Below, one piece after another: positions 1 to 63,688 of a stretch of 63,688 bases of DNA. The translations under genes and the position numbers were made by a program. Source of the DNA: a virus; the IMG/VR virus record IMGVR_UViG_3300036846_000403, positions 1 through 63,688 of that record, one strand, 5' to 3'. The notes under the pieces are model-generated. The model was not told the origin of the DNA. It was given only the letters and a program-made list of their open reading frames with translations, and did not search any database. Position 1 is the stretch's first letter. Every line of letters starts with the position of its first letter.

Positions 1-184
1 GGGCCGGCCCGGCCCTCGGCCGGACGTGGCCGCCCGGCCCCCGTACGGTCGTCGGGCCGGTCGACTACGGTCGACTACATACCAGCCGGGCCAGCCAGGC
101 AGCCAGCCACCCAACACTGGGTTTGGCCATGGCCACCGATGGACCATTGGCCAATCACACACATCCACCGATGGACCATTTGCC

Positions 185-236
185 TAGGAAAGTTTGTGGC
201 CAACATTGGAAAGTTTTGGAAAGTTTGGAAAGTTTG
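185..236. repeat. GGAAAGTTTG direct-repeat array, left copy
   Basis: GGAAAGTTTG occurs at 187-196, 218-227 and 227-236, with a GGAAAGTTTTG variant at 208-218. The same unit recurs about 2 kb away (2273-2333), and a TAGGAAAGTATG variant lies at 792-803. Head-to-tail 9-10 bp spacing is typical of protein-binding iterons. Confidence 0.7.
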
Positions 237-306
237 TGCCAGTCACGGCAACCATGACCAGTTTTGGAAACCATGCGCACAGCACACAGCAGCGCAACGC
301 AGAGCA

Positions 307-562
307 TTTGCCCAATATTGCCACACCACGCCACACCACAGCGCACACACACGCTCAGCGCACACAGCGCACACCACACCAGCGCAGCGCACAGCGCACA
401 GCCCAGCCACACCCACGCACACCCATGGCCAAAATTGCCCATTGTTGTGTGTGACCAATATTGTCCGCACCACTAGGCAACATTGCCCAGCAATGCGCCC
501 ACATTCCCGCGCCACACCTCGCAGCAATCTTGCCCAATCATGCCAGCCAATTTTGCCCAATG
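307..562. repeat. Dispersed TTGCCCA(A) motifs
   Basis: TTTGCCCAAT (307-316), ATTGCCCA (434-441 and 482-489), CTTGCCCAAT (529-538) and TTTGCCCAATG (552-562) form a loose array. The reverse-oriented CATTGGGCAGCATTG repeats at 2226-2260 contain the complementary TGGGCA core. A shared DNA-binding protein is inferred, not shown. Confidence 0.55.
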
Positions 563-1079
563 TTGGCAGCACACACCACACAACACCACCACACACCACC
601 AGGCAACAATGGCCAGCAACACACCTCACGCAACAAGCCCAATTTTGACCAGGGGGGTCATTTTCCATTTCAAAAAAGAAGGTCAGAAACAAGAGGGTTA
701 CCCTCCTTCAGGCACTGCCCCTCGGCAGGACCATTCATGCTCACCGATGGACGCAATTGAGCAACACACATCTTCACCACCCAGCATCCACTAGGAAAGT
801 ATGTGTGTGCTGGGTGAAACGTTCAGCACCCGGCCAAAAATGTCCACCCAGCAGCACGCGACCACCCCCGAACAATTTAAAGCTGTCGCCCTGATCACCG
901 CCGCAGAGCCCCGATCCGCGATAGGATAGCGCTAGCGCGCTACGCCGCGCCGCTCCGCTAGCCCGGCCCCCGGCCCGCCTAGCCGACCGGCCCGCCGCGA
1001 ACGCCCGGCCCGTACGCGAGACAGCGAGGGTACCAGCCACTTGAGAACTCCATATTGGAATTGATCTCCCATTCTCCAT

Positions 1080-1134
1080 TCGCCATTCAGGCGAAACGCC
1101 AGTCACTGGCGTCATTGGAGGATTGACCACCTCC
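1080..1134. promoter_or_regulatory. Cluster of three short inverted repeats upstream of the first gene
   Basis: TCGCC-attca-GGCGA (1080-1094), CGCCAGT-c-ACTGGCG (1097-1111, a near-perfect palindrome) and GGAGG-attgacca-CCTCC (1117-1134) follow one another within 55 bp. They could be operators or leader hairpins. The last one sequesters a GGAGG that might otherwise serve a TTG start at 1138. Confidence 0.5.
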
Positions 1135-1176
1135 AGTTTGAACAAGCCAGGTCATCACGAGAATGGGGACATAGGA

Positions 1177-1551
1177 ATGTCTGACAGCGAGAACAAGTCA
1201 GTGGCCTACTGGTATGCTGGTAAGCCGGCATACGCAAGTCGCAAGTGGATAAGCTTCACCACCAAGACTTCGGCCATTGAGGCGATGTTCCACCACGCTC
1301 ACCGGACAGCGGATGCCATCGAGTCAATGCGTGGCCTCCGTGAGATACTGCCGGACTGCCAGAAGGGCAACGAGACCAGCATGGTGCTCCGTGAGCACTT
1401 CGCTGCGATGTTGTCGGCCGCTGACCACTACCGGGCAGCGCGCCGCGCGGCTAAGCTCATTGGCGGCGCGGAAGTCCACTTGCGTGGCTACCGCGTCGTG
1501 GTGACGTGCGACCCGCACGATGAGTGGATCGGCGGCACGCACGTGTACTGA
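1177..1551 (+). CDS. Hypothetical early protein (124 aa)
   Basis: First credible gene of the rightward early block. ATG 1177 is preceded by GGGGAC and AGGA; TTG codons at 1123 and 1138 are alternatives with poorer spacing. The protein has an aromatic N-terminus (AYWYAGKPAYASRKW) and an amphipathic middle (residues about 30-100, HHAHRTADAIESMRGL and DHYRAARRAAKL), suggesting a small helical domain. No family was recognised. It is followed by a strong hairpin (1564-1588) rather than by a directly overlapping gene. Confidence 0.75.
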   Translation: MSDSENKSVAYWYAGKPAYASRKWISFTTKTSAIEAMFHHAHRTADAIESMRGLREILPDCQKGNETSMVLREHFAAMLSAADHYRAARRAAKLIGGAEVHLRGYRVVVTCDPHDEWIGGTHVY

Positions 1552-1563
1552 TGCGTCAGGGCG

Positions 1564-1588
1564 AGGCAGGGGCGCGATGCCCCTGCCT
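1564..1588 (+). terminator. Intergenic hairpin, no U-tract
   Basis: AGGCAGGGGC-gcgat-GCCCCTGCCT, a perfect 10-bp stem with a 5-nt loop right after the stop at 1551. Similar hairpins with GCRAT loops or short loops separate other early genes (7062-7088, 8887-8912). It may act as a terminator, or as an mRNA processing or stability element. Confidence 0.6.
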
Positions 1589-1654
1589 GGCCCCGGTGTT
1601 TCAGTGACACCGACCAAAGGTCCCATAGGAATGGGACAGCAGAAGGAGATCAAG

Positions 1655-1924
1655 ATGGATGACGAGCTGGAGCAAGACCGCTACAGCCAGGACTACCGCT
1701 GCGAGCACGGCATGTACATCGGGCCGCCTGGCGGTCCTGACTACATGTGTGGCTGGTGTGAGGACGGTGTGTCCAGGCAGGAATACCTGGACATTATCAA
1801 CGCCAACAAGCTGTCCGACATCCGCGCCAGGAGTGAGCGTGTTCAGTTCTTCCTGACGCTTGCGCTACAGGCACCAGGCGCCAGCGGTATCGCTGTCATG
1901 GAGATGGCGAGGCACCTTCAGTGA
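1655..1924 (+). CDS. Small zinc-ribbon-like protein (89 aa)
   Basis: ATG 1655 has an excellent AGGAG (1643-1648 area). The N-terminal half carries a C-x-H ... C-x2-C cluster (RCEHGMYIG followed by YMCGWCEDG, residues about 15-38), which resembles a one-zinc knuckle common in small actinophage proteins. The C-terminal half looks helical. The stop overlaps the GTG of the next gene (GTGA, 1921-1924), so the two are translationally coupled. Function unknown. Confidence 0.8.
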   Translation: MDDELEQDRYSQDYRCEHGMYIGPPGGPDYMCGWCEDGVSRQEYLDIINANKLSDIRARSERVQFFLTLALQAPGASGIAVMEMARHLQ

Positions 1925-2034
1925 TCCAGCACCAGGCGCCAGACAAGGCAGAAGAGATCTGCTGGCTGCTCGACTGCCGCAAGTACGGCATCGAGCAGGC
2001 CAACCAGCTTCACCCGGAGGATGGGGACAAGTGA
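1921..2034 (+). CDS. Tiny hypothetical protein (37 aa)
   Basis: GTG 1921 overlaps the previous stop, and its own stop overlaps the GTG of the following gene (2031). It is a helical peptide with two cysteines (EEICWLLDCRKYGIEQ). Both ends being coupled to neighbours is the main reason to call it real. Function unknown. Confidence 0.55.
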   Translation: MIQHQAPDKAEEICWLLDCRKYGIEQANQLHPEDGDK

Positions 2035-2180
2035 AGGAGAAGGACATCGTGGACCTGCTCACGAGCGCGATGACCAAGAAGATGACCCGCAAGCAGAAGG
2101 CCGAGGCCCTGGTTGAATGGGGCGTCGTGTCCTGCCTCGAAGAGGCATACATGTACCTTGAGGACATGGGAGAGAAGTAG
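2031..2180 (+). CDS. Tiny hypothetical protein (49 aa)
   Basis: GTG 2031 lies behind a CCGGAGG site (2014-2020). The charged helical protein (KEKDIVDLLTSAMTKKMTRK then EALVEWGVVSCLEEAYMYLE) has the look of a small protein-interaction domain. It ends the first early operon and is followed by a GNRA-loop hairpin at 2184-2208. No family recognised. Confidence 0.65.
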   Translation: MKEKDIVDLLTSAMTKKMTRKQKAEALVEWGVVSCLEEAYMYLEDMGEK

Positions 2181-2183
2181 CCA

Positions 2184-2208
2184 GGCATGCCCCGAAAGGG
2201 GCATTGCC
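2184..2208 (+). terminator. GNRA-loop hairpin after the first operon
   Basis: GGCA-TGCCCC-GAAA-GGGGCA-t-TGCC: a 10-bp stem with one bulge capped by a GAAA tetraloop, starting 4 nt after the stop at 2180. There is no U-tract, as is usual for GC-rich actinobacterial terminators. Confidence 0.6.
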
Positions 2209-2225
2209 TACACACACCGACGCAA

Positions 2226-2270
2226 CATTGGGCAGCATTGTACACCATTGGGCAGCATTGGACAGCACTG
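2226..2270. repeat. Tandem 15-bp direct repeats CATTGGGCAGCATTG
   Basis: Perfect copies at 2226-2240 and 2246-2260, and a degenerate third copy (CATTGGACAGCACTG) at 2256-2270. The 20-bp period places the first two copies on the same DNA face. They contain the complement of the TTGCCCA motif found at the left end. Confidence 0.75.
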
Positions 2271-2272
2271 TA

Positions 2273-2333
2273 GGAAAGTTTGAAAAGTTGCCGGGAAAGT
2301 TTGGAAAGTTTGCGCGAAAAACTGGAAAGTTGC
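2273..2333. repeat. GGAAAGTTTG direct-repeat array, right copy
   Basis: GGAAAGTTTG at 2273-2282, GGAAAGTTTG at 2294-2303 and 2303-2312, and GGAAAGTTGC at 2324-2333. It matches the array at 185-236, including the TAGGAAAGTTTG lead-in. Confidence 0.7.
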
Positions 2334-2404
2334 AATTCCTCTGGTAAGGCGGGCATGTTTGACAGCACCCGGCATTTTTGGACACCACTCGCGACACGCA
2401 CCTA

Positions 2405-2491
2405 AACATTCTAAAGTTGTCGTTCCGCTGACCTTCCCCACTCCCCCGCGCGTAGGGTAGGGTCTAGGTATCGGGCCGGTAGGGACCGGCC
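2405..2491 (+). promoter_or_regulatory. Class B promoter with upstream box and leader hairpin
   Basis: Upstream box AACATTCTAAAG (2405-2416), -35 TTCCCC (2434-2439), 18-nt spacer, -10 TAGGGT (2458-2463), then a 5'-leader hairpin GGCCGGT-aggg-ACCGGCC (2474-2491) just before the ribosome binding site of the gene at 2510. The same arrangement recurs upstream of 5064. Confidence 0.65.
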
Positions 2492-2509
2492 GAGGCGAAA
2501 GGAACGCTA

Positions 2510-2728
2510 ATGTTGAATTCGATACGTAGCCAGTATGAGACGACTGACCACCACGGAGGTACCCAACACCTAGTCCACCTCCGCGCCGAGCGCCGCCCGA
2601 TGCCCAGTCAGAAGACACTCGACGCCGCCGCCGACTTCGCGCTTACGGGAGGTTGGAACGTGGCCAAGGGGAATATCTGCGACGATTGCCACGAGGCCCG
2701 GTCAGTCAACGGGAACTGTGGCTGCTGA
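2510..2728 (+). CDS. Small zinc-binding-like protein (72 aa)
   Basis: ATG 2510 follows AAAGGAA and a well-formed promoter. The C-terminus carries CDDC-x8-NCGC (residues about 58-72), a compact metal-binding tail, and the middle is a helix (SQKTLDAAADFALTGG). An internal ATG at 2600 would give a 42-aa protein that keeps the Cys cluster. It is the first gene of a four-gene operon (2510-3537). Function unknown. Confidence 0.75.
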   Translation: MLNSIRSQYETTDHHGGTQHLVHLRAERRPMPSQKTLDAAADFALTGGWNVAKGNICDDCHEARSVNGNCGC

Positions 2729-2790
2729 CCACCAACCAAGACGGAGGGTCTCCCTCCCAAAAGGAGGGGGACCCAAAAGGAGGTCCCGAA

Positions 2791-2952
2791 ATGGAATGTG
2801 GATACTGCCACGAGCAGGCCACCGAGTGGATGGAGTGGCGGACAACTGGCCGCCCCAAGGGTGCGCCTGTGTGTCCCGCGCACCGCATCGAGCACGACAC
2901 CCCGGACAACTGGGGACACCACCCGACATTCACCCCGCTGGAGACGCAGTGA
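2791..2952 (+). CDS. Small zinc-finger-like protein (53 aa)
   Basis: ATG 2791 has one of the strongest Shine-Dalgarno sequences in the window (AAAAGGAGGT, 2775-2784). The protein begins MECGYCHEQATEW and later has CPAHRIEH, so a C-x2-C ... C-x2-H ligand set spans nearly the whole chain. The stop overlaps the next GTG (2949-2952). Likely a one-zinc accessory protein; partner unknown. Confidence 0.8.
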   Translation: MECGYCHEQATEWMEWRTTGRPKGAPVCPAHRIEHDTPDNWGHHPTFTPLETQ

Positions 2953-3215
2953 AGGCAGTCGTCAGGTTCGCCGCAGGCGACGAGCAGATACAAGCCGTGC
3001 TTGACGGGATGAAGGATGGCGAGGCAGTCCTCCTCATCCAGCCCGAGGCGACGCCCGTCCTTGCGATCAAGGACCAGATCGGCTGGGCAATCGAGATAAT
3101 GGGAAGTGACGGTGATGCCACAGACGGCGAGATAACCATCTCAACACGCGAACTCACAGACGGCATGGAAGTAGAGCTACAGTATCCAGTGGAGGATGAG
3201 GACAATGCCACGTAA
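2949..3215 (+). CDS. Hypothetical acidic protein (88 aa)
   Basis: GTG 2949 is coupled to the previous stop. The sequence alternates short strands and acidic loops (KAVVRFAAGDEQIQAVLDGM; VLLIQPEATPVLAIKDQIGW), suggesting a small alpha/beta domain. It ends in the acidic tail PVEDEDNAT, which overlaps the start of the next gene. No family recognised. Confidence 0.75.
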   Translation: MKAVVRFAAGDEQIQAVLDGMKDGEAVLLIQPEATPVLAIKDQIGWAIEIMGSDGDATDGEITISTRELTDGMEVELQYPVEDEDNAT

Positions 3216-3537
3216 GTACCCGCACCTGCCGACTATGGGAAGCACGTTCAGCTTCCAGGCAACCAGCAAGGACGGCCTCAAGCCAGAGACTGAGATTGCC
3301 ATCATTGCGGCGATGCTCAGGGCGATGCAGGATGAACAGTGGAACGTCGCCTTCCACTTCAACAGGAACGGCCAGGAGTCCACCGCGGTCTCCCAGCCAG
3401 GCAGTTCACTCTGGACTGTCTGCTTCCGGCCAAAGGACGGAGACCCATCACGCACCCGCCAGTACGTCAATCCCATGGCAGCAGCCAGGGCCATCTACTA
3501 CGGAAAACACCCGGAAACTGTTTCGGTGACTGACTAG
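3205..3537 (+). CDS. Hypothetical protein (110 aa)
   Basis: ATG 3205 is placed 9 nt after GGAGG (3191-3195); the in-frame ATG at 3196 directly abuts that site and is less likely. The protein has a beta-rich look with conserved-style aromatic and turn residues (FHFNRNGQESTAVSQPGS, LWTVCFRPKDGDPSRTRQYV) and a helical end (NPMAAARAIYYGKH). It overlaps the preceding gene by 11 nt and closes the operon. Function unknown. Confidence 0.75.
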   Translation: MPRKYPHLPTMGSTFSFQATSKDGLKPETEIAIIAAMLRAMQDEQWNVAFHFNRNGQESTAVSQPGSSLWTVCFRPKDGDPSRTRQYVNPMAAARAIYYGKHPETVSVTD

Positions 3538-3563
3538 ACGCACCCGCCCGGACGCGGTAGCGT
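3535..3563 (+). promoter_or_regulatory. Class A promoter
   Basis: -35 TAGACG (3535-3540), 17-nt spacer, -10 TAGCGT (3558-3563). The -35 starts on the preceding TAG stop, and the sequence before it (TGACTGACTAGACG) matches the extended TTGACTAGAC form at 6746-6754. It drives 3589-3903 and probably the following genes. Confidence 0.6.
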
Positions 3564-3588
3564 AGGGGTATCGAAAGGAGGCGAGCGT

Positions 3589-3903
3589 ATGAGTTATGAC
3601 GAATGGCCGCGCAGGTGGACTGCGACGATCACGTACGTTGACAACCCACTCGAACTGTATGCGAGTGGCGCGGGCGAGACCGTTGAGGCAGACTGGTCCG
3701 AAGAGGATCTCCAGCGCAGCCAGGCCAAGGCAGCGTACGCCGAGGCCGTCCAGTTCCTGCTCTCTGGCGTGGGCGAAGCGGCTCACGTCCAGCTCTGGAA
3801 GACCACCAAGAAGCACGGCACTGTCCGTGACCACATCGAGTACACCATCGACCGCGACGCGGCGGCGGCCTGGGCGCTGAAGAAGATCGTCAGCGTCCAG
3901 TAA
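3589..3903 (+). CDS. Hypothetical protein (104 aa)
   Basis: ATG 3589 with a strong AAAGGAGG (3575-3582) right after a class A promoter. The N-terminal strands (RRWTATITYVDNPLELYASG) are followed by a long helix (SEEDLQRSQAKAAYAEAVQF) and a further strand-helix unit (HIEYTIDRDAAAAWALKKI). No family recognised; an early protein-interaction domain is a guess. Confidence 0.75.
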   Translation: MSYDEWPRRWTATITYVDNPLELYASGAGETVEADWSEEDLQRSQAKAAYAEAVQFLLSGVGEAAHVQLWKTTKKHGTVRDHIEYTIDRDAAAAWALKKIVSVQ

Positions 3904-3926
3904 CAACCAACCAGAAAGGCGAAACA

Positions 3927-4427
3927 ATGCTTCTCAAGGCATGGGACATGTCCGACGGCACGACCGTCATCCACATGGCGACCTGCAAGCACCGCAAGCC
4001 GATGAAGACCGGCAAGCCCCCGCTCGCGGTCGAGCTGGTGGCCGACGGCAAGCAGGACTTCCTCAGCAAGGAGGCGTTCGCCACCGACTACTGGGCTGGC
4101 GCGGACTCCAAGCCAAAGGACGGCAACGTCTTCGACGGCATGGACTTCAAGCCCTGCGTCGACGAGCTGCCCGAGCGCGAGCCGAAGCCGGCCAAGGGCA
4201 CCAAGAAGGCCGCCGCGGCCAAGGAGCCCCGTGTCCTTGGCCACAAGGCGTACGCCACCAAGGAGCTGCCCCGCGCCATGCGGCAGTTCTCCGACTGGAT
4301 CGCCCGCGAGTACCCGGAGATGGGCAAGATCACCGACCGCGACAAGCGGCTGATCATGATCGCCTCCAAGGCGTACACGTTCTTCCAGAAGAGCGACATG
4401 TGCGACCCGACCGAGAAGGCTGCCTAG
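3927..4427 (+). CDS. Hypothetical protein with Lys/Ala-rich linker (166 aa)
   Basis: ATG 3927 is preceded by AGAAAGGCGAAAC. Two parts are joined by a KPAKGTKKAAAAKEP linker (residues about 86-102): an N-terminal beta-rich part with one Cys-His pair (ATCKHRKP) and a C-terminal helical part (ELPRAMRQFSDWIAREYPEM, DRDKRLIMIASKAYTFFQKS). The lysine-rich linker suggests nucleic-acid contact. A 13-bp hairpin follows at 4440-4477. Function unknown. Confidence 0.8.
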   Translation: MLLKAWDMSDGTTVIHMATCKHRKPMKTGKPPLAVELVADGKQDFLSKEAFATDYWAGADSKPKDGNVFDGMDFKPCVDELPEREPKPAKGTKKAAAAKEPRVLGHKAYATKELPRAMRQFSDWIAREYPEMGKITDRDKRLIMIASKAYTFFQKSDMCDPTEKAA

Positions 4428-4439
4428 CAGTCATGAGCT

Positions 4440-4477
4440 GCCAGGCCGGTGGGTGGCCTATCCTCCACCGGCCTGGC
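4440..4477 (+). terminator. 13-bp intergenic hairpin
   Basis: GCCAGGCCGGTGG (4440-4452) pairs perfectly with CCACCGGCCTGGC (4465-4477) across a 12-nt loop. It lies between two same-strand genes without a U-tract, so partial termination or mRNA stabilisation are both possible. Confidence 0.65.
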
Positions 4478-4495
4478 TCGGACAAGGGACAAAGC

Positions 4496-4714
4496 ATGCC
4501 AAACAAGGACATCAATGACATGCCCGACATTCGGCTGCGAGAAGCCATAGCTGCATTCTTGTACGGTCCCAAGTACACCGCCGAGAACATCCGTGGCATT
4601 GCCATCCTTGGCAAGGGTCGTTGGTACTGCTACCCCACCAAGGGCACCTACACCAGGATCGGCAACTTCATCAAGGTCAACAAAGACGGAGAGGATGGTC
4701 AGGTTTATGTCTGA
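4496..4714 (+). CDS. Hypothetical protein (72 aa)
   Basis: ATG 4496 after AAGGGACAAAGC. A compact domain with a helical N-terminus (MPDIRLREAIAAFLYG) and aromatic beta strands (GRWYCYPTKGTYTRIGNFIK). The reading frame runs open a long way upstream, but only from this ATG does it look like protein. It overlaps the next gene. Function unknown. Confidence 0.7.
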   Translation: MPNKDINDMPDIRLREAIAAFLYGPKYTAENIRGIAILGKGRWYCYPTKGTYTRIGNFIKVNKDGEDGQVYV

Positions 4715-4967
4715 CGACGACGGCTTCAGCATAGGCGAAGAGAACACCCGCATGGCTAGTGTCCTGGCACTGCGTGCCGCACTCGCACTGGAGATCAAGG
4801 GCATGCGCCGACACGGCCGCTCAGCCCGCACCATCGCCCAGGAGTTCCTCAACCTGCCTGGCCGCCCAGGGACACGCACGGTGTACGCGAAGCTGAATGC
4901 CTACATCGTGGAGCAGATCGGCGCGAACTTCGACAAGCCGCTCCCTCCCCCGCCCGGACAACTTTAG
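4707..4967 (+). CDS. Hypothetical helical protein (86 aa)
   Basis: ATG 4707 overlaps the preceding stop region; ATG 4695 is an in-frame alternative that abuts its own GGAGAGG. The chain is mostly helical (RMASVLALRAALALEIKGMR, RSARTIAQEFLNL), with a short basic turn GRPGTRTVYAKL that resembles the recognition part of a small DNA-binding domain. That resemblance is weak. It ends with a PPPP tail, and its stop lies inside the AACAATTTAAAG-like box at 4957-4967. Confidence 0.7.
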   Translation: MSDDDGFSIGEENTRMASVLALRAALALEIKGMRRHGRSARTIAQEFLNLPGRPGTRTVYAKLNAYIVEQIGANFDKPLPPPPGQL

Positions 4968-5044
4968 ATTGGCGCCGTGCGCCCTTCCCCACGCTCGGGC
5001 GCGTCGGGTAGGGTTTACCTATCGGGCCGGTAAGGGTACCGGCC
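4957..5044 (+). promoter_or_regulatory. Class B promoter with upstream box and leader hairpin
   Basis: Upstream box GACAACTTTAG (4957-4967), -35 TTCCCC (4985-4990), 18-nt spacer, -10 TAGGGT (5009-5014), leader hairpin GGCCGGTA-aggg-TACCGGCC (5025-5044). It is nearly superimposable on the promoter at 2405-2491. Confidence 0.65.
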
Positions 5045-5063
5045 GACGGAGAGAGGGACGCGA

Positions 5064-5330
5064 ATGGTGCGTGAATGGAAAGTTGGAGATGTGCTCCGGG
5101 ACCGCGAGTCAGTTGGCGAGCCGGTCGTGGTGGTGGAGGTGTGGCCTGTTGATCACGAGAACCCGCTCCTGGCCGGGATGCCCCGGCTCGTGATGGTGGT
5201 GTACGGTAATGCCCGTGGGTGTATCCGCGAGACGTGGCCGGCCACTGTCGTCGGCTTCCCGGACGGTATCCGCGCCGACGGTGCGCGTAACACTGCCAGG
5301 AAGCTCTGGCGCGACAGGTGGTTCTCCTAA
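5064..5330 (+). CDS. Hypothetical beta-rich protein (88 aa)
   Basis: ATG 5064 after GAGAGAGGGAC and a class B promoter. The chain is rich in alternating hydrophobic strands (EWKVGDVLRDRESVGEPVVV, LVMVVYGNARGCIRETW), like a small barrel or SH3/KOW-type fold, though no family is assigned. The stop TAA overlaps the ATG of the next gene (TAATG), so it is coupled to the AAA ATPase. Confidence 0.75.
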   Translation: MVREWKVGDVLRDRESVGEPVVVVEVWPVDHENPLLAGMPRLVMVVYGNARGCIRETWPATVVGFPDGIRADGARNTARKLWRDRWFS

Positions 5331-6319
5331 TGCCGCTCGTACGCGCGGACGAGCTGGACACCAGCCCGCCCGAGTACCTGATTGAGGGGCTGATCCCATT
5401 CATCGGGACGGGCTTCATCTGGGGCGAGTCCAGGTGGGGCAAGTCACTCCTCACGAATGGCGAGATGGCCCTGGCCATCGCCAACGGCACGGACTTCTTT
5501 GGACGGGATACTGTCCAGGGCAGTGTCGCCGTGTGCCTGGGTGAGGGCCTGTATGATGCGGGCATCCGCAAGACCGCGCGCCTCGCCCGTGAGCAGTCCG
5601 ACCGGGCAGCCATTGCCGAGCAGATCGACAGGAACCTCGGGGCGGGCGCGGGCGTTGACTGGCTGGAGCGCCAGACACCGTACACCGACGACAACCTGTA
5701 CTATATGACTGAGCCATTCGTGCTACCGCTCGATAACGGAGGGACGCCAACCCGCACCTTCACCTCCGCGCTCGACAGCTTGCGACGTATCCCCAACCTG
5801 TCGCTGGTGATCCTGGATGCCCTGTCCGACTTCACCCCCAGCCTCAGCATCAGCAACGACGCTTCGGCCAACCGTATAGTCCAGGGCATGAAGCTAATGG
5901 CGCGGGAGCTGGACTGCGTCGTCCTGGCGGTTGCTCACCCGACTCGTGACGGTGGCCGGATGCTTGGCGCGGGACGCCTCTTCAACTCATCAGACTTCGT
6001 CATCAAGATCGAGCCCGAGCACGGGGCATCCTCAACCAGCCCGTTCCGTAGCGCCACCGTCAGCTGCGAGAAGAACAAGTACGGCAAGCCATTCGAGCCA
6101 TTCGGGTACGAGATCGTGCCGTGCTCCTGGGAAGACCAGGACATCGACCTGGATGGTCACCCCACCGGCACCGCGACACTCGTCCAGACAGCAACCGTCC
6201 GCAGCCTCGAAGACTACGACAGCGAGCCCGCGCCACGCCCTAAGCAGCCACTCCCCAACCTTATCATCCCGAAGGCCACCGACATCACCCCCAAGCGAAC
6301 TGGATTGAGAGGCCGGTAA
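5330..6319 (+). CDS. RepA/AAA_25-type ATPase
   Basis: A RecA-fold ATPase of the RepA-like/AAA_25 group. The Walker A motif GESRWGKS lies at residues about 26-33, the Walker B LVILDALSDF in mid-protein, and a later NSSDFVIKIEP sensor region. Such proteins act as replicative hexameric helicases or as helicase-related ATPases. ATG 5330 overlaps the preceding stop; GTG 5318 is an alternative. Length (329 aa) suits a single-domain RepA. A second protein of this class sits at 57001-58128 beside the primase, so this early copy may have another role such as recombination or regulation. Confidence 0.8.
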   Translation: MPLVRADELDTSPPEYLIEGLIPFIGTGFIWGESRWGKSLLTNGEMALAIANGTDFFGRDTVQGSVAVCLGEGLYDAGIRKTARLAREQSDRAAIAEQIDRNLGAGAGVDWLERQTPYTDDNLYYMTEPFVLPLDNGGTPTRTFTSALDSLRRIPNLSLVILDALSDFTPSLSISNDASANRIVQGMKLMARELDCVVLAVAHPTRDGGRMLGAGRLFNSSDFVIKIEPEHGASSTSPFRSATVSCEKNKYGKPFEPFGYEIVPCSWEDQDIDLDGHPTGTATLVQTATVRSLEDYDSEPAPRPKQPLPNLIIPKATDITPKRTGLRGR

Positions 6320-6609
6320 TGCCCCGCAAGAGGATCAACCTGAAGGAACTGCTCCCGCCGACGTGGAGCGCAGTCCACACCACCCAGGCCGGGCGCAAGG
6401 ACGCAACGCGCTGGATGATCTACGATGGCCAGGACAACTACCGCGGTGACCTGGTGCGCTGGCGCGGTGACTGGCGCAGCAGCTTCCCCGGACACGAGCC
6501 TGGTGAGTCGTGGTCCTGGCAGCCGTACAGCGACATCGACGTCACTGGCGTGTTCGAGGGCACGCTCGATGCCTGTATGGAGGCGATCTTCCGGCTAGCC
6601 GACGGGTAA
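6319..6609 (+). CDS. Hypothetical protein coupled to the AAA ATPase (96 aa)
   Basis: ATG 6319 overlaps the ATPase stop (TAATG). It has a basic start (PRKRINLKELLPPTW) followed by a tryptophan-rich beta section (RWMIYDGQDNYRGDLVRWRG, GESWSWQPYSDIDV). It may assist the upstream ATPase, judged only from the coupling. It is the last gene before the first CTGTCA...TGACAG structure (6640-6717). Confidence 0.75.
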   Translation: MPRKRINLKELLPPTWSAVHTTQAGRKDATRWMIYDGQDNYRGDLVRWRGDWRSSFPGHEPGESWSWQPYSDIDVTGVFEGTLDACMEAIFRLADG

Positions 6610-6639
6610 CGGACCCGAGCCGCACGAGCTGTGCACGGT

Positions 6640-6717
6640 CCTGTCAGCGACGCAGCCTCGCCCGGCGTACTAGGGCTAGGGCCGGAATCCCACTCGCTGA
6701 CAGGCCCGATGCGGGCC
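6640..6717 (+). promoter_or_regulatory. Long-range hairpin element, copy 1 (CTGTCA...TGACAG)
   Basis: CCTGTCAGCGA (6640-6650) pairs perfectly with TCGCTGACAGG (6694-6704), enclosing a 43-nt segment that contains a CCGGC/GCCGG pair. It is followed at once by a GGCCCG-atg-CGGGCC hairpin (6703-6717) that competes for GG. It lies between an operon end and the next promoter, as do copies 2 (8369-8457) and 3 (10155-10263). It is either a structured terminator or an attenuator/sensor. Confidence 0.6.
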
Positions 6718-6720
6718 GCG

Positions 6721-6810
6721 AACAATTTAAAGATGTACCCGTGATTGACTAGACTCACGCCGTACCGGCGCGGTAGGGTTTAGGTATCGCGGGCCGGTAG
6801 GTACCGGCCC
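6721..6810 (+). promoter_or_regulatory. Class A promoter with upstream box and leader hairpin
   Basis: AACAATTTAAAG box (6721-6732), -35 TAGACT (6750-6755) within TTGACTAGACT, 18-nt spacer, -10 TAGGGT (6774-6779), then leader hairpin GGGCCGGTA/TACCGGCCC (6791-6810). It drives the TTG-started gene at 6835. Confidence 0.65.
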
Positions 6811-6834
6811 GGCGCGAGAGGGAAAGGCGACCAA

Positions 6835-7053
6835 TTGAACAAGAAGACGGCCAAGAAGATCGCCAAGCGGTACGAGGCAGAGCTTGAGGTGAAGCTGGAG
6901 ATGGAGACTGACCGTGTCCGTCAGTACTGGCTCCAAGCCGAGCTGGAGGACATCGAAGACGGCCACTGGAACGGGCCGCGTACGGACCAGCCCCCGGAGT
7001 CCTGGCAGGGATGGAGCCCACCGGCCAAGACCAAGCCGGCAACCGACAACTAG
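6835..7053 (+). CDS. Hypothetical charged helical protein (72 aa)
   Basis: It starts at TTG 6835 behind GAGAGGGAAAGGCG, directly downstream of a promoter and leader hairpin, which makes the rare start credible. The N-terminal two thirds form one long charged helix (KKTAKKIAKRYEAELEVKLE, MEIDxxR-type heptads); the C-terminus is Pro/Trp-rich. Function unknown. Confidence 0.75.
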   Translation: MNKKTAKKIAKRYEAELEVKLEMETDRVRQYWLQAELEDIEDGHWNGPRTDQPPESWQGWSPPAKTKPATDN

Positions 7054-7061
7054 CCGCGAGC

Positions 7062-7088
7062 GGGCGGGCGGCGCAATGCCGCCCGCCC
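7062..7088 (+). terminator. 11-bp intergenic hairpin
   Basis: GGGCGGGCGGC-gcaat-GCCGCCCGCCC, a perfect stem 8 nt after the stop at 7053. It has the same loop style as 1564-1588. Confidence 0.6.
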
Positions 7089-7104
7089 TACCCGGAAGGG
7101 ATGA

Positions 7105-7401
7105 ATGATGACGACGGATACCGGACTCGTGCCGTGGTGCGCGAGATGCGAGACCTGGCACGGCAGTGACGAAGATCACTGGGACGAGATCGAGGCGGCG
7201 GCGATGGCAAACAAGTTCGACGGCTTCACCTGGGACGAGCTCAACGTGCTGTGGTCGTCACTCCACGAGCACCGCGAGGCCGCCAAGATCAAGAGCCACG
7301 AGGCCACGGTCATCGAGATCGATGACCTGCTCACGCAGATGTACCGCTCCCAGAACTGGGGCGCTGCCGGGCTCGACCGGAAGCGGGCGGCAACGGCATG
7401 A
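7105..7401 (+). CDS. Small zinc-binding-like protein (98 aa)
   Basis: ATG 7105 (or the adjacent 7108) after GGAAGGG. The N-terminus contains WCARCETWHGSDEDHW, a C-x2-C-x3-H cluster followed by another His. The rest is helical (TWDELNVLWSSLHEHREAAK, VIEIDDLLTQMYRSQNWG). The stop is coupled to the next gene (ATGA). Function unknown. Confidence 0.75.
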   Translation: MMTTDTGLVPWCARCETWHGSDEDHWDEIEAAAMANKFDGFTWDELNVLWSSLHEHREAAKIKSHEATVIEIDDLLTQMYRSQNWGAAGLDRKRAATA

Positions 7402-7772
7402 GCGGCGAACTCCCCGGCTACGACGCGTGGCTGGACAACTACGGCAACCCCGGCATCCAGGAGGATCCAATGTACCCGAGGTGGATGATCGAAGAGCAGA
7501 TCGACGTCACCCAGATCACCAAGCACCCTGACAGCTACCTGGTCGAGCGCGTCAGCAACAAGCGGAATCGGGTCGTGATCAGCTTCGGCTCGAACTCCAC
7601 TGACCCGGACAATGTCGATGAGCGTACCATCCTGCTCAATGGCGAGTACGTGGACCTGGGTGACGACATGATCGACTTCATCTCCGTTCTTGACGAGTAC
7701 CAGGACCAGCACGGCGAACTCGGCAAGACCATTCGCCAACAGCCCTTCAAGGCCGACGATGCCGACCACTGA
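7398..7772 (+). CDS. Hypothetical acidic protein (124 aa)
   Basis: ATG 7398 overlaps the preceding stop. After a short aromatic N-terminus (LPGYDAWLDNYGNPG) comes a beta-rich acidic domain (SYLVERVSNKRNRVVISFGS, RTILLNGEYVDLGDDMID). The protein is strongly acidic overall. No family recognised; position in a small-protein operon only. Confidence 0.75.
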   Translation: MSGELPGYDAWLDNYGNPGIQEDPMYPRWMIEEQIDVTQITKHPDSYLVERVSNKRNRVVISFGSNSTDPDNVDERTILLNGEYVDLGDDMIDFISVLDEYQDQHGELGKTIRQQPFKADDADH

Positions 7773-8058
7773 CGAGCGCGCGGCCGAGATCCGCCGCATG
7801 GCCAAGGACTTCGGCCTGACCATTCACTCCCACAACGGCATCGTCAGCGTCTCGGGCCGGTTCACGCCCGGCGACCTGACGGCCTACCTCGACATGGAGG
7901 TCAAAGCCAACAAGATCCTCAACAAGTTCCGCCAGGTTCGCGCGGGCTCTCAGTGGGGCACTGACGGCGGCAGTGTCGGCGGTGGGCTAGCCATCCAGGA
8001 TGGCCGGTTCGTCCTCAACAAGTCCGGGTGCGAGAAGCGCCTGGCAGCAAAGTTCTAG
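7759..8058 (+). CDS. Hypothetical protein (99 aa)
   Basis: ATG 7759 lies inside the end of the previous gene. The layout is helix (TTDERAAEIRRMAKDFGL), strands with an IVSVSGRFTPGDL turn, a helix (VKANKILNKFRQV) and a Gly-rich stretch (GTDGGSVGGGLAIQDGRF). It resembles a small alpha/beta fold. Function unknown. Confidence 0.7.
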   Translation: MPTTDERAAEIRRMAKDFGLTIHSHNGIVSVSGRFTPGDLTAYLDMEVKANKILNKFRQVRAGSQWGTDGGSVGGGLAIQDGRFVLNKSGCEKRLAAKF

Positions 8059-8066
8059 GAGGCACG

Positions 8067-8216
8067 ATGCTCTACGAGAAGCAGCATATCATCATGATGC
8101 TCGACAAGATGAAGGATGACGACACGCTCACCGTCATCAAGCACGGCGACGAGTTCGAGGCCGTGGACACCGACCAGCCCGCCCAGGGCAGGCACGTCAG
8201 GAAGGAACAAGAATGA
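8067..8216 (+). CDS. Tiny hypothetical protein (49 aa)
   Basis: ATG 8067 has a TAGGAGG Shine-Dalgarno that includes the previous stop. A short helix (EKQHIIMMLDKMKDDDTLTV) precedes a beta hairpin. The stop is coupled to the next gene (ATGA). Confidence 0.65.
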   Translation: MLYEKQHIIMMLDKMKDDDTLTVIKHGDEFEAVDTDQPAQGRHVRKEQE

Positions 8217-8368
8217 GGTACATCCTGATCACCATCGACGATGACAAGTACAACAGGGAAACGCTGCCCAAGATCACGGCGGCTCTGGCCAAGTTCAAGG
8301 TCCGGTTCGTCCAGTCCGTGACCTTTGACGGCAACACGATCAAGGAGAACGTCAAGGCCGACGTTTAG
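8213..8368 (+). CDS. Tiny hypothetical alpha/beta protein (51 aa)
   Basis: ATG 8213 overlaps the previous stop and follows AGGAAGG. The beta-alpha-beta pattern (YILITIDDDKYNRETLPKIT, ALAKFKVRFVQSVTFDGNTI) is well formed for such a short chain, reminiscent of a ferredoxin-like half. Function unknown. Confidence 0.65.
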   Translation: MRYILITIDDDKYNRETLPKITAALAKFKVRFVQSVTFDGNTIKENVKADV

Positions 8369-8457
8369 CCTGTCACGGCCGCTGCGCGGGCCGGTACCTA
8401 GGGTACCGGCCCGCCGTCGCATCCCCTGACAGACGCGCTCCGGGCCGCGCAGGGGAT
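8369..8457 (+). promoter_or_regulatory. Long-range hairpin element, copy 2 (CTGTCA...TGACAG)
   Basis: CTGTCA (8370-8375) pairs with TGACAG (8427-8432). Inside is a perfect 13-bp hairpin GCGGGCCGGTACC/GGTACCGGCCCGC (8386-8414). An alternative pairing, ATCCCCTG (8421-8428) with CAGGGGAT (8450-8457), overlaps the first by two bases, so the two folds could be mutually exclusive. It starts on the base after the stop at 8368. Confidence 0.6.
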
Positions 8458-8512
8458 GGCTACGCGGACGTACGCGGAGGGAAAGCGCCCCGAGATTGTC
8501 GGCTCTGCCCCC

Positions 8513-8541
8513 TAGACGTCACGGCTACCATAGGGTATAAT
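8513..8541 (+). promoter_or_regulatory. Class A promoter
   Basis: -35 TAGACG (8513-8518), 17-nt spacer, perfect -10 TATAAT (8536-8541), with the transcription start expected near 8548 and the gene at 8585. The downstream sequence TATAATCGACGTAAG is identical to that at 25221-25235. Confidence 0.75.
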
Positions 8542-8584
8542 CGACGTAAGCGGGAAACCGCGACCCAACAAGGGAAGAAGGAAA

Positions 8585-8878
8585 ATGAACGACAACGAGC
8601 AGAAGCTGACGCGAGACATCCTTGACTCGTACCACGCAGTCAGCGGGATAGCCAAGGATGCCCTCCAGCTCGCCCAGGAGCAGAATGAGCGTTTCGCGCT
8701 CCACCTGTTCGAGTGCAACTCAACCCTGGAGGCGCGAATTGCTCTTGGACGCGGTCTTGACCGTGAGACGGTAGCGGCCATTCTCCACTCCCTCGCGGAG
8801 GCGATCCGGACGCAGGACTGCGCCGAGTCCATGAGCCCGGTGAGCGACGGCAACACGCTCAGCGAATTGGGGCTGTAG
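8585..8878 (+). CDS. Hypothetical protein, paralogue of the next gene (97 aa)
   Basis: ATG 8585 after AAGGGAAGAAGG. A helical N-terminus (KLTRDILDSYHAVSGIAKDA) is followed by a block shared with the protein at 8935-9159 (EARIALGRGLDRETVAAIL here, EASRFALGDGLTREDVVDVL there), then an acidic stretch ending in SP. The two genes look like a tandem duplication separated by a hairpin. Function unknown. Confidence 0.75.
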   Translation: MNDNEQKLTRDILDSYHAVSGIAKDALQLAQEQNERFALHLFECNSTLEARIALGRGLDRETVAAILHSLAEAIRTQDCAESMSPVSDGNTLSELGL

Positions 8879-8886
8879 CAGCAACC

Positions 8887-8912
8887 GGCCGGGCGGTAAC
8901 CGCCGCCCGGCC
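8887..8912 (+). terminator. Intergenic hairpin between paralogues
   Basis: GGCCGGGCGG-taa-CCGCC-g-CCCGGCC: a 12-bp stem (with one bulge) immediately after the stop at 8878. Confidence 0.55.
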
Positions 8913-8934
8913 AACCCAATAGGGAGGACAGACA

Positions 8935-9159
8935 ATGGACAAGAATAAAGCAACCGAATTCATGATTGAATCGGTTATCGAGGCATCACGGTTCGCGCTT
9001 GGCGATGGCCTCACTCGCGAGGACGTGGTTGATGTCCTTGGGTCCTGCGCCTACGCCATCACGAACAATGACAAGTCCGAGGACACGAGTCCACTGTACC
9101 GTTTCGGGCTCGTGATGGAGACAAGGATGATGCTGGGGCTTCCGCCTCAGCCGGAGTAA
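8935..9159 (+). CDS. Hypothetical protein, paralogue of 8585-8878 (74 aa)
   Basis: ATG 8935 has a strong GGGAGGAC. The chain shares the E-A-x2-A-L-G-x-G-L-x-R-E-x-V core and the acidic ...D...E...SP block with the previous gene but lacks its N-terminal helix. Its C-terminal end (RFGLVMETRMMLGLPPQPE) is unique. Function unknown. Confidence 0.75.
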   Translation: MDKNKATEFMIESVIEASRFALGDGLTREDVVDVLGSCAYAITNNDKSEDTSPLYRFGLVMETRMMLGLPPQPE

Positions 9160-9177
9160 CCAACCAGAAAGGCGAAC

Positions 9178-10140
9178 ATGGAGCTCAACAAAGTCCTCGA
9201 CAAGATCCGGGGCCTTATCACAAAGGCTGAGTCCCTGGAGGAACTGGCGGACGAGCACAGCCTGCTTGAGGCGCTGGCCTGCCGCACCAAGGCCGACGAG
9301 ATGATGCAGAAGTATGCCGTTGAGGAATGGCAGACAATGCGTGCGGCCCCGATCCAGACCAAGCCTGAGCGCATCAAGATCGACATCGGAGAAGAGGACA
9401 ACATGTTCCTCACCGAGATGGCGACACTCGTGAACGTCGTGGCGCAGTTCTGTAAGTGCTCGTCCGTCTGGATGAACGGCAGCGCCTACAAGGCCGGCAA
9501 CAAGCAGGAGTACTGCTGGGTGTACGGCTACGAGTCCGACTTGCGCTACTTCGAGATGCTGTTCACGACGCTGTTCCTCCACATGGGCGGCGCCATCTTC
9601 CCCAAGCCCGACCCCGCCAAGACGCTCGGCGTGAACGCCTATGAGCTTCACAACGCCGGGCTCAACTGGTTCGACATCGCCAAGGCGTACGGCTGGTACA
9701 AGGTGCCGTCCCGCCCCGGCGAGGCAGAGAACATGTACGTCAACCAGAACACCGGCGAGCGCCTGTCCTGGTCCAAGAGCATCGGCAAGATCAAGAACGC
9801 CTACACCAAGGAGATTCAGCACCGGGGCGAACAGCCACTCCGCATTCCGCCAAGCGGCAGCGAGACATTCCGCCGCAACGCAGCGCAGGGCTACCTCGCC
9901 CGCATAGGCCAGCGACTCCGCGAGGTCGCTGGCGCTCGTGGCTCTGGCGCGGAACTGGTGCTGGCCGACAAGAGTGACAACATCAACGAACTCATCCACG
10001 AGTACCACCCATCAATGGCCGTGGCGCGGACCAAGAGCGTGCGCTACAACGAGACTGCCTACCGTAAGGGTGTCAGTCACGCCAACACGGCCAGCCTTAA
10101 CCCGTCGACGACACGAGGCAGCCGCCCGGCCGTCTCCTAG
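9178..10140 (+). CDS. DUF2786-like domain protein (320 aa)
   Basis: ATG 9178 after AGAAAGGCGAAC. Residues about 3-50 (LNKVLDKIRGLITKAESLEE then KADEMMQKYAVEEWQ) match the DUF2786 pattern of a helical pair in which small residues and a K-A-x-E-L-M-x-K-Y motif are typical. The middle contains FCKCSSVW, WVYGYESDLRYFEMLF and a long helical part, as in phage proteins that pair DUF2786 with a second conserved domain. The role is unknown, although such proteins are common near phage DNA-metabolism genes. The C-terminus is basic and disordered. This is the longest gene of the early small-protein region. Confidence 0.8.
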   Translation: MELNKVLDKIRGLITKAESLEELADEHSLLEALACRTKADEMMQKYAVEEWQTMRAAPIQTKPERIKIDIGEEDNMFLTEMATLVNVVAQFCKCSSVWMNGSAYKAGNKQEYCWVYGYESDLRYFEMLFTTLFLHMGGAIFPKPDPAKTLGVNAYELHNAGLNWFDIAKAYGWYKVPSRPGEAENMYVNQNTGERLSWSKSIGKIKNAYTKEIQHRGEQPLRIPPSGSETFRRNAAQGYLARIGQRLREVAGARGSGAELVLADKSDNINELIHEYHPSMAVARTKSVRYNETAYRKGVSHANTASLNPSTTRGSRPAVS

Positions 10141-10154
10141 CGCAAGCCCGGAGC

Positions 10155-10263
10155 GGGGCTGTCAGCGAATGGCGGTCCCGCTCCTAGCTAGGGTACCGGC
10201 CCGGAACCGCATACGGTGACAGAGCCCTTTCCGGCCCGCGTAGGGACGTCCCTACCGGGCCGG
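10155..10263 (+). promoter_or_regulatory. Long-range hairpin element, copy 3, plus palindrome
   Basis: GGGGCTGTCA (10155-10164) pairs with TGACAG-a-GCCC (10217-10227); inside is GCGGT/ACCGC. It is followed by a nested palindrome: CCGGCCC (10231-10237), TAGGGACGTCCCTA (10241-10254), GGGCCGG (10257-10263). No clear -35/-10 was found before the gene at 10287, so this element itself may be the control site. Confidence 0.55.
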
Positions 10264-10286
10264 ATAGGACGGGAAGGACGAGCGAA

Positions 10287-10634
10287 GTGAATGTGCACAA
10301 GTTCGAACGGCAGTTCAAGGGATCGAAGGGAACGGAGACAGTCAGGGTTATCAACCCGGACACCAATGGTGAATACTGGGAGGTGTACGCAATCGAGCGC
10401 CTCATCCTCCTGGAAGAGCCGGACGGTGTGGCTATCATCACAGGGCCGGGACTCGCTACAATAACCGCGGCAGACCTTATAGAAAGTTTGGCAAATTACG
10501 GCTCAGGAGCGAACGTCCAGGCATTTATTCCCGGCTGGGAAGGGCAGCACTTCGCATTCTTCAACATCGCCAGAGTCGATCACGACGAGGCAGGATTCCG
10601 CCTGATTCTTGGCGACTGGATTTGTGGAGCGTAG
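10287..10634 (+). CDS. Hypothetical protein (115 aa)
   Basis: GTG 10287 after GGGAAGGACG. The protein has a beta-rich first half (ETVRVINPDTNGEYWEVYAI, LILLEEPDGVAIITGPGLAT), a helix (AADLIESLANYG) and a second beta part ending RLILGDWICGA. It resembles a small phage structural or accessory fold. Function unknown. Confidence 0.75.
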   Translation: MNVHKFERQFKGSKGTETVRVINPDTNGEYWEVYAIERLILLEEPDGVAIITGPGLATITAADLIESLANYGSGANVQAFIPGWEGQHFAFFNIARVDHDEAGFRLILGDWICGA

Positions 10635-10656
10635 TGAATGACGAGAAAACACCCTC

Positions 10657-10685
10657 TTCCCTCAATCCCGGCCGCCGGGTATACT
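10657..10685 (+). promoter_or_regulatory. Class B promoter
   Basis: -35 TTCCCT (10657-10662), 17-nt spacer, -10 TATACT (10680-10685). It lies inside a longer open frame that begins at ATG 10638, which argues for the downstream TTG start at 10716. Confidence 0.7.
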
Positions 10686-10715
10686 AGGGAGAGGCGCGAG
10701 CGAAGGGAAAGAACA

Positions 10716-11012
10716 TTGGAAGAGAAGTATACATTGGTTCAGCATAGCGCGTACGGCTACAAGCGCAACCCGCAGTTCCGTAAGGCCGTCGAGGTGCGCA
10801 GGCTGAACAACGCCACAGAAGTCAAGCGGGTCGAGCGCGCAAATGGAGTCGTCATTGACGGCTACCGGGAAGCCGAAGATCTCGCAGAGCGCATCAACTA
10901 CCCGTCCGACATGAACCCGCGCAGCATCATCCCGGAAGCAAGGGGGTCATTCAGCACTCTGGAAATCGACAGCCTGCGCATATACATCCCCAAGCGTGCG
11001 ATAGCGGAGTAG
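10716..11012 (+). CDS. Hypothetical basic protein (98 aa)
   Basis: The TTG start at 10716 was chosen because it follows GAAGGGAAAG and a class B promoter whose expected start site is near 10692; ATG 10638 would place the promoter inside the gene. The protein is basic and repetitive in charge (YGYKRNPQFRKAVEVRRLNN, ATEVKRVERANGVVIDGYRE), compatible with a nucleic-acid-binding role. That is inference. It is followed after 2 nt by the next gene. Confidence 0.65.
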   Translation: MEEKYTLVQHSAYGYKRNPQFRKAVEVRRLNNATEVKRVERANGVVIDGYREAEDLAERINYPSDMNPRSIIPEARGSFSTLEIDSLRIYIPKRAIAE

Positions 11013-11014
11013 CG

Positions 11015-11275
11015 ATGGACGATGAAATGCCGACACTGTCAGCCAGAGAAGGCAAACGCAAGAACGGCACATGGCACTTCATGTGCCCGCTCCACAACCC
11101 ACCGTGGCACTGGAGTGAATCGAACTCGATGGTGCGATCACTCGCAACAATGAAGGCGCACATGGATGATCAGCACCCAGGCGTCAAGATGAGACTCAGG
11201 GTGGAAGGAGATTACACGTTCTTCGTGACGTACACAGCAACCAGTATCATCGTACCAAGAGGGGATTTCCTGTGA
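11015..11275 (+). CDS. C2H2-like small protein (86 aa)
   Basis: ATG 11015 is 2 nt after the previous stop. Residues about 22-52 (FMCPLHNPPWHW, then MKAHMDDQHP) give C-x2-H ... H-x4-H ligands, an atypical zinc finger with a helix carrying the second pair. The C-terminal third is a beta hairpin (DYTFFVTYTATSIIVPRG). The stop is coupled to the next GTG. DNA or protein binding is plausible but unproven. Confidence 0.75.
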   Translation: MDDEMPTLSAREGKRKNGTWHFMCPLHNPPWHWSESNSMVRSLATMKAHMDDQHPGVKMRLRVEGDYTFFVTYTATSIIVPRGDFL

Positions 11276-11514
11276 GCATATTCGTCGTCGCGGACAAGCA
11301 GGTTCACGGCACAAGCATCACCTACAAGATCGCTGATGACCACAGCAAGATCGTGCTCTACAAGGCCGTCGTCAACTTCAACAAGAAGACCGCTGTGTGG
11401 AAGTACATCGGCGCCAACGACGGCCTTATCGTGAATGACCGTGGCATCCGCAACGCAATAGACCGCGCCATCGACCGTCACAACGGGGAGCGGGCAAGTG
11501 TTCCTGCTCGATAG
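11272..11514 (+). CDS. Hypothetical protein (80 aa)
   Basis: GTG 11272 overlaps the previous stop (GTGA). The layout is beta strands (IFVVADKQVHGTSITYKIAD, KIVLYKAVVNFNKKTAVWKY) followed by a helix (DRGIRNAIDRAIDRH). A compact beta-alpha protein of unknown function. Its tail overlaps a small membrane-protein gene. Confidence 0.7.
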   Translation: MSIFVVADKQVHGTSITYKIADDHSKIVLYKAVVNFNKKTAVWKYIGANDGLIVNDRGIRNAIDRAIDRHNGERASVPAR

Positions 11515-11671
11515 GTTCTGGGAAACCGTCAGGTGTATCCTCCTGCTAAGCATAGCTATCTTGTCCGTGGATAGCTTGATGGAGAAGATCGCCGTCATGC
11601 TGGTTGTTAGCAGGCAAGTCGTACAGGCACTACACCGATTCATCCCCGACGCCCCCGGAAGATTGTACTAG
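11498..11671 (+). CDS. Small putative membrane protein (57 aa)
   Basis: GTG 11498 after GGGGAGCGGG. One hydrophobic segment (residues about 13-26, CILLLSIAILSVDS) is followed by a second, weaker one (KIAVMLVVSRQVV). The stop TAG at 11669 is the first part of the next promoter's -35. It could be a membrane effector or regulator. No family recognised. Confidence 0.55.
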   Translation: MFLLDRFWETVRCILLLSIAILSVDSLMEKIAVMLVVSRQVVQALHRFIPDAPGRLY

Positions 11672-11697
11672 ACGGCGGCGACCGGACGCGCTATAAT
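11669..11697 (+). promoter_or_regulatory. Class A promoter
   Basis: -35 TAGACG (11669-11674) inside AGATTGTACTAGACG, 17-nt spacer, -10 TATAAT (11692-11697). It is followed by an imperfect GGGCCGGTAGGGACCGACCC leader hairpin (about 11708-11729). Confidence 0.75.
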
Positions 11698-11746
11698 CGT
11701 AGGGAAGCGGGCCGGTAGGGACCGACCCGAAGAACAAGGAGATAAG

Positions 11747-12325
11747 ATGACAGTCAAGTGCGGTAAGGGACACGTACACGAGTCTGTCGCGGAAGTACGC
11801 GAGTGCTATGGTGTGCCGGAAGGCGGCTTCCCCCAGCAGGATTACCGGCCGAACAAGTACGCCGGTAACTGCCGCCTGTGCGGCAGCAAGGTCGAGGCCG
11901 ACCAGGGACGGGTCGACAAGCTCGACGGCAAATGGCAGACGGCTCACCTGGAGGGGAAGTGCGTCCCGAGAACCGGCAAGCAGAAGATCAACAACACCGA
12001 TCGCTATGCCGAGATCCCGAAGGGGCACTACGCAACCAAGAGCCTCACAGGCACCAACGACTTCGACTTCTGGCGAGTTGACCGCCCGGAAGACGGGCAG
12101 TACGCTGGCCGTGCCTTCATTAAGCGCATCGTCGGCGGAAAGCCGGAAATGTCGGTGTCGCGGGTCACAAAGTTCGCGGTGCTGGAGGCCATCATCACCG
12201 AGGGTGTCGAGGTGACCGCGCGCCGGTACGGCCAGGAACTGGGAAGGTGCTCACGGTGCAACCGTTCGCTCACCGACCAGGTCAGCCGCGAGTTCGGAAT
12301 GGGGCCTGAGTGCCGAACCAAGTGA
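11747..12325 (+). CDS. DUF6011-like zinc protein (192 aa)
   Basis: ATG 11747 with AAGGAG. There are three Cys/His clusters: an N-terminal CGKGHVHESVAEVRECY (residues 5-21), a middle CRLCGSKVEADQG (about 42-54), and a C-terminal GRCSRCNRSLTDQVSREFG plus GPEC (about 165-190). The last has the C-x2-C ... GxGPxC form typical of DUF6011 proteins. The middle is a beta-rich domain (NDFDFWRVDRPEDGQYAGRA). Such multi-zinc proteins are frequent in actinophage early regions; their role is not known. Confidence 0.8.
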   Translation: MTVKCGKGHVHESVAEVRECYGVPEGGFPQQDYRPNKYAGNCRLCGSKVEADQGRVDKLDGKWQTAHLEGKCVPRTGKQKINNTDRYAEIPKGHYATKSLTGTNDFDFWRVDRPEDGQYAGRAFIKRIVGGKPEMSVSRVTKFAVLEAIITEGVEVTARRYGQELGRCSRCNRSLTDQVSREFGMGPECRTK

Positions 12326-12531
12326 AGACCTACAAGGCAGTCATCGGGCCGATCGATGACATGCCATCTGACGACTATGACAGCATTCTGCTCCGCATGG
12401 AGCTGACATTCACCGTCGGCCCGCAGTCACTCAAAACGCCGTACCTCATCATCGAGGGATTCCTCAATGATAACTTTCTAGGTGACTACATGGAACTTAC
12501 CTCACTTGAGGAGGTGAAGGATGGGAAGTGA
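12310..12531 (+). CDS. Hypothetical protein (73 aa)
   Basis: GTG 12310 lies in the tail of the previous gene. A beta-rich chain (VKTYKAVIGPIDDM, LLRMELTFTVGPQSLKTPYL) with an acidic C-terminus. It overlaps the start of the glycosyltransferase-like gene, so the three genes are coupled. Function unknown. Confidence 0.65.
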   Translation: MPNQVKTYKAVIGPIDDMPSDDYDSILLRMELTFTVGPQSLKTPYLIIEGFLNDNFLGDYMELTSLEEVKDGK

Positions 12532-13360
12532 CGTCGTCTATATACCAACGTTGAGTAGGCTGGACCTGCTTGAGAGAGTCGTGCCGTTCTGGCTACAGCA
12601 AGAGATGCAAGTCCGCTTGATAGTTGAGCGCCACGAGTATGCCGCGCACCAGACACTCAAGAAAAGGATGAAGTGGGGCGGCAATGTCTACATTCTGCCG
12701 CTAAAGCTGGCTGGGCGCGGAATCGGGTACGCCCGGAGGGAGTGTGTCCTACACGCTCACGCCACGCACCTGAAGTCAGTCATCATGTCCGATGATGATA
12801 TGTACCCGCACCCCGATACCGATGTATGGGAGCTGATTGATGAAGCCGAGCGGCCAGGCGTGCTCGGCATCGGGGCAACCAGGTCACTTCACGATCGCTT
12901 CACTAACGGCGCGATCTCCCGCAACCACGGCGTGATCCTCTGCCCTGGCGGATGGGGGCTTCAGTTGTTCGGGCTCAACATCCAGGAGGCGATCAGCTGC
13001 GGCAACTTCGACCACCGCCTACACACGATAGGCGAGGATGCCGAGCTGGCCCGCCAGGGAATTGCGCGGGGTATTCCCTGGCTAGTTCACTGCGACGTCA
13101 AAGCTGTGGCAGCCGGGAAGCGCTACGCGCCGGGCGGGTTCAGCGCCAAGTACAAGCTGCTCGAAGCGCGCCGGGAAGCCGAGAAAGTGTGTATGGAGAT
13201 CATACACAGACGCTGGCCCGACTACACGAATCCACCAGAGAAGCCACTCCGGATGATGTGGCAGAAAATGCTGTCAAACTACATCCCCGAGTGGCGCGAC
13301 TACTCGGCCCTTCACGGAGGCGACATCAAGAACCTACGGAACAAGCACTTTACACCGTAA
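12521..13360 (+). CDS. GT-A-fold glycosyltransferase-like protein (279 aa)
   Basis: ATG 12521 with a GGAGG in the preceding gene. The pattern fits a GT2-like GT-A fold: an N-terminal VVYIPTLSRLDLLERVV, GRGIGYARRECVLHA, a DDD motif at residues 91-93 (IMSDDDMYPH) for metal and nucleotide-sugar binding, and TIGEDAELARQGI (about 167-179), which is like the catalytic ED motif. Known phage GT-A enzymes glycosylate DNA bases or host surface polymers; which applies here cannot be told. The C-terminal helical part is basic. Confidence in the fold is moderate; the substrate is unknown. Confidence 0.65.
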   Translation: MGSDVVYIPTLSRLDLLERVVPFWLQQEMQVRLIVERHEYAAHQTLKKRMKWGGNVYILPLKLAGRGIGYARRECVLHAHATHLKSVIMSDDDMYPHPDTDVWELIDEAERPGVLGIGATRSLHDRFTNGAISRNHGVILCPGGWGLQLFGLNIQEAISCGNFDHRLHTIGEDAELARQGIARGIPWLVHCDVKAVAAGKRYAPGGFSAKYKLLEARREAEKVCMEIIHRRWPDYTNPPEKPLRMMWQKMLSNYIPEWRDYSALHGGDIKNLRNKHFTP

Positions 13361-13471
13361 CAGATTCCTCGTCCACAGGGGAGGCCGTGAGCGAGACCTA
13401 GCGGACAGTAGGGACGGCACCCGAGGCTAAGGTGTCCACCACCGTATGTCGCGGCTAGGAGAGAGGGAACC

Positions 13472-13579
13472 ATGGATAGCGAGGCAGCTGAGAAGGCAAT
13501 CAAGGGCATGGGGATCGTATTCGTCGCAGGCGGCATCCTCATGATCATCGTGTTCGTGATAGGGATGGTGGTCCAGTAA
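13472..13579 (+). CDS. Single-span membrane miniprotein (35 aa)
   Basis: ATG 13472 after GAGAGAGGGAACC. After a short charged N-terminus (MDSEAAEKAIKG), residues 13-34 form one clean transmembrane helix (MGIVFVAGGILMIIVFVIGM). The stop overlaps the next ATG (TAATG). It may be a holin-like or membrane-associated regulator, but it is far from the lysin gene. Confidence 0.65.
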   Translation: MDSEAAEKAIKGMGIVFVAGGILMIIVFVIGMVVQ

Positions 13580-13728
13580 TGGCTAGTGTAGTTATTATCA
13601 TCACCGTCTCAGATACCGGGCACATAAAGGTCGATGTCCGCGGTCAGAGAATCAGTCAGTCAGGCATCAAGTCGGCGCTCAGTGCCGCGTCACGACTAGT
13701 AGAGCAGGGAGCATATGACCAGGAATAG
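13579..13728 (+). CDS. Tiny hypothetical protein (49 aa)
   Basis: ATG 13579 is coupled to the membrane miniprotein. A strand (SVVIIITVSDTGHIKVDV) is followed by a helix (SQSGIKSALSAASRLVEQG). The end overlaps the dCMP deaminase start by 14 nt. Function unknown. Confidence 0.6.
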   Translation: MASVVIIITVSDTGHIKVDVRGQRISQSGIKSALSAASRLVEQGAYDQE

Positions 13729-14206
13729 GGGTGAACGCCCTAACTGGGACACCTACTTCCTCGGCGTGGCGCTGGCAGTATCCGCGCGAGGCGACTGTAC
13801 CCGTAGGCTAGTCGGGGCAATCATGGTACAACCCTTCACGCACGACATCCTCTACACCGGCTATAACGGAGCACCACGGGGCGAGCCCGGCTGCCTGACC
13901 GCTGGTGCATGTCCACGTGGGCAGCACTACCTAGCGAAAACTGGCGGCCCAGTTACGTACTGCGCTTGCGGCAATACCTGGCCATGTCACCTCTCGGCCG
14001 AGTCGGGCACGGACTATGACGTCGGTAACGGGCTATGTATAGCAATCCACGCCGAAGAGAACGTCCTGCTATGTGCCGGGCGAAACGCAATAGGCAAGAT
14101 CATGTACGTCACGCACAAGCCATGCCTAATGTGTATACGCCTGATCCGTGGCGCAGGCGTTGACCGAGTAATCTGGCCAGGCGGTCAGGAGCTATTCGAC
14201 CTCTAG
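13715..14206 (+). CDS. dCMP deaminase family protein
   Basis: A cytidine/deoxycytidylate deaminase that would convert dCMP to dUMP, feeding ThyX (22543-23442). The zinc-site motifs are clear: HAEEN with H112 and the proton-shuttle E114, and PCLMC with C137 and C140. There are extra Cys/His residues at C60-C66 and the YCAC/CH region (about 83-91), as in dCMP deaminases with a second structural zinc. Length (163 aa) is normal. ATG 13715 follows CAGGGAG. Reaction assignment is from family knowledge. Confidence 0.9.
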   Translation: MTRNRGERPNWDTYFLGVALAVSARGDCTRRLVGAIMVQPFTHDILYTGYNGAPRGEPGCLTAGACPRGQHYLAKTGGPVTYCACGNTWPCHLSAESGTDYDVGNGLCIAIHAEENVLLCAGRNAIGKIMYVTHKPCLMCIRLIRGAGVDRVIWPGGQELFDL

Positions 14207-14213
14207 ATTGTAC

Positions 14214-14242
14214 TAGACTTTCACTCTCTGCTACGGTACGCT
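14214..14242 (+). promoter_or_regulatory. Class A promoter
   Basis: -35 TAGACT (14214-14219) in AGATTGTACTAGACT, 17-nt spacer, -10 TACGCT (14237-14242). A TTTCAC-N17-TATACG reading shifted by a few bases is an alternative. It drives the helicase/recombination operon. Confidence 0.6.
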
Positions 14243-14281
14243 ATACGTAGGGCGTTAAGGAAGCGCCGACGAGTAGGAGCT

Positions 14282-16210
14282 ATGAAAGCTGAAGTAACCA
14301 CCAACGGCAAGAGGATTCTTGCCCGCATCGACTACGCGGGCGGGGCAGGTCCCAAGGCCGCTAAGCACGTCCCAGGTGCGAAAGCTGAATGGGACAAGAC
14401 AGTCACCCCCAACGTGTTCCTGGGCTGGAGCTATCCACTCACGATGGATACCTGCCATGCCCTGCGGAATGAGTTCGGCCCGGAACTCCTGGTGATGGAG
14501 CCTCTGGCCGAATGGGCGCGGGAGCAGATCACCAAGGAGCGCAGCCTGGAAGAGTTCCGTGAGGAGCAGCTCACCAAGGTTGACTTCCCACGGGTCCGCG
14601 CCGAGGCACCGCAGCTCCTGAAGGCGATGATGAACCGCAAGTACCAGCTCGCGGGTACGGCCTTCATGCTCGCGGGTAAGGCGGTGATCCTGGGTGATGA
14701 CCCTGGACTCGGGAAGACGCTCCAGGCACTGGCCGCAATGATCGAGAACGATGCCACTGAAATCCTGGTGGCCTGCCGGAGAACCGCGACCCGCACTGTG
14801 TGGGAGCGCGAGACCCTGCGCTGGACCGACATCAAGCCGTTCGTAGCCCAGGGCACTCGCACCGAGCGCGAGAAGGCAATGATGGATTACGACTCCTACC
14901 GCGACGGCCGGAAGATGCTGATCATCAACATCGAGATGGTCCGCTCTAAGCGCACGGAGGTCTGCCCAGCTACCCCGGATGGTGTGTGCGCGTTCGGTGA
15001 CCGGCCGCCACGGGACCACGTCAAGCACGAGTACCACTCGACGCCGGAATGGCCGTTCCTCAGCCAGGGTACGCTGTGGGATGCGATCATCTTCGATGAG
15101 TCCCACAACCTCCTGGCGTCGACCGCCAACGTCCAGTCGAAGCGTATCACACAGGCCCGCTTCGGCGCGGTACAGATCCGCAAGCGCCTACGGCCGGGCG
15201 GACTGGCTATCGCCCTGTCCGGCACCCCGTTCCGCAGCAAGCTAGAGAAAGGATGGGGGACACTCAATTGGCTACGACCGGACGTGTTCGGTGGCTACTG
15301 GCGCTGGGCCGAGACGTACTTTGGAGTCGAGCAAGGCAGATACGGCAAAGTCGTCGGAGACGGCGACAAGGTTCTAGAGCCACGCAACCCCTCAGCCTGG
15401 GACCGCATGCTGAGACCATACTATCTAAAGAGGACCAAGGCGGAAGCTGCCCCCGATCTACCGCCTATCACTTTTGCCGGGACACCCATCGACCCGGCGA
15501 ACCCTGAGTCTCCGTGCTACGTCCACCTGGAGATGTCTCCGGAACAGGCCAAGGCATACTGGCAGATGGAGAGCCTAGCCGAGGCAACCCTGGAGACCGG
15601 CAAGATCACCGCGACCGGCGTACTTGCTGAGATCACCCGGCTCCGGCAGTTCGCTACCGCGAACCACATCCACGGAACGGGACGGCAGCACCTAGTACCG
15701 ACGCTTCCCAGTAACAAGATCGAGTGGCTAATCGACTTCATCCAGGAACGCGAGGGAACCGGCCAGAAGGTCGTCATCGCCAGCAGCTTCACGAGCATGG
15801 TCGAGCTAGCGGCCGACACGATCAGGCACCAGTGTAATATGGAAGTCCTCACGCTGACCGGCGCGACGTCCGACCGGGACCGCGCCGACCTTGTGACGCG
15901 GTTCCAGGATACCAACGACAGCCTCCAGGTCGTCTGCCTTAACCGGGACGCGGGCGGTGAGTCGATCACTTTGGACGCGGCTGACGAGATGGTCGTGCTT
16001 GATATGCCGTGGATCTCCGACCGTGACGAGCAGCTTAACGCGCGAATCCACCGAGTCAGCCGAATCCACCAGGTCGAGATCTACCGGCTGATCAGCGTCG
16101 ACACGATCGATCAGTGGCTCGCAAATCTTAACGACGAACAGAGAGAGGTGGTGAAAAAGGCGAGCCCGCGAAAGCTCAGTGAGATCGCTATAGCCGGTAA
16201 GAATGTCTAG
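14282..16210 (+). CDS. SNF2/SF2-type DNA helicase or translocase
   Basis: A 642-aa SF2 ATPase of SNF2/RapA style. Motif I GDDPGLGKT is at residues about 138-146, motif II DESH at about 272-275, the SGTPFRS motif III region follows, then a C-terminal helicase domain with the motif VI-like ARIHRVSRIHQ (about 583-593). Phage proteins of this type act in replication, repair or recombination. The first 120 residues hold a small HARP-like or accessory region (VTTNGKRILARIDYAGGAG). It heads an operon with nuclease, annealing ATPase and SSB-like genes. ATG 14282 follows GTAGGAGCT. Confidence 0.9.
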   Translation: MKAEVTTNGKRILARIDYAGGAGPKAAKHVPGAKAEWDKTVTPNVFLGWSYPLTMDTCHALRNEFGPELLVMEPLAEWAREQITKERSLEEFREEQLTKVDFPRVRAEAPQLLKAMMNRKYQLAGTAFMLAGKAVILGDDPGLGKTLQALAAMIENDATEILVACRRTATRTVWERETLRWTDIKPFVAQGTRTEREKAMMDYDSYRDGRKMLIINIEMVRSKRTEVCPATPDGVCAFGDRPPRDHVKHEYHSTPEWPFLSQGTLWDAIIFDESHNLLASTANVQSKRITQARFGAVQIRKRLRPGGLAIALSGTPFRSKLEKGWGTLNWLRPDVFGGYWRWAETYFGVEQGRYGKVVGDGDKVLEPRNPSAWDRMLRPYYLKRTKAEAAPDLPPITFAGTPIDPANPESPCYVHLEMSPEQAKAYWQMESLAEATLETGKITATGVLAEITRLRQFATANHIHGTGRQHLVPTLPSNKIEWLIDFIQEREGTGQKVVIASSFTSMVELAADTIRHQCNMEVLTLTGATSDRDRADLVTRFQDTNDSLQVVCLNRDAGGESITLDAADEMVVLDMPWISDRDEQLNARIHRVSRIHQVEIYRLISVDTIDQWLANLNDEQREVVKKASPRKLSEIAIAGKNV

Positions 16211-16358
16211 TGAGGAGAAGCGCCTTGAGCGACACCGGAGATATAACAGGAGCGCTAAGGGGCAGGCTCGAAACAAGAAATATGAAGCCAAACACCCCGA
16301 GCGGAGAGAGAGATGGGAGGCAGCCAGGAATGCCCTCCGACCGCGATCCGGCTGGTAA
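16203..16358 (+). CDS. Small Arg/Lys-rich protein (51 aa)
   Basis: ATG 16203 overlaps the helicase end; GGTAAGA precedes it. The strongly basic chain (RRYNRSAKGQARNKKYEAKH then PERRERWEAARNALR) is of a type seen in many actinophages and is probably a nucleic-acid binder. It was chosen over the overlapping GTG 16210 frame because the latter's first 40 residues lack protein-like composition. Confidence 0.65.
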   Translation: MSSEEKRLERHRRYNRSAKGQARNKKYEAKHPERRERWEAARNALRPRSGW

Positions 16359-16520
16359 GACTGAGTTCGATCTCGATAACGAGTGGTATGAGGCATTTGC
16401 CGACAAGGTCCACTCCTTCGGGAAGAAATGGCCTGACCCGCTTACCGCCGAGGAATTCACCGCCTGTACTGAGCACGCCGATACCGTCGTGCGCCGGCCG
16501 AGGGAAGAGATGTGGGACTC

Positions 16521-16524
<4 letters not shown>
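16330..16524 (+). CDS. Hypothetical acidic protein (64 aa)
   Basis: ATG 16330 after GGGAGG (about 16315-16320), inside the end of the previous gene. A helical acidic chain (KTEFDLDNEWYEAFADKVHS, PLTAEEFTACTEHADTVVRR). The stop overlaps the next GTG (GTGA). An acidic protein directly following a basic one may form a pair; that is speculation. Confidence 0.6.
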
Positions 16525-17297
<773 letters not shown>

Positions 17298-17299
17298 CC

Positions 17300-17393
17300 G
17301 CTAGGTCAAGCAGCCCGGCCTATCCGGCTGCTTGGCCTAGCTCCCGTCCCGGCGGTCAGCCCCGCCCCCAAGTGACCAGCTGGCCGCCGGGAC
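17300..17393 (+). terminator. Two tandem long hairpins
   Basis: Hairpin 1: 16-nt arms 17300-17315 and 17326-17341 (GCTAGGTCAAGCAGCC with GGCTGCTTGGCCTAGC, one wobble pair). Hairpin 2: 15-nt arms 17346-17360 and 17379-17393 (GTCCCGGCGGTCAGC with GCTGGCCGCCGGGAC, one wobble). They separate the 16521 gene from the nuclease operon and probably terminate or attenuate transcription. Confidence 0.7.
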
Positions 17394-17422
17394 CCAACAA
17401 TCTCTCCGACCAGGAGATGCCG

Positions 17423-18397
17423 GTGGACAGTCTCCCTACGCTACGGACGTCCGAGCGCGCCGCCTTCAAGCGGTGTATGTTTAAGTGGTGGCTAGAGTAC
17501 CGCCACGGGTACCGACCGCGGGCAAAAGACGCCGACGCACTCTGGTTCGGAATAGGTGTGCATGAAGCCCTAGCGGCCTGGTACCTGAAGGGCACGCGGC
17601 GCGGCCCGCATCCGGCCGAGACCTGGGAACGCTGGGCCGCTGATGAGATTGCTTTTGCTAAGACTTACCTTGATGATACGTTCGATGAGCCGGTATGGGT
17701 TGACGCAGTAGAACTCGGCATCGCAATGCTTGAGGCGTACATCGACCGCTACGGCCGCGATGAACAGTGGAGTATCATCTCCACAGAGCAGCCGTTCCGC
17801 GTCCGTATTACCCGCGAGGGAACACCAGTTGCCTACTTCGCTTCGCGATGGGATGGCGTGGCGCGGGATGAAGGCGACGGGAAGATATACCTGCTCGAAC
17901 ACAAGACTGCTGCGCAGATCGTTACGGCCTACCTCGAACTTGACGACCAGGGCGGTTCCTACTGGGCGGTTGCTAGCCAACTGCTACGCGCGAAAGGCAT
18001 ACTGAAGCCCGGAGAGAATATCTCCGGCATCATTTACAACTTCCTCCGGAAAGCCCTACCCGATGAACGCCCGCAGAATGAGGAAGGTCTTCGCCTAAAC
18101 AAGAACAGCTCAGTTTCTAAGCGACAGCCACCGCAGCCGTTCGTCCGGGTAATGGTTGAGCGCAGCCCGAAGGAACAGCGCACTCAGCTAGAACGGATAG
18201 CTGATGAGGTCGCGGTGATGAATGCCGTACGTGACGGCATCATCCCAATCACGAAGACGCCGACGAAAGACTGTACCTGGTGTCCGTTCTGGATTCCCTG
18301 TAACCTACACGAGCGTGGGAGCGATGCCTATCAGACCGTGCTGAAGAACAACTACGTACAGATAGACCCTTACAAGGACATGAGAAAGAGTGCGTGA
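17423..18397 (+). CDS. Cas4/RecB-type PD-(D/E)XK nuclease with Fe-S cysteines
   Basis: A RecB-family exonuclease. The order is an N-terminal Cys (KRCMFKWW, C18), FGIGVHEAL with the motif I His, DGVARDEGDG, then LLEHKT (about 157-161) as the E-x-K of the active site, and C-terminal cysteines CTWCPFWIPC (C284, C287, C293). One early and three late Cys are the Cas4/AddB iron-sulfur arrangement. The start was set at GTG 17423, 6 nt after AGGAG; ATG 17417 is possible. The context (helicase, Sak4-like ATPase, SSB-like) indicates a recombination or end-processing role. Confidence 0.85.
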   Translation: MDSLPTLRTSERAAFKRCMFKWWLEYRHGYRPRAKDADALWFGIGVHEALAAWYLKGTRRGPHPAETWERWAADEIAFAKTYLDDTFDEPVWVDAVELGIAMLEAYIDRYGRDEQWSIISTEQPFRVRITREGTPVAYFASRWDGVARDEGDGKIYLLEHKTAAQIVTAYLELDDQGGSYWAVASQLLRAKGILKPGENISGIIYNFLRKALPDERPQNEEGLRLNKNSSVSKRQPPQPFVRVMVERSPKEQRTQLERIADEVAVMNAVRDGIIPITKTPTKDCTWCPFWIPCNLHERGSDAYQTVLKNNYVQIDPYKDMRKSA

Positions 18398-19332
18398 TGC
18401 CACCAACACGAGGGCTGCGAGGGGCAAGGCCGGGAGCCCAACGACAATCAGCAAAGCAATCAAGGGAAGCGCCGCTCTCTATGATGGAAGCGGATGTCGA
18501 GATCGTAACCGAGGATCTGTCCGAGTCCGGACAGACGGCCCCGGTCAACATCCTGATCCACGGGCCGTCCGGCCACGGCAAGACCCTACTCGCAGGCGGC
18601 GCGGCCGACGGTACCCGGCCGGTAACCTTCCTGTCTACCGAGACGGAAGGTGTAGCCAGTGCCCGCGCCGTCGGCAGTATGGCCAAGCTGTGGCGGTGCC
18701 CATCCTGGGAACACGCCGTCGCCGGGGTCAAGAAGGCAGAGCAGGAATTCACGATCAGGGACTGGATGGTCGTCGACTCCGGCACCAAGATGCAAGAGAT
18801 GTATATGCGCTGGATCCTGGCGCGCGAGAATGAGCTGAACCCTCAGCGTGACCTCGACATCCCAGCGATCCAGAACCACCAGAAGTACCAGAACGGATTT
18901 AAGCGCTGGTGCGACCGGCTTATCGACGGCCAGTTCAACGTGATCTTTATCACGACATCAATGACTGCCGACGACGCCGAGGGTGAGGAACGGATCATCC
19001 CGCACCTCCTGGGGAAGAAAGGCGAGATCTCGGATTATGTCTCGGCTCAGTTCTCCGTCGCGCTGTACTACTCCGTCGCCCGCGAGTCGCGCGAGATGCG
19101 CGGACCCGTTATGCGCCGAGCCCTAGCCCAGCCCTATCCTCCCTGGTACGCCAAAGACCGCTATATGGCTCTCGGCAAGTTCTGGGATGTCGAAGAGGGC
19201 AATTACTTCGCGATGTCTGCGATGATCGAAGCGATCGACAAGGCAAGGGGAGCAGATGCCGGCGAGGAAACCGAAGCCCCAGTCAGAGCCCGCGTCCCCC
19301 GTCAGGCTCGTAGATCCAGGAACTCAAACTAA
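18397..19332 (+). CDS. Sak4/AAA_24-like RecA-fold ATPase
   Basis: A phage recombination ATPase of the Sak4-like/AAA_24 group. Walker A GPSGHGKT is at residues about 56-63 and Walker B WMVVDSGTKM follows; ITTSMTADDAEG and a large middle segment fit the family. Sak4 proteins anneal or pair single-stranded DNA with the help of SSB, and an SSB-like protein is encoded just downstream. ATG 18397 overlaps the nuclease stop. The first 28 residues are low in complexity, so the double ATG at 18481/18484 is a real alternative start. The C-terminus is basic. Confidence 0.8.
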   Translation: MPPTRGLRGARPGAQRQSAKQSREAPLSMMEADVEIVTEDLSESGQTAPVNILIHGPSGHGKTLLAGGAADGTRPVTFLSTETEGVASARAVGSMAKLWRCPSWEHAVAGVKKAEQEFTIRDWMVVDSGTKMQEMYMRWILARENELNPQRDLDIPAIQNHQKYQNGFKRWCDRLIDGQFNVIFITTSMTADDAEGEERIIPHLLGKKGEISDYVSAQFSVALYYSVARESREMRGPVMRRALAQPYPPWYAKDRYMALGKFWDVEEGNYFAMSAMIEAIDKARGADAGEETEAPVRARVPRQARRSRNSN

Positions 19333-19456
19333 GGAGTGGCTACACAAACACGTCCTCAAACGACACCCCGGCGTCCGGTTCGTAACCTGGGGAGACCATG
19401 ACGCAAACCACCGCCTCCATCAGCCCTATCTAGATCACACGCACGAAGGGACATGA
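19256..19456 (+). CDS. Small His-rich, zinc-finger-like protein (66 aa)
   Basis: ATG 19256 has a good AGGGGAG 6 nt upstream and lies wholly out of frame in the end of the ATPase gene, over 77 nt. The sequence KEWLHKHVLKRHPG then DHDANHRLHQPYLDHTHEG is unusually His-rich and could bind a metal. It sits between the Sak4-like and SSB-like genes. Function unknown. Confidence 0.6.
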   Translation: MPARKPKPQSEPASPVRLVDPGTQTKEWLHKHVLKRHPGVRFVTWGDHDANHRLHQPYLDHTHEGT

Positions 19457-19457
19457 C

Positions 19458-20294
19458 ATGGTTCGCCTACGTAAAGAGGACACCGAAGACCTCAATGTCG
19501 AGGAACTCGACGCCGTAGAATACTCAGATGAGCAATTCGACAGTTACGACGGCGAGGTGCCGCCCAAGGATCTCGAACTGACCGGATTCGTCCGGAAGAT
19601 GTGGTGGACCCGGAGCGGCGCAGGCGACCCGATGCTCAAGGTGCTCTGGGTGGCCGCCGAGAACGACGGCGACAACGACGAGTACAATGGCTGTCCGTTC
19701 TGGCTGAACGCAGCGCTGATCGGCGCGGCGAAGTTCCGGTGGGCACCGTTCCTCGACAACTTCGGCATCACGCTCAAGCAAGTCAAGAACAACACCGATG
19801 TCCAGGACAAGGACGACCAGAACGGCGCGCCCATCAACAAGATCGCCAACTGGCGGCCCGGCGAAGAGAACGATGAAGCCTGGTGCCGGATTATCACCGA
19901 TCGGGAGCGCTACCAGGGTGAGTGGCAGCCCAAGGTGAAGACATGGCTTCCCTACGACGCCGACGAGGCAGATGAGGAGCCTGCGGACGACGAAGAGACA
20001 GACGACGAGTACGATGAGGAGGATGAGGACGACTCAGAGCCCGAGCCCGAGCCGGAACCGGAACCGGCGCGCGGCAGGGGTCGCGGAGCGGCCCGGAACG
20101 CCCCTGACAAGGCCGCACCCGCCCGGTCGGGTAGAGGTACCCGCGCCGCCGCCCCAGCCGCTGACAAGCCCGCTCCGGCCCGTACGGCGAGAGGCGCGCG
20201 ACCGGCTAAGGCCGCTGCGCCCGCCGAGAAGCCTGCGCGCGGACGTGGCCGGGCACGCAGCAAGGACGGCTACGACGACGAGCCGCCATTTTAA
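19458..20294 (+). CDS. SSB-like protein with long PE/RG linker (278 aa)
   Basis: ATG 19458 after GAAGGGACATGAC. The first 170 residues look like a DNA-binding domain of SSB/DUF669 type (LTGFVRKMWWTRSGAGDPML, KVLWVAAENDGDNDEY, WLNAALIGAAKFRW). Then come a very acidic stretch, PEPEPEPEPARGRG and Ala/Arg/Lys-rich repeats, and finally the tail YDDEPPF. An acidic tail ending in P-F is the signature by which bacterial SSBs recruit partners (consensus DDDIPF). Assignment as the phage SSB is inferred from that tail and from the recombination neighbours. Confidence 0.65.
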   Translation: MVRLRKEDTEDLNVEELDAVEYSDEQFDSYDGEVPPKDLELTGFVRKMWWTRSGAGDPMLKVLWVAAENDGDNDEYNGCPFWLNAALIGAAKFRWAPFLDNFGITLKQVKNNTDVQDKDDQNGAPINKIANWRPGEENDEAWCRIITDRERYQGEWQPKVKTWLPYDADEADEEPADDEETDDEYDEEDEDDSEPEPEPEPEPARGRGRGAARNAPDKAAPARSGRGTRAAAPAADKPAPARTARGARPAKAAAPAEKPARGRGRARSKDGYDDEPPF

Positions 20295-20391
20295 CCCGAT
20301 CGCAAGAAACCTAGCGCTAGAGATCAGGCGGCTCCGTGAGGAAGCTCATCAGAGTTTCCTCCGGGCCGTCTGGTCCGGGAAGTGGCCATAG
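20245..20391 (+). CDS. Possible small overlapping gene (48 aa)
   Basis: A frame from GTG 20245 to TAG 20391 fills the gap between the SSB-like gene and MazG. Its last 32 residues (NPIARNLALEIRRLREEA then HQSFLRAVWSGKWP) look like a natural amphipathic helix, and the stop is coupled to the MazG GTG (TAGTG). The N-terminal part overlaps the SSB gene and is less convincing. No good Shine-Dalgarno was seen. Confidence 0.35.
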   Translation: MAGHAARTATTTSRHFNPIARNLALEIRRLREEAHQSFLRAVWSGKWP

Positions 20392-20753
20392 TGAGTTACC
20401 AAGATGACAGCATCGACTGGCAGATCATTCGTTACGTAGACAACTGGCTCGATGAAGATGTTCCCGAGTACTACAAGGACCAGCCACTCGCTCAGGACTG
20501 GGCGCGGATCTCTAAGGTTATCGAAGAACTTGGCGAAACCATATCCGCGATAATCGGCGCGACCGGCCAGAATCCTCGCAAGGGGATTACCCACAAGTCG
20601 ACAGACATCGTCGATGAACTCGCAGATGTCGTGATGACGGGAATCCTCGCCATCCAGCACTTCACCAAGGACGCCCCGGCGACACGGGATATCCTGCTCC
20701 AGAAGCAGGCATTCATCTACCGGCGAATGATGAATCTGGAAGAGAAGAAATGA
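20391..20753 (+). CDS. MazG-like nucleotide pyrophosphohydrolase
   Basis: A MazG/all-alpha NTP pyrophosphatase-like protein: KVIEELGETISAIIGATG (E-E-x2-E motif) followed by VDELADVVMTGILAI (D-E-x2-D-V motif) in the middle of a 120-aa chain. Such enzymes hydrolyse (d)NTPs to monophosphates, cleansing pools or lowering alarmone levels. The start GTG 20391 follows GGGAAG and is coupled to the upstream stop; GTG 20382 is an alternative. It begins the run of nucleotide enzymes to 24134. Confidence 0.8.
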   Translation: MSYQDDSIDWQIIRYVDNWLDEDVPEYYKDQPLAQDWARISKVIEELGETISAIIGATGQNPRKGITHKSTDIVDELADVVMTGILAIQHFTKDAPATRDILLQKQAFIYRRMMNLEEKK

Positions 20754-21517
20754 GCGTAGCCGTCCTTGGCTGCGGGCCGTCCGGACTGGCGGCGGCTCTG
20801 GCTGCCGTCAACTCCGGGCATAAGGTCCTGATAGCAAGCAACACCACCATCCCAAGTACCCAGTATGGATGCCAGTATCTTCACTCTCCCATCCCCGGCT
20901 ACCGGGACGTAGCCCACGCCACAGTAGAGTACCACCTAAACGGTACGGCCGAAGAATACCGCCTGAAGGTTTACGGGCGGAAGTGGACGGGTAGGGTATC
21001 CCCGGAAGACTTTATAGGCGAACATGAAGCCTGGGACATCCGCGAGACGTACCAGGAGATGTGGGGAGATCTTCACGAGAACGCGAGAGTTACATTTATC
21101 AAGATTCCTAAAATCAAATCTGGTATCATATCTAAGCTTGTGTATAGATTCGATCCCGCCTTCATCATCTCGACCGTACCCGCGCCAGACCTATGCTACA
21201 ACCCGGCCCATCAATTTATCTACCATAACATCTTCGCAAACGGCAGCACGAAGCCGGCAACTGAAGCCGTCAACACAGTAGTGTGCGACGGCACCCCGAT
21301 GAACGACTGGTACCGGAACGCCTGTGTGTTCGGGTACCGGACGATCGAATGGCCACACCGGCCAACGAACGGCGACGCAACAGTTTCCGTCAGGAAGCCA
21401 CTCACCACCGACTGCGACTGCTACCCGGAGTATTTCAGGATCGGCCGGTACGGCAAGTGGCAGAAGTCCTACCTAGTTCACCAGACTTATCCGGAAGTGA
21501 TGGAGATCCTTAGTTGA
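20750..21517 (+). CDS. FAD/NAD(P)-binding Rossmann oxidoreductase-like protein
   Basis: A dinucleotide-binding fold: VAVLGCGPSGLAAALAAVNS at residues 3-22 is a textbook GxGxxG beta-alpha-beta unit, followed by GHKVLIASN (the second strand). At 255 aa it is shorter than typical flavin monooxygenases, and the rest (EDFIGEHEAWDIRETYQEMW, ...TVVCDGTPMNDWYRNAC, CDCYPEYFRIGR) matches no family I know. ATG 20750 overlaps the MazG stop and its stop overlaps the HAD gene. Linkage with ThyX (an FAD enzyme) suggests a nucleotide-related redox step; that is inference. Confidence 0.7.
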   Translation: MSVAVLGCGPSGLAAALAAVNSGHKVLIASNTTIPSTQYGCQYLHSPIPGYRDVAHATVEYHLNGTAEEYRLKVYGRKWTGRVSPEDFIGEHEAWDIRETYQEMWGDLHENARVTFIKIPKIKSGIISKLVYRFDPAFIISTVPAPDLCYNPAHQFIYHNIFANGSTKPATEAVNTVVCDGTPMNDWYRNACVFGYRTIEWPHRPTNGDATVSVRKPLTTDCDCYPEYFRIGRYGKWQKSYLVHQTYPEVMEILS

Positions 21518-21552
21518 TCAGTATTAGGAATCCTTCAAGGTCACAGCCAATC

Positions 21553-22239
21553 ATGAGAGGGGTAAAGCAATTGCGTAGACGAGAGTTCCGCAGCGGCGAA
21601 GGAAAGCCAGTCGTGGCGCTCGACATCGATGGGACGCTCGGCAACTACCACGCCCACTTCCTCTGGTTCGCGGAACGCTGGCTCGGTATGCCTATGCCGT
21701 CCGAGTACGACATCAACCCCGGTCGTCGCCTTCACGAGTTCATGAACGTCCCCCACCATATCTACCGGGAATGTAAGCTAGCCTACCGGCAGGGCGGCCT
21801 GAAACGCTTCATGCCTGTGTACCCTGGCGCCGCCGAGCTAACACACAATATCCGTAATGCCGGCGCGGAAGTATGGATCTGTACGACGCGCCCGTATATG
21901 CGCCTAGACAACATCGACCCCGATACGCGGGAATGGCTCGGCCGCAATCACATCGACTACGACGCCGTGATCTTTGAAGGAGTGCCGCTCGGTGACAGGA
22001 TTACAACCAAGTATGAAGATCTGGTCCGACAAGTAGGCATAGACAGGGTTGTCGCGGCAGTCGACGACCTACCCGAGCAGACAGCGGACGCAATCAAGAA
22101 CGGCATCCGGCGCGTCTACCTCCGCGCCCAGCCATACAACCAGAGTCCCGAGGTACTAGGCGAACGCATCGACACCCTGGGCGTCCTGTGGCTGAGACTC
22201 CGCAAGGACATATCCGAATGGCAGGCAAATCACTCATGA
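21553..22239 (+). CDS. HAD-family 5'(3')-deoxyribonucleotidase-like protein
   Basis: HAD phosphatase: ALDIDGTLGNY places the catalytic DxD at residues about 24 and 26, CTTRPYMR is the motif II Thr region, and AAVDDLPEQ the motif III/IV aspartates. The order and the 228-aa length fit NT5C-like deoxynucleotidases, which dephosphorylate dUMP/dTMP. ATG 21553 was chosen; TTG 21514 (overlapping the previous stop) and TTG 21571 (better Shine-Dalgarno, GAGAGGGG) are alternatives. It lies directly before ThyX. Confidence 0.8.
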   Translation: MRGVKQLRRREFRSGEGKPVVALDIDGTLGNYHAHFLWFAERWLGMPMPSEYDINPGRRLHEFMNVPHHIYRECKLAYRQGGLKRFMPVYPGAAELTHNIRNAGAEVWICTTRPYMRLDNIDPDTREWLGRNHIDYDAVIFEGVPLGDRITTKYEDLVRQVGIDRVVAAVDDLPEQTADAIKNGIRRVYLRAQPYNQSPEVLGERIDTLGVLWLRLRKDISEWQANHS

Positions 22240-22550
22240 AGAAAACCTTTTGCGACGTAGACGGTAAGCAGTGCGTCAACACGACCGTCCTAGTACACAT
22301 ACAAGTCCATCACCACACGAAGGACGGGCAGCCCGTAGGCCAGGATTACTTCAGGCCGATCGAGGTCTGTACGGACTGTGAGACTCTTCTCAAGAGACTA
22401 TTCCCGCAGGCGTTCGTTATGGACCACAGCCGTAGCGAAGAACCGATGATTGCGGAAACTCCGGTCGCCTACGAGAACGCAGCCGCAAGGCAAAGGATAT
22501 CAAGGGAAGAATTCGAAGAGGCAATGGAAAGGCGGCACAACGGTGAGTGA
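22236..22550 (+). CDS. Small cysteine-rich protein (104 aa)
   Basis: ATG 22236 overlaps the HAD stop (ATGA). FCDVDGKQC at the N-terminus and EVCTDCETLLKRLFP in the middle give a four-cysteine zinc-ribbon-like arrangement around a beta hairpin (TTVLVHIQVHHHTKDG). The C-terminal third is a charged helix. The stop overlaps the ThyX start. Function unknown. Confidence 0.75.
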   Translation: MKKTFCDVDGKQCVNTTVLVHIQVHHHTKDGQPVGQDYFRPIEVCTDCETLLKRLFPQAFVMDHSRSEEPMIAETPVAYENAAARQRISREEFEEAMERRHNGE

Positions 22551-23442
22551 CGACGACAAGAGCAGGCTACCCGCTCGATGGGCTGACGTAGCGATGTACT
22601 CGGCCCCTCCGCTTGTAGAACCAGGCGACAAGGTAACACCGCGGGTGTCCCTGGTATCCATGACGCGGAATCCCCTTCGCGTTATGGCCGCTGCCGCCGA
22701 GACGTACCAGGGAGGTGTCTACCGCGACCCGAGTACCGTAACCCACGATCAGTGTATGAAGTGGCTTAACGGCTTCAAGGACAGCGCCATCACCGCACCG
22801 CTGGAGTTCGTCAGTCTTCACTTCTACTTTGAAGGCGTGACGCGGGCCTTCACTCACCAGCTTGTCCGGCAGCGCACCGCGACATTCGTACAGGAGTCGA
22901 TGCGGTTCGCCGTCAAGGAGAATGCCGCCTGGGAGGTGGCCGACCCGCCCAGCCTGGAAGGACTGAAGGATGACCATCCCTGGCGCCTAACCTGGGACGC
23001 TGCGACCTCCTACGCGGCGCAGGCATACAACCGGCTAGTCGCCAACGGTATGCCGGCCGAAGACGCACGCGGGCTCCTGCCGACGAACATCACGACGCGA
23101 GTCCACTACCACACCGACCTCCTCAACCTTACCCGGCAGGCCGGGAACCGGCTCTGCTCTCAGGCTCAGCACGAGTGGAAGGTTGTCTGGAACCAGATGA
23201 TCCTCGCCATCCTCAACTACGGCTCAACCGACGAGAGGTGGCAGCAGAAGGAGATCGTCAAGCTGTTCAAGCCGGTCTGCTACCAGAAGGGCAGTTGTGG
23301 CTTCCACGGCCCGGCCGACCGCTGGTGCGTTATCCGTGACCGGGTTGATGCCCACGCCGCTGCCGGCGATCACCCAGACACCTGGACTGACATCAACCCG
23401 CGCGAGCCCCTCAGCGCCGCAGCCGCTAGGAAGCCGAAGTGA
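22543..23442 (+). CDS. thyX: Flavin-dependent thymidylate synthase ThyX
   Basis: ThyX converts dUMP to dTMP using FAD, NADPH and methylene-tetrahydrofolate. The signature RHRx7S is present as RQRTATFVQES (R109, R111, S119), with His replaced by Gln, followed by MRF. Other family features are THQLVRQR, the TRVHYHTDLLNL block and R-x-C-SQAQHEW. GTG 22543 overlaps the previous stop and follows GGAAAGGCGG; 299 aa is slightly long. The C-terminal extension has cysteines (KPVCYQKGSCGFHGPADRWC) not typical of ThyX, perhaps a metal site. It works with the dCMP deaminase upstream. Confidence 0.95.
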   Translation: MSDDDKSRLPARWADVAMYSAPPLVEPGDKVTPRVSLVSMTRNPLRVMAAAAETYQGGVYRDPSTVTHDQCMKWLNGFKDSAITAPLEFVSLHFYFEGVTRAFTHQLVRQRTATFVQESMRFAVKENAAWEVADPPSLEGLKDDHPWRLTWDAATSYAAQAYNRLVANGMPAEDARGLLPTNITTRVHYHTDLLNLTRQAGNRLCSQAQHEWKVVWNQMILAILNYGSTDERWQQKEIVKLFKPVCYQKGSCGFHGPADRWCVIRDRVDAHAAAGDHPDTWTDINPREPLSAAAARKPK

Positions 23443-24134
23443 AGGGACTTATCATCGGCGCCAGCTCCGGCATAGGCCAGGCTATTGAAGAGTACATCAG
23501 CAGCCACGCCGACGCGACCGAATGTGAAGACTGGCTGACGCCGGGAACTGACGTTCTCGATGTACGCTCCTCAGCCGAGTGCTACGCCTGTATCCGACAG
23601 GAAGGTCCGTTCGACTACATCATCTATAGCGCAGGCATCAACGAGCTAGCCTGGATCACCGCGATAGGTATGCAGTGGGACAACACGTTCGAGAACGTCT
23701 GGGACGTCAACTGTCACGGATTCGTCCGGATCGTGGGCGCACACGAGCACCTCTTCCCCGAGGCAGGCGGAAGTATCGTAGCTATCAGCAGCGATGCCGC
23801 CCGCCGGCCAATGCGCGGCTCGATCGCCTACTGCTCTAGCAAGGCCGCGCTCGACATGTCGGTAAGGGTTATGGCGCGGGAGCTAGCGCCACGCTGGCGC
23901 GTAAATGCGATAGCACCCGGCATCACCGACGATACCAATATGACTAGGTACCTCGACGATAACATCCCAATCTTCCGGGGCTGGACCTCCGACTACGCCC
24001 AGGAGTATGAGAAGTCCCAGATACCTATGGGTCGTCGTGCCGCACCCGGAGAGATTGCCGAAGTAGCCGTATCCGTACTGATAGGTCCCGAGTACCTAAC
24101 AGGCGCTATCCTTGAGATCAACGGAGGAAGATGA
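23439..24134 (+). CDS. Short-chain dehydrogenase/reductase
   Basis: A classical SDR of 231 aa: GASSGIG at residues 7-13 (cofactor), IYSAGIN, a SSD catalytic Ser region (AISSDAARR), YCSSK with Y131 and K135, and NAIAPGI after it. The enzyme would use NAD(P)H to oxidise or reduce an alcohol or ketone; the substrate is unknown. It is unusual in a phage and is embedded in the ThyX/HAD operon with 4-nt overlaps on both sides (GTG 23439), pointing to a shared pathway. Confidence 0.9.
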   Translation: MKGLIIGASSGIGQAIEEYISSHADATECEDWLTPGTDVLDVRSSAECYACIRQEGPFDYIIYSAGINELAWITAIGMQWDNTFENVWDVNCHGFVRIVGAHEHLFPEAGGSIVAISSDAARRPMRGSIAYCSSKAALDMSVRVMARELAPRWRVNAIAPGITDDTNMTRYLDDNIPIFRGWTSDYAQEYEKSQIPMGRRAAPGEIAEVAVSVLIGPEYLTGAILEINGGR

Positions 24135-24391
24135 TGACCGAGCCAACACCAGCGCAAGAACCCCCGGCCGCACCTCCGGCCGAACCAGACCACTTCCATG
24201 TCTGGGACATCCTGGAGACCCAGATACCAAAGGGTCAGGCCATACACCCACGTATACGCCCGGAGAACTTCACGATCGTGCTCGTGAGATGTAGGACGTG
24301 TAACCTCCCGAGGGGAATCGAGGTGCCTGGTCTCTGGAACCTGGAACAGATACTCAAAAACTACGCCCAGATAAGGAAGCCCGGTGAGTGA
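24131..24391 (+). CDS. Small protein with CRTC motif (86 aa)
   Basis: ATG 24131 (or 24134) behind GGAGGA. A Pro/Ala-rich N-terminus (TPAQEPPAAPPAEP) leads into a domain with HFHVWDI, VLVRCRTCNLPRG (C-x2-C) and a terminal helix (LWNLEQILKNYAQIRK). It is possibly a one-zinc protein using the His pair. Coupled to both neighbours. Function unknown. Confidence 0.7.
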   Translation: MMTEPTPAQEPPAAPPAEPDHFHVWDILETQIPKGQAIHPRIRPENFTIVLVRCRTCNLPRGIEVPGLWNLEQILKNYAQIRKPGE

Positions 24392-24725
24392 AGATGAAAT
24401 CCGCGCCGCAGCTTACGAGTTCATCGTCAAGCTAGACGTCACGCCTACGCCCGATGCCATCAGCCAGCTATCAGGTCCGTTCGCAACAGCACTGATGATC
24501 ATGTGCGATCGCGGATACGATCCTGAAGGGGCAACCTGGCAGTCAAAAGGATGGAAGGGACTCGTCCAAGACATCCTGAACAAGGCCGGTCGCCTAAAGT
24601 TCCACTCATGGCGGAACAACCGCTTTGATGAAGACTCCGCGATCGACATCATCAACTTCGCCGGTTTCTACTGGCGCCTAAGAAATGAAGGTTCCAAGTG
24701 GGGCGAGCTAGGTGAGCCTGGATGA
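24384..24725 (+). CDS. Hypothetical helical protein (113 aa)
   Basis: GTG 24384 overlaps the previous gene. Helix-rich throughout (DEIRAAAYEFIVKLDVTP, ISQLSGPFATALMIMCDRGY, LVQDILNKAGRLKFHSW, AIDIINFAGFYWRLRNEG). It resembles the small alpha-helical phosphoribosyl-ATP pyrophosphohydrolase-like proteins near MazG genes in size, but no motif proves it. It ends overlapping the next ATG. Confidence 0.7.
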   Translation: MSEDEIRAAAYEFIVKLDVTPTPDAISQLSGPFATALMIMCDRGYDPEGATWQSKGWKGLVQDILNKAGRLKFHSWRNNRFDEDSAIDIINFAGFYWRLRNEGSKWGELGEPG

Positions 24726-24850
24726 TAAGCGCCCACACGCACGGTCACGGTTACGTAAACCTGTACATCAGTCCGCTCTCGATAGCATGTATCATAATCG
24801 TCGTGCTTATCATCGCAGTAGTGATGTGGGAGTCCAGGAAGGGAAACTAA
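24722..24850 (+). CDS. Single-span membrane miniprotein (42 aa)
   Basis: ATG 24722 overlaps the previous stop. A His-rich N-terminus (MISAHTHGHGYVNLY) precedes one transmembrane helix (residues about 18-35, PLSIACIIIVVLIIAVVM) and a short basic tail (ESRKGN), so N-out/C-in is expected. The stop overlaps the next ATG (TAATG). Function unknown. Confidence 0.65.
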   Translation: MISAHTHGHGYVNLYISPLSIACIIIVVLIIAVVMWESRKGN

Positions 24851-25200
24851 TGGGGAAGCTAGACAAGGCACCAGATGACCCGCGCTTCATCGCAGCCGTG
24901 GACCTTATCGGCCGTACCGGCGCGAAGCAATTCAAGATAGGCTACTGCGATGAGGATGCCCCGCCTGTCGTCTGGTACGTCTGCGTTCTCTACGGCGACC
25001 ACTGGGAAGTAACCGGAGGGCAAGGACCACTCCTAGCTATCTTCCGGATGCTGGAGTCACTCATCGACGGCGGCGTCTGTATGCACTGTAAAAAGCCAAC
25101 CGGCTTCGAGGAAAGTGCCGAGCCCGTACCGCTCGACCAGCTAGTGTGCTGGTACCAGTGGGACCCCAGCACTAAGACTTACGCAAGAGGATGTGCCTAG
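24850..25200 (+). CDS. Zinc-ribbon-like protein (116 aa)
   Basis: ATG 24850 is coupled to the membrane miniprotein. The first half is an alpha/beta domain (FIAAVDLIGRTGAKQFKIGY, VVWYVCVLYGDHWEVTGG). Residues about 77-113 hold CMHCKKPTGF ... LVCWYQWD ... RGCA, four Cys for a zinc site. It ends the long operon; the promoter at 25198 starts on its stop codon. Confidence 0.75.
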   Translation: MGKLDKAPDDPRFIAAVDLIGRTGAKQFKIGYCDEDAPPVVWYVCVLYGDHWEVTGGQGPLLAIFRMLESLIDGGVCMHCKKPTGFEESAEPVPLDQLVCWYQWDPSTKTYARGCA

Positions 25201-25226
25201 CGTACCGCGCCCGGATAGGATATAAT
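25198..25226 (+). promoter_or_regulatory. Class A promoter
   Basis: -35 TAGCGT (25198-25203), 17-nt spacer, perfect -10 TATAAT (25221-25226). The -10 and the next nine bases are identical to those at 8536-8550. It drives the polymerase operon. Confidence 0.75.
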
Positions 25227-25255
25227 CGACGTAAGGGACCTAGAAAGGACATCAA

Positions 25256-25459
25256 ATGTCAACCTCCTACTTCTGTGACCCGTTCTGGCATGACGGCGAC
25301 AAGACAGTCAAAGCCAGGTTCCTAATTCTGCCTACCCCGATGGAACGCCACCTCTCTCTCAACGGGTACGCCTGCTGTGAGATGCACGCAGGCCCAGCTC
25401 TACGGTTCATGCTAGAGAAGGTCAAGATAGTTACGGTGCGTGACGTCGGAGGTGAATAA
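25256..25459 (+). CDS. Small cysteine/histidine protein (67 aa)
   Basis: ATG 25256 after GAAAGGACATC and directly behind a class A promoter. YFCDPFWHDG and YACCEMHAGP give Cys/His ligands; the end is a helix plus strand (RFMLEKVKIVTVRD). A one-zinc protein of unknown role at the head of the polymerase operon. Confidence 0.75.
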   Translation: MSTSYFCDPFWHDGDKTVKARFLILPTPMERHLSLNGYACCEMHAGPALRFMLEKVKIVTVRDVGGE

Positions 25460-25471
25460 GGAGTGATTTGG

Positions 25472-25678
25472 ATGGATATACCCGGAGGCAGCCCGGTATA
25501 CATTCTCCCAAAAGATCCTCCGAACTGCCCTATCCACAAAGGACCTATGAAGCTCAACTTCCAGGCCGACCGTTACGACTGCCTTGGCTACGACGGCGAA
25601 GGATGTGAGTACAAGGTTAGCTGCGAAGAGTTCCTGTTCGAAATAGGTACTACCGAACCGGGCGGATTCGAGGTATAA
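25472..25678 (+). CDS. Zinc-ribbon protein (68 aa)
   Basis: ATG 25472 lies 8 nt after AAGGAG; GTG 25463 is an alternative with GGAGG. Ligands: PPNCPIHKGPMKL (C-x2-H), YDCLGYDGEGCEYKVSC (three Cys). The layout of two beta hairpins with paired ligands is a zinc ribbon. It precedes the PHP gene by 7 nt, so it could be a polymerase accessory. Confidence 0.75.
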   Translation: MDIPGGSPVYILPKDPPNCPIHKGPMKLNFQADRYDCLGYDGEGCEYKVSCEEFLFEIGTTEPGGFEV

Positions 25679-25685
25679 TAGGAGT

Positions 25686-26615
25686 ATGAGGTACGTCAGC
25701 CTTCACCACCACAGCACCTTCAGTCACGGTGATGGGCACAAGCCTCCCGCAATTCACGTAGCCCGCGCCGCAGAACTTGGATACACCGCTATGGCTCTGA
25801 CCGAGCACGGCGGCACGAGCAGCCATTTCCAATTCGAGCAAGCAGCTATCAAGGCCGGGGTAAAGCCTCTCTTTGGGCTTGAAGCCTACACCGGCCCGGT
25901 CGACGCGAACCGGAGTCAATGGAAGTACCATCTCACGATCCTCGCCGGGAGTAATGATGGATACCGAAACCTCAATCAACTGGTCACCCAGTCTTGGCGC
26001 GATCATCACTACCATCCAACAGTTTCTGGAGAGAATCTCCAGCGCAATTCTGGAGATCTGTACATACTTTCTGGATGCACTGGATCGATGCTTGCCTGCG
26101 CTCTTGTGGGAGGTAAGGGGATTCCAGAACCTACCTCGCGCGACGGATATGGATGGGATGACGCAAGACGCATCATCAGCCGTTTTTCCCGACTATCGGG
26201 AGAACGTTATTTTCTTGAAGTCCAGCCCTTCTGGGAACTTGAGAAAACCTGTCGAATCAACCCAGCTTATGAACGCCTATCAAGGGAAACTGGCGTGCCA
26301 CTTGTCGCAACCTGTGACGTACACTACCCTAGACCCGACGACTCTGAGATGCAGGCTATCCTACACGCAGTACATCGAGGCAATCAATCGATCGATGATG
26401 CGATGAGGGCGTGGAACTATTCGGTACCAATGACGCTTCCGACTTCGGATAAGGAACTAGGCGAGCGCCTGATTAAAACTGGCCTGTCGCGGAACGCTGC
26501 CTGGGAAGCTATCCTTAACACGGAGTGGATAGCTAGCCAGTGTAACGTAACCCTGCCGAAAGCCGAGCGCCTAGTGTACCCGATTGAGGAAGGTGACTGG
26601 AAGCCGTGGACCTAG
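25686..26615 (+). CDS. DNA polymerase III alpha, PHP-domain half
   Basis: A 309-aa protein matching only the N-terminal PHP domain of DnaE. HHHSTFSHGDG at residues 7-17, LTEHGG and ATCDVHYP supply the metal-binding motifs that, in DnaE-type polymerases, give or descend from a Zn-dependent 3'-5' exonuclease. The chain ends at the linker where DnaE would continue into the catalytic palm. ATG 25686 follows AATAGGAGT. The motifs are intact, so this half could be an active proofreading nuclease. The polymerase half is encoded separately at 26787, so the holoenzyme is presumably reassembled from two chains. Confidence 0.85.
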   Translation: MRYVSLHHHSTFSHGDGHKPPAIHVARAAELGYTAMALTEHGGTSSHFQFEQAAIKAGVKPLFGLEAYTGPVDANRSQWKYHLTILAGSNDGYRNLNQLVTQSWRDHHYHPTVSGENLQRNSGDLYILSGCTGSMLACALVGGKGIPEPTSRDGYGWDDARRIISRFSRLSGERYFLEVQPFWELEKTCRINPAYERLSRETGVPLVATCDVHYPRPDDSEMQAILHAVHRGNQSIDDAMRAWNYSVPMTLPTSDKELGERLIKTGLSRNAAWEAILNTEWIASQCNVTLPKAERLVYPIEEGDWKPWT

Positions 26616-26803
26616 CTAAGTGTAAGTGTACGGCGTTCTGGGTACCGTGCGTGCGCCTAGCGACGCAGGAGGATATGCTCTGTGACGAATGCCGAGAAAA
26701 TACCTGCTGTGTAATCGAGCTGCCTGAACAAGATCCTGTACACGCACATATTATAAAACTTGATCCACGACACACTTGGAGGATCGGTGAACCGGGACTC
26801 TGA
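26606..26803 (+). CDS. Cys-rich small protein bridging the split polymerase (65 aa)
   Basis: GTG 26606 overlaps the end of the PHP gene by 10 nt, and its 3' end overlaps the catalytic-half gene by 17 nt. CKCTAFWVPC ... LCDECRENTCC gives seven Cys in the first 36 residues, a probable zinc-binding unit; the rest is a short beta/turn segment. GAGGAAGGTG lies 10 nt upstream. Its position exactly at the break between PHP and palm suggests a structural link or assembly role. That is inference. Confidence 0.65.
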   Translation: MDLAKCKCTAFWVPCVRLATQEDMLCDECRENTCCVIELPEQDPVHAHIIKLDPRHTWRIGEPGL

Positions 26804-29039
26804 ACAACTACTTTGGCAGTGGGTCCGCTACGGCTGGAACTACCGCAAGATCAACCAGCTCCCGCGCGCCGAGATAGACTGGTACGTCGAGCGCATCAAG
26901 TATGAAATGGACCTTATCCTGAAGCGCGGACTTGCTGACTTCTTCTTGTTTACCTCGGATACTATCAGATGGGGCAAGGATCACGGCATTCCATTCGGGC
27001 CGGGGCGTGGAAGCACCGCGGCCAGCGTGGTTGCCTACCTCCTACGGATTACCGAGATTCCCCCGCACAAGTACAAGGGCATGATCTTCGAGCGCTTCAT
27101 TGACATCTCCCGGCCCGACCCGCCCGACATCGACGTCGATGCCTCTGATGAGGACCGCTGGCGTGTGTGGGAGTACCTGGAGGGGAAGTATGGCGCGGAT
27201 AAGGTCGGCCATATCGGGAACTTTGTCCGGTACCGTGGGAAGAACTCGCTGGCTGACGTAACGAAAGTTTACAACATCCCGATCTATGCGCGAGAGACAG
27301 TAGCCAATCTACTGATAGAACGTTCCGGTGGAGACTCCCGGTTTAGCTCTACTCTGGCCGACACATTCGATCTCTTCCCTGAAGCACAGAAGGTACGCGA
27401 CGAGTACCCGGACATAGCCAGGGCCTGCCGTCTCGAAGGGGACGTGCGCGGGATGTCCGTCCACGCGGCCGGGCTCGTGATAGCGAATAGCCCGCTTACC
27501 GATATCTGCGCCGTGTACGAGCGCGACGGCGTTAAGGTAATGTCGATCGACAAGTATGACGTCGAGTACGCCGGTGCCCTGAAGCTTGACTTCCTTGGTC
27601 TCTCGACTATGGGGATGATTGCCCGGTGTCTCCGGATGGCCGGCCTAACCCTGGAGGATCTATATGCGGTTCCTGACGATGACCCTGAAACTATCGAGGT
27701 ATTCCGGAAGAGTGATGTCGTTGGAGTCTTTCAGTTTGAGGGTCGCGCTACACGGCTCGTCAACCGAGACGTCCATCCAGATCACTTCATGCATATCTCA
27801 GACATCAATGCTCTGTCGCGTCCTGGACCACTATTTTCCGGACAGACGGCCGCATACGTGGATGTCCGTCACGGACGCAAAAAAGCTGAAAGGCTACATC
27901 CGCTCGTGGATGAAGTCACCCTTGAGACTTATGGGCAGATCATCTACCAGGAACAGATCCTCCGAATCCTCAAGGAGATCGGTGGATTCGACTGGTTCTC
28001 TGTTAGCCAGATCCGGCGGATTATCTCGAAGAAAATGGGCGAGGCTGCCTTCCAGATGTCGTATCAGCAGTTCGCGGACGGGGCGAAGTCCCTCCACGGT
28101 ATCCCCGCCGAGACTGCTGATAAGATCTGGCGCCGCCTCGTGACGTCCGGAACCTACAGCTTTAATATCGCGCACTCGATCTCGTACTCGATGCTTGCCT
28201 TCTGGACGGCATTCCTGAAGATACACTACCCAGTCGAGTTCTACGCGGCCAGCCTAGCGAAAGCCACGAATGCCGATTCACAGTTCAGGCTTATGCGCGA
28301 TGCCCTTGCTCACTCGGTCGACGTAAAGCCACCGTCCCTCACACACTCCCGCGCCACCTGGCGTCCGGTTCCCGGCATCGGCCTAGTCGCTGGCTGGCAG
28401 TCAATCCCGAAGGTAGGCGAGAAGACTGCCTTGCGTATCGAGGCGCTAGCCGGTGACTACGGATTCGATGACTGGATCGAACTCCGCGCCATCCCAGGGA
28501 TAGGTGATAAGACTATCGCCCGTATGGAAGAGTGGACCCTGGCGCGGGACCCATTCGGACTGTACCGGACGGAGAAGCGCCTGGCCGCTGTTCTCCGGTT
28601 CCTCAAGCATCAAGGGAAAGGAGCCGCGCCAATCCCTACGCACGACGGCGACAAGCTTTCCGGAATGAAGGTGAAACAGCGTCAGCCGGGTCAGAGATGG
28701 GTACCGGGTCCGCGCGTCGTCTATATGGGGATGGTAGGTAAGGTCGAGTATAAGGACATTGTGGAAGACGAGAGGTCCCGAACCGGCAAGGAAGTAGAAG
28801 AGATCCTGAAGGAGCTGAAGCGCCCGGATCTCGTGAAGCGGGCTACTCTTCACTGCTTCGATAACAGTAATGAGGAAGTCTACGCGCGGGTGAATAGATG
28901 GCAGTTCCCGCGCCTACAGAAACAGCTAGCACAGATACACCCGAATCACGACGTCGTGGTTATCCTCGGGAACCGCATCGCCGGATTCGGTACGCCGGTA
29001 ACCGTCGAGAGAATATGGATCTTTGATCCCGACAACTAA
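26787..29039 (+). CDS. dnaE: DNA polymerase III alpha, catalytic half
   Basis: A C-family DNA polymerase lacking the PHP domain: 750 aa from GTG 26787 (GGAGGA 4 nt upstream; TTG 26760 is an alternative). It starts with NRDSEQLLWQWVRYG, the segment that follows PHP in DnaE. GRGSTAASVVAYLL (about 74-87) is the palm signature, PDIDVD (D114, D116, D118) carries catalytic aspartates, LKLDFLGL the third. FNIAHSISYSMLAFWTAFLK matches the end of the palm/fingers. A tandem helix-hairpin-helix (IPKVGEKTA, IPGIGDKTI) and a C-terminal OB-like domain follow. This is the phage replicative polymerase. Confidence 0.93.
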   Translation: MNRDSEQLLWQWVRYGWNYRKINQLPRAEIDWYVERIKYEMDLILKRGLADFFLFTSDTIRWGKDHGIPFGPGRGSTAASVVAYLLRITEIPPHKYKGMIFERFIDISRPDPPDIDVDASDEDRWRVWEYLEGKYGADKVGHIGNFVRYRGKNSLADVTKVYNIPIYARETVANLLIERSGGDSRFSSTLADTFDLFPEAQKVRDEYPDIARACRLEGDVRGMSVHAAGLVIANSPLTDICAVYERDGVKVMSIDKYDVEYAGALKLDFLGLSTMGMIARCLRMAGLTLEDLYAVPDDDPETIEVFRKSDVVGVFQFEGRATRLVNRDVHPDHFMHISDINALSRPGPLFSGQTAAYVDVRHGRKKAERLHPLVDEVTLETYGQIIYQEQILRILKEIGGFDWFSVSQIRRIISKKMGEAAFQMSYQQFADGAKSLHGIPAETADKIWRRLVTSGTYSFNIAHSISYSMLAFWTAFLKIHYPVEFYAASLAKATNADSQFRLMRDALAHSVDVKPPSLTHSRATWRPVPGIGLVAGWQSIPKVGEKTALRIEALAGDYGFDDWIELRAIPGIGDKTIARMEEWTLARDPFGLYRTEKRLAAVLRFLKHQGKGAAPIPTHDGDKLSGMKVKQRQPGQRWVPGPRVVYMGMVGKVEYKDIVEDERSRTGKEVEEILKELKRPDLVKRATLHCFDNSNEEVYARVNRWQFPRLQKQLAQIHPNHDVVVILGNRIAGFGTPVTVERIWIFDPDN

Positions 29040-29048
29040 GGAGGAAAT

Positions 29049-29282
29049 ATGCCGAGCTACACTGAAGAAGAAGAGGCAATTATCAGGGTCCGTAATGCGG
29101 ATTCTATGACGGTCGAGTTCTTCAAAAAGCATATGGAAGCGCGGCACGGTGAGACAATACTCCGGTTCAAGTATATGGACCTAGATGATACGGAATACCT
29201 AGAAGCGTGCTGGCGTGCGTACCACGGCGCTATCCACCGTTTTGGACTTCATGATGACCTCGACCACTATCATGGTAGGTAG
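29049..29282 (+). CDS. Hypothetical protein (77 aa)
   Basis: ATG 29049 has AAGGAGG right after the polymerase stop. Mostly helical and acidic with His near both ends (FFKKHMEARHGETILRF, LEACWRAYHGAIHRFGLH, DLDHYHGR). The clustered His/Asp at the C-terminus could bind metal. It may associate with the polymerase, judged from position. It overlaps the next gene by 11 nt. Confidence 0.7.
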   Translation: MPSYTEEEEAIIRVRNADSMTVEFFKKHMEARHGETILRFKYMDLDDTEYLEACWRAYHGAIHRFGLHDDLDHYHGR

Positions 29283-29472
29283 TAACCACGGCCGTCGAGT
29301 CAGAGTTAGGTACCGGCGAAGCCTCTCGCCCTTCAGCGGCCGTACAGGGACAATAGTTAAAAGGGATGCTAGGCCGCTCGGCCCGCTCGATACGTGGGTC
29401 CTGCTCGACCACCCAGTCATGGGCAGCCGTGTATTTGCCTTTCGTCGCTGGGAGCTGGAACGGCTCGCATAG
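29272..29472 (+). CDS. KOW/SH3-like small basic protein (66 aa)
   Basis: ATG 29272 is inside the end of the previous gene, without a clear Shine-Dalgarno. GRRVRVRYRRSLSPFSGRTG then TIVKRDARPLGPLDTWVLLD resembles a KOW-type barrel (basic strand, G-x-x-G-x-I/V turn, acidic strand). It ends in RRWELERLA. It is the last rightward gene before the convergent late region. Assignment is by pattern only. Confidence 0.65.
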   Translation: MVGSNHGRRVRVRYRRSLSPFSGRTGTIVKRDARPLGPLDTWVLLDHPVMGSRVFAFRRWELERLA

Positions 29473-29522
29473 ACCCCGCCGCTAACCCCCGGCCGACCGG
29501 CCCGCTATACCCCTCGCGCACG

Positions 29523-29626
29523 GCCCGGAGACGAAATCTCCGGGCCTATCTCCCCCTAGCCGGTACCTACCGGCCGGGAAGCCCGGCAAAGGCTGTCAGG
29601 ACCCTCTCCGCACGATTCGGAGGGAG
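29523..29626. terminator. Convergent-gene terminator region
   Basis: Between the converging gene blocks: GCCCGGAGA-cgaaa-TCTCCGGGC (29523-29545), CCGGTA/TACCGG (about 29560-29573) and an imperfect CCCTCTCCG/CGGAGGGAG stem (29602-29626) followed on + by CCTCCGTTT. Probably bidirectional termination. Confidence 0.6.
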
Positions 29627-29637
29627 CCTCCGTTTAC

Positions 29638-30249
29638 CTATCCGGGGTACCCGACTGGTGTTGGGACTAGCGGGTCGTATGGCTCCTGCCGCCTAATCAT
29701 TGCGTCGTAGACGCCGGTCTTGAAAGCTGGCTTTCGCCATACACCGCGGAATGGCGCTCGGTAGAAGCACGGCCAGGAATACGGCTTGTTGGAAGTCCAG
29801 CACATCATGAGCACCGAACCGTGCCGCATCGCTTCCTGAACCGAAGCCTCGAATGCCGACTCGGCTTCATCAGTCTTGAATGGCCGGCCGATGTACACGA
29901 TGTCGTATTCGGACCAGTTCGGATGTTCCTCGCGGAAGTCCATGTACCGCGCATCAACTCCGAGCGCGGCTGCCTTCTCCAGGTAGTCATGCGAGATCTC
30001 GAAGCCGACGGCTTCCATGTCAAAGTACCTTTCCGCCAGGTACAGCTTCGTGCCAATGCCGCAGCCTGCCTCACAGAACTTCAGGTTGCGGAGTCCCTTG
30101 AATAGCTGCCGGGCGATCGTAAGCATATGATCAAACTCGGTCAGCTCTAGCGGGCTCCACCGCCACATCTCCGGATCAGGGTCCGTCGTCTCACGCTCGT
30201 GCGTAACCTGCTCTAGTTCCATTCGCCATAGTTCTTGCTTCGATATCAC
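29638..30249 (-). CDS. Class I SAM-dependent methyltransferase-like protein (203 aa)
   Basis: GTG 30249 with CTGGAGG upstream; the first 59 nt overlap the cytosine methylase gene. FCEAGCGIGTKLYLAERYF (about 56-74) is the SAM-binding motif I; the following acidic residue in AVGFEISHD and YDIVYIGRPF (motif IV region) fit class I methyltransferases. The substrate could be DNA, a nucleotide or a small molecule. It is the last gene of the late transcript, paired with a C5-methylase. Confidence 0.75.
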   Translation of the reverse strand: MISKQELWRMELEQVTHERETTDPDPEMWRWSPLELTEFDHMLTIARQLFKGLRNLKFCEAGCGIGTKLYLAERYFDMEAVGFEISHDYLEKAAALGVDARYMDFREEHPNWSEYDIVYIGRPFKTDEAESAFEASVQEAMRHGSVLMMCWTSNKPYSWPCFYRAPFRGVWRKPAFKTGVYDAMIRRQEPYDPLVPTPVGYPG

Positions 30250-30952
30250 GACGCCTCCAGGCTCTCATGAACATCCTCATTTGCTTGCCTAGGTAGAACG
30301 TATATGCCGGCGGGATCGCCTGGGAAAGCTCAGCGATATTCATCCAGTCGATACCCATAGCGGTTCGCCAGATTTCTAGCTGCTTCATGTTCTCGAAATG
30401 GGAACCGTCGCCTCCGCCATATACGTTGATTACTCCGGCATACCTCTCACTTCCCGGCCCATTGCTGACCACTAGGTACGGCTGATGCCTATCCTGCCAT
30501 TCATGCCGGCATGTCGTCCCGGTAAGGGGCATGTTCGACTCAAAGAACCTATGACGCCTCACCCGTAGCGCGAGCGCCGACCCGCACACCATCACCGGGT
30601 CGATAAGCGGAGCACCCGGCACATTCTCAATAATATACGGCAGCCCGGTCGCCTTAGCAATCGCGCGGGCTGTCGGGATAAGGTCTTCGTGATTCAGCTT
30701 GTATCGCTTCGGCGTTAGTATTGAGTGTACCTTACAGGGCGGGCTGAACGCTACGGCATCATAGTCCCGCGCGATCCGGGATATCTGCTTGTCGGTTATG
30801 TCCTTGATATTGTCCTGGTAGAACTGAAACGGGTAATGCGGCTGGGGCTCGATATCGACGCCACAGACATCGAATCCGGCCATATGGTATCCCATAGAGG
30901 TACCTCCAGCCTTACAGCAGAAATCGATGAGGCGCGGGAGATGGCCCGTCAC
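30191..30952 (-). CDS. DNA cytosine-5 methyltransferase
   Basis: GTG 30952 overlaps the stop of the preceding gene (TAGTG). The order of C5-methylase motifs is clear: DFCCKAGGTSMGYHMAGF (motif I), VDIEPQPHYPF (II), FSPPCKVHS with the catalytic C73 (IV), IIENVPGAPL with E109 (VI), and RRHRFFESN (VIII). The target-recognition region is short and the chain is 253 aa, so it is a compact phage Dcm-type enzyme. Likely role: methylation of phage DNA against host restriction. Confidence 0.88.
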   Translation of the reverse strand: MTGHLPRLIDFCCKAGGTSMGYHMAGFDVCGVDIEPQPHYPFQFYQDNIKDITDKQISRIARDYDAVAFSPPCKVHSILTPKRYKLNHEDLIPTARAIAKATGLPYIIENVPGAPLIDPVMVCGSALALRVRRHRFFESNMPLTGTTCRHEWQDRHQPYLVVSNGPGSERYAGVINVYGGGDGSHFENMKQLEIWRTAMGIDWMNIAELSQAIPPAYTFYLGKQMRMFMRAWRRRDIEARTMANGTRAGYARA

Positions 30953-31125
30953 TAGTGCTTCAAGGCTTCTATGTGATCCGGGAGTTTCTGGTTTGGCACC
31001 AGAGCGAAGCACCACGGGCATACGGTCACCCGGAGTGTACCATCCTGCTGAAGAACCCCGGCCAGGAACTCCCCGACATCCTGCGTGTCGATGATCATCC
31101 TGACCGGGACATCGATTGTAGACAT
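30952..31125 (-). CDS. Small C2H2-like protein (57 aa)
   Basis: ATG 31125 with GTGAGGAT upstream; stop coupled to the methylase start. The C-terminal CPWCFALVPNQKLPDHIEAL plus KH gives C-x2-C ... H-x5-H, a classic small finger; the N-terminal part is a beta-alpha unit (IDVPVRMIIDTQDVGEFL). It may guide or regulate the methylase; that is inference from coupling. Confidence 0.7.
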   Translation of the reverse strand: MSTIDVPVRMIIDTQDVGEFLAGVLQQDGTLRVTVCPWCFALVPNQKLPDHIEALKH

Positions 31126-31129
31126 ATCC

Positions 31130-31441
31130 TCACTTCCAGCTAACTAGGACCGTGACCGAAGCGCCAGGGTCTATCGAGATGAGCGTGGCGCGGAGGAACT
31201 GAAGGGAATGCTGACCTTCACTTCGGATACCTGGGCCAGTAATACTTCCGAATGGGAACCAGTGGATGCCATCCATCGAACCTTCAACCTTCACCTCGAA
31301 GACAGCACCAAGTGGATCTGTGAATGTCTGGAAAGACTGCGTCCTTGGCATATCCTTTGTGTCGACGACGCCAATGACGCCTGCTTCTGATTCATCATCA
31401 AGCAGGAACAGGGCCTTCAGGGCTGGCGGTGCTGCTGGCAT
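31130..31441 (-). CDS. Beta-rich protein downstream of lysin (103 aa)
   Basis: ATG 31441 with AGGAGGGG. Beta-sandwich-like pattern (FEVKVEGSMDGIHWFPFGSI, LQFLRATLISIDPGASVTVL) of a kind seen in small virion decoration or tail accessory proteins. It follows the endolysin by 16 nt. Function unknown; a virion component is plausible. Confidence 0.65.
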   Translation of the reverse strand: MPAAPPALKALFLLDDESEAGVIGVVDTKDMPRTQSFQTFTDPLGAVFEVKVEGSMDGIHWFPFGSITGPGIRSEGQHSLQFLRATLISIDPGASVTVLVSWK

Positions 31442-31457
31442 TTCCCCTCCTACGTAC

Positions 31458-32258
31458 CTACGTCACCGGAGCCGACCATGTCGCGTTCCACGTCTGCGAC
31501 CCGACCAGGCCGTCCACACCGAGGCCCTTCTCTGACTGGAACTGACGGCAGACGTTCTCGGACTGCGGCCCGAACTCGCCGTCCACGTCGATTGTCCATC
31601 CGCGGCCGGACATCTGGGCTTGCCAGACCTGGACGTCACCGCAGGTCCGGTTGTGGTTCTGGCCGAAGTAATCGACGTGGAGCGGCGGTGCCTTCTGGCC
31701 GGTTGACGGAGGTGGAGTGGAGCCGCCTCCCCCACCGCCGCCGCCGAACATGTCCACGGCCATCGAGAGGACATAATCCATCGGGAAGCCGTTCCCGCAG
31801 TCGGAGTGATTCCCTCCCCAGCTGCCGAGGTCGCGGTGCTGACAGACTCCGCGCCCGGACCCCTGCGCCTGTGACGCCGACAGCTTCGTGATCGGGATGC
31901 CGAACTTGCCCGCCTCTTCCGCGATCCACCGGGCCGTGTTGTTGAGCATGTTCGCGTGCGAGTTCTGCCAGGTCGATTCCGACCACGACGCGAACGCGCA
32001 CATCTCAGCCTGTACCGCGACCGGGTTGGCGTTCGCTGCGGTCCACGCCTTGTTCCCGCGCGTCACGTACTCACCGACCGTGCCTAGCGTGTCGTCGATA
32101 CCGACGTGACTAGACACGCCGACGTCACCCTGGAAGTACGACCCCAAGGACTGGTACGTCGTTGCCCCTTCCGCCGTGTGTAGCACGATGAGGCGGACCC
32201 CGGCCCCGCCGCGCGATGAGTAGTTGGGTGATGCGATCCAGACTCGGTTAAGTCCCAT
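31458..32258 (-). CDS. Endolysin: N-acetylmuramoyl-L-alanine amidase with PG-binding domain
   Basis: A 266-aa modular lysin. Residues about 5-165 are an Amidase_2 domain: LIVLHTAEG (zinc ligand H27), VSSHVGID, and CQHRDLGSWGGNHSDCG near its end. A Gly8 linker and a PPP segment (about 170-190) lead to a peptidoglycan-binding_1 domain (QVWQAQMSGRGWTIDVDGEF then GLGVDGLVGSQTWNATW). ATG 32258 follows GAGGAG; GTG 32261 is next to it. It cleaves the stem peptide from peptidoglycan at lysis. No holin is adjacent. Confidence 0.93.
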   Translation of the reverse strand: MGLNRVWIASPNYSSRGGAGVRLIVLHTAEGATTYQSLGSYFQGDVGVSSHVGIDDTLGTVGEYVTRGNKAWTAANANPVAVQAEMCAFASWSESTWQNSHANMLNNTARWIAEEAGKFGIPITKLSASQAQGSGRGVCQHRDLGSWGGNHSDCGNGFPMDYVLSMAVDMFGGGGGGGGSTPPPSTGQKAPPLHVDYFGQNHNRTCGDVQVWQAQMSGRGWTIDVDGEFGPQSENVCRQFQSEKGLGVDGLVGSQTWNATWSAPVT

Positions 32259-32419
32259 CACTTCTCCTCGGCGTGGTCTTTGATGTCATCTAGGAAGCCC
32301 CAGGGCTCGTGCTGGCGATCGACCTTGGGCTCGGCATTCGGGACTACCTGAACTCGGTCGTTGTCGTCGAGCGGATCGAATGCGACCTTCATCTTCTTGT
32401 TCTTCTTTTTGTCGTTCAT
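32258..32419 (-). CDS. Small charged protein between fibre and lysin (53 aa)
   Basis: ATG 32419 overlaps the preceding stop (ATGA) and the gene ends on the lysin start. A Lys-rich N-terminus (MNDKKKNKKMKV) followed by an acidic body (DPLDDNDRVQVVPNAEPKVD, WGFLDDIKDHAEEK). No membrane segment, so it is not an obvious holin. Function unknown. Confidence 0.65.
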   Translation of the reverse strand: MNDKKKNKKMKVAFDPLDDNDRVQVVPNAEPKVDRQHEPWGFLDDIKDHAEEK

Positions 32420-33519
32420 CAGTTTGCCACCCTATCGAATGTAGCACCGTAACACGTAAGTACCGGCGCGCCGGCAACAGATGTCCATGCTCCTTGTAGG
32501 ACCATTGATTGATTTGCGTTTACGACAACGCCCCCGTTTCCTAGCTGCCCGGCAACCGCCTGGTTAGAAGTCGATGGCGCCGGATTGTATACTGAATGGC
32601 TTACCGAGAAGTGACCGTAGAAGCTAGCCTGGCCAGTTGCCGAGACGATGAGCTCACACGAGTAGTACCAGTTGAAATTGGATCCGGGCGAGATACCGCC
32701 CGTGTCCTGGATCTCTCCCCAGATCTTCCCGAAGGCATTCACCAGCAGCCCGAACGGCCGGGCCGTACCAGCGGCCTGTACTCCGTGACCGCCGCAGCGA
32801 AGCCGGTAGGAGCACGGCCCGAGCGCCGAGTCGTTCGCCGGGATCTGGAATGGAGTATGTAGGTTAGCATAGCCGGTCGTATTCGCCGTAAGTCCGGTTT
32901 GTAGAACCTGGTTCTTCGGGCCGATGTTCCGCCACACCGAGCCGTCCCAGCGCTGTAGGTACCCGGTATCAGTCTCCAGGGCTAGACGTGGGTGCGCAGG
33001 GGCTGGCCGCGCGGACGACAACATCGCCACGACCGAATGCCCGGAGAACTGACGCCGGTCAATCAGGGAGTCGATTACAGACCCATTCCCCGTCGAACGC
33101 GCTCTCCACTGAGCTACCGGAATATCATACAGTCCGGAAGTAGTTTGCTGGATAGCTGGCACGGCTGGCGCCGCAGCCGGTGTACCGGTGATGATGTACG
33201 GCGCTACAGTCCCTACGGAAGTCGGGAAGGTTCTGTCAAGACGTATGACAAGAACGTCATACCGATCGTAAGTAGGATCTGCGGCCGAAATAGCTGTCTT
33301 GACAGACGCATCACACCACCACAACTGCCCCTTGATGATAACAGTGCCGGTCGAGATGTTGATGTTGCGTGCAGGTGACGCATCAAGAGTTGGCACCATA
33401 CCGGTTGTGACTGAGCCATCGATGCCGTCCCACACGCCAATCGTCGTGAACAACTTCTCCCAGTCAGCCGTTGTCGCTATCTGGTTAAAGTTATTCGGCT
33501 TAGCATCATGTGTAGCCAT
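32419..33519 (-). CDS. Minor tail / tail-fibre-like protein (366 aa)
   Basis: Follows the distal tail genes. N-terminal half (WEKLFTTIGVWDGIDGSV, NINISTGTVIIKGQLWWCDA, YDVLVIRLDRT) matches the common baseplate/upper-fibre domain of actinophage minor tail proteins. The ETDTGYLQRWDGSVWRNIGP segment is a typical connector, and the C-terminal third (SCELIVSATGQASFYGHFSV) is a beta-sandwich, probably a receptor- or cell-wall-binding head. Virion tip component by position and fold pattern. Confidence 0.75.
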   Translation of the reverse strand: MATHDAKPNNFNQIATTADWEKLFTTIGVWDGIDGSVTTGMVPTLDASPARNINISTGTVIIKGQLWWCDASVKTAISAADPTYDRYDVLVIRLDRTFPTSVGTVAPYIITGTPAAAPAVPAIQQTTSGLYDIPVAQWRARSTGNGSVIDSLIDRRQFSGHSVVAMLSSARPAPAHPRLALETDTGYLQRWDGSVWRNIGPKNQVLQTGLTANTTGYANLHTPFQIPANDSALGPCSYRLRCGGHGVQAAGTARPFGLLVNAFGKIWGEIQDTGGISPGSNFNWYYSCELIVSATGQASFYGHFSVSHSVYNPAPSTSNQAVAGQLGNGGVVVNANQSMVLQGAWTSVAGAPVLTCYGATFDRVAN

Positions 33520-33521
33520 GG

Positions 33522-34814
33522 TTACCTTCCCTGCGTTGCTAGCTTTGCTTCTAGCGCCTTAATACGAGCAGCAAGTTGTCCTACTACCGTCTTGTCGGTG
33601 AGAGCAGCATTACTCGAAATACCGATTGTCGGCACCACACCGATAACTGGGGACTGTCCAGGATCAACTGTTAGCGTAACGCCTGATATGATATCCTGAT
33701 AGGTAATGCCAGGACGTACCTCAACCGTGACCTTATCACCTATGAAGTAATCATGACCAAATACTAGGTATGGCGAGTCAGTAGCTGTAGTAATTAGGCT
33801 TGGACCGGCCGTGCCTGCGAACAAGGCATTCTGTGCAGCCGTGGAGAGGTTATTCGGTATCGACTCATTCGCGTCATTAACATACTGCTCAGTCTTAGTC
33901 CATACCGTACTAGGTGTTGTCGCGGATATGAATGAAGGTGCGGTAGGATCTACCGTCGTGCCATCAGCTTTCGTCATAGGAGTCTTGCCCTGAACAAGTG
34001 CATCAGTACACGTCGGGTCCGTCATGGCTAGCGATACGGAAGTCAGGTTCCCTAGCGACTCTGAGAACACCGCATTAGCAGTCTTGTCAGCTACCAGGTA
34101 AACATCGAACAGAAGACGACTTCCATTCTGCTTAATCTGTATGCCCATTCCTACGCCCGCCGCCCCGTACGCCTGAGCTATAAGCGCACGGATAACATCC
34201 ATCAGATTCAGCGACTGTCCGGACGTAAAGTTGACCGAGTAGTTAACTTGCGGACCGCGCCCTTGATCAGTAGCTATATCGAGCAGCGGATGTTTCCGCG
34301 TCGCAAGAGCATTCGGCCCTACGTTGTACTTGACGTAATACTTGATGGCCGTTTCAAGCGGCCCGCTAATAATCACAGACTGGTTGCCGGGCTTCTGTGC
34401 CGACCAGGCGACGGTAGGATCAGGGTAAGCAATCCGGTTCGCAATGATAGCTAGATAATCCGCACCGGCCAGGGTAATGAATTGGCCAGCTCCGCCACTA
34501 GAACTTCCGGAGCCTCCAGATCCCGGCAGGGAATCTGAGTAGGTGGGAGTCTCGCACTTACCACCAAATGTAAAGATCCCGCGCCAGTTCACCCGGACGA
34601 TGAAGTCTCCGGACCTCATCGTATTCCATACGGCGTCCGAATACGGCATACGAATTGAATATGATCCTACAGCATTATAGTACAACATTGCCGAAATAGT
34701 CGAGAACTGATACATTCCCATACTAGCAAGGTTGTTGGGGTTAAGCAACTCGACCATTGCCGTATATTCCGGCAACGGGGTGAATTCAATTGGCTGAATA
34801 GGAAGTGTCGTCAT
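33522..34814 (-). CDS. ReqiPepy6 Gp37-like minor tail protein (430 aa)
   Basis: ATG 34814 overlaps the previous stop. The N-terminus (EFTPLPEYTAMVELLNPNNL, SYSIRMPYSDAVWNTMRSG, FIVRVNWRGIFTFGGKCET) resembles the Gp37-like siphovirus tail family, a baseplate hub/tail-associated protein. A Gly/Ser-rich loop (about 105-118) and a C-terminal coiled coil (VGQLAARIKALEAKLATQ) are visible. It would sit below the distal tail protein at the tail tip. Confidence 0.75.
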   Translation of the reverse strand: MTTLPIQPIEFTPLPEYTAMVELLNPNNLASMGMYQFSTISAMLYYNAVGSYSIRMPYSDAVWNTMRSGDFIVRVNWRGIFTFGGKCETPTYSDSLPGSGGSGSSSGGAGQFITLAGADYLAIIANRIAYPDPTVAWSAQKPGNQSVIISGPLETAIKYYVKYNVGPNALATRKHPLLDIATDQGRGPQVNYSVNFTSGQSLNLMDVIRALIAQAYGAAGVGMGIQIKQNGSRLLFDVYLVADKTANAVFSESLGNLTSVSLAMTDPTCTDALVQGKTPMTKADGTTVDPTAPSFISATTPSTVWTKTEQYVNDANESIPNNLSTAAQNALFAGTAGPSLITTATDSPYLVFGHDYFIGDKVTVEVRPGITYQDIISGVTLTVDPGQSPVIGVVPTIGISSNAALTDKTVVGQLAARIKALEAKLATQGR

Positions 34815-35761
34815 GCTCGGGCCCACTTGTTGTAGTAGCTTATCTGAACACTAGTAGCGCCGGCAGTTCCGTCAGGCACACTTACCTCTATCTGATTGTC
34901 TCCTGATACTAGCGGCCACAAATCGTGCGGCCCCGAGAATACCAGGTTACCCCACCAGTTGACTTTCGTCGTAAGATTGAGAACACCCTGCTTTCCGGGA
35001 GCAGTTGTTACCTGTACTTGCTGCCCGGCCGGGATCGCCGTGTTAAGTCCCCATGACCGGTCAGTCGTGATATTCGACATCGTCGGGGTACCAGGCCCAG
35101 TAATAATCCAGGTCGGGTAAGAAGGCATATCACCATTGATAGTTATTGGCTGAGTATTGCCAATAGTGTAGATAGTGTCTAGCGATACCGGGAGCAGAGG
35201 GAGGATTCCGGCCGATACCCCCAGGGAAACCCTGAAGGTATAGAACGAGACAACAATATCACTCCAGAACGGGTCAGGAGTCGAGAGCGACAGTGAGAAG
35301 ATCGAGTAGTCATTCTTCCCAACCTCCGGAGTGTTAAGGCCAGATGTCGTAAAGACCTGTATCTGTCGCTTATTGCCGTCAGGACGCTTAATGAACAAGG
35401 TGCCTGGCTTAGGAACGCCGTTGCGGCGATTGTAGAACGCCCGCACAACCCGGTCAAGCAAGTTCATGTAGTCAAGTGAGCTGCCGCCGGGCGGACGCCC
35501 TACCAGAATAGCGATGCCGATCGTGCCTGTCTGTGGAATGTATATGTTAGGGACCGCCGTGCCATCAAGCAGCGGAATCGTCTGCATCATGACCTGAAGA
35601 CCCTCGATACCGGCGATAGCCGAGCAGCAGTATCCGTTCGGCATCGTCGGGTCTGACAGGTACCATACATGAGGGATATTTTTGGTGTCAGTTGGAAGAA
35701 AATCAGGATCGTAATCAGGGTCATAATACTCGATCTCATATGGCCTTATGGGGTACGTCAT
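34811..35761 (-). CDS. Distal tail protein-like (316 aa)
   Basis: ATG 35761 overlaps the tape measure stop. The N-terminal portion (GIEGLQVMMQTIPLLDGTAV, SLDYMNLLDRVVRAFYNRRN, GTLFIKRPDGNKRQIQVF) follows the Dit/siphovirus tail-component pattern, and the C-terminal part (ITINGDMPSYPTWIITGPG, WWGNLVFSGPHDLWPLVSGD) is a galectin-like beta domain. It connects the tail tube end to the tip. Assigned from order (directly after the tape measure) and pattern. Confidence 0.8.
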   Translation of the reverse strand: MTYPIRPYEIEYYDPDYDPDFLPTDTKNIPHVWYLSDPTMPNGYCCSAIAGIEGLQVMMQTIPLLDGTAVPNIYIPQTGTIGIAILVGRPPGGSSLDYMNLLDRVVRAFYNRRNGVPKPGTLFIKRPDGNKRQIQVFTTSGLNTPEVGKNDYSIFSLSLSTPDPFWSDIVVSFYTFRVSLGVSAGILPLLPVSLDTIYTIGNTQPITINGDMPSYPTWIITGPGTPTMSNITTDRSWGLNTAIPAGQQVQVTTAPGKQGVLNLTTKVNWWGNLVFSGPHDLWPLVSGDNQIEVSVPDGTAGATSVQISYYNKWARA

Positions 35762-38700
35762 TATGACCGCCTCCCTTGCCTCTGAAGGTAACCTTGCGTT
35801 AGTGACATCGTGCTGAATGCCGTCTGTACATGAGACTCGATAGCCGCGCCGGTTAGGCCATCGAAGTGAGCATGGTACTGCGTACCGCCAGCCTGAAGTG
35901 AGGTTAGCTCATCAGGTGATAGAATCCGCTCAGACTTCCCGGTGTTGTTATAGGCGAGGGTAACGCCCGGAGGTAGCCAGCCACCAGTATCATAACCGTG
36001 ACCGGAACCCATGCCCTGTCCCTTAACATTCATCAAGGTCGGGCCATACTTGTGCATCGCATAATTGATGGCCGCGGCAATGTTAGCGAGCGGGTCATAG
36101 ATATTCTCAGATGTACCCTTTACGTGATACTGCGCGAACGTAGCGCCAATTGTCTGTAGGAGTCCGCGCGACGGGTCACCCTTCCTAGCATTCGAGTCAG
36201 TGAGGTTGATCGCATTCGGGTCGCCGCCTGATTCCGTCTGCATCTGGTACAGCACCTGTCCCGAGAGTGCCTGCGGAAGCCCTAGCATCGTGAGCGCCTT
36301 AGAGACATCCCCGGCCCACCGCGCCACGCCGGTACCGGACGAGATGATGTTACGCCAGGCGCGGGTGATGTTCTGTGGTATGTACTTCCCACCCTTAACA
36401 GGCGCGCCACCTACCTGGCCGATGATCCCCTGAAGGAACTTCTGGGCAGCAGGATTCAGTTTCGTCGGGTCGAGCCCCTTTGACACGAATGAAAGAATAG
36501 CCTTTGGCCAGTCACCGAAGACCTTGGCGACGAACTGGCCTATATGTCCGCCGGTATCCATCATGCCGTGGATGATGCCTTCAACGATCTGACTACCGAT
36601 TGGCTTCATCTTCTTTGACGGAGACTTAATGTTGAATCCGTTCGGGCTCGTGAGGTAGGTGATGATCGGCTGTACCACGGCAGTATTTAGCCAGATGTCC
36701 ATACCGATCATTTCCTCGGTAATGCCCTCCTTCATTCCATCGACGATACCCCAGCCAATCTTGACCGTCTGCTGCGCGGGCTGCATTCCTGCCGTAGTCC
36801 CGGCATTCGACATCCCGAACCCGTACGTGTCGCCAACAAGAGCGGTAAGGATTGGCGCAACCACCCAGGTAGCGATCCATGGCGGCAAACCGCCGACGGC
36901 AATCTGCATACCCTGCATGATACCGCCGATAAGATCCTTACCAGTGGGAATCGTTTCCTTTGATGGAGAGTGAGTCTGGAATCCGTCATTGATGTGTTTG
37001 ACATAAGGCGTTGTAATCTTTGCGTTAACTTCCGGACCACTCGCGGCCGACTGCACAGCCGCTCCCTGGGTGACGCCCTTAATTATATCGGCACCAGCCT
37101 TAATGAAGTCGCCCATTTTAGCAGCAATGGCATCAGTAAAGTCAGGACTGGACGCAGCTTTCTCACCCTTAGCGGTAAGTCCTGCCGCAGCCGCACGCCC
37201 GGTCATAACACCAGATGGTGGATTATTGCCTCCCGTGAAGAAGTCAACAGTACTATTCCAAATACTTCCCCATGTCTTCTGAACTTGAGTTGCAAACATA
37301 TTGGTAACAATATTTTCAGCGCCAACTATAGCCTGCTGCCATCCCGGTAGCTTATTAAAGTTTGCCTCAGTATGGACTGCTGAGTAAGGAGAATTTGGAT
37401 TAATTCTTTGCGCGTAAGAAATCTGATATTGACTTGCTGGTGGACCGACTAGAGCATTAGGAACCCCTCCTTGTAGGCCGAGATGCGTAATCGGCTGGTA
37501 ACCGGCCCAGGCCGCTGTCCCAGCAACTCCAGGCACCGCGGCAACACCCGGAATAGCGGCGGTAGCGGGATGGATGAGCTTGTGAGTCTTTGGGTCGTAA
37601 ACTGCTGCGTGCGCCGGTACTGCCGCCCGCCCCTTGACGGGCGCGATTGCCGGAATACTGACAGTGGCCGGCACACTCTGCCCGAATTGTGTAGCTTGTC
37701 CTGGTGTTCCTTGAGCTGCCGGCCCCGGCACAGACTTGATACCAAGTGCCTTCGCAACCCATGGCCATTGCTGCTCAAGTTTGGTGGCGAGATTCGTAAG
37801 AGACCCGATAGCGTTGAGAAGGAATACGACAAAATTAGTGATAAGAGTAAAAAAGTCAGCAATAGCCTGCGGGTTATTTGAAATCTGGTTAGCTATATTG
37901 GTTATCGCAGTTGCTAGCTTATCCATGTTCGGAGCAATAGTCGGCGTGATCGCATCGAGTATCGACCCGAATGCTCTAGCCACCGCGTCGATCGAGGTCG
38001 CAACAGAAGGCAGCCCAAACGACTGAACTATCGCAGTAAGGAACTTCTGTAGTGGTCCAGATATAATTTGCTCAGCACCCTTGAATACCGGGGTGAGCGT
38101 AGTGATCGTTCTTGATATCACATCGAGCACACTAGCAAGTACGGGGACCAGAGGCCCGCCAATTGATATCATGAAATTGTGAAATGCTGTGCTCAAGTCT
38201 TTCAACGGCGTAGCCAGCTTGCCAGACATGAGTGCCCCGGCAATACCCATGCCGGCCAGAACCGTGCCAAGTCCACCAACAATAGCGCCGCCTACCTGCT
38301 GAACTACCAAGGTGACTAGAGTAGCTATTGCCGGAATAGTGATTGCTGCCTGAGGACCACTAATCAAGCCACCAATAAGTGGAATGCCGCCTACCGCTCC
38401 ACTTACTGCCCCTCCAATTTTAGACAAGGCACCACCACTGCTACCGGATGCCGCCCCGGCTATTCCTCCACCTCCCTTACCACCAGAGCCTCCGCCACCA
38501 AAGAGGCTAAGGATATTGCCGAGGATGCTACTTCCCGCAGCTGCTACTCCTGACCCGGTCTGAACAATAGCCTCGACATCAGTAGCAGCCTTGCCTACTC
38601 CAGACTTAACTCCCTTCTCTGTGCCGGCGCCAACCGCAGTCTCTACAGCCTTCGCTAGCTCGGCAGTTGCCTTGTGCGTGTTGAACGTTAGGTCGATACC

Positions 38701-39102
38701 GTGCGCCTTTGATTTAAGCGCCTCAAGCTCGGCCGTCACTACGGCAATTTCTTCCGTAGCCTTTGATGAGTCGAGTACCGGCTGATTGTGTATTTCCTCG
38801 ATCTTCCGGCGGATCTCTTCAAGCTTCAGGTCTAGCTCTTCAGTATCACCATCAAGCTTAACCTTCGGAAGTTTTGCTAGAGCGGCTTCTAGATGTTCCC
38901 TGAATCTCTTTCCGAACTCATCACCAGCATCTTCCCCGGCCCACCCAAGCCTAGTGGTGAGAGCCTTGCCCATTGCTGTGCCTGCTTCATCACCAACCTT
39001 CTCAGCGGCCGGTACTACCTGCTTGCGCATCTTCTCATCGATACCGCGCGCATCAGGGACGACGCCAACGGCTACCGACCCTACAAAGATCTCGCCTGCC
39101 AT
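35761..39102 (-). CDS. Tail tape measure protein with SLT-type lytic domain (1113 aa)
   Basis: The largest gene: the length sets tail length. The order is charged helical N-terminus (about 90-150, KLEEIRRKIEEIHNQPV), Gly-rich and hydrophobic segments (about 200-340, GGGIAGAASGSSGG, TIPAIATLVTLVVQQVGGA), an extended helical region, repeats of KSPSKKMKPIG and HSPSKETIPTG type (two related sites), and near residues 945-1040 a lysozyme-like SLT domain (QTESGGDPNAIN, SRGLLQTIGATF, YDPLANIAAAINYAMHKYG). The latter presumably cuts peptidoglycan during DNA entry. ATG 39102. Confidence 0.95.
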   Translation of the reverse strand: MAGEIFVGSVAVGVVPDARGIDEKMRKQVVPAAEKVGDEAGTAMGKALTTRLGWAGEDAGDEFGKRFREHLEAALAKLPKVKLDGDTEELDLKLEEIRRKIEEIHNQPVLDSSKATEEIAVVTAELEALKSKAHGIDLTFNTHKATAELAKAVETAVGAGTEKGVKSGVGKAATDVEAIVQTGSGVAAAGSSILGNILSLFGGGGSGGKGGGGIAGAASGSSGGALSKIGGAVSGAVGGIPLIGGLISGPQAAITIPAIATLVTLVVQQVGGAIVGGLGTVLAGMGIAGALMSGKLATPLKDLSTAFHNFMISIGGPLVPVLASVLDVISRTITTLTPVFKGAEQIISGPLQKFLTAIVQSFGLPSVATSIDAVARAFGSILDAITPTIAPNMDKLATAITNIANQISNNPQAIADFFTLITNFVVFLLNAIGSLTNLATKLEQQWPWVAKALGIKSVPGPAAQGTPGQATQFGQSVPATVSIPAIAPVKGRAAVPAHAAVYDPKTHKLIHPATAAIPGVAAVPGVAGTAAWAGYQPITHLGLQGGVPNALVGPPASQYQISYAQRINPNSPYSAVHTEANFNKLPGWQQAIVGAENIVTNMFATQVQKTWGSIWNSTVDFFTGGNNPPSGVMTGRAAAAGLTAKGEKAASSPDFTDAIAAKMGDFIKAGADIIKGVTQGAAVQSAASGPEVNAKITTPYVKHINDGFQTHSPSKETIPTGKDLIGGIMQGMQIAVGGLPPWIATWVVAPILTALVGDTYGFGMSNAGTTAGMQPAQQTVKIGWGIVDGMKEGITEEMIGMDIWLNTAVVQPIITYLTSPNGFNIKSPSKKMKPIGSQIVEGIIHGMMDTGGHIGQFVAKVFGDWPKAILSFVSKGLDPTKLNPAAQKFLQGIIGQVGGAPVKGGKYIPQNITRAWRNIISSGTGVARWAGDVSKALTMLGLPQALSGQVLYQMQTESGGDPNAINLTDSNARKGDPSRGLLQTIGATFAQYHVKGTSENIYDPLANIAAAINYAMHKYGPTLMNVKGQGMGSGHGYDTGGWLPPGVTLAYNNTGKSERILSPDELTSLQAGGTQYHAHFDGLTGAAIESHVQTAFSTMSLTQGYLQRQGRRS

Positions 39103-39621
39103 CTAGTCCACCCCTCTCCCATACTGGCTCGCCATCAGCGCGCGGATCTCGTCGTCACTCAGATTCTTGAGGCGCGGGTCTAGAGTACGGACTTCGCTCA
39201 TCCGCATGAGGTTACGCTTACGGTGCCCTCCGGAAATGCCCGGACGCCGGATATTCTGCGGGTGCTGTATCGTCGACTTGGAATGCGCCGAAGCGTACAT
39301 CCAGGATAGATTCCGGATCTCATCGATCACGGTAGCAAGCAGTGTCTCGACCGAACTCCATGGAGCACGAATCGGGTCGCCAACATGCCGCGCCAGTTCG
39401 TGATCCGGCGTCGCATTCCGTATCGCCGTATTCAACGCAGCCTCCGGTGGGAGATGGTCCACTAGTACGAGCAGCTTCCGCCACGAGAGACCCCGGCCAA
39501 GGTCAGTCAGGGCTGTCCCGTAGTAGCGCTGCAGATCTGCTTCTAGCGCCTCCGGGAATTCGGATGTGATCCAGAGCGCTTTCTGGATTTTCCCACGTTC
39601 AGCCTCGACTGCCGTCCACAC
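39103..39621 (-). CDS. Tail assembly chaperone, -1 frameshift extension
   Basis: This frame gives the C-terminal part of the longer tail chaperone. It is probably not translated alone (GTG 39621 has no good Shine-Dalgarno) but reached by a -1 shift at GGGAAAA (39594-39588 read on the minus strand) from 39543-39932. From the slip it adds about 161 residues (KALWITSEFPEALEADLQRY, DHLPPEAALNTAIRNATPDH) with a basic end (GHRKRNLMRMSEVRTLDPRL), giving a fusion of about 276 aa. The short and long chaperones coat the tape measure, gpG/gpGT-like, during tail assembly. Confidence 0.8.
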   Translation of the reverse strand: MWTAVEAERGKIQKALWITSEFPEALEADLQRYYGTALTDLGRGLSWRKLLVLVDHLPPEAALNTAIRNATPDHELARHVGDPIRAPWSSVETLLATVIDEIRNLSWMYASAHSKSTIQHPQNIRRPGISGGHRKRNLMRMSEVRTLDPRLKNLSDDEIRALMASQYGRGVD

Positions 39622-39932
39622 TCGTTGAACACGGCCTCGATCTGGTAGTTGTGAAGGTCAGATGAGACCCAGAGCCGGAACTCCTCATCGTCATCAATGA
39701 CCTCCCGCGCCCACGTGTCCCAGTCACCGGCCGCCGCCGCACGCATCGCGGTTGACGACCAGTCCTTGGCGTGCGACACGTGTACGACCTTGCCGTCGAT
39801 CCGGACGGTCGTGGCCTCACCAACGGACTCCTTGCGGAGTGTTTCGTCGATAAGGTCCAGGTCCACGTCGACCGGGATTTCCTGGGGCTCTTCTGCTCCC
39901 TCGCCCCACTCGGTGCTCAGCGGCTCGGTCAC
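39543..39932 (-). CDS. Tail assembly chaperone (short form, 129 aa)
   Basis: GTG 39932 overlaps the tail-tube stop (GTGA). Acidic N-terminus (EWGEGAEEPQEIPVDVDLDL), a strand pair (ATTVRIDGKVVHVSHAKD), helix (STAMRAAAAGDWDTWAREVI) and EFRLWVSSDLHNYQIEAVF. Position directly between tube protein and tape measure is diagnostic of the G-like chaperone, and the slippery heptamer sits in codons 114-115. The last 14 residues (SRKRSGSHPNSRRR-like) after the slip site are probably not conserved. Confidence 0.8.
   Translation of the reverse strand: MTEPLSTEWGEGAEEPQEIPVDVDLDLIDETLRKESVGEATTVRIDGKVVHVSHAKDWSSTAMRAAAAGDWDTWAREVIDDDEEFRLWVSSDLHNYQIEAVFNECGRQSRLNVGKSRKRSGSHPNSRRR
39588..39594 (-). other. 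-1 programmed frameshift heptamer GGGAAAA
   Basis: Read on the minus strand the zero frame is G|GGA|AAA|TCC. A -1 slip re-reads GGG AAA ATC and enters the 39103-39621 frame. This is a canonical X-XXY-YYZ slippery site at the classic gpG/gpGT position. Confidence 0.8.
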
Positions 39933-40669
39933 TGGAAGTACCCCGAAACGTCCTTGCCGTAGTCGATCGTGCGCTGCGCGACGGCCGGCGTTGGGTCGGA
40001 CCCGATGTGGCCGGGATACATCGTGACGGTCATGTCCGTCATGACGATGTCACCCTGCTGGGCCTGATCGTTGCCGCGGGTGGTGATCTTCCCGAACGGC
40101 GCGTACAAGCGCTGCCGCTTGGTACCGTCGATACTGTCGAAAATGAACGAGTAACGGTTGTCGTTCGGCGGGTCCGGAATCACGTACGTGACCTGGGTGG
40201 CCGTTAGCGGAGGAACCACGGGTGTCGCCGGCATGAGTGGCGACGATGCCACAGGGAAGATTGGCACATCGTCGTACAGGGCACGCACGAACGGGTTGAG
40301 CGCCTCCAGGAAGGTACACTGCGCGGTCTTGATGCCGCCTGTGAGGATCGATCGCACGGGCGTCAGGATGCCGGCGGCCGGGATGTCCTTGATGGTCTCG
40401 TCGAGCTTGAAGATGTAGCCGGAGACATCGACCCAGCCAAGGCAGTAGTAGATGCCGGAACCGAGTGTCGTTGGGTCTTCGAAGGCGAGCGGCGGCGAGG
40501 CGTTGTTGGGCTGCCCGACCCACACAACGACATCGCCAGCCGCGTACAGCAGCTCGTCGTCCTTGTAGAGTCCGGTGCCGGGCGTCGGTAGGCCGGAAAG
40601 CGGTACGGGAAGGTCATATGTCGTTGCTGCGCCACGGTTGCTCTTCGTCGTGGTCTTCTCGTCAGCCAT
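39929..40669 (-). CDS. Major tail tube protein (246 aa)
   Basis: ATG 40669 with GGAGGGAACAAA. Pattern of tail-tube proteins: N-terminal flexible part (KTTTKSNRGAATTYDLPVPL), LGWVDVSGYIFKLDETIKDI, GIKTAQCTFLEALNPFVRAL, SFIFDSIDGTKRQRLYAPFG, and QGDIVMTDMTVTMYPG near the end. Lies between the terminator-like protein and the tail chaperones, the usual place. It polymerises into the tail tube. Confidence 0.85.
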   Translation of the reverse strand: MADEKTTTKSNRGAATTYDLPVPLSGLPTPGTGLYKDDELLYAAGDVVVWVGQPNNASPPLAFEDPTTLGSGIYYCLGWVDVSGYIFKLDETIKDIPAAGILTPVRSILTGGIKTAQCTFLEALNPFVRALYDDVPIFPVASSPLMPATPVVPPLTATQVTYVIPDPPNDNRYSFIFDSIDGTKRQRLYAPFGKITTRGNDQAQQGDIVMTDMTVTMYPGHIGSDPTPAVAQRTIDYGKDVSGYFQ

Positions 40670-40680
40670 TTTGTTCCCTC

Positions 40681-41094
40681 CTAGGAACGTACTCTGAGTT
40701 CAAAAGTTGCGGCAAACCGCACGAAATTCTGATTTACCTCCGGAAGTTCTCGTGGACCTTGTACAGTAGTAACGCGCTGAATAACCCCCACTACATTCTG
40801 ATTAGCGTCCAGGACTACCGCGCTCATTAGCGACAGCATCTGGGACTGGATCGTGCGAGCAGCAAGAGACACATTTCCTGTTTGTGCCTTAGGGCCAAAT
40901 ACATCAACATCAACAACAGGACTATCAATAAGGATGTTCTGATTCGTACCGGACGTACGCTTGATACGAACAGTAATTTTGGTCGGGTCTCCGGACGGCA
41001 GCTTTGTCCCGATACGCATGCCAGGATTAAGCGGCACGAGAACGTACATGAGCATAACTTCTACGTCAGGGAAGATGCTAACGGTGCTCATCAT
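40681..41094 (-). CDS. Tail terminator-like protein (137 aa)
   Basis: ATG 41094 overlaps the stop of the preceding gene (ATGA). A beta-alpha-beta pattern (VSIFPDVEVMLMYVLVPLN, ITVRIKRTSGTNQNILIDSP, AARTIQSQMLSLMSAVVLDA, ATFELRVRS) and its place between the gp10-like protein and the tube match tail terminator/completion proteins that cap the tube. Confidence 0.75.
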   Translation of the reverse strand: MMSTVSIFPDVEVMLMYVLVPLNPGMRIGTKLPSGDPTKITVRIKRTSGTNQNILIDSPVVDVDVFGPKAQTGNVSLAARTIQSQMLSLMSAVVLDANQNVVGVIQRVTTVQGPRELPEVNQNFVRFAATFELRVRS

Positions 41095-41537
41095 TCACCT
41101 GCCAGCGGGCCGAACGCCGCACGCTTCAGAATATGGAATGGTTCCCGGCCTCGGTGTCCAAATTCAACGTACATAGCGCTCGGCGCGTCATTGTACAGTA
41201 TAGCTTCCGCCCGGTCATTAGTGGCACCGCCATTACGATGCGACCGAACCTCAAAGCCATTGATGTAATGCTTCCGACCGGCCCGCCAGGAAGCCTCGCC
41301 GCCAAACGACAGCTTCCCGCCATAGATCTCGGCCAGGGCTAGATCCTCGGCACGATGCTTGATATCATTGGCGACCTTGAGCATCGCCCGGCGCATCTCG
41401 TCCGAATTAAGCAGCTCACCGATTCCAGGGCTGTACCGCATAAACGTGCCGGCAGGCTGGAAGTGTTGCTCGATCTCAAATTCAGACATAGGGTCAGGAC
41501 GACTCGACTGAATCTCGTGCGTCCACATCTCGCTCAT
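41091..41537 (-). CDS. HK97 gp10-like head-tail/tail completion protein (148 aa)
   Basis: ATG 41537 overlaps the preceding gene. The C-terminal AEAILYNDAPSAMYVEFGHR then REPFHILKRAAF is typical of HK97 gp10 family proteins (conserved A-x-Y-x-E-F/Y-G-T/H). The N-terminal helix (DEMRRAMLKVANDIKHRAED) also fits. Acts at the head-tail interface. Confidence 0.8.
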   Translation of the reverse strand: MSEMWTHEIQSSRPDPMSEFEIEQHFQPAGTFMRYSPGIGELLNSDEMRRAMLKVANDIKHRAEDLALAEIYGGKLSFGGEASWRAGRKHYINGFEVRSHRNGGATNDRAEAILYNDAPSAMYVEFGHRGREPFHILKRAAFGPLAGE

Positions 41538-41887
41538 GTCGTCACACCCGTAATCTTAGTAGCGCTGATACGTATCGGGGAAACCCTGCCAGAGAACGGA
41601 GATGACCAGATATCAGGAGATCCGTTAACCTCATACGTATCCCCATTGAACTCGATAGCATCAAGCACAGATACGTCCGTGCCATAAGGCATGTAGAACG
41701 TCTCACTCTGCGTCGACTGATCGGCAAAAGAAACATTCTCACTACTTCCGGCCGGCACGAACACGACATTTGGCACAGTAGCACGGGTAACGGACATGAT
41801 GTCATTCCCGTACTCGTCAACCTGGCCAGAAGGGGCGCGATGTACCAGGACGACAGCAATGCTGAACGTGAAGACTGGACTAGTCAT
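41534..41887 (-). CDS. Head-tail stopper-like protein (117 aa)
   Basis: ATG 41887 with GGTGAGGCT. All-beta small barrel pattern (FTFSIAVVLVHRAPSGQVDE, VVFVPAGSSENVSF, YGTDVSVLDAIEFNGDTYEV, GRVSPIRISATKITGV) as in gp16/HK97 gp9-like stoppers. Order adaptor, stopper, gp10-like, terminator is canonical. Confidence 0.72.
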   Translation of the reverse strand: MTSPVFTFSIAVVLVHRAPSGQVDEYGNDIMSVTRATVPNVVFVPAGSSENVSFADQSTQSETFYMPYGTDVSVLDAIEFNGDTYEVNGSPDIWSSPFSGRVSPIRISATKITGVTT

Positions 41888-42531
41888 AGCCTCACCTTCA
41901 ACGTTCCGAAGCCCTGCCGGTAATCCGAAAGCGCCGTCTTCATACCGGCGTCGACCAGCGCAGCATTAAGACCCGCGCCGCTCGTGCGCCGCATCGAGTA
42001 GGAGTAAGCCCCCACGCTCTCACTCATCAACGTCGCGGACATGGTCGGTGTCGCTAGCTCGGACGTGATCGCGGTACACAGTACTGACACGACGTCGCCG
42101 GGAACGTCAAGGAACCCGTGCGACCCGGTTATCGTGAAGGTGCCACCCCACCAGAATGTCTCCTCATACCACATCTCCGGCAGATTGATAATTCCGGAGT
42201 AGGCCGGGTTGAAGACTGTGATCTTGTCGACCTTGTCGAAGTGGTACCAGGTAACCGGGATGTCGGGGATTCCCGGCGTACCGGAGAGCGCGAGAACCCC
42301 GTCAATCGACGCGATCGGCCTCCACGAGAACAGGCGCATGATGCCGCCGTCGGCCGTCGTGGTTATCGTGTCCGTGTCATGGTACATGAAGTCACGCCGG
42401 CAGTACCGGCGCAGGATTGCCGAGCCGTCCTGTAGAAGAGCATCGACACGTGCAGCCTCGACCTGGTTAAGGCTGCGGCCTAGCCTCGCCGCGATATCGT
42501 CTGGCGAGGCGAGGCTAGGCAGCTGCGACAT
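41884..42531 (-). CDS. Head-tail adaptor (gp6-like, 215 aa)
   Basis: ATG 42531 with GAGGAG. N-terminal helices (ASPDDIAARLGRSLNQVEAA, RVDALLQDGSAILRRYCRRD) match the gp6/gp15 connector ring family (start often xDDLxARLGR); beta middle (WRPIASIDGVLALSGTPGIP) and C-terminal helix follow. Forms the ring below the portal. Slightly longer than average. Confidence 0.8.
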   Translation of the reverse strand: MSQLPSLASPDDIAARLGRSLNQVEAARVDALLQDGSAILRRYCRRDFMYHDTDTITTTADGGIMRLFSWRPIASIDGVLALSGTPGIPDIPVTWYHFDKVDKITVFNPAYSGIINLPEMWYEETFWWGGTFTITGSHGFLDVPGDVVSVLCTAITSELATPTMSATLMSESVGAYSYSMRRTSGAGLNAALVDAGMKTALSDYRQGFGTLKVRL

Positions 42532-42533
42532 TG

Positions 42534-43853
42534 TTACTCCTCACCCTCCTGCTGGCCACGCTGCTGACGACGGGTCGGCCGCTGCTCGTGGCGCGGCTCC
42601 TGGTCGTTCCCGGCCTGCTTCTGGCTTCGCTGGGCGGCCCGCTGCTGGTGGCGCTCGGCCGTCTCACGGACCTGGTCGGCCGTCTGACGTTCCTCGACCG
42701 GCCCGGCAACGCCCTCATCGTACAGACTCGGGCGGTCCCCTTCGACAGCAGCGAACTGGTTCTCACGGGCATCCTCTTCCCACTGAGAGCCCTGGTGGAT
42801 CTCGGCCACCGCGTTGCCGTCGCCCGTTGATAGCAGCGTACCACCAGGGTACGTGCCGATGACGTTGATCGGGCCAGTCGCCGGAACCGCAGTGCCGGTA
42901 CCAAGCACCGCGCCGAACGGCCAGCGGGCCGTCATGCCGACGCCGGGCTTCATGATGGTGACCGGGTTGACGGTCGCGTAGGCGAGGCGCATGGTCATGC
43001 GCATCGCCACGGCGTCCTGCTGCATGAGGTTGAGGATGACCTTGCCGGTGTCATCCGAGATGACGCCCTCGGTGAACATCTTGAAGGTGATGTCCTGGCG
43101 CATGCCAATGATCGCCTTCTTGAAGTCGCCCGCGAGGATGAGCGCGCCGGCAGTGGGGGCCGGCACCTGCCAGGAACCGTTCTCGATCTCGGTAATGTTG
43201 TAGCCGTACAGCTTGCCGCCGGGCGTGCCGGACATATCCGGCTGGAAGACCGGGATGCCCTGCGACGAACGGATTCCGGCCAGCTTCCACGCCATGCCGG
43301 GCATTCCGGCGAAGCCGCTAACGCTGTAGCCCGACTGAGCCATCATCATGCCCAGCTCGGTGACGTCCTGACCGAGGTCGACGCCGGTGCCCTCGACCAC
43401 GACCTGCCCGGACTTGCCCGCGCCGGTGTAGACCGCCTCGCCCCAGGTTGTCGGCTTGTTGATGCCCCAGAGTACGGCCGCGTCGATAAGCGCGCCGACC
43501 GCCTCTGTGATCCGTGGCTGAACCTGCGACCACAGCGGCACGTCCGCGTCGTCTAGGTACGCGATCGGGATTGGCACGATACAGGCCAGTTCCTCGACGA
43601 CCATGATGACGTTCTTCCACGCCATCTGCGAGGTCTGCTTCATGCCGGTGTCGCCGCCGACCCAGTACGCCATGGGCAGCACGTCGAGCACTGGCATGCG
43701 CTGGGTCTTGGATGACAGGGTCGTCCTGTTCATGAGTTGGAGAGCAGCCGACGACTTCGGTGCCTCCTGGATGATGGCCGTCGCCAAAGGCTGCGGCACG
43801 AGGGGATCGGGGGTGCCCGAACTACGGACAATCCCTTCATTGTACACTCCCAC
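42534..43853 (-). CDS. HK97-fold major capsid protein with charged C-terminal extension (439 aa)
   Basis: GTG 43853 with AAGGAAGG. The HK97 pattern is clear: SSAALQLMNRTTLSSKTQRM, PVLDVLPMAYWVGGDTGMKQ, AWKNVIMVVEELACIVPIPI, VGALIDAAVLWGINKP and VILNLMQQDAVAMRMTMRLA. After residue about 360 comes an unusual tail of some 75 residues rich in Gln, Arg and Glu (QVRETAERHQQRAAQRSQK, RPTRRQQRGQQEGEE), likely disordered. It could contact DNA, the scaffold or the exterior. Confidence 0.9.
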   Translation of the reverse strand: MGVYNEGIVRSSGTPDPLVPQPLATAIIQEAPKSSAALQLMNRTTLSSKTQRMPVLDVLPMAYWVGGDTGMKQTSQMAWKNVIMVVEELACIVPIPIAYLDDADVPLWSQVQPRITEAVGALIDAAVLWGINKPTTWGEAVYTGAGKSGQVVVEGTGVDLGQDVTELGMMMAQSGYSVSGFAGMPGMAWKLAGIRSSQGIPVFQPDMSGTPGGKLYGYNITEIENGSWQVPAPTAGALILAGDFKKAIIGMRQDITFKMFTEGVISDDTGKVILNLMQQDAVAMRMTMRLAYATVNPVTIMKPGVGMTARWPFGAVLGTGTAVPATGPINVIGTYPGGTLLSTGDGNAVAEIHQGSQWEEDARENQFAAVEGDRPSLYDEGVAGPVEERQTADQVRETAERHQQRAAQRSQKQAGNDQEPRHEQRPTRRQQRGQQEGEE

Positions 43854-43868
43854 GGAAGACCTTCCTTG

Positions 43869-44477
43869 TTACTGTCCGAGCAGCTGTCGGAACCATTGCT
43901 CTTGGGATGCTGGCGCCGTGCCGGCGGGGGCTGATCCAGCCCGCATAGATTCAACCGGCCGTGCGGCCGATGTCTGCTGACCCTGATTGCCATTGCCGTT
44001 GCGGCCGGCATTCAAGTCCGCCATGAGCTGGTCCGCTATCGCCTGAGCGGTCTCTTCTATCACGCTGGCGAGTAGCTCTGCTCGCTCATTGATTTCCTCT
44101 TCCGTGCCGGAGCCAAGGAAATCGATGAGGTCGACCGGGAGGTCGTGTGTAGCCGCAGCCATCATGCGGGCGTGCATGTTGCGTGCCTCATCCCGCTCGT
44201 GTTCCGCTTCGGCCAGTGCAGCCCGAGCCTTCTCGACGTCGGACATATTCGCATCTTCAATTGTCTTCAACCGCGCAGCCGCAGCCGCGTTCTCCCTGGC
44301 GCGCTTCTCATGTTTCCGCGCCATGTCCTTCCACTTGCGCAGTTCATCGGCCTGATCCGGTTGCGTCTCTTCCGCTTCCGTACCCTGCGCACCTTCCTGC
44401 GACTCTACTTCAGCGCCCTCGCCCGTTCCGGGCACAGCACCATTCGCCATACCGGCGTCAGCTGCATCAGCACTCAT
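43869..44477 (-). CDS. Capsid scaffold protein (202 aa)
   Basis: ATG 44477, directly upstream of the capsid gene. Acidic, low-complexity N-terminus (GEGAEVESQEGAQGTEAEET), a long coiled coil (ELRKWKDMARKHEKRAREN, VEKARAALAEAEHERDEARN), and a C-terminal part with QEQWFRQLLGQ, the usual capsid-binding end. Composition and position are typical of scaffolds. Confidence 0.85.
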   Translation of the reverse strand: MSADAADAGMANGAVPGTGEGAEVESQEGAQGTEAEETQPDQADELRKWKDMARKHEKRARENAAAAARLKTIEDANMSDVEKARAALAEAEHERDEARNMHARMMAAATHDLPVDLIDFLGSGTEEEINERAELLASVIEETAQAIADQLMADLNAGRNGNGNQGQQTSAARPVESMRAGSAPAGTAPASQEQWFRQLLGQ

Positions 44478-44485
44478 GTCATCCC

Positions 44486-47302
44486 CTATTTCTGTACCAC
44501 AGTAACGTTTACTTCACCGTTGCTTAGTTGTCCAGCATTTGCCGTGCCGTTATACCAGTAAGCAAATTGCACCGTATGCACACCAGGAGCCAATCCCAGG
44601 AAAGCCCATGTTCCGCCTACGTTCCCACTAGCGCCGCCTCCTGACGTCTGCGCCATAATTCCGTAAGGGCAAGCAGTCTGGGCCACGCCATCCAGAAGAA
44701 TTGCTCCCTGTAGAATAGCATTCACAGCCGTATTCGATATCTGTATCCGCCCAACCATAAGAGCCACTACAGATATATCAGCACCCGCTCCAGCGACGGT
44801 GAATGTAATAGTGCCGCCATAAGCATGCCACAGCGAGTCATTTGCGGTATTAGCCCAGGCGATAGGGAATGTAATGTTATACAGCACTGTTGACCCTACA
44901 GCAGGTGCCGCAGGGTACCACAACGAGGTACGAGTGCTCCAAATATACTGACAGCTAGTCCCCGCGCCAACCGAGTTAGCCGACCCATTCGCTACGTTCG
45001 AGCCCGAGGCAGCAAAGGTGATTGACCCGGTACCTTCATTAATGATGGTTATCTCCTGGCCATCAATAGTACCAGGAGCCATAATGACACCGGTGACAGC
45101 TGCGCCATTAAACCGCGCCGAGGCAACATTCACCGTAGCGATCGTTCCGCCACTACCAGGAACTATAGCGCCCGCCGAGCTAGGCGTAAGAACAAGGCCA
45201 GTTGATACAGCAACAGTCGAGAAGTTTGAAAGCGGATCGCCGTTATTGCCTGATGAGTACGTCGGACGAGTACCGTATGCGGTCCCGCCGGCAAACATAC
45301 AACCAGTAACAATTGTTTGAGCAGCAGTCGTGAATGTACAGGATGCAGTAACGGCTCCAGCTACACCAGGATTGACGCCTGTGGCAAATGTACAAGCGGA
45401 AACAAGGAACCTGCCCGTACCCGAGTAACACAAGTCATAGTAAGCCCCGGCCGTACGGGCGTTGTTATAGAAGTAGCAGTTTACGATGCTGATCTGTCCT
45501 AGGCCGACAGAACCGTTAATGAACACACCATGGAACTGACACCAGGCAAACGTACAGTTAACAAAACTGACTCTTACCCCAGCCGTGATCCATGCGCCGT
45601 AATTGCCGCCATTCATAAACGTATTTGAGATGTAGACATCTGATGCGTTATTGCCGCTAGTCGGCTGTATGATAAGAGCTGCGGTGGCGCTGGCCCCAGC
45701 ATATGGCCCAAGTATACAGTTGTCGATGTAAACAAGTCCACACACACCACTCAGCACGATACAAGCGCCCTGAGGTCCATTAACTACAGCATTGTCGACT
45801 ACGACAACATTCGTATCCTGCAAGTTAATAGCAGGCGATGACATCGGGTTATCAAATATACAGTCGGTAATGTACGAGTAAACTGCGGTATTCGTCCCGA
45901 CCAAACCCTGGACATTGATACCGCCCTTACCGTACGTGAGATGGTATCCCCGGATCCATCCCCAGGTACTAGCAGAGGTAGCATCAGTTATGATGTTGAT
46001 CCCGTAACCGTTTTGATATACAGTCTCGACATTATCACAATGGAAGTCCGGAGAATGCGCAACCAGAATGCAATCAGCAACCGGATTATTGCTCCACGTT
46101 CCATTAGCGAACTGAACAATAAGATCATTCACAGAATTCCGACTACCAGCAGCAATGCTGATAACTGCCGCACCAGAAAACGCAGCAGTCACCATAAGCC
46201 TTGTTGCTCCAGAGCCATCTCCCTGAATTGTAATGCCGACGGGATTAGCGGGAGTAGTAAGTGGTGCTGATATCTTGTAGTAACCATACGGGATGTAAAC
46301 AACACCGCCATACCCCGTCGCACCAGCAGCATTGATCGCATTCTGGATCGCCGCCGTCGCATCTCGATTGTTAGTGTTATCCGCGCCGAACATCGTCCTG
46401 GCATTGAACCACGGAACCCCTTGCTGAGCCGGAGTACTGCTGTGACCAATCTGGATGTTGTCAAAGTAGCAAGATCCCGTCTCACTTTCAAGCCCAATAA
46501 AGGCACCCATTGACGGTACCGTACCGCCAAGGTTGCCACTATAAATCTGGACTCCATCAATCTTCAGCGTGGCTAGGTTTGGACCTATATCGACCGTCAC
46601 TGTGTGCCATGCAGCAGAAGTAACTGGACCACTACTGCCCATATATCCAGCAGTGAAATTTCCCCAGGAAGTAGTTGTAATAATTCCACAGTTTGTTCCG
46701 GCCCGGCTATCAACACGAACCATATAGCCCGCGCCGAGCGCATTACACCCGAAGTAGAAATCGCACAGAAGGTTCACGGGAATATAGCAGTCGAACTGGT
46801 AATGCGTCTGCGCCCCGATATTCCGTGTAACAACTACGCCGTTCGGCACGATGTAGGAGTTGCCCGGATTCCCTTGAGCCCCGGACACAGCAAATCCAGC
46901 GCTTCCCGCTCCATAAGACCAGGCCGCAGCACTATCGGAAATATCAACTGCTTGTGCCGCTGGCGGCCCGGCCGATCCAGTAGCGCCCGTCGGCCCGGCC
47001 GGTCCAGTAGCACCTTGTGGACCAGTAGCACCTACCGGACCTTGTACGCCCTGTACACCTTGCGGACCCTGCGCTCCTGTCGCACCTATCGGACCCTGTG
47101 GACCAACCGGACCTTGAGGGCCCACAGGGCCTTGTGGACCCTGTGGACCCGTCGGGCCCTGCGGACCGGCCGTGTACGCGACGGCTTTAGCCTGCCCGAG
47201 CATTACCGCTTTCGTGATCGGCTGCTGCTGCCAGGTAGCCTTAGCAGTCAACACGACCGGCGTCTTGGCCGCAACCTTGTATGGCTCGTAAGGAGACGTC
47301 AC
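44486..47302 (-). CDS. Collagen-like, beta-helix tail spike/fibre (938 aa)
   Basis: GTG 47302 overlaps the previous stop. Residues 1-45 form an N-terminal attachment region, about 46-116 are Gly-x-y collagen repeats ([19 protein letters not shown]), then a lectin-like sandwich (about 120-300, [18 protein letters not shown]), and from about 310 a pectate-lyase_3/right-handed beta-helix segment beginning [20 protein letters not shown] and [18 protein letters not shown]-terminal beta domains complete it. It probably binds or degrades surface glycans. Its place inside the head module is unusual. Confidence 0.85.
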
Positions 47303-47769
47303 TGTGTCACCTGCGGATTACACGTAACAGTACCCGCAGCAATCGTCGTAATCGAGGGTGACGAAAGCTGGATGTCCCACGCCGCATGCTGTGGTAGGTA
47401 CGCCGAGTCAGCAGCCGCGACGTGGAGGTGGAGCAGGTTGTGAGTTGTAGCATCTACGGTCACAGTGAGAACCGCAAGAGTGTTAGGGTCGTCAGGAGCC
47501 GGGCGGATCTGACTCATAGGTGCTGCGTTAGTACAGTCAACCGGATTGTTGTTAGGGTCCGTCACCGTCAAGTCGAGGTAGAAGTCATCACCCTGGTAGA
47601 AGGTCAAGTTGATAGGTGTTGGCAGTACGACGACCTCTTGTACTGGAGCGGAAGCAAACTGAACAGGCGGGGCAGCAGGAGCAGCAGAAAGCCGAGGCGG
47701 CCTGGTACCGCGTGTTCTCACTTGAGCCATCATCTCATCAATGACGCCCTCAGGCTCTGGCTCGCCCAT
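47299..47769 (-). CDS. Virion protein with BppU-N-like domain (156 aa)
   Basis: ATG 47769 with GGAGGGG, first gene behind the promoter at 47801-47829. The second half ([58 protein letters not shown]) resembles the N-terminal beta domain of baseplate upper proteins that anchor fibres. It is coupled to the spike gene and so may be its adaptor. Confidence 0.65.
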
Positions 47770-47800
47770 CGAACCCCTCCATCCAACAGTCCTACGCAGG

Positions 47801-47829
47801 ATTATACCGGAAAAACGCCCCGGCGTCTA
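47801..47829 (-). promoter_or_regulatory. Class A promoter for the capsid/tail transcript
   Basis: On the minus strand: -35 TAGACG (47829-47824), 17-nt spacer, perfect -10 TATAAT (47806-47801). The spacer itself contains ACGCCGGGGCGT followed by TTTT, a mini-terminator for the gene ending at 47838. A terminator and promoter are thus superimposed. Confidence 0.75.
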
Positions 47830-47837
47830 GTCCCTTT

Positions 47838-48083
47838 TCACTTGATTTTTCTAAGCGCCTCTTCACCAGGCGCGTGGCCCGGCCAGCCACCGGTAGCATG
47901 CTTATGGATATTGGCGCAGAGCCCCTTGACCATCCCCGGCGAGACATACTTCGACAGCGTTGTGACGCAAGCGTCAAAGTCCCCAGGAACTCCCCAGTGA
48001 AGCTTGGCCGCGCCCTTCCCCTCGGTCCAGTACCGAAGTAGCTGCTGCGGCATATTGGTGTGCTCCGGAGGATCGGTCGCCAT
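47838..48083 (-). CDS. Hypothetical virion-associated protein (81 aa)
   Basis: ATG 48083 with GGAGG; GTG 48086 is in frame. The motif HWGVPGDFDACVTTLSKYVS then KGLCANIHKHATGGWPG recurs in many phage head-region proteins (WGxPGDFxxCxxxL...CANxHK..xGxxPG), often fused to MuF-like proteins. Two Cys and two His may bind zinc. Exact role unknown. Confidence 0.7.
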   Translation of the reverse strand: MATDPPEHTNMPQQLLRYWTEGKGAAKLHWGVPGDFDACVTTLSKYVSPGMVKGLCANIHKHATGGWPGHAPGEEALRKIK

Positions 48084-48451
48084 CACACAGCCTCCACCAT
48101 CAGAGTTCCGTACCCGATAGTAGTTCTGCTATTGTCGGAGCCTACAAAGTCGATTCTCCACCAGAACGCCCCGGCCGACGTGTTGTCACCATCATCAATG
48201 ATGAACCTCGACATACAGGCGCCCAGATTGTCCGGGTCATCCACGACCGGGCTCGCATACACGGTCGTTGATGGGTCCGTGTCCGAAGTTTTCCTATCGG
48301 CTTTATAGTAAAACTCCGATTGCGCCCCAGTGCCGTCCGAGACGCCAGGGTACCGTACAATGACCGTGACATCATTGTTGCACGGGAAGTACAGGACCTG
48401 AGCCGTTACCGGCTCATCCATAGAGACAATGCCGTCAATCGCTACGGTCAT
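48083..48451 (-). CDS. Beta-sandwich virion-like protein (122 aa)
   Basis: ATG 48451 with AGGAGGGG. All-beta pattern (TAQVLYFPCNNDVTVIVRYP, SEFYYKADRKTSDTDPSTTV, FWWRIDFVGSDNSRTTIGYG) like BppU-N/fibre-adaptor domains, similar in style to 47299-47769. Possibly a capsid decoration or fibre anchor. Confidence 0.65.
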   Translation of the reverse strand: MTVAIDGIVSMDEPVTAQVLYFPCNNDVTVIVRYPGVSDGTGAQSEFYYKADRKTSDTDPSTTVYASPVVDDPDNLGACMSRFIIDDGDNTSAGAFWWRIDFVGSDNSRTTIGYGTLMVEAV

Positions 48452-48602
48452 AGTCCCACCCCTCCTGGATCGTGACCGGATCTACCGGAACAAGCCCGAG
48501 CCCCGGAACCTCTGCTATTGGCCATCCAGAGTCCTCATCGATATCGAGTATCTGGATGTGTGTGCCGTTCCGCAGCAAGGCAGACGTACACCGGGGAGTC
48601 AC
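48435..48602 (-). CDS. Small hypothetical protein (55 aa)
   Basis: GTG 48602 overlaps the preceding stop (GTGA), and the gene overlaps the next by 17 nt. A beta-rich short chain (LLRNGTHIQILDIDEDSGWP, GLGLVPVDPVTIQEGW) compatible with a small barrel. Identified by coupling and composition. Function unknown. Confidence 0.6.
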   Translation of the reverse strand: MTPRCTSALLRNGTHIQILDIDEDSGWPIAEVPGLGLVPVDPVTIQEGWDYDRSD

Positions 48603-48889
48603 TTACCGCCACCTTTCTTCCAGGAGTCCGGGATGTCTGAATGCCATCCCTTTTTCTTGGCTACTTTCTTAATGTAGGCACGGACCTTGTTGTGCTCGGC
48701 CGGTGTGTTCGGCTTCGCCCGGCCGACCGCCTTGACCGCCGACGCCAGCGAGTTCGGCCCGGTACGCGCCTGGATCGGGAAGCGCGGCGCGTTAGACTGG
48801 TTGGACTTCGACGGGGGCATCGCCTGCCCCTTGGCCTGTAGGCGCTGTCTGAGCTTCTGGCTCGCCACCGCTGTTCCCTTTGCTGCCAT
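48599..48889 (-). CDS. Basic small head-region protein (96 aa)
   Basis: ATG 48889 with CTGGAG; it overlaps the MuF-like gene by 98 nt in another frame. Basic N-terminus (SQKLRQRLQAKGQAMPPSK) and a C-terminal helix pair (PAEHNKVRAYIKKVAKKKGW, HSDIPDSWKKGG) of a type found next to MuF proteins in actinophages. DNA or RNA contact inside the head is plausible. Confidence 0.65.
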   Translation of the reverse strand: MAAKGTAVASQKLRQRLQAKGQAMPPSKSNQSNAPRFPIQARTGPNSLASAVKAVGRAKPNTPAEHNKVRAYIKKVAKKKGWHSDIPDSWKKGGGK

Positions 48890-49613
48890 TGATATCACTC
48901 CAGTACTGATCCCATGCCTTTACGGCGGCTTTTCCACTTCGTCCTGCGGTCTCTCTCTGCCAGTCAGAAACAAGTCCCGCATTAGCTGACTCCTGGCCAC
49001 GGAACACAACCCGCGCCAGACACTCACAAAAATCGTGCGCTTGAAAAGCATCAGATTCCGTCTTATGTATACCATTGCTAGCAGCAAGACGAGAACAGTA
49101 AGAACAGGAACCAGGCTCAACAATACGCTCCCAGCCAGCAGCGACATCATCGCGTGCGGCGGCTCTTGTGACAGTATTGCGGCCTCCATTCATAACAATA
49201 CGTACCGCCGAGCCACACATCATGTCCCGCGCCTGCGCTGAAGACGTTACCGCGTCCGAGCCTTTGTCTAGGAAATGGAAGAACTGCCCTACTCCCATTA
49301 TGCTAGTCATATGGGAGAGATAGCTCTGATCAATAGGACTGCCAGGAATAGGACCGCCGTAGAAACCAGCAACAGCACGAGACATCCCGTAATACTCACT
49401 AGCATCAGCAGCAGACATTTGATAGTGAGTATCAATGATCCCTTGAATGACCGGCTCAAGAGTTCTCCATGAATCGCTAAACTGCTGTGGGTTCGCTATC
49501 CGCATCCACAGCGACTGGATCGAGCTAAGGACTCGCTGTGCTATGGCATGCTGGTTCATCTGGTACCTATTGTACAGTGCCAGTTGAACGTTCGGCATCA
49601 GTGGCGTAGTCAT
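48792..49613 (-). CDS. MuF-like minor head protein (273 aa)
   Basis: ATG 49613 overlaps the portal stop. A helical N-terminus is followed by the MuF/SPP1 gp7-like C-terminal part: GWERIVEPGSCSYCSRLAAS, then FQAHDFCECLARVVFRG, with a Cys4/His arrangement typical for these proteins. It is injected or sits inside the capsid near the portal. The usual partner of a portal directly upstream. Confidence 0.82.
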   Translation of the reverse strand: MTTPLMPNVQLALYNRYQMNQHAIAQRVLSSIQSLWMRIANPQQFSDSWRTLEPVIQGIIDTHYQMSAADASEYYGMSRAVAGFYGGPIPGSPIDQSYLSHMTSIMGVGQFFHFLDKGSDAVTSSAQARDMMCGSAVRIVMNGGRNTVTRAAARDDVAAGWERIVEPGSCSYCSRLAASNGIHKTESDAFQAHDFCECLARVVFRGQESANAGLVSDWQRETAGRSGKAAVKAWDQYWSDINGSKGNSGGEPEAQTAPTGQGAGDAPVEVQPV

Positions 49614-51166
49614 CCGGCCACCGGCTCATTCGTCGGGCCGCCGGGAGCAGTAGCGGCCGGAGCACCAGGCGGCAGCTGCGGGGGTGGCGCAGCACCGCCG
49701 AGGGACGTTGGTGCCCCGGCCTGTATAGTGGTAGCCTGCTGCTGCTGGATAAGCTGCTGTACCATCTCTTGTGCCTTCTCGCGTTGCGCAGCAAGCTGCC
49801 AGGATGCTACATCATCCGCGGTGACGCCAGGAATCCGCGCCCACAGTTCCTCAGCCGGGACGCCCAGCATCTGTGCAGCCTTTGTCAGGCCGTCGATCGT
49901 CGCGCCGAACGCGCGGGCCGACGTATCCCGCCACACGACCGTACCGAACAGGTCGTTCCAGCCGTCCTTGTTTCCCGACGCTAGCGACGTCAGCCGGAAC
50001 ACGTTCCGCCACGGGTCCGTCATTCCGGCCTGGAGTTCCTCAATCTTCCGGTCTAGGCCGTCCCGCGCCGCAGCGAGCGCTTCGGCCGACATGTTGGCTA
50101 CCTGACCAAGCAGGTGGTACGGCGGCACCTGGCATACGGTCGACATATGCCTGATGCCATCCTCACGCACCGTCGAGTACGGCTGTAGGGCCGTCTCCCC
50201 GAACTCGCCAAACTTCGTGGCCGGGTCATCCGACGCCCATACCCGGTCTACACCGGGCCGGAATGGCGCCTGCTCGCGGCCATCTTCATCGACAGGCGCC
50301 ATTCCGGAGACATACCGCTGCCGGAACGCAGCGAACTGAGTAGAGATCATCAGGTTGAACGTATCGAAGTTGATCTGGTCCTGAATCGGCATGATCGGCT
50401 CGATCTCGCCAATACAGTCTTCCTCGGCGTCCAGGTCGACTTCATACAGGTACCGAACGACCGGACATAGACCCATACCGTGCGTCGAGATTACCGGCTG
50501 CCCGTTCAGCAAGGCGTCCGTGGGATCGGCTAGCTTCAGCTGCGCACTACTGATATCCGGAGCCGCATTCCCGGTGAGGATATAGCGGTTCTCCTCATCG
50601 TAGACGTACACCATCATCTGCGACCTGCCCTTGGGCAAGTTGACGATGTTGACCTCGATGGCGAACTGCGGCCACTCGTCGTCAACCTCATCCGCGTAGA
50701 ACGCAGTCATCCGGCGCGGCGATACCGGCCGGATAACCGGCACGTCGGCTAGCTGCTCCTCATCCGAAGTCATTTGCCCCGGCAGCACGACAGTGTACGC
50801 CGAACCGTACTTGATCACCGCGCGATGAATGCCGTGCTGCCGCGACACCATTCGGTTTGCGCGGAAAGCATCCCACTCGGGCTGAGGCGTCTGTGCGGAC
50901 GCGATCTCATTTGAAGTCGCCCCGCTCGGCCGGTACCCATCAACGTGGAGGTTCTCTGATATGACCGAAATGACTAGCGGCAGGAAGTTGCGCCTGGCCT
51001 TCTTTGCTATCCAGCGGTACTCCGCATTAACCCCACGCGGAATGTACGGCGGGTCCTGACGCCCCCGGACATAGTTCCCAATACGCCGCAGCCGTATCTG
51101 CTCCTGCTGACGAGACTGTAGCGCCGCATTCACGGTGTCAATAAGGTCACTACTGCCGATAATCAT
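49610..51166 (-). CDS. Portal protein (518 aa)
   Basis: ATG 51166 overlaps the terminase stop (ATGA); GTG 51178 is a longer alternative. Features of SPP1/HK97-like portals: NYVRGRQDPPYIPRGVNAEY, KARRNFLPLVISVISENLHV, MSAEALAAARDGLDRKIEEL and a Gln/Pro-rich C-terminus (EKAQEMVQQLIQQQQATTI). It forms the dodecameric DNA gate to which terminase docks. Confidence 0.92.
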   Translation of the reverse strand: MIIGSSDLIDTVNAALQSRQQEQIRLRRIGNYVRGRQDPPYIPRGVNAEYRWIAKKARRNFLPLVISVISENLHVDGYRPSGATSNEIASAQTPQPEWDAFRANRMVSRQHGIHRAVIKYGSAYTVVLPGQMTSDEEQLADVPVIRPVSPRRMTAFYADEVDDEWPQFAIEVNIVNLPKGRSQMMVYVYDEENRYILTGNAAPDISSAQLKLADPTDALLNGQPVISTHGMGLCPVVRYLYEVDLDAEEDCIGEIEPIMPIQDQINFDTFNLMISTQFAAFRQRYVSGMAPVDEDGREQAPFRPGVDRVWASDDPATKFGEFGETALQPYSTVREDGIRHMSTVCQVPPYHLLGQVANMSAEALAAARDGLDRKIEELQAGMTDPWRNVFRLTSLASGNKDGWNDLFGTVVWRDTSARAFGATIDGLTKAAQMLGVPAEELWARIPGVTADDVASWQLAAQREKAQEMVQQLIQQQQATTIQAGAPTSLGGAAPPPQLPPGAPAATAPGGPTNEPVAG

Positions 51167-52812
51167 GAGAACGACCACACTCTCCGCTTTGACTTTGCCG
51201 AAGCCTCTTCCTTGCGCTCCTTGTATTTCTTTGAGCCGAGCACGAGACGCCGGGCATGCCGCGCCCCGACCATACAGACGCAGGCGTCAATTTTCTTCGG
51301 GCTCTTGGGCGCTTCCTTGCCAATCGACACGCCCCAGCGATTCGGACGACGCCTGGCATTAACGACATGCCGGCCTAGCGACGAGTCGCCGTCATGCACA
51401 AACGATGCTCTATCAATCTCAGATAGCACCATCTCACACGCCTGCGTGAACTCTCCCACATGCGAGCGCATATCCCATGCAACCGGCTGAGGATCACGTC
51501 CGCCAGGTACAGCCCATACATCAACAGTGTCTTCAAACCATTCCCGCCAGGTAATCTTGGTGGACTCTTCCCACTCCTTGACGTCCGCGAAGAACGCACA
51601 TACGTTCCAGCGCTCCTTGGCTTCCTGGATCGCTAGGTGTACTTCCTCTGCCGGGATGTACCGTCCCAGTGCCCTTGGCTCCCACACGCCTAGACAGAAT
51701 ATGAATCCTGTCTCGATATGACACCCTACCAGTGCCGTAGCATCCTCAACACGAGAGCCATCAAAGAACATGACGATGTCATCATCATCCGCAATCCTGA
51801 ATTCCGGGTCTGCCATCCGGGCCCACTTCTGCTGCGTGGTCCAGGCGTCTTCTGGAGATTCAGGCCAATTGAGGTAATAACGCTTAGACACATCGAGCGG
51901 TGTGCGAGGCGAGAGGATGCGGTTCTCCACAATGTCCTCAACATCCACCCAATAAGCATCGCCATAAGCAAATTCAACAGCTTTGCGGATAGATGCAGTG
52001 TCATCGAAGTCGACATCAGGAGGGGCCATACGCGCATCATATAGGATACGGCCTTTGCCTTTGAGGCGCCCTTCCTCCTGCGATACCCAAGCATCAAACG
52101 TTGTCTCAGCAACGCTCTCCTTCCCCGGCTCCCATGCATTCGAAGTCTCGATAATCCGCGAGCCCGACTTACCGACGTTGCGGTCCATAACTTCGGCAAG
52201 GTCAACTCCACCGTTTGATGACGTAAACGATTCCGTCTGGTCCAGAATCGCAAACGTGACCAGCGCCCCTTCCTCGGTAGTGGGAGAAGACGTGATGACC
52301 ATGAGCTGGCCACCGCCCGGTACGTGGAAGATGGTCTTGCCAGCCTCGACGTCATAGTCTCGCAAAATTCTCGAGTTCTTTGGTAGGAGAGCCCGGACCA
52401 TACGCATCGTGTTGATGTTGGCCTGGTCATGAGAAGACGCTCCGATCTGGACTAGCGGCATCGACACTTTCTTGCCTACACAACCGCCAGGCACTTCGGC
52501 ATTGAACCGCGCCATACGAACGGGCGCAAGCAGTTCGATCATAGCTAGCACGGCGGCGAAGGGACTTTTCCCCGCTCCTTTTGGGTACCGGCGCACTCCA
52601 TGGTAGAAAAGCCAGCGCCCATCATCACGCACGGCGTACCACCACAATAGGAACCGCACCTGCGACTCAGTGAACTCCCATCTCAGCCCCGCGTCCGGGC
52701 CGTCCGGTTGTTTGAGATACTTCGTCGCCCAATGGATTGCTTCCCACCCGAGTGTGAGTTCGGGGAATCCTTCCGGCAGTGTCACGAGCCGGTCTCGTGG
52801 CGCTACGAACAT
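51163..52812 (-). CDS. terL: Terminase large subunit
   Basis: ATG 52812 with GGGGGGATT. ATPase part: RRYPKGAGKSPFAAVLAMIE is the Walker A region, VTFAILDQTESF the Walker B/coupling segment. Nuclease part: IVMFFDGSRVEDATALVG gives the first catalytic Asp, followed by ...FFADVKEWEES and HDGDSSLGRHVVNARRR. 549 aa is normal. It packages phage DNA with TerS (54251-54694) and possibly the HNH protein (55724-56074). Confidence 0.93.
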   Translation of the reverse strand: MFVAPRDRLVTLPEGFPELTLGWEAIHWATKYLKQPDGPDAGLRWEFTESQVRFLLWWYAVRDDGRWLFYHGVRRYPKGAGKSPFAAVLAMIELLAPVRMARFNAEVPGGCVGKKVSMPLVQIGASSHDQANINTMRMVRALLPKNSRILRDYDVEAGKTIFHVPGGGQLMVITSSPTTEEGALVTFAILDQTESFTSSNGGVDLAEVMDRNVGKSGSRIIETSNAWEPGKESVAETTFDAWVSQEEGRLKGKGRILYDARMAPPDVDFDDTASIRKAVEFAYGDAYWVDVEDIVENRILSPRTPLDVSKRYYLNWPESPEDAWTTQQKWARMADPEFRIADDDDIVMFFDGSRVEDATALVGCHIETGFIFCLGVWEPRALGRYIPAEEVHLAIQEAKERWNVCAFFADVKEWEESTKITWREWFEDTVDVWAVPGGRDPQPVAWDMRSHVGEFTQACEMVLSEIDRASFVHDGDSSLGRHVVNARRRPNRWGVSIGKEAPKSPKKIDACVCMVGARHARRLVLGSKKYKERKEEASAKSKRRVWSFS

Positions 52813-52831
52813 GGAATCCCCCCATCTTGTT

Positions 52832-54247
52832 CTAAGGCGTGCCGACGTACCTACGCAGGTTTGCCATCACTTCTGAACTCGGCTTCACGACCTGTGACGT
52901 ACCCCGCAGCGCTGCTGCGCCGGTCTTCATTGTGCCCGGTCCCTTTGCTCCCCTCGCGCCGACGACCGTACGCGCTGCGACGGGATGCTTCGGCTTAGCT
53001 GGTGCCCGCGGCTTCTTGGGCTTTGCCGGCGCACGCGGCTTCGGGGGTGCCTTCGGGATCTTGCCCTTTGGCACTGCCTTCTTGCGGTGGTGTAGGTAGA
53101 GCCCCATTTGCCCTAGCTGTAGAGCCGTTATGCCACCGCGCCCGGCACTAGCCAGCGCCCGCCGACGCCGGTCAGCCGCCGCCTGGCGCTTCTGATCCCT
53201 CTGGGCCTTGCGGTCCTTCGCAGCCTTGTCCCGTGTAGCCTGAGCTTGCTTGGCCGACTTCTCCTGAGCCGTTGCCTCTTTCTTTGAGGCTTGATCGCTC
53301 TCCTTCTGAGACTTTGCGGCCGCCCGCTCTGATTCGCGGGTATTGCGGCGCGCTTCCGACTCCTGCTGCCTTAGCGCGGCCCGGACATCAGACTTCTCGG
53401 CCCCGGTCGACGCTGCAACTGCTGACACGTGCGCCTCTCGTGCCCTCCTGGCCTCCGCAACCTTGTGGGTAGCCGCGCGCAGCGCCTCGTGCTCCGGAGA
53501 GCTGCCCCGCTGCGCCGCTGCGGCGTGCTCCTGTGCTCTCTGGTGCTCGATAGCTTGCTTCTTGGCCTCTTTTTCGGCCACGGCCCGTTCCCGCTCGGTC
53601 ATCTTTGAGGCTCGTGCGGATTCCCTCTGCTGCCTCTCGGACGCTCGCTGAGCTTCGCGCTGCCCTCTCTCGAAATTGCGCTGGTGAGCAGTTACCTGCC
53701 TTGCTGCTGTGGCACGCCGCCTCTGCAGATCGCGTGCGGCCCCTTCGTGAGCCCGTTGCGTTGCGGCTGAAGTCCGTGCAGTCTCTCTCTGCGCAGCGGC
53801 TGCGGCCCGCTCACCTTCACGCTGCTGTTGTAGCGCGACGCGCCTTGCCTCGGCCTCGCCCCGCATCTGCTCCCTCTCAGCAGCCCGGATTGCGGTCGTG
53901 CTAACGCCGTGCTGCGCAGCTAGCTGCTTGACCCTTTCATCGGAAAGCCGTTTCTGTGCCTCAAGGGCACGAGCCCGGCCGGCAACCCTGTCAGAAGCAA
54001 GCTGCCCAGCAGCCCGCTCCCTTCCGCCCGCACTGCCACCGCCACCGGCCCGTGCGACACCCATCTTCTGCTTCGCAACACGCTGCGTTTTCTTCTCTAT
54101 TGCCCGGCCGACTCCAGCACCGCCTCCCGCGCCAGTGCCAGGCTTGATAGCGCCAGACTTGAGACGGCGTAGGTGTGGATGGCGTGGCCCGCCTAGGTCC
54201 CAGCGGCCGTGGAACCCGCGCCGCTCAACAGGATTGAAGTTGACCAC
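52832..54247 (-). CDS. Long Ala/Arg/Gln-rich coiled-coil protein (471 aa)
   Basis: GTG 54247 with AGGAGG. After a short Gly-rich start, residues about 85-365 are an almost unbroken charged coiled coil (AQKRLSDERVKQLAAQHGV, QREAQRASERQQRESARAS, REAVAEKEAKKQ-type heptads). Then comes a Lys/Pro/Ala tail (PKAPPKPRAPAKPKKPRAP) resembling histone H1-like or DNA-compacting tails. No family recognised. Between TerS and TerL such a protein is unexpected; it may be a DNA-binding internal head protein or packaging factor. Confidence 0.75.
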   Translation of the reverse strand: MVNFNPVERRGFHGRWDLGGPRHPHLRRLKSGAIKPGTGAGGGAGVGRAIEKKTQRVAKQKMGVARAGGGGSAGGRERAAGQLASDRVAGRARALEAQKRLSDERVKQLAAQHGVSTTAIRAAEREQMRGEAEARRVALQQQREGERAAAAAQRETARTSAATQRAHEGAARDLQRRRATAARQVTAHQRNFERGQREAQRASERQQRESARASKMTERERAVAEKEAKKQAIEHQRAQEHAAAAQRGSSPEHEALRAATHKVAEARRAREAHVSAVAASTGAEKSDVRAALRQQESEARRNTRESERAAAKSQKESDQASKKEATAQEKSAKQAQATRDKAAKDRKAQRDQKRQAAADRRRRALASAGRGGITALQLGQMGLYLHHRKKAVPKGKIPKAPPKPRAPAKPKKPRAPAKPKHPVAARTVVGARGAKGPGTMKTGAAALRGTSQVVKPSSEVMANLRRYVGTP

Positions 54248-54250
54248 GAG

Positions 54251-54694
54251 TCACGCCTCCTTGACGATACCGAGCCGGCCATGCCACTTGATCACGGCCT
54301 CATCTGCGGCATCCTCATCAACATCCGCGACATCCGCATCTTCTAGCTCGATGCGGTTGCGCTTCCGGTCGACAACAGTGACCCCGAGCCGTTCGGTAAT
54401 CCGCAGGAATGACGGCAGCAGATTCGCATGATACGTACGCATGTACATGTCATAGATCTGTGCCGCCACTACTGCGGTTGCCCAGTCGGATGCCTCGTAG
54501 AAGTCCGACTGCCCCGAGAGAGCCAGGGAGTTGAACCAGGACTGCGCCTGCGGATGCCAGTTTGGGTTGGCCGCAGGAATGGGGATGCCTTTCCGCCGAG
54601 AGGTCCCCTGGGTCACGGAAACGAAACGCGGGTCATCAAGCGTTCCGGTTCCGCCGCCAGTACGCTGTTCTGGTTTCTTCCTGGCTGCTACCAT
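54251..54694 (-). CDS. terS: Terminase small subunit
   Basis: ATG 54694 with GGAGGGG. PIPAANPNWHPQAQSWFNSL then SGQSDFYEASDWATAVVAAQ matches the WHPxAxxWxxSLxxSGQxxFYEPSDWA core of actinophage small terminases. A helical middle (IYDMYMRTYHANLLPSFLRI) and acidic end (DADVADVDEDAADEAVIKW) follow. It recognises the packaging site; it is separated from TerL only by the coiled-coil gene. Confidence 0.85.
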   Translation of the reverse strand: MVAARKKPEQRTGGGTGTLDDPRFVSVTQGTSRRKGIPIPAANPNWHPQAQSWFNSLALSGQSDFYEASDWATAVVAAQIYDMYMRTYHANLLPSFLRITERLGVTVVDRKRNRIELEDADVADVDEDAADEAVIKWHGRLGIVKEA

Positions 54695-54703
54695 CGCCCC
54701 TCC

Positions 54704-55513
54704 CTACGCCTTGGCGCCGTGGTGCTTGACGTGCGGGTCATCCGGGTTGGTCTCCGGTGCCGCCGTCGGGATCCACGCCCAGGCCGGGCGCTGCGCGTTG
54801 ACTAGGCACACCACCCAGTCGCCCGGCTGCCGGTCCTCAGGCGGCAGCTTGGGCTGGTACCCCGGCAGGGCATTGTCCGGGAACACGACCTGGGCGATGA
54901 AGGCGCGCTCCATCGCACCGCCGTTGTCGACCCAGTACCAGACGCCGTGGTTGAGGTCCGGCAGGTCCGGGTGGCCGGGGATCTGGTCAGGGTCGAAGGA
55001 CGGCAGTCCCTCGGGCGGGTCGGGCCACACCACGGGCGGCAGGTAGATCGGCGGCATTACGTGGCCGGGCGGCGGCTGCGGCAGGGGCAGTCCGATGTCG
55101 ATGTACTCGGGCGGACGGCCACCCCAGATGCCGGGCGGCTCACCACCACCTCCCGTCGGCGGGTAGTAGATGGGCGGCATCGCCACGGGCGGCCAGCCAG
55201 GAATCGGCTGCGGCTGCGGCGGCGTGGTGTCGACCCACGGAGGCGCTACGCCACCCCAGAAGCCGGGCGGCGAGCCACCGCCGCCACCCGGAGGTTGCGG
55301 CTGCGGCAGCGTGTTGTCGATCCACTCGGGCGGCGTGCCACCCCAGAAGCCCGGCGGGTTGCCCGGACCCGCGCCAGGCGGGTTCGGCCACACCGTCGGC
55401 GGGATGGGGTGCTCTACGTGCGGCGGCGGGCCACCAGGCGCGATGGGGTGCGTCGGCGTCCCCGGCACATCCTCATCCACCCATCCGATGACCTTGACTA
55501 GCTTCCATGCCAT
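54704..55513 (-). CDS. Proline-rich repeat protein (269 aa)
   Basis: ATG 55513 with AAGGGAC. At least three repeats of about 30-40 residues: NPPGFWGGTPPEWIDNTLPQ, SPPGFWGGVAPPWVDTTPPQ and EPPGIWGGRPPEYIDIGLPL, each ending in PQPQPP-like strings. The C-terminal domain (HGVWYWVDNGGAMERAFIA, GDWVVCLVNAQRPAWAWIP) is a compact beta unit. Extended Pro-rich rods capped by a small domain suggest a virion surface or decoration protein; its place beside terminase is odd. Confidence 0.75.
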   Translation of the reverse strand: MAWKLVKVIGWVDEDVPGTPTHPIAPGGPPPHVEHPIPPTVWPNPPGAGPGNPPGFWGGTPPEWIDNTLPQPQPPGGGGGSPPGFWGGVAPPWVDTTPPQPQPIPGWPPVAMPPIYYPPTGGGGEPPGIWGGRPPEYIDIGLPLPQPPPGHVMPPIYLPPVVWPDPPEGLPSFDPDQIPGHPDLPDLNHGVWYWVDNGGAMERAFIAQVVFPDNALPGYQPKLPPEDRQPGDWVVCLVNAQRPAWAWIPTAAPETNPDDPHVKHHGAKA

Positions 55514-55527
55514 GCGTTTGTCCCTTT

Positions 55528-55758
55528 CTACTTTGCTGGCGGCTTCCCTTGTAGCTGCCCGCTTCCCTTGGATGTATTGCCTTTATTGCCAGGCGTGACG
55601 GGTCCGTCTCCCGGCTTCCAGTCGTCCGGCACGGCACCCGCGCCATGACAAGTCTTACACACATGTGTGTCAATGCTGCCCGTCCCCGAGCAGGGTGGGC
55701 ATGCCTTCTCACCTGCGCCAGGCTCACGCTTCTGCTGAATCGGCACGAACGGAGGCAT
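55528..55758 (-). CDS. DnaJ-type zinc-finger small protein (76 aa)
   Basis: ATG 55758 with a perfect AGGAGGTG. CPPCSGTGSIDTHVCKTCHG (residues about 18-37) has the CxxCxGxG ... CxxCxGxG form of the DnaJ central zinc site. The C-terminus is a Gly/Lys/Pro-rich tail. Function unknown; it overlaps the HNH gene end by 35 nt, so the two are coupled. Confidence 0.8.
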   Translation of the reverse strand: MPPFVPIQQKREPGAGEKACPPCSGTGSIDTHVCKTCHGAGAVPDDWKPGDGPVTPGNKGNTSKGSGQLQGKPPAK

Positions 55759-56074
55759 CCGGCACCTCCTCACGAATGTAGCCCGGATGGGGCTCATGTG
55801 GCCTGAACCGCAAAGATCTCATAGCAGCTTGTGATGCACGCCCTTGTTCACCGGTGCGCTTCCGGTGGTGCGGGGTACAAATCCCGCGCAACATCTCTGG
55901 CCGATGGTCATTCGGATCACCCATGTGGTCGGCCTCCGTTGAGTCCTGGCCGCACGGTCCCTGCTCTCCTGGCAGACGGCCCCACTGACACACGGGGTCT
56001 CGCGCCAGCGTCATGTTGCGCAGACGCCCCCACCCAGCAGGCAGGGGCGTGCTACGCCAGGAGCTAGCACTCAT
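55724..56074 (-). CDS. HNH endonuclease near terminase (116 aa)
   Basis: ATG 56074 with GGAGTGG; ATG 56089 is in frame. Core: RDPVCQWGRL, then TEADHMGDPNDHRPEMLRG and CTPHHRKRTGEQG, the C-x-x..., D-H ... H-N-like and C-x2-H-H-x-K of an HNH beta-beta-alpha metal site. HNH proteins beside terminase genes are known to assist specific cleavage in cos-type packaging. First gene behind the minus-strand promoter at 56228-56256. Confidence 0.88.
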   Translation of the reverse strand: MSASSWRSTPLPAGWGRLRNMTLARDPVCQWGRLPGEQGPCGQDSTEADHMGDPNDHRPEMLRGICTPHHRKRTGEQGRASQAAMRSLRFRPHEPHPGYIREEVPDASVRADSAEA

Positions 56075-56227
56075 CAGCCACTCCAGCATTCCAGCACCGG
56101 TCCTGCCCACGCTGCGCATCCACTGGCGACGGGCCAAGGGACAAACCCGCACCATCCACCGTCGGACTATTGAAGCCCTCCACCCTAGATCACCACCCTC
56201 CGCAGCGCATCCGGTGCTTACGGGTCG

Positions 56228-56256
56228 AGGATACCCGATCCGGCCCGGAAAGTCTA
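56228..56256 (-). promoter_or_regulatory. Class A promoter for the packaging transcript
   Basis: Minus strand: -35 TAGACT (56256-56251), 17-nt spacer, -10 TATCCT (56233-56228), about 150 nt before the HNH start. Just upstream (56272-56298) is an AT-rich stretch with three TTCGA/TCGAA-like half sites shared with the divergent gene at 56332. Confidence 0.65.
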
Positions 56257-56331
56257 CCCCAAAGGCCATTCGAACATTTATTCGAGCTATCGAAAGTAAG
56301 TTCTACTCCGGAGCTGGGGTATACTTGGACC

Positions 56332-56901
56332 GTGAACAGGGTTGAGGATGTCGATGAGAGTGTTGCCACCCGGTACAACGGCACCCTGTTCCGTAGCAGA
56401 CTCGAAGCCCGGTATGCCGTGTTCTTCGACGCGGCCGGAATCGACTGGCAGTACGAGCCCGTGCCGCCACTGGTCCTGAAGCGCACCCGCCGCCGGGGCG
56501 ACTCGTTCTGGTACCTCCCCGACTTCGTGCTCCCGCAAACGAACACCGTATGCGACGTGAAGGGCTTCCTTGCTCCGGATGGCCTCCAGCGCCTCCTGGC
56601 GGTGGCCCGCGCCATCCCCCACGGGCTCACTGTCCTCGGGCACCTGCCAAGCGTATGGCAGTCGCGCTGGCCGTGCTCTATTATCAAGCGTAAGGGCGAA
56701 CTCGTCGCCGTGCCGTGGACGCCATATCCCGCGCCATCCCGTCGGCGGGTCGTCTATGAGGAGCATATCACGGCACGCCTCCTTCTGGAAGGGTTCCCGG
56801 TAACCATCCCCGAGTGGGCCGAGGTTCCACTTGTTAGGGCAAGGTACTTCTACTTCCCTAAGACAACAGGCCCTATTCACCCGCGCCAAACCTATTCCTG
56901 A
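56332..56901 (+). CDS. PD-(D/E)XK endonuclease-like protein (189 aa)
   Basis: The only rightward gene between the two leftward blocks. YNGTLFRSRLEARYAVFFDA then GIDWQYEP and WYLPDFVLPQTNTVCDVKGF match the phage PDDEXK family that starts S/R-x-LEARxAVFFD and carries D ... D/E-x-K (D and V-K here: PDF ... CDVKG). GTG 56332 sits at the expected start point of the TATACT (56320-56325), so the mRNA may be leaderless. The role may be DNA processing near the origin-like repeats that follow. Confidence 0.75.
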   Translation: MNRVEDVDESVATRYNGTLFRSRLEARYAVFFDAAGIDWQYEPVPPLVLKRTRRRGDSFWYLPDFVLPQTNTVCDVKGFLAPDGLQRLLAVARAIPHGLTVLGHLPSVWQSRWPCSIIKRKGELVAVPWTPYPAPSRRRVVYEEHITARLLLEGFPVTIPEWAEVPLVRARYFYFPKTTGPIHPRQTYS

Positions 56902-56913
56902 TCAATCGAGCTG

Positions 56914-57013
56914 GGACCGAGTTAGATACTATAACGTAGTTATATCTAACCCCGTCCCAGGTCCCAACTCAAAACAGAGTTGGGACGGTCCCAACTCGTC
57001 CTAACTCCGTCCC
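56914..57013. repeat. Origin-like cluster of inverted 10-14-bp repeats
   Basis: Elements: GGGACCGAGTTAG (56914-56926), CTAACCCCGTCCC (56947-56959), GTCCCAACTC (56961-56970), GAGTTGGGAC (56977-56986), GTCCCAACTC (56988-56997), CTAACTCCGTCCC (57001-57013). 56961-56986 is a perfect 10-bp inverted repeat, and 56921-56950 is an AT-rich imperfect palindrome with 8-bp arms (GTTAGATA/TATCTAAC). It lies between converging genes beside the RepA-like ATPase and primase. An origin is the leading idea. Confidence 0.65.
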
Positions 57014-58128
57014 ATCTGGCTCTGAAGCGCAAATACTTTACTATTCCTTCCCGAAGGTTTTGATACAATATCGCCACTCCTTTCCGCTGCGGATATTACC
57101 TTGGCTCTGAATCCTGATTGCCCATCTATGTACTCTTTCAGGGAAGTGGTGTTGAGGTTCCATGGGCCGGCCTGCTCGATTGCGTTCACTACCTGTTCAA
57201 TTCCATGCTCCATTTTGTCGTATTCACGGCCCTTTGAATCACTTACTACGTGAAGCGTTCCCGTATTGTACTCGTAGTCTAGAGTTAGCTCCGGCCACAG
57301 AGATATACCACGGCCAAAAGCTGAGATATACCGGCGCGAATCAGGTGGTATTTCGCCTATATCACCGCTATGCCGGTACCCGATATTGGCATCAGAGTTC
57401 CCTAGAATGGAGCTAGCGCCCCGTGCTCTCGGCATACCGTCCGTCTGCCCCATTACCGGATGTCCTGCGTGGTGAAGGATGAGCGTAGCTCGGACCCTAG
57501 CTTCTGCTACGATCATTTCAAGTTGTCGGAACCACCTATTGAATTCGGCCGGGTCATTCTCCTCATCAAGCATCCGGCCGAGTGGGTCTATTGTCCATTG
57601 CTCGATATCACGCTCCACGAGCCACTTAACTGTCCATTCAGCTATGTTGTCCTGTATGAAATCCATACGCTTCCCGCGTAGATGTGATGTGAAGATCCGG
57701 TTCGCACCTTTCTTGACCCTGCGATCCTGCCATTCAAACATCTGCGGCTCATCAACCTCAAGATTCCAGTACCCAACATTCCCGCCAATATCATCAACTT
57801 CAAAATAACGCAAGAAATTAGAATGTGAAGCTAGACAAGCTGCCAAGTCTATTCCCAACGTAGTCTTACCGGCCTTGAATTGTGCCGCCATGACCGAGAT
57901 TCCCTCTGGAAGGAACCCGTCGACGACATGACGTACCGGAGTTGGGGGATCTTCTCGTGCTTCTTGTAGTGAACTCCCCGGATCAGGCTCGATCCATGAT
58001 TCGTTATCGACCAAGCGCCTTGCGTCACGCCTGACGCGAATATTATGAGCCTCTTCTCTTACTGATTTGTAGAAGTTGCCGGTCATATCCGTGCTGCCGC
58101 GAAGGCCATTGCCGTTCAGACTATTCAT
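57001..58128 (-). CDS. RepA/AAA_25-type replicative helicase-like ATPase (375 aa)
   Basis: ATG 58128 overlaps the primase stop (ATGA). Walker A AAQFKAGKTT at residues 81-90, Walker B QWTIDPLGRM in mid-chain, LILHHAGHPVMGQTDGMPRA and SSILGNSDANIGYRH as sensor regions. The last 80 residues (HGIEQVVNAIEQAGPWNLNT, KVISAAERSGDIVSKPSGRN) look like a winged-helix. A hexameric helicase partner of the upstream prim-pol; phage and plasmid replication modules commonly pair these. The stop lies in the origin-like repeats. Confidence 0.85.
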   Translation of the reverse strand: MNSLNGNGLRGSTDMTGNFYKSVREEAHNIRVRRDARRLVDNESWIEPDPGSSLQEAREDPPTPVRHVVDGFLPEGISVMAAQFKAGKTTLGIDLAACLASHSNFLRYFEVDDIGGNVGYWNLEVDEPQMFEWQDRRVKKGANRIFTSHLRGKRMDFIQDNIAEWTVKWLVERDIEQWTIDPLGRMLDEENDPAEFNRWFRQLEMIVAEARVRATLILHHAGHPVMGQTDGMPRARGASSILGNSDANIGYRHSGDIGEIPPDSRRYISAFGRGISLWPELTLDYEYNTGTLHVVSDSKGREYDKMEHGIEQVVNAIEQAGPWNLNTTSLKEYIDGQSGFRAKVISAAERSGDIVSKPSGRNSKVFALQSQMGRS

Positions 58129-59180
58129 GACATCTTCCTCCAGTCACCTTTGCCTTCGCGCGGGATATTACGCATACCGCATACGTCTATCTCTTCTTGC
58201 TTGCCTGTTGCGGCGCGGGCCATAGCTGTGTTTACCACATCGGTCCATTCACGCCCAAGATTCCTACGACGTCGGGCATGGATGATTTCTTCCTCAATCA
58301 AATGCAAGGCCATATCAAGTCCTGTGTGTCCTTCCGAAGCATTACGACAGAGATGGGTAACAGCAACACACATAGCATCATGAAGACCGCCAAAATCGGC
58401 AGCGAGCCTTACATTGTTCCTTTGCTTTACCGACATCGCCCTCATATACTTACACATTTCACCATGACCAATTCCGGCATACCATGAAGCAACATTTTCC
58501 AGTTGCACTTTGTCAGTCACGGTAAATTCGCGTTCCGACAAAAGAAAATCGCGCCATTCAACTGGAAGTTTTGTCAATGCGGTGATTATTGGTGGCTTGA
58601 CTAGTTTATCGCCATACCACCAGCGGTACTGACGCCCGGTAGTGTTGTGAATCGACGGCGCGACCGTAGCGAAGCGGTGATGCCATTGCGCGATCTCTAC
58701 GCCAGAGCCCGGCCCGAGGTCGGTTAGCCAAACTTGATTGTTTTCGCGATGTGAGTAGTACAGGTAGATTCCGGAAACTTTGTCCTCGGGCGCACGAGAT
58801 GTAGAACGCCAGGTTGGCGGAAGGTTACATCCAATCATTTTTGCTATCTCGTTTATTGTCTTGGCGCCTGCCCGGCCGTCGTAGGCGTCTACGTCGATGC
58901 CGATAACGTCCCATGGCAGACGAATCCCTATATTGGCGGTAGGGAACTCATCGATGAATGCAAGCAGTTCCTCGTCGGTTGCGTCGATTCCGTTGTGCCC
59001 TGTGACGCCTTTGGCGAGCGGGGCCTTCGTTCCCCAGCGAGTAACAGGGATTGTTCCCTGCCAGCCGATCGAGCGGTAATAGGCCGCTGCCTGACGGAAT
59101 GGGAAGTGCTTGACGCCCCGTTTAGGGCTGTTCGTATTTAGGGCTTTACTTTCCCGGCCGCGTCCGGTATACTCGTTCAT
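58125..59180 (-). CDS. Bifunctional DNA primase/polymerase (prim-pol, 351 aa)
   Basis: ATG 59180 with GGAGGGAG. Prim-pol features: VIGIDVDAYDG (D96, D98), GIYLYYSHRE, GSGVEIAQWHHRFATVAPSI (His/Gln-rich nucleotide site), RQYRWWYGDK. The C-terminal part is helical (MALHLIEEEIIHARRRRNLG, EWTDVVNTAMARA). It would make primers and possibly DNA at the origin, with the helicase downstream. A class A promoter and a palindrome control it. Confidence 0.9.
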   Translation of the reverse strand: MNEYTGRGRESKALNTNSPKRGVKHFPFRQAAAYYRSIGWQGTIPVTRWGTKAPLAKGVTGHNGIDATDEELLAFIDEFPTANIGIRLPWDVIGIDVDAYDGRAGAKTINEIAKMIGCNLPPTWRSTSRAPEDKVSGIYLYYSHRENNQVWLTDLGPGSGVEIAQWHHRFATVAPSIHNTTGRQYRWWYGDKLVKPPIITALTKLPVEWRDFLLSEREFTVTDKVQLENVASWYAGIGHGEMCKYMRAMSVKQRNNVRLAADFGGLHDAMCVAVTHLCRNASEGHTGLDMALHLIEEEIIHARRRRNLGREWTDVVNTAMARAATGKQEEIDVCGMRNIPREGKGDWRKMS

Positions 59181-59245
59181 AGATGGCTCCCTCCGCCATC
59201 GCCACGGCGGGCCGGACCCCCTCTTCAAGTGCCCGGCCCGCCATC

Positions 59246-59272
59246 TAACATACATTGGTAACCTGTATGTTA
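59246..59272. promoter_or_regulatory. Palindromic operator-like site in the primase leader
   Basis: TAACATACA (59246-59254) and TGTATGTTA (59264-59272) are perfect inverted arms around a 9-bp centre that contains GGTAACC. It lies just downstream of the primase promoter's -10, the classic place for repression. The HNH-XRE protein encoded next door is the natural candidate binder (inference). Confidence 0.6.
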
Positions 59273-59289
59273 ACGTTTAGGAAACTCTA

Positions 59290-59318
59290 AGTATACGCCG
59301 GGTAACGGCCGAAGTCTA
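59290..59318 (-). promoter_or_regulatory. Class A promoter of the primase/helicase operon
   Basis: Minus strand: -35 TAGACT (59318-59313), 17-nt spacer, -10 TATACT (59295-59290). The start site is expected near 59283, with a leader of about 100 nt that contains the palindrome. Confidence 0.72.
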
Positions 59319-59358
59319 CTGCATCATGCTGGATTTCTCTCCTAGCGAACGCTGTTTT

Positions 59359-59991
59359 TTACTCAAGGTCGAGAACGTCGGCCAGCTCGATACCAAGGGC
59401 ATCAGTCAGGGCCTGTAGGTTGCGTGGGCGCGGGACCTTCACTCCATTCATCCAGTCGCTGACAGTCTTGGCCGATACACCAGTGGCGTTGGCCAGCTCC
59501 CGCACGCCAAGCCCAGACATCTCCTGGATAGTCCGCAGTTTGTCCGGGCTGAAGATCTTGTTGTGGTTATTCTGGCCGTTCGCCCGTACCTCGGACGCAT
59601 TACGTGTATACAGTCCCAGCATAGACCGCACCTCGGCCTCGGGCTGGGTCCATGTTATTCGCCGGTTAGCAGCGACCACCTCCGGCTTCTGCCATTCGAG
59701 GTTCCAGTAGTTGTTGTTGGCGCGGTTGTGATCTATGTGTACCGCCTGGTACCTGATGCCGTCCGCCGGGAATGGCCCGTTGAAATGCCAGCAGACAATC
59801 CGGGCAACCCTGATCATCTTGTGGCGCCCGTTCGGGTCGAGCACAGCAACTCTGATGTGCCCGCGCTCGTTTACCTGTGGGCTGAGTTCCTCGCCCCGCC
59901 GGCCAACAATACGGCCGTCGTCACTGACGTAGTATCCCTGGTACCACGGCAGCATTTCCTCCCAGCGTACCTTCGGGTGTTTCCTTGGCAT
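59359..59991 (-). CDS. NUMOD4-HNH endonuclease fused to an XRE-type HTH (210 aa)
   Basis: ATG 59991 with AAAGGAGG. Three parts: a NUMOD4-like start (WEEMLPWYQGYYVSDDGRIV, GRRGEELSPQVNERGHIRVA), an HNH core (HIDHNRANNNYWNLEW, about 85-101, preceded by IVCWHFNGPFPADG), and at about 145-208 a Cro/C1-type helix-turn-helix (IQEMSGLGVRELANATGVSA then KTVSDWMNGVKVPRPRNLQA). Homing-type HNH proteins usually end in short DNA-binding modules; a full XRE domain is unusual and resembles a phage repressor. It may be a nuclease, a regulator or both. Confidence 0.85.
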   Translation of the reverse strand: MPRKHPKVRWEEMLPWYQGYYVSDDGRIVGRRGEELSPQVNERGHIRVAVLDPNGRHKMIRVARIVCWHFNGPFPADGIRYQAVHIDHNRANNNYWNLEWQKPEVVAANRRITWTQPEAEVRSMLGLYTRNASEVRANGQNNHNKIFSPDKLRTIQEMSGLGVRELANATGVSAKTVSDWMNGVKVPRPRNLQALTDALGIELADVLDLE

Positions 59992-60011
59992 GTAGCCTCC
60001 TTTCCTACCCT

Positions 60012-60040
60012 AGTATATACCCCCGGAGGCGGATAGGGAA
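60012..60040 (-). promoter_or_regulatory. Class B promoter of the HNH-XRE gene
   Basis: Minus strand: -35 TTCCCT (60040-60035), 17-nt spacer, -10 TATACT (60017-60012), 20 nt before the ATG. It is divergent from the promoter at 60062-60090; the 21 bp between the two -35 boxes are AT-rich (AATTAAAATT). Confidence 0.72.
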
Positions 60041-60061
60041 CTCAGCAATTAAAATTCCCTC

Positions 60062-60090
60062 TTCCCTTTTCCCGGCCGGTAAGGTAGACT
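60062..60090 (+). promoter_or_regulatory. Class B promoter of the resolvase gene
   Basis: -35 TTCCCT (60062-60067; an extra TTCCCT lies at 60055-60060), 17-nt spacer, -10 TAGACT (60085-60090). Divergent partner of 60012-60040, so one AT-rich centre could control both. Confidence 0.68.
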
Positions 60091-60189
60091 AGAGTGGCGA
60101 GTCCTGGTTTTCGCCTTTCTGGGATCGTGCGAGTCGGCCAGGCGGCAGGGACACTCCTTCTGGTCGGCTCGCTAAGGGAGGGAGGGGAC

Positions 60190-60732
60190 ATGCCGCCAAG
60201 AAACATACACGTCATGGGGATCGACCCCGGTGCGACAACCGGATGGTACAACATAACCATTCCCCGGCTGTGTATATTTGGTGATGAGGAAGCTAAGATC
60301 CTTGAAGTTGACTACGGAGAGTTCACCGGCGACGAGGCACACCAGGCCGTCGAGCTAGCCCGCCTGGCGCGGGAGATCCAGAGCATGGACTACAAGTACG
60401 GCCCGGCGCTGATCGTTGAAGCCTGGGATGTAGACCCGACATTCAAATCCACGGACCAGGAAGTGCTCAGCCCTGTCCGGATCGGGGCCATGCTCACCCT
60501 CTTGAAGCACCAGCGACAGCTTGGTGACTGTACACTTCACTTTCAGTCCCGCGCCCTCGCATTCGGCACAGCTACCGATGAGCGCCTACAGAAATGGAAG
60601 CTCTGGGTTAAGGGCTCGGACCACATCAGGGCCGCATCCCGCCATGCCATAGTGGCTCTTCGCAGGGCCAGGGAAAACCCTGAATTCGCCCGTGAATTGT
60701 GGCCGGGAGACCCCTATTATCCAGACTTTTAG
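60190..60732 (+). CDS. RuvC-like Holliday junction resolvase (180 aa)
   Basis: ATG 60190 follows a very purine-rich GGGAGGGAGGGGAC; an upstream in-frame ATG (60094) would sit at the promoter's start site and lacks such a signal. RuvC fold: GIDPGATTGWY with D12, LIVEAWD with E77, and SDHIRAASRHAIVALR with D144/H145, the expected acidic triad plus. It would cut branched DNA before packaging. Leader about 95 nt. Confidence 0.85.
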   Translation: MPPRNIHVMGIDPGATTGWYNITIPRLCIFGDEEAKILEVDYGEFTGDEAHQAVELARLAREIQSMDYKYGPALIVEAWDVDPTFKSTDQEVLSPVRIGAMLTLLKHQRQLGDCTLHFQSRALAFGTATDERLQKWKLWVKGSDHIRAASRHAIVALRRARENPEFARELWPGDPYYPDF

Positions 60733-60736
60733 GGTC

Positions 60737-60765
60737 TTCCTTTTTCCGGCCCGGTACGCTACGAT
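60737..60765 (+). promoter_or_regulatory. Class B promoter upstream of the leader minigene
   Basis: -35 TTCCTT (60737-60742), 17-nt spacer, -10 TACGAT (60760-60765). It precedes a structured leader (60800-60891) and the gene at 60919. Confidence 0.55.
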
Positions 60766-60799
60766 AGGCGAGGACCGATAAGGCGACGGAGGGGAGGCG

Positions 60800-60808
60800 A
60801 TGCGATAA
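60800..60808 (+). promoter_or_regulatory. Three-codon leader ORF (ATG CGA TAA)
   Basis: ATG-CGA-TAA directly follows GGAGGGGAGG (60788-60797), one of the best ribosome sites in the window, although only a Met-Arg dipeptide would be made. It is followed by the 12-bp hairpin at 60837-60891. Together they look like a translation-dependent control leader. Confidence 0.5.
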
Positions 60809-60836
60809 GGCCACACCACGACCGCTTAAATCCCGC

Positions 60837-60891
60837 GCGGCGGGCCGGAGTGGAATCCCCAAAACCACGCCCTCATAAACCGGCCCGCCGC
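60837..60891 (+). promoter_or_regulatory. Leader hairpin with 12-bp perfect stem
   Basis: GCGGCGGGCCGG (60837-60848) pairs with CCGGCCCGCCGC (60880-60891) over a 31-nt loop, ending 27 nt before ATG 60919. Confidence 0.65.
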
Positions 60892-60918
60892 ACCTCCCAA
60901 GAAAGGCGAAGAGTTGGA

Positions 60919-61332
60919 ATGCTAGAGCCGGGCTTTAAGAGATGGCTGACCGATACCGATACCATCATCCTCGTGTGCTGGGACCTCGGCCACGTGTGGG
61001 ACGCGGATTTGTACGACTCGATCGAGCGCATACGCCACGGGTCGTTCGCCATGACCGGCGGTTGCCAGCGAGGTTGCGGCGTAGTCCGGACGCGGGTTAT
61101 GACGTCGAGCTGGACCCTGGACTCTAGCAAGAACAGCTACAAGTACCCGCGCGGCTACTCTCCAAAGGACGTCATCAACGTCAAGGGCCGGGAGTGGAGC
61201 CCATTCTTCATGTCGGCAGAACACCGGGCGGCGATCCGGCGCGAGCTAAACCGGCGCTCCAACGAGAACAGGAAGCCCGTAGGCAGGAAGCCTCGCGGCG
61301 CGGAGGTCGTCAAGGTGAAGTTCACCGGATGA
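60919..61332 (+). CDS. Hypothetical basic zinc-binding-like protein (137 aa)
   Basis: ATG 60919 after AGAAAGGCGAAG. ILVCWDLGHVWDADLYDSIE and GGCQRGCGVVRTRVMTSSW supply Cys/His ligands in the first 70 residues; the rest is basic (YKYPRGYSPKDVINVKGREW, RRELNRRSNENRKPVGRKPR). A nucleic-acid-binding role is likely but unproven. The stop overlaps the next ATG. Confidence 0.75.
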   Translation: MLEPGFKRWLTDTDTIILVCWDLGHVWDADLYDSIERIRHGSFAMTGGCQRGCGVVRTRVMTSSWTLDSSKNSYKYPRGYSPKDVINVKGREWSPFFMSAEHRAAIRRELNRRSNENRKPVGRKPRGAEVVKVKFTG

Positions 61333-61595
61333 TGCCTACTCCAGGGGGACTTCCAAAGCGCGGTGAGGTATGGGAGAGCACAAGAACGCTCCCCGGACAA
61401 GAGACGCACACCACTCGATTCGTCGTACTTGAACGCGGGCGCGGCGATTACTGGTCGATGCGGGTATTCATACCAGGCAAGGGACCGGGCAAAGGCAAGC
61501 AGCTTTGGGTCGATCCTGCTTACCAGATGAAGATGGGCGAGCTGAAGTACATAGGCCCGGCCGGACCCGAGACCAGAAAGAAACTAGGATTGTGA
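61329..61595 (+). CDS. Hypothetical small beta protein (88 aa)
   Basis: ATG 61329 overlaps the preceding stop (ATGA). KRGEVWESTRTLPGQETHTT, RFVVLERGRGDYWSMRVFIP and GKQLWVDPAYQMKMGELKYI give a small barrel like MazF/PemK or SH3 folds by shape (KRGEVW is reminiscent), but no catalytic set is evident. Coupled to the next gene. Confidence 0.68.
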   Translation: MMPTPGGLPKRGEVWESTRTLPGQETHTTRFVVLERGRGDYWSMRVFIPGKGPGKGKQLWVDPAYQMKMGELKYIGPAGPETRKKLGL

Positions 61596-61873
61596 TGAGC
61601 ATCATTATCACTCGCACCGCTATCACGTGCGAAGAATGCGACAGCACAAACTTCGAGCTATACCCCGACACAGGGCATCGATGCGACTGGAGCCGGTACG
61701 GCACAGAGCCACAGTGCGAGCGGGAAGCCAAGGTGGCTCTCATCTTCGGTGATGGAGATCCCATGGTGCCATTCTTCTGTGAGGAGCACGCCGCAGAAGA
61801 GGAACGGTACAATGATGTCGGCTACCCGCCCGACGTCCCAAAGACTCCCAGCGGGAAGGACCCGCATGGGTGA
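61595..61873 (+). CDS. Zinc-ribbon-like small protein (92 aa)
   Basis: ATG 61595 overlaps the preceding stop; GTG 61592 is adjacent. TAITCEECDSTNFELYPDTG, HRCDWSRYGTEPQCEREAKV and FFCEEHAAEEERY give CxxC ... C ... C ... CxxH, a two-site metal protein. Function unknown. Ends 13 nt before the secreted protein. Confidence 0.75.
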   Translation: MSIIITRTAITCEECDSTNFELYPDTGHRCDWSRYGTEPQCEREAKVALIFGDGDPMVPFFCEEHAAEEERYNDVGYPPDVPKTPSGKDPHG

Positions 61874-61886
61874 GAAAGGGAACATT

Positions 61887-62705
61887 ATGTTCCGCAAGGC
61901 AGCAGTACTCGCAGGACTGTCGATGGCGGTGATGGCTATCACGGCAACGACCGCGTCAGCTTCGCCAAGGCCCGCGCCACATCATCAGGACCACGCAACC
62001 GCAGCGGTCGAGCTGCTCGGCGGCGGCAGCGAGCAGTTCGCCACCGTCAACGCCCACTCGCCGCGCGACCGTTACCACCGGGCAGACCTGGGGTTCGTGG
62101 ACTACACGAACTTCAGCATCCCCGGCCGGTCGCGGGTCTGGGGCATCAACCCCCGCAGCGCCGAGAAGCTCACCGTGTGGGCGAACGGCAACGAGTACGA
62201 CCACACCCTCAACTGGGGCGAGATCCAGAAGGCGATCAGCAACAACGAAGAGTCCTTCACGGGAACCGGCTTCTACAACCCGGTCCCCTCGGACACGTGG
62301 TCTGTCGCGGGTGACGTCCACGGTCGCAACGTGACCTTCACCATCACCTACGGCCCGTGGGCGGTCCCCGCCTACTCGGCCTCATTTGCGGGCCAGATCA
62401 ATTTCGACGGCTCGGCACGCGGTACCTTCAGTGACGTCAACCACACGACCGGGACCTGGAGCCTCCCGCGCCACACGTTCAGGACCGTCGTGAACTACTA
62501 CGCACCTCTCAACTACGTCAAGATCGACCCGCGCCACCGCGCGGCGGTCGTTGGTTTCCGCATCCCCCGCTTCAACCTGTTCGCGGGTACCGAAGTGGAC
62601 TGGTCATTCGGCAACTTCTTCGGACACAAGTTCTTCGCCCAGAGCTTCAACCACGGGCGGTTCTTCCCGGAGCTGGTTGAGTCCGGCGTGATCGACGTCG
62701 ACTAG
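61887..62705 (+). CDS. Secreted protein with Sec signal peptide (272 aa)
   Basis: ATG 61887 with AAAGGG. Residues 1-26 are a textbook actinobacterial signal peptide: MFRK, hydrophobic AAVLAGLSMAVMAITA, cleavage after ASA. The mature part is rich in Asn, Phe, Thr and Trp (VDYTNFSIPGRSRVWGINPR, GDVHGRNVTFTITYGPWAVP, DGSARGTFSDVNHTTGTW, FFGHKFFAQSFNHGRFFPEL), a beta-rich secreted fold I do not recognise. No cysteine. It looks like a host-derived or moron gene acting outside the cell, for example in surface exclusion. It is followed by a strong hairpin. Confidence 0.75.
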   Translation: MFRKAAVLAGLSMAVMAITATTASASPRPAPHHQDHATAAVELLGGGSEQFATVNAHSPRDRYHRADLGFVDYTNFSIPGRSRVWGINPRSAEKLTVWANGNEYDHTLNWGEIQKAISNNEESFTGTGFYNPVPSDTWSVAGDVHGRNVTFTITYGPWAVPAYSASFAGQINFDGSARGTFSDVNHTTGTWSLPRHTFRTVVNYYAPLNYVKIDPRHRAAVVGFRIPRFNLFAGTEVDWSFGNFFGHKFFAQSFNHGRFFPELVESGVIDVD

Positions 62706-62723
62706 CAGGAAGGTATAACCCCT

Positions 62724-62760
62724 GGAAGCCCGGTCGCCTCAGACTGGCGGCCGGGCTTCC
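62724..62760 (+). terminator. Long GC hairpin after the secreted-protein gene
   Basis: GGAAGCCCGGTCGCC-tcagact-GGCGGCCGGGCTTCC: 15-nt arms with one wobble pair, followed by TTACACC. No full U-tract, but a strong terminator by actinobacterial standards. Confidence 0.72.
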
Positions 62761-62775
62761 TTACACCAAAAAGCC

Positions 62776-62834
62776 CCCGCCTGCGCGTACCACCGTCGAA
62801 ACTCCCCAGTAACCGCCGGAGGCGCGCAGGCGGG
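62776..62834 (-). terminator. Minus-strand hairpin with U-tract
   Basis: CCCGCCTGCGCG (62776-62787) pairs with CGCGCAGGCGGG (62823-62834). Read leftward it is followed by GGCTTTTTGG, i.e. a rho-independent-like terminator for leftward transcripts, though no leftward gene ends here. Confidence 0.5.
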
Positions 62835-62843
62835 ACCTAGCCC

Positions 62844-62893
62844 CTAAATTGTTACGGGAGGGGCTTCCCTCGGATCTCCTGCTACGGTATAAT
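62844..62893 (+). promoter_or_regulatory. Class B promoter with inverted upstream box
   Basis: CTAAATTGTTA (62844-62854, reverse complement of the AACAATTTAAAG box core), -35 TTCCCT (62865-62870), 17-nt spacer, perfect -10 TATAAT (62888-62893). Drives 62937-63568. Confidence 0.72.
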
Positions 62894-62936
62894 AGAGGGA
62901 CCGGGATAAGCGGGGAAACAGAAAGGCGCTTAGGAA

Positions 62937-63428
62937 ATGGCGAAGTCATCAGCAGAGATCCGACGGGAACTCCTAGCAGCAGAAGAGCGCGAGCGGGCCG
63001 AGGCGCGGATCAAGAAGGAGGCGACCAGGCCCCAGTTCGAGTTCTGGATCGCACCGGCCGAACTCCGTACGGAGACCAGCTTCGGCAAGATGTACGACCC
63101 GACCTGCCACCAGTACGAGATCAGGCGCACCATCATGAACCGGGAAGCCGCGAGCGCGGCGGGCTGGTCGGACCAGGACATGAAAGAGGGGAGCGCCGTG
63201 TACGTCTACAATGTCGTGACGCGGCGAATCGTCTGCGCGGTGGGCGGCGGAACCCTCTACATCAACAAGGCGTTCCCCGGCGAGCATGAGGACTACGCCG
63301 ACGACACGGCCATGTTCCAGATCGGCTCGTACCTGGCCGAGTTCCCTGGGGGCGGCGACATCACCTATATCGTCGAAGACTTCAAGGCCACTCGCAAGGC
63401 CAAGCTCAACGGGAACGGCCCGAAGTAA
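62937..63428 (+). CDS. Hypothetical protein with N-terminal coiled coil (163 aa)
   Basis: ATG 62937 with TAGGAA, behind a class B promoter. Residues 1-30 are a charged helix (AEIRRELLAAEERERAEARI). A beta-rich domain follows (FEFWIAPAELRTETSFGKMY, SAVYVYNVVTRRIVCAVGGG, DITYIVEDFKATRKAKLNG). The stop overlaps the next ATG (TAATG). No family recognised. Confidence 0.75.
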   Translation: MAKSSAEIRRELLAAEERERAEARIKKEATRPQFEFWIAPAELRTETSFGKMYDPTCHQYEIRRTIMNREAASAAGWSDQDMKEGSAVYVYNVVTRRIVCAVGGGTLYINKAFPGEHEDYADDTAMFQIGSYLAEFPGGGDITYIVEDFKATRKAKLNGNGPK

Positions 63429-63568
63429 TGGGCGCCATAATCTACGTAACCATCCTCATCATGTACCTATGCTTCCGTTTTGCCTGGGAGCTATTCGAGC
63501 TGATGATCAAGCTCACGGTGTTCGCGGTGTGCCTCCTATTCGGCCGCCGCGTCTGGCTTCGCCTGTAG
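63428..63568 (+). CDS. Two-span membrane miniprotein (46 aa)
   Basis: ATG 63428 coupled to the previous stop. Hydrophobic segments at about 3-17 (AIIYVTILIMYLCFR) and 25-39 (ELMIKLTVFAVCLLF), with a basic tail GRRVWLRL. Two short spans and a positive C-terminus resemble small holins or antiholins; as no holin is next to the lysin, this is a candidate, but it lies 31 kb away. Last gene before the terminator. Confidence 0.65.
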   Translation: MGAIIYVTILIMYLCFRFAWELFELMIKLTVFAVCLLFGRRVWLRL

Positions 63569-63583
63569 GAACATCATAGAATT

Positions 63584-63617
63584 AGCCCGGCAGCGCGTGG
63601 AGCCTGCCGGGCTTTTT
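63584..63617 (+). terminator. Rho-independent terminator
   Basis: AGCCCGGCAG-cgcgtggagc-CTGCCGGGCT followed by TTTT (63614-63617): a perfect 10-bp stem and a U-tract, the clearest terminator in the window. Confidence 0.88.
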
Positions 63618-63688
63618 CACACACATGCATGCTACATGGGACCCCAAAAATGACAGTGTTGGCTATTGGTTGCGATTCCTGAGGGTGA

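What the first reader, a model, noticed from the sequence alone, without database searches (positions are those of the whole stretch)
20391..24134. Unusual enzyme cluster around ThyX
MazG, an FAD/NAD(P)-binding protein of unknown family, a HAD nucleotidase, a four-Cys protein, ThyX with Gln in the RHR motif and an extra Cys-rich tail, and an SDR are all joined by overlaps of about 1-8 nt (the HAD start is less certain). A redox pair (FAD enzyme plus SDR) with ThyX and a nucleotidase is more than simple dTMP supply needs. It may make or recycle a modified pyrimidine.
Basis: partly seen in the sequence, partly recalled or inferred. Interest (0 to 1): 0.7.

Follow-up and report, generated by a model that had tools for sequence, protein, structure and literature searches.

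The report
Altered thymidylate synthase plus flavin partner
Next to its DNA polymerase this phage carries a gene set, built around an altered DNA-building-block enzyme and a partner flavin enzyme of unknown job, that recurs in many phages of quite different bacteria and may make an unusual DNA letter; no chemistry has been measured yet.

Summary
In detail: MazG-like, flavoprotein, HAD, four-Cys, ThyX and SDR genes lie head to tail (overlaps 4, 4, 4, 8, 4 nt), with DnaE downstream. It is not a local oddity. The flavoprotein (PHROG_8720) is followed by a HAD within 1.5 kb in 71 of 71 testable relatives, and has a homologous family (PHROG_4828; profile E 1e-13) in Pseudomonas, Escherichia, Serratia and Xanthomonas phages in the order flavoprotein-ThyX-HAD/PNKP-(SDR-VOC)-DnaQ-DnaE. 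Both families model as UDP-galactopyranose-mutase-like flavoproteins (best Z 14.3 and 21.5). ThyX is present in 54 of 55 large records that carry the flavoprotein; the flavoprotein is in 0 of 47 records with conventional ThyX. The paired ThyX are one clade that lacks the RHR histidine (121 of 121) and the Tyr91 general acid (121 of 121) but keeps the dUMP-activating Arg. So the pair is real, and ThyX chemistry is probably altered. Best reading: a pathway making a modified pyrimidine nucleotide before replication, perhaps the missing genome protection of restriction-resistant Wifcevirus. Product, substrate and DNA modification are not shown; ordinary dTMP supply remains the main rival. No paper found proposes the module.

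The parts
20391..20753 (+). MazG/PRA-PH-like all-alpha NTP pyrophosphohydrolase candidate (120 aa)
   Evidence: Pfam PRA-PH E 4.7e-3, MazG 0.059, both below cut-off; conserved EExxE...ExxD in 16 loci
20750..21517 (+). UGM-like flavoprotein, PHROG_8720, 255 aa, the core gene
   Evidence: PHROG_8720 E 3.9e-73; AF2 pLDDT 95.9; Foldseek top hit UDP-galactopyranose mutase E 1e-7; best Z 14.3
21514..22239 (+). HAD phosphatase (NT5C / PNKP-phosphatase-like); TTG start 21514 or ATG 21553
   Evidence: catalytic D37, D39, T124, K166, D185 conserved
22236..22550 (+). four-Cys protein, family unknown
   Evidence: no Pfam or PHROG hit; 18 of 88 loci
22543..23442 (+). divergent ThyX: RQR in place of RHR, Phe at the Tyr91 position, Cys-rich tail
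   Evidence: Thy1 E 1.7e-29
23439..24134 (+). short-chain dehydrogenase/reductase, FabG-like, PHROG_3142; N91-S118-Y131-K135 intact
24131..24391 (+). small HxH...CxxC protein continuing the run of overlapping genes
   Evidence: 25 of 88 loci
24384..24725 (+). conserved 113-aa protein of unknown family between ThyX/SDR and DnaE
   Evidence: 38 of 88 loci
25686..26615 (+). DnaE-like DNA polymerase III alpha, N-terminal piece
   Evidence: relatives annotated DnaE
26760..29039 (+). DnaE-like DNA polymerase III alpha, C-terminal piece
   Evidence: PHROG_11165 E 3e-257
   Evidence: PHROG_174 E 2.1e-38
12521..13360 (+). GT-A-like glycosyltransferase, possible decorator; link to the module not shown
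   Evidence: TAGT PF20691 E 2.3e-5, below cut-off; DDD motif

Best explanation
The cluster is one instance of a conserved phage module whose core is a divergent ThyX plus a UGM-like flavoprotein, with HAD phosphatase and MazG-type pyrophosphohydrolase, next to a DnaE replisome. Shown: homology, co-occurrence, gene order, loss of two catalytic ThyX residues with retention of the dUMP-activating Arg. Inferred: dCMP deaminase gives dUMP; the ThyX forms a C5-carbon bond on the pyrimidine nucleotide but with changed carbon-transfer chemistry; the flavoprotein, a reduced-flavin enzyme like UGM, acts on ThyX's substrate or product to set a non-methyl C5 group; SDR and VOC, where present, adjust it; HAD and MazG hydrolyse canonical dNMP/dNTP so that DnaE incorporates the modified nucleotide. 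The result would be a pre-replicatively modified pyrimidine that helps against restriction.
For: Homology of the two flavoprotein families: hhalign prob 98.3, E 1.3e-13, 224 columns, and the structural search of the second family finds a member of the first at E 9e-11. Order flavoprotein-ThyX-HAD/PNKP-(SDR-VOC)-DnaQ-DnaE in phages of Gram-negative hosts. ThyX in 29 of 29 and 25 of 26 large records with the flavoprotein; flavoprotein in 0 of 47 records with conventional ThyX and 0 of 6 named phages or viruses with RHR ThyX. RHR His lost in 121 of 121; Tyr91 position Tyr in 0 of 121 against 68 Tyr + 11 Phe of 79 controls; Ser88 position Ser in all 43 actinophage rows but Thr 52, Ser 17, Ala 9 of 78 others; Arg90 kept in 121 of 121; R174 equivalent (R203) invariant in the 21-row A5. 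In T. maritima ThyX, Ser88 and Tyr91 assist displacement from the flavin carbinolamine, and Y91A slows its consumption more than 100-fold (PMC8316439, section 3 part 2). MetaGPA links thymidylate synthase + PRA-PH + dCMP deaminase to modified DNA (PMC8670742, passages; that is ThyA-type). DUF1599 'nucleotide modification associated domain 1' proteins lie in the same slot (sub-threshold E 0.018). [quoted passage not shown] Bas99 carries the full module and has 4 EcoRV sites.
Against: No nucleoside measurement. Pbunavirus carries flavoprotein, ThyX, HAD and DnaE, yet SCUT-S1 DNA was mapped with HindIII, EcoRI or XbaI (PMC6521218, passages); fully 5hmdU DNA (SP8) is cut by most enzymes tested but resists EcoRI (PMC7653180, passages), so a full 5hmdU replacement in Pbunavirus is unlikely if EcoRI cut. 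PB1 has 40 and WFC 20 EcoRI sites, no site avoidance. The ThyX with partner form one clade (99/87), so the residue changes and the pairing count as about one evolutionary event. Actinophage ThyX keep Ser88, and most (35 of 43) have Phe at position 91, as do 11 of 79 conventional ones. FAD binding is inferred from fold only; the acidic residue at the end of strand 2 is Ser in the window family.
Confidence: 0.45

Rival explanations
1. Ordinary nucleotide supply and house-cleaning for a DnaE replisome: ThyX makes dTMP, dCMP deaminase makes dUMP, MazG and HAD remove unwanted nucleotides; flavoprotein and SDR serve side metabolism. No DNA modification.
For: All parts have plausible housekeeping roles; Pbunavirus DNA is apparently cut by common enzymes; the module is always beside DnaE (38 of 38).
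Against: Does not explain why the flavoprotein is tied to one ThyX clade that lost Tyr91 and the RHR His, nor why phages of hosts expected (recall) to have their own thymidylate synthase keep it.
Confidence: 0.28
2. The flavoprotein is a catalytic helper of ThyX (reduced flavin, NAD(P)H oxidation or methylene handling) that compensates for the lost residues; the product is still dTMP.
For: Tight coupling with the altered ThyX; UGM and ThyX both use reduced flavin with N5 adducts (PMC8316439).
Against: ThyX enzymes known from recall need no partner; HAD, MazG, SDR and VOC stay unexplained; no fusion of the two proteins was noticed.
Confidence: 0.17
3. The flavoprotein is a sugar-nucleotide mutase that feeds a DNA glycosyltransferase such as window 12521-13360 (TAGT-like).
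For: Best fold match is UDP-galactopyranose mutase; a sub-threshold TAGT match lies in the window.
Against: The GT was detected in only 19 of 88 loci, many of them truncated, and in no named phage by tblastn, while the coupling is to ThyX; at 255 aa the protein is much shorter than UGM (about 360-500 aa in the aligned PDB chains).
Confidence: 0.06
4. The HAD is a PNKP-type 3'-phosphatase and the set repairs DNA or RNA ends.
For: PHROG_415 E 3.6e-18 and HAD_PNKP 9e-6.
Against: In Gram-negative phages the HAD is fused to a C-terminal part whose PHROG_4889 match it shares with separate proteins of the module, and it travels with ThyX.
Confidence: 0.04

Closest known systems
UDP-galactopyranose mutase (UGM)
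   Same: predicted fold over the whole chain, GxGxxG start and a C-terminal GR[YF]xxW motif reminiscent of UGM (recalled); best match for both flavoprotein families (Z 14.3 / rmsd 4.0 / 249 aligned; Z 21.5 / 3.6 / 308 aligned)
   Different: 255-333 aa, 8-17% identity to the fold matches, neighbours are ThyX and DnaE; activity unknown; p-hydroxybenzoate-hydroxylase-like proteins score within about 1 Z for the window family
ThyX (flavin-dependent thymidylate synthase, Thy1)
   Same: Pfam Thy1 over cut-off; Arg174 and Arg90 equivalents kept
   Different: RHR His and Tyr91 lost in all 121 readable partners of the flavoprotein; Ser88 lost in most Gram-negative ones; separate clade
Pre-replicative nucleotide modification pathways (T4 5hmC, SPO1/SP8 5hmdU, S-2L aminoadenine; recalled)
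   Same: pyrimidine-nucleotide C5 enzyme + pyrophosphohydrolase + nucleotidase-type HAD + dCMP deaminase near the polymerase
   Different: ThyX rather than ThyA-type enzyme; a UGM-like flavoprotein partner not described in the papers searched; no product known
MetaGPA modified-cytosine clusters (PMC8670742)
   Same: thymidylate synthase, PRA-PH and dCMP deaminase together
   Different: carbamoyltransferase and ThyA there; flavoprotein and ThyX here

Membership tests
ThyX (conventional) | Thy1 Pfam domain | tested here: met
   103.4 bits against cut-off 24.8
ThyX (conventional) | RHR(X7)S motif | tested here: not met
   RQR in the window; His absent in 121 of 121 readable partners; motif definition recalled, seen in PDB ThyX
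ThyX (conventional) | Tyr91 general acid (T. maritima numbering) | tested here: not met
   Phe in the window; Tyr in 0 of 121; 11 of 79 conventional controls also have Phe
ThyX (conventional) | Arg174 that activates dUMP | tested here: met
   R203 invariant in 21-row A5, aligned to Tm R174
ThyX (conventional) | dUMP to dTMP activity | not testable with these tools
   needs enzyme assay
UDP-galactopyranose mutase | UGM fold | tested here: inconclusive
   best fold match, but p-hydroxybenzoate-hydroxylase-like rows tie within about 1 Z for the window family; a shared fold shows no function
UDP-galactopyranose mutase | substrate-binding Arg pair and tyrosines | not tested
   no residue-level structural superposition was available
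UDP-galactopyranose mutase | mutase activity on UDP-galactose | not testable with these tools
   needs enzyme assay
Phage modified-base pathway | modified nucleoside in virion DNA | not testable with these tools
   needs LC-MS; Wifcevirus RM resistance is only indirect
Phage modified-base pathway | conserved cluster of nucleotide enzymes beside the polymerase | tested here: met
SDR | GxxxGxG and N-S-Y-K tetrad | tested here: met
   N91, S118, Y131, K135 invariant in A7
HAD phosphatase | DxD, T, K, D catalytic residues | tested here: met
   substrate class (dNMP or 3'-end) not resolved
TAGT glycosyltransferase | PF20691 over cut-off | tested here: not met
   24.8-25 bits against 27.5

The most novel reading that the evidence does not exclude
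A two-flavoenzyme pathway, not described in the papers searched, in which a ThyX that has lost its methyl-transfer acid and a UGM-like flavoprotein together set a new C5 group on dUMP (or dCMP) by flavin-N5 adduct chemistry, giving a new modified DNA base in hundreds of sequenced phages, including Pbunavirus therapy phages and restriction-resistant Wifcevirus, with SDR/VOC and other genes as optional further steps.
Probability: 0.3. Interest if true: 0.92.

Novelty: new variant of a known kind. Interest (0 to 1): 0.74.

Why it matters
The flavoprotein family is in 124 (window type, E up to 10; 120 cover at least 80% of the query) and 359 (Gram-negative type) of 50,697 sequenced phage records, where the rows shown are mostly annotated 'hypothetical' or 'oxidoreductase'. 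If the pathway makes a modified nucleotide it would explain unexplained restriction resistance, affect sequencing and engineering of widely used therapy phages, and reveal new ThyX chemistry. Even if it makes only dTMP, a ThyX clade that lost two catalytic residues and travels with a flavoprotein partner would be new enzymology. One LC-MS run on a model phage would decide.

Tried and rejected
Flavoprotein + SDR as the core redox pair: rejected, SDR was found in 23 of 35 whole records, for example not in PB1, Gibson, Leopard, Wollypog or Beyoncage.

Direct profile match of the window flavoprotein, HAD and MazG-like HMMs to the Gram-negative proteins failed, and a first hhalign with 5 sequences was weak (prob 73.7); only the deep alignments gave E 1.3e-13 and the second model supported it.

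Cellular relatives: one genome-contig scan found none, but it used a single N-terminal pattern, so absence is weak evidence. Search for a TET/JBP hydroxylase or other known modification genes in the window: none seen among the genes scanned beyond the GT-like and methylase-like genes noted; not all window ORFs were scanned. The stretch 18000-30000 has no near match in the phage collection.

Literature: ten searches found no paper proposing the module; one search asked for at least five of phage, FabG, ThyX, polynucleotide kinase, oxidoreductase and DNA polymerase III alpha (2 papers). The Xenia2 announcement (PMC11385102, passage) tabulates oxidoreductase, phosphatase, FabG, ThyX and MazG singly; the other (PMC10893344) was seen in the listing only. 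Papers not held in the library could not be searched. PMC13390438 was seen as abstract and outline; PMC6630229 and PMC11955845 as passages.

Rows dropped or flawed: alignment A8 contains one mis-framed row (L006), so its invariant list is not used; one truncated ThyX row (L059) is left out of the 121; one truncated control (L233) is left out of the 79, though it reads RHR. One control (L210) reads RSR and one (L252) THR; the L210 record was not tested for the flavoprotein. Of 80 control loci, 47 records were tested, all of 40 kb or more. The tool warns that an empty answer without a positive shows little; the same profiles did ring in Beyoncage (A2) and in RHph_TM2_3B, PB1 and Kyle (A3). In one search, 4 short fragments and the 49-kb L105 record had no ThyX; the 54 of 55 counts records of 37 kb or more. 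Only part of the fetched loci were taken to whole-record searches (29 actinophage-type, 30 Gram-negative-type). Beyoncage: among its seven module-region proteins tested, none matched the HAD profile, so HAD may not be universal.
Full report
WHAT IS THERE. The window is a whole 63,688-base virus record. Between a Sak4/SSB-like pair and a two-piece DnaE polymerase lies a run of overlapping genes: MazG-like, flavoprotein, HAD, four-Cys, ThyX, SDR, then two small conserved genes. The HAD start is TTG 21514 or ATG 21553. dCMP deaminase lies upstream at 13715-14206.

THE FLAVOPROTEIN. It belongs to PHROG_8720 (E 3.9e-73, function unknown). tblastn finds it in 124 of 50,697 phage records at E up to 10, 120 of them covering at least 80% of the query: Gordonia 46, Microbacterium 36, Mycobacterium 26, Streptomyces 9 and a few others. 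IMG/VR gave 288 relatives, the best 80 kept. An AlphaFold model on 69 sequences has pLDDT 95.9. The closest solved folds are UDP-galactopyranose mutases (Foldseek E 1e-7; Z 14.3, rmsd 4.0, 249 aligned), with p-hydroxybenzoate-hydroxylase-like proteins within about 1 Z unit. FAD binding is inferred from fold.

CONSERVED NEIGHBOURHOOD IN ACTINOPHAGES. In 88 loci (window, 7 named phages, 80 IMG/VR) profile searches found HAD in 83, ThyX in 44, SDR in 40, DnaE in 62, Cys4 in 18, MazG-like in 16, counts limited by contig ends. Where at least 1.5 kb is available downstream, HAD follows within 1.5 kb in 71 of 71 loci (43 of 43 clusters at 70% identity); where 7.5 kb is available, DnaE is present in 38 of 38, ThyX in 28 of 38 and SDR in 25 of 38. 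ThyX may lie beyond the fetched stretch: in whole records it is present in 29 of 29.

THE SAME MODULE IN PHAGES OF GRAM-NEGATIVE HOSTS. The SDR search led to Serratia MyoSmar, Escherichia WFC (Wifcevirus), Xanthomonas XcP1 and Pantoea Kyle: a 311-329-aa protein, ThyX, HAD/PNKP, FabG-like SDR, a VOC-fold protein, DnaQ, DnaE. Pseudomonas PB1 has the protein, ThyX, HAD/PNKP, DnaQ and DnaE but no SDR or VOC. The 311-333-aa protein (PHROG_4828) is in 359 phage records, 291 of them Pseudomonas, and is annotated variously as hypothetical, UDP-galactopyranose mutase or polyamine oxidase. It is homologous to the window flavoprotein: hhalign prob 98.3, E 1.3e-13 over 224 columns with deep alignments; its own model (pLDDT 89.9) matches UGM at Z 21.5, rmsd 3.6, 308 aligned, ahead of protoporphyrinogen oxidase at 18.6, and finds the window family by structure at E 9e-11. 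In 85 such loci ThyX is present in 78, HAD/PNK in 72, SDR in 50, VOC in 47, in near-constant order. VOC also neighbours SDR in some actinophages.

THYX AND THE FLAVOPROTEIN GO TOGETHER. ThyX is found in 29 of 29 actinophage-type and 25 of 26 Gram-negative-type large records with the flavoprotein; the exception, L105, is a 49-kb contig with the gene near its end; four short fragments have none. Genus counts in the phage collection agree: flavoprotein against ThyX, Pseudomonas 291/290, Microbacterium 36/36, Escherichia 27/27, Mycobacterium 26/26, Serratia 9/9, Xanthomonas 6/6. Gordonia differ (46/68 by tblastn), but Beyoncage, one of the ThyX hits, has a divergent flavoprotein by profile (E 4e-67). 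Conversely, 47 of 80 IMG/VR records fetched by conventional ThyX, using patterns outside the RHR motif, were searched and hold no flavoprotein by either profile (0 of 47), nor do Gmala1, Syleon, HCTV-5, ChewyVIII, OneUp and ARV1.

THE PARTNERED THYX IS ALTERED. In 121 of 121 readable partnered ThyX the RHR histidine is replaced (actinophage Gln 35, Ser 5, Thr 3; others Thr 69, Ser 8, Asn 1). The position of T. maritima Tyr91 is never Tyr (Phe 35, Ala 5, Asp 3; Val 47, Ala 26, Met 2, Thr 2, Ile 1), while 79 readable controls have Tyr 68, Phe 11 and RHR 77, RSR 1, THR 1. Ser88 is kept in all 43 actinophage rows but is Thr 52, Ser 17, Ala 9 in the others; Arg90 is kept in 121 of 121. Arg174, which activates dUMP, corresponds to R203, invariant in the 21-row alignment. 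In T. maritima ThyX, Ser88 and Tyr91 assist displacement from the flavin carbinolamine, and Y91A slows that step over 100-fold; the same paper mentions UGM's N5-galactose adduct beside its own N5 adduct (PMC8316439, section 3 part 2). So dUMP binding looks kept and carbon transfer looks changed (inference). A tree of 97 ThyX places all 57 partnered rows on one side of one branch (99/87): this is a clade, hence about one evolutionary event, long maintained. Long branches are present in that tree.

WHAT IT MIGHT DO. Best reading: a pre-replicative pathway to a modified pyrimidine nucleotide. For: nucleotide-pool enzymes in the same slot (MazG-like; a DUF1599 'nucleotide modification associated domain 1' hit, sub-threshold at E 0.018; DUF6378 at E 1.3e-21); the MetaGPA association of thymidylate synthase, PRA-PH and dCMP deaminase with modified DNA (PMC8670742, passages); [quoted passage not shown] Against: no nucleoside data; Pbunavirus-type DNA has been mapped with HindIII, EcoRI or XbaI (PMC6521218, passages). 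5hmdU DNA of SP8 resists only 17 of 204 enzymes, so cuttability alone does not exclude a T modification, although SP8 does resist EcoRI (PMC7653180, passages). Rivals are ordinary dTMP supply, a ThyX helper, a sugar-nucleotide route and end repair.

VERDICT. The gene set is real, widespread, conserved across host phyla and tied to a ThyX clade with altered catalytic residues. An LC-MS experiment on an available laboratory phage would settle the main question.

Noticed in passing
window 12521-13360 (+): GT-A-like glycosyltransferase with DDD motif, sub-threshold TET-associated glycosyltransferase match, found in 19 of 88 loci with the flavoprotein and in no named phage by tblastn.
   Followed up: partly
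window 30191-31021 (-): C5 cytosine DNA methyltransferase-like gene (PF00145 E 6.5e-8) in the late region; the only other locus of the 88 with it (L013) has it between Cas4 and Sak4.
   Followed up: partly
window 25686-29039 (+): DnaE is split into two ORFs with a small ORF between; the same split, with an HNH gene between in Wollypog, occurs in Leopard, Sparcetus and Beyoncage.
   Followed up: no
L089-L092 and many of L094-L173: A VOC-fold protein almost always follows the FabG-like SDR (47 VOC loci against 50 SDR loci of 85); its conserved polar residues (Q17, E84/E86, H110 in A6) differ from the usual VOC metal ligands as recalled.
   Followed up: partly
window 24384-24725 (+): 113-aa protein with no Pfam or PHROG match, conserved in 38 of 88 loci near DnaE.
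   Followed up: no
PMC6630229: Agrobacterium phage Atu_ph04 DNA is reported refractory to nine restriction enzymes and the phage encodes a 'UDP-galactopyranose mutase' (gp6) and a thymidylate synthase; relation to this family was not tested.
   Followed up: no
window 20750-21517 (+): The flavoprotein family has near-invariant Cys179 and a C222-x-C224 pair; role unknown.
   Followed up: no

What the first reader, a model, noticed from the sequence alone, without database searches (positions are those of the whole stretch)
25686..29039. DNA polymerase III alpha split exactly between PHP and palm, with a Cys-rich gene in the gap
PHP motifs are intact in 25686-26615; GRGS, PDIDVD and LDFLGL motifs are intact in 26787-29039. 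The break is at the domain linker, not a random frameshift, and a seven-Cys small protein (26606-26803) overlaps both halves. This suggests an evolved two-chain (or three-chain) replicase.
Basis: partly seen in the sequence, partly recalled or inferred. Interest (0 to 1): 0.75.

Follow-up and report, generated by a model that had tools for sequence, protein, structure and literature searches.

The report
Phage replicase split into two genes
In this soil phage, and independently in several other phage lineages, the DNA-copying enzyme has been cut at one fixed point into a predicted proofreading part (PHP) and a copying part made from separate genes, while the small cysteine-rich gene between them is an unrelated passenger; this suggests that a proofreading domain can be detached from a bacterial-type replicase again and again.

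Summary
ORF 25686-26615 is a complete DnaE PHP domain with all nine metal ligands; ORF 26787-29039 is palm-fingers-OB with all catalytic motifs; four in-frame stops separate them. It is not an error: all 21 closest IMG/VR relatives are split at the same linker, as are named isolates (Onyinye, Wollypog, Hager, Suzy, LittleFella, LilyPad, Rope). Over about 90 polymerases the state changes at least 8-9 times. Fission-only models beat fusion-only by 9-11 log units, so about nine independent fissions are the best reading. Both halves are under purifying selection, and AlphaFold docks them as in intact Pol III alpha, even without fused sequences in the alignment. The 'third chain' reading fails: the gap (-10 to 3125 nt) holds different genes in different phages, and the Cys-rich family mostly occurs elsewhere. 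New here: split PHPs nearly all end in an acidic-xPW tail, and the next gene's start codon lies inside that last Trp codon (NTGG; 55 of 61), so re-initiation probably couples the genes. Authors have already noted two pol III alpha genes in cluster EF phages; hence a new variant of a known kind. A free-standing PHP proofreader is predicted, not shown.

The parts
25686..26615 (+). Free-standing PHP subunit of DnaE (309 aa), the predicted Zn-dependent 3'-5' exonuclease half; ligands H7 H9 D16 H41 E66 H82 C131 D211 H213
   Evidence: Pfam PHP 3.9e-29; nine-ligand pattern HHDHEHCDH; PDB phmmer to Taq DnaE 2.3e-22; pn/ps 0.15-0.21
26604..26615 (+). PHP terminal codons CCG TGG ACC TAG (P-W-T-stop); GTG at 26606-26608 inside CCGTGG is the start of the next ORF (10-nt overlap)
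   Evidence: Sequence; embedded NTG in 55 of 61 split loci, ORF of 40 aa or more in 50 of 55, against 37 of 151 at internal Trp codons
26606..26803 (+). Cys-rich gap gene (65 aa, CxC-x6-C...ATQEDxLCDxCRx3C), predicted small zinc-binding phage protein; passenger, not a replicase subunit
   Evidence: No Pfam/PHROG hit; invariant Cys pattern; pn/ps 0.23 against L010; 11 of 16 family loci have no PHP or pol nearby
26778..26789 (+). Shine-Dalgarno-like GGAGGA (26778-26783) and GTG start of the polymerase half (26787-26789)
   Evidence: Sequence
26787..29039 (+). Polymerase half of DnaE (750 aa): palm, thumb, fingers, HhH region, OB fold; GRGS, PDIDVD, KLDFLGL intact
   Evidence: Pfam 3.9e-61 and 7e-36; PHROG 11165 3.8e-257; OB fold by structure comparison

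Best explanation
The phage's DnaE-type replicase is made as two chains from one operon: a free-standing PHP subunit and a palm-thumb-fingers-OB subunit. They bind without a covalent link in the arrangement of an intact Pol III alpha, so the PHP half both props up the palm and supplies the proofreading exonuclease, as DnaQ does for E. coli in trans. The split is old and fixed in this phage clade and arose several times in related phages by gene fission at the PHP-palm linker. The surviving junctions are those where a terminal Trp codon (NTGG) of the PHP gene provides the start codon of the following cistron, so translation restarts across the break. Once the halves were separate genes, the junction became an ordinary place for phage gene exchange, and the Cys-rich gene is one such passenger. 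Shown: the split, its conservation and recurrence, purifying selection, intact active sites, the embedded starts. Inferred: non-covalent assembly, exonuclease activity, translational coupling.
For: All 21 closest relatives are split at the same linker with gaps from overlap to 3125 nt; 62 distinct split and 36 fused loci were compared. The 34 split lineages around the window form one clade with fused L074 and L075 as nearest outgroups. State changes: 9 on the pol tree, at least 7 forced; 8 on the PHP tree, at least 6 forced. Fission-only lnL -29.3 against fusion-only -38.9, robust to tree and rooting. pn/ps is about 0.15-0.2 for both halves. The nine metal ligands are intact, matching the 'active PHP' motif of PMC12926913. 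No DnaQ-type exonuclease in the window. AlphaFold of the read-through tether: pTM 0.86, and 0.83 with split genomes only; both match E. coli alpha over about 850 residues spanning PHP and pol (Z 44.3 and 45.7, rmsd 4.0 and 4.3). In L015, L062 and L064 pol itself starts inside the PHP's PW codons. Barros et al. 2013 (PMC3666897) show that the PHP domain stabilises the polymerase.
Against: No biochemistry was found for any split member. AlphaFold may place PHP on pol from memory of DnaE, and the tether is artificial. The direction (fission rather than fusion) rests on a simple two-state model and on trees with long branches; gene transfer could inflate the count. The terminal W is also kept where it is not used as a start (Suzy, LilyPad, Hager), so the start codon is not its whole explanation.
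Confidence: 0.77

Rival explanations
1. The PHP half no longer belongs to the replicase. It works alone as a nuclease or phosphatase, and the polymerase half copies DNA without it.
For: Stand-alone PHP enzymes exist; the models match BAD_1165 and RNase AM at Z about 15-17. No interaction has been measured.
Against: The two genes stay adjacent or near-adjacent in all split loci found; the PHP-palm interface is predicted to be kept; mutations in the PHP domain destabilise E. coli Pol III (PMC3666897).
Confidence: 0.12
2. Three-chain replicase: the Cys-rich protein bridges or regulates the two halves.
For: Its ORF overlaps both genes, is under purifying selection (pn/ps 0.23), and relatives sit in the same gap in L010, L014, L016 and L020.
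Against: Missing from most gaps, including junctions with almost no gap (L011, L015, L062, L064); replaced by unrelated genes; 11 of 16 family members lie away from PHP or pol.
Confidence: 0.04
3. Sequencing error, frameshift or decayed gene.
For: None beyond the fact that fused homologues exist.
Against: Four in-frame stops over 171 nt; same split in tens of independent contigs and in sequenced isolates; purifying selection on both halves.
Confidence: 0.01
4. The two genes are rejoined after or during translation, by recoding or by a split intein.
For: DnaE is a known intein host; phage Wojtek carries an intein-like insert of 263 aa in this gene.
Against: No intein domain at the window junction; up to 3125 nt of other genes in the gap (L023); several stops; the PHP ends with its own conserved tail.
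Confidence: 0.02

Closest known systems
Cluster EF Microbacterium phages (Krampus, AnnaSerena, Hager, Annapurna)
   Same: Two adjacent genes related to DNA Pol III alpha, PHP half then pol half; [quoted passage not shown] PHP tail DDLKPW
   Different: Separate fission on the tree; no gene in the gap; PHP carries a long C-terminal extension; about 42% identity in pol
Mycobacterium phage Onyinye gp82/83/84, Rope gp72/73/74, Arthrobacter phage Wollypog gp56-59, Gordonia phages Suzy, LittleFella, LilyPad
   Same: Same split point, PHP ending in a W-terminated acidic tail, and a small gene or HNH gene in the gap in some
   Different: 37-49% identity; the gap genes are unrelated to the window's; annotated only as two DnaE-like genes
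M. tuberculosis DnaE1 with PHP exonuclease
   Same: Nine-ligand trinuclear-zinc PHP site and DnaE fold (PMC5636811)
   Different: One chain; proofreading is intramolecular
E. coli Pol III alpha plus epsilon (DnaQ)
   Same: Works like it: the proofreader is a separate chain bound to the polymerase
   Different: DnaQ is an unrelated DEDD nuclease; the E. coli PHP is inactive and fused
Cyanobacterial split DnaE (Npu/Ssp inteins)
   Same: DnaE encoded in two genes (from general knowledge)
   Different: Break lies elsewhere, and the halves are joined by a split intein; none is found here

Membership tests
C-family DNA polymerase (DnaE-type Pol III alpha) | PHP domain with nine metal ligands HHDHEH[C/H]DH | tested here: met
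   HHDHEHCDH in the window and in the complete relatives; motif definition from PMC12926913
C-family DNA polymerase (DnaE-type Pol III alpha) | Palm catalytic motifs PDxDxD and KxDFLGL, GRGS loop, fingers domain | tested here: met
   Pfam hits; invariant D116, D118, D268 in 12 relatives
C-family DNA polymerase (DnaE-type Pol III alpha) | PHP-palm-thumb-fingers arrangement | tested here: met
   Models match 2hnh at Z 44.3 and 45.7 over about 850 residues spanning both halves; prediction only
C-family DNA polymerase (DnaE-type Pol III alpha) | One polypeptide | tested here: not met
   Two ORFs with four in-frame stops between
C-family DNA polymerase (DnaE-type Pol III alpha) | Clamp-binding motif and polymerase/exonuclease activity | not testable with these tools
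   Activity needs biochemistry; the clamp motif was not searched
Split-intein DnaE | Intein halves at the junction | tested here: not met
   No intein family at the PHP C-terminus, the small ORF or the pol N-terminus; the gap holds unrelated genes
Gene split by a homing endonuclease | Homing endonuclease gene at the break | tested here: not met
   None in the window gap; present only in L012, L028 and Wollypog
Free-standing proofreading subunit (works like DnaQ) | Exonuclease activity in trans on the polymerase's primer | not testable with these tools
   Ligands intact and no DnaQ in the window; no assay

The most novel reading that the evidence does not exclude
Phages have repeatedly turned the PHP domain into a true separate, exchangeable proofreading subunit of a C-family replicase. 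Its convergent acidic-xPW tail acts as a docking peptide, and proofreading can be dosed or swapped independently of the polymerase. Fission is made easy by Trp codons (NTGG), which carry a ready restart codon, a general rule for how coupled two-chain enzymes arise.
Probability: 0.2. Interest if true: 0.75.

Novelty: new variant of a known kind. Interest (0 to 1): 0.52.

Why it matters
The PHP exonuclease has been proposed as the ancestral bacterial proofreader (PMC5636811), but in the cellular replicases described it is fused to the polymerase, so its two roles, structural and catalytic, are hard to separate. These phages have done the separation naturally, about nine times by our count, which offers ready two-chain systems to ask whether the polymerase needs PHP for folding, whether PHP proofreads in trans, and what sets fidelity. 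The embedded start codon also gives a concrete, testable route by which a gene can break in two without losing expression.

Tried and rejected
Three-chain replicase: rejected by gap turnover and by the distribution of the Cys family. Gap as a special cargo hotspot: not kept. The junction upstream of PHP varies as much, and genes that sit elsewhere in the window (20382, 24712) sit inside the gap in L058 and L067, so it behaves as an ordinary exchange junction. Homing-endonuclease origin: HNH/NUMOD genes are in only a few gaps, so not general. Split intein or recoding: no support. One ancestral split with later fusions: fits worse by 9-11 log units, but cannot be excluded if lineages exchanged genes. 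The genome-contig scan returned only low-identity (38% or less) cellular-type DnaE rather than a close prophage relative. A megablast of window 20001-45000 against named phages found nothing. A split-only alignment without bridging rows misaligned (A4) and was replaced by A5. Literature searches found no study of this split beyond two genome papers that mention it in passing.

Full report
What is there. The window is a 63,688-base virus record from IMG/VR. ORF 25686-26615 is a complete DnaE PHP domain and ORF 26787-29039 the rest of DnaE. Sequence searches of the PDB put the break between Taq DnaE residues 295 and 383, that is, in the PHP-palm linker. The halves are in one frame with four stops between, so no single-base error makes the split. 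The seven-Cys ORF at 26606-26803 overlaps PHP by 10 nt and pol by 17 nt.

It is conserved. The 21 closest relatives found with the PHP half (61-91% identical) are all split at the same point, with gaps between the halves from a few bases to 3125 nt. Named isolates with the same split are Onyinye, Wollypog, Hager, Suzy, LittleFella, LilyPad and Rope; fused examples are Nocardia P3.1, Benzema, Lizz, Gibbin, Hawkeye, Predator, Yndexa, GRU1, Darwin, Wentworth, Braxoaddie, Emma1919 and Asten. A second scan added 80 loci, some of them the same contigs. Both halves are under purifying selection, with pn/ps about 0.15-0.2 against nine relatives (dS is near saturation, so only the proportion ratio is used).

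It is recurrent. On a 92-row polymerase tree the split/fused state changes at least nine times, seven of them forced by well-supported branches; the window sits in a clade of 34 split lineages whose nearest outgroups, L074 and L075 (57-58% identical), are fused. The PHP tree gives eight changes, six forced. A two-state model fits fission only as well as fission plus fusion (lnL -29.3) and fusion only much worse (-38.9); stochastic maps give about nine fissions and no fusion, with the same order on the PHP tree and with another root. Gene exchange among phages and long branches are the main cautions.

Anatomy of the junction. Split PHPs keep the linker as far as a short tail, typically YP-I-x-(D/E)-(D/E)-D-(W/L)-x-P-W-(T). 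PW is present in 49 of 62 split loci, most others still ending in W, and the acidic-PW pattern in none of 36 fused linkers. In 55 of 61 split loci the last Trp codon, with the base before it, reads ATG, GTG or TTG; from there an ORF of at least 40 aa runs in 50 of 55, against 37 of 151 at internal Trp codons of the same genes. The Pro codon before it is CCA in 29 of 47 cases against 22% in the gene body. In L015, L062 and L064 this codon is the start of pol itself, with a 10-nt overlap (L116 also has such a frame, but a later ATG overlapping the stop is as likely). In the window it starts the Cys-rich gene. So the junction looks like a coupled restart, and in most loci the first gene after PHP, whatever it is, takes its start codon from there. 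Since Suzy, LilyPad and Hager keep the tail without using the start, the tail may also matter in the protein; AlphaFold gives residues 301-310 a mean pLDDT of 76-83.

The gap genes. Contents differ between close relatives: Cys-rich genes (window, L010, L014, L016, L020), NUMOD3/HNH genes (L012, L028; HNH also in Wollypog), methyltransferases (L010, and by sequence likeness L013, L023, L026), and in L023 a DpdA, Vut-type transporter and QueC set. Two genes that flank the locus in the window sit inside the gap in L058 and L067. The Cys-rich family (CxC...ATQEDxLCDxCR...C) was found at 16 IMG/VR loci, 11 of them with no PHP or pol nearby and one just upstream of a PHP gene. It is a small, probably zinc-binding phage protein, not a third chain.

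Does it work as one enzyme? The nine PHP ligands are HHDHEHCDH, the pattern called active in PMC12926913 and seen as a trinuclear zinc site in M. tuberculosis DnaE1 (PMC5636811). No DnaQ-type exonuclease was found in the window. PHP integrity affects stability and activity of E. coli Pol III (PMC3666897), so the halves probably must bind. As a computational tether only, the window was read through its four stops: the 1117-residue model has pTM 0.86, with only residues 311-347 (the tether) below pLDDT 50 as a segment. Repeating it with split genomes only gave pTM 0.83. Both models match E. coli Pol III alpha over about 850 residues spanning both halves (2hnh, Z 44.3 and 45.7, rmsd 4.0 and 4.3), and an OB fold is seen at 979-1117 of the model. 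This fits non-covalent assembly but does not prove it, since AlphaFold knows DnaE.

Against what is known. Jacobs-Sera et al. [quoted passage not shown] I found no study that locates the break, shows its recurrence, or treats the PHP half as a separate proofreader; the library holds open papers only. PHROGs files a PHP-half family as 'unknown function' (phrog_7513). I therefore rate it a new variant of a known kind.

Noticed in passing
L023:6924-8904: The 3.1 kb gap between PHP and pol holds DpdA, a Vut-type transporter and QueC, a likely 7-deazaguanine DNA modification set, followed by a methyltransferase-like gene.
   Followed up: partly
L038 (Mycobacterium phage Cuke) 3983-7218: DnaE is split at a different place, around pol residue 284, as two genes overlapping by 4 nt (601 and 477 aa).
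   Followed up: no
L046 (Gordonia phage Wojtek) 3887-4675: In-frame 263-aa intein-like insert with an HNH motif in DnaE, missing from its close relative Gibbin; the record annotates only DnaE-like polymerase.
   Followed up: partly
window:25686-26615: PHROG 7513, one of the two best PHP-half families, is labelled unknown function although it is the DnaE PHP domain; annotation could be corrected.
   Followed up: no
L029:1230-2166: The PHP reading frame breaks at residue 41/42 in this contig only, probably a sequencing error.
   Followed up: no
window:59359-59991: ORF that looks like a NUMOD4/HNH-type protein (reading of the sequence only, not searched).
   Followed up: no
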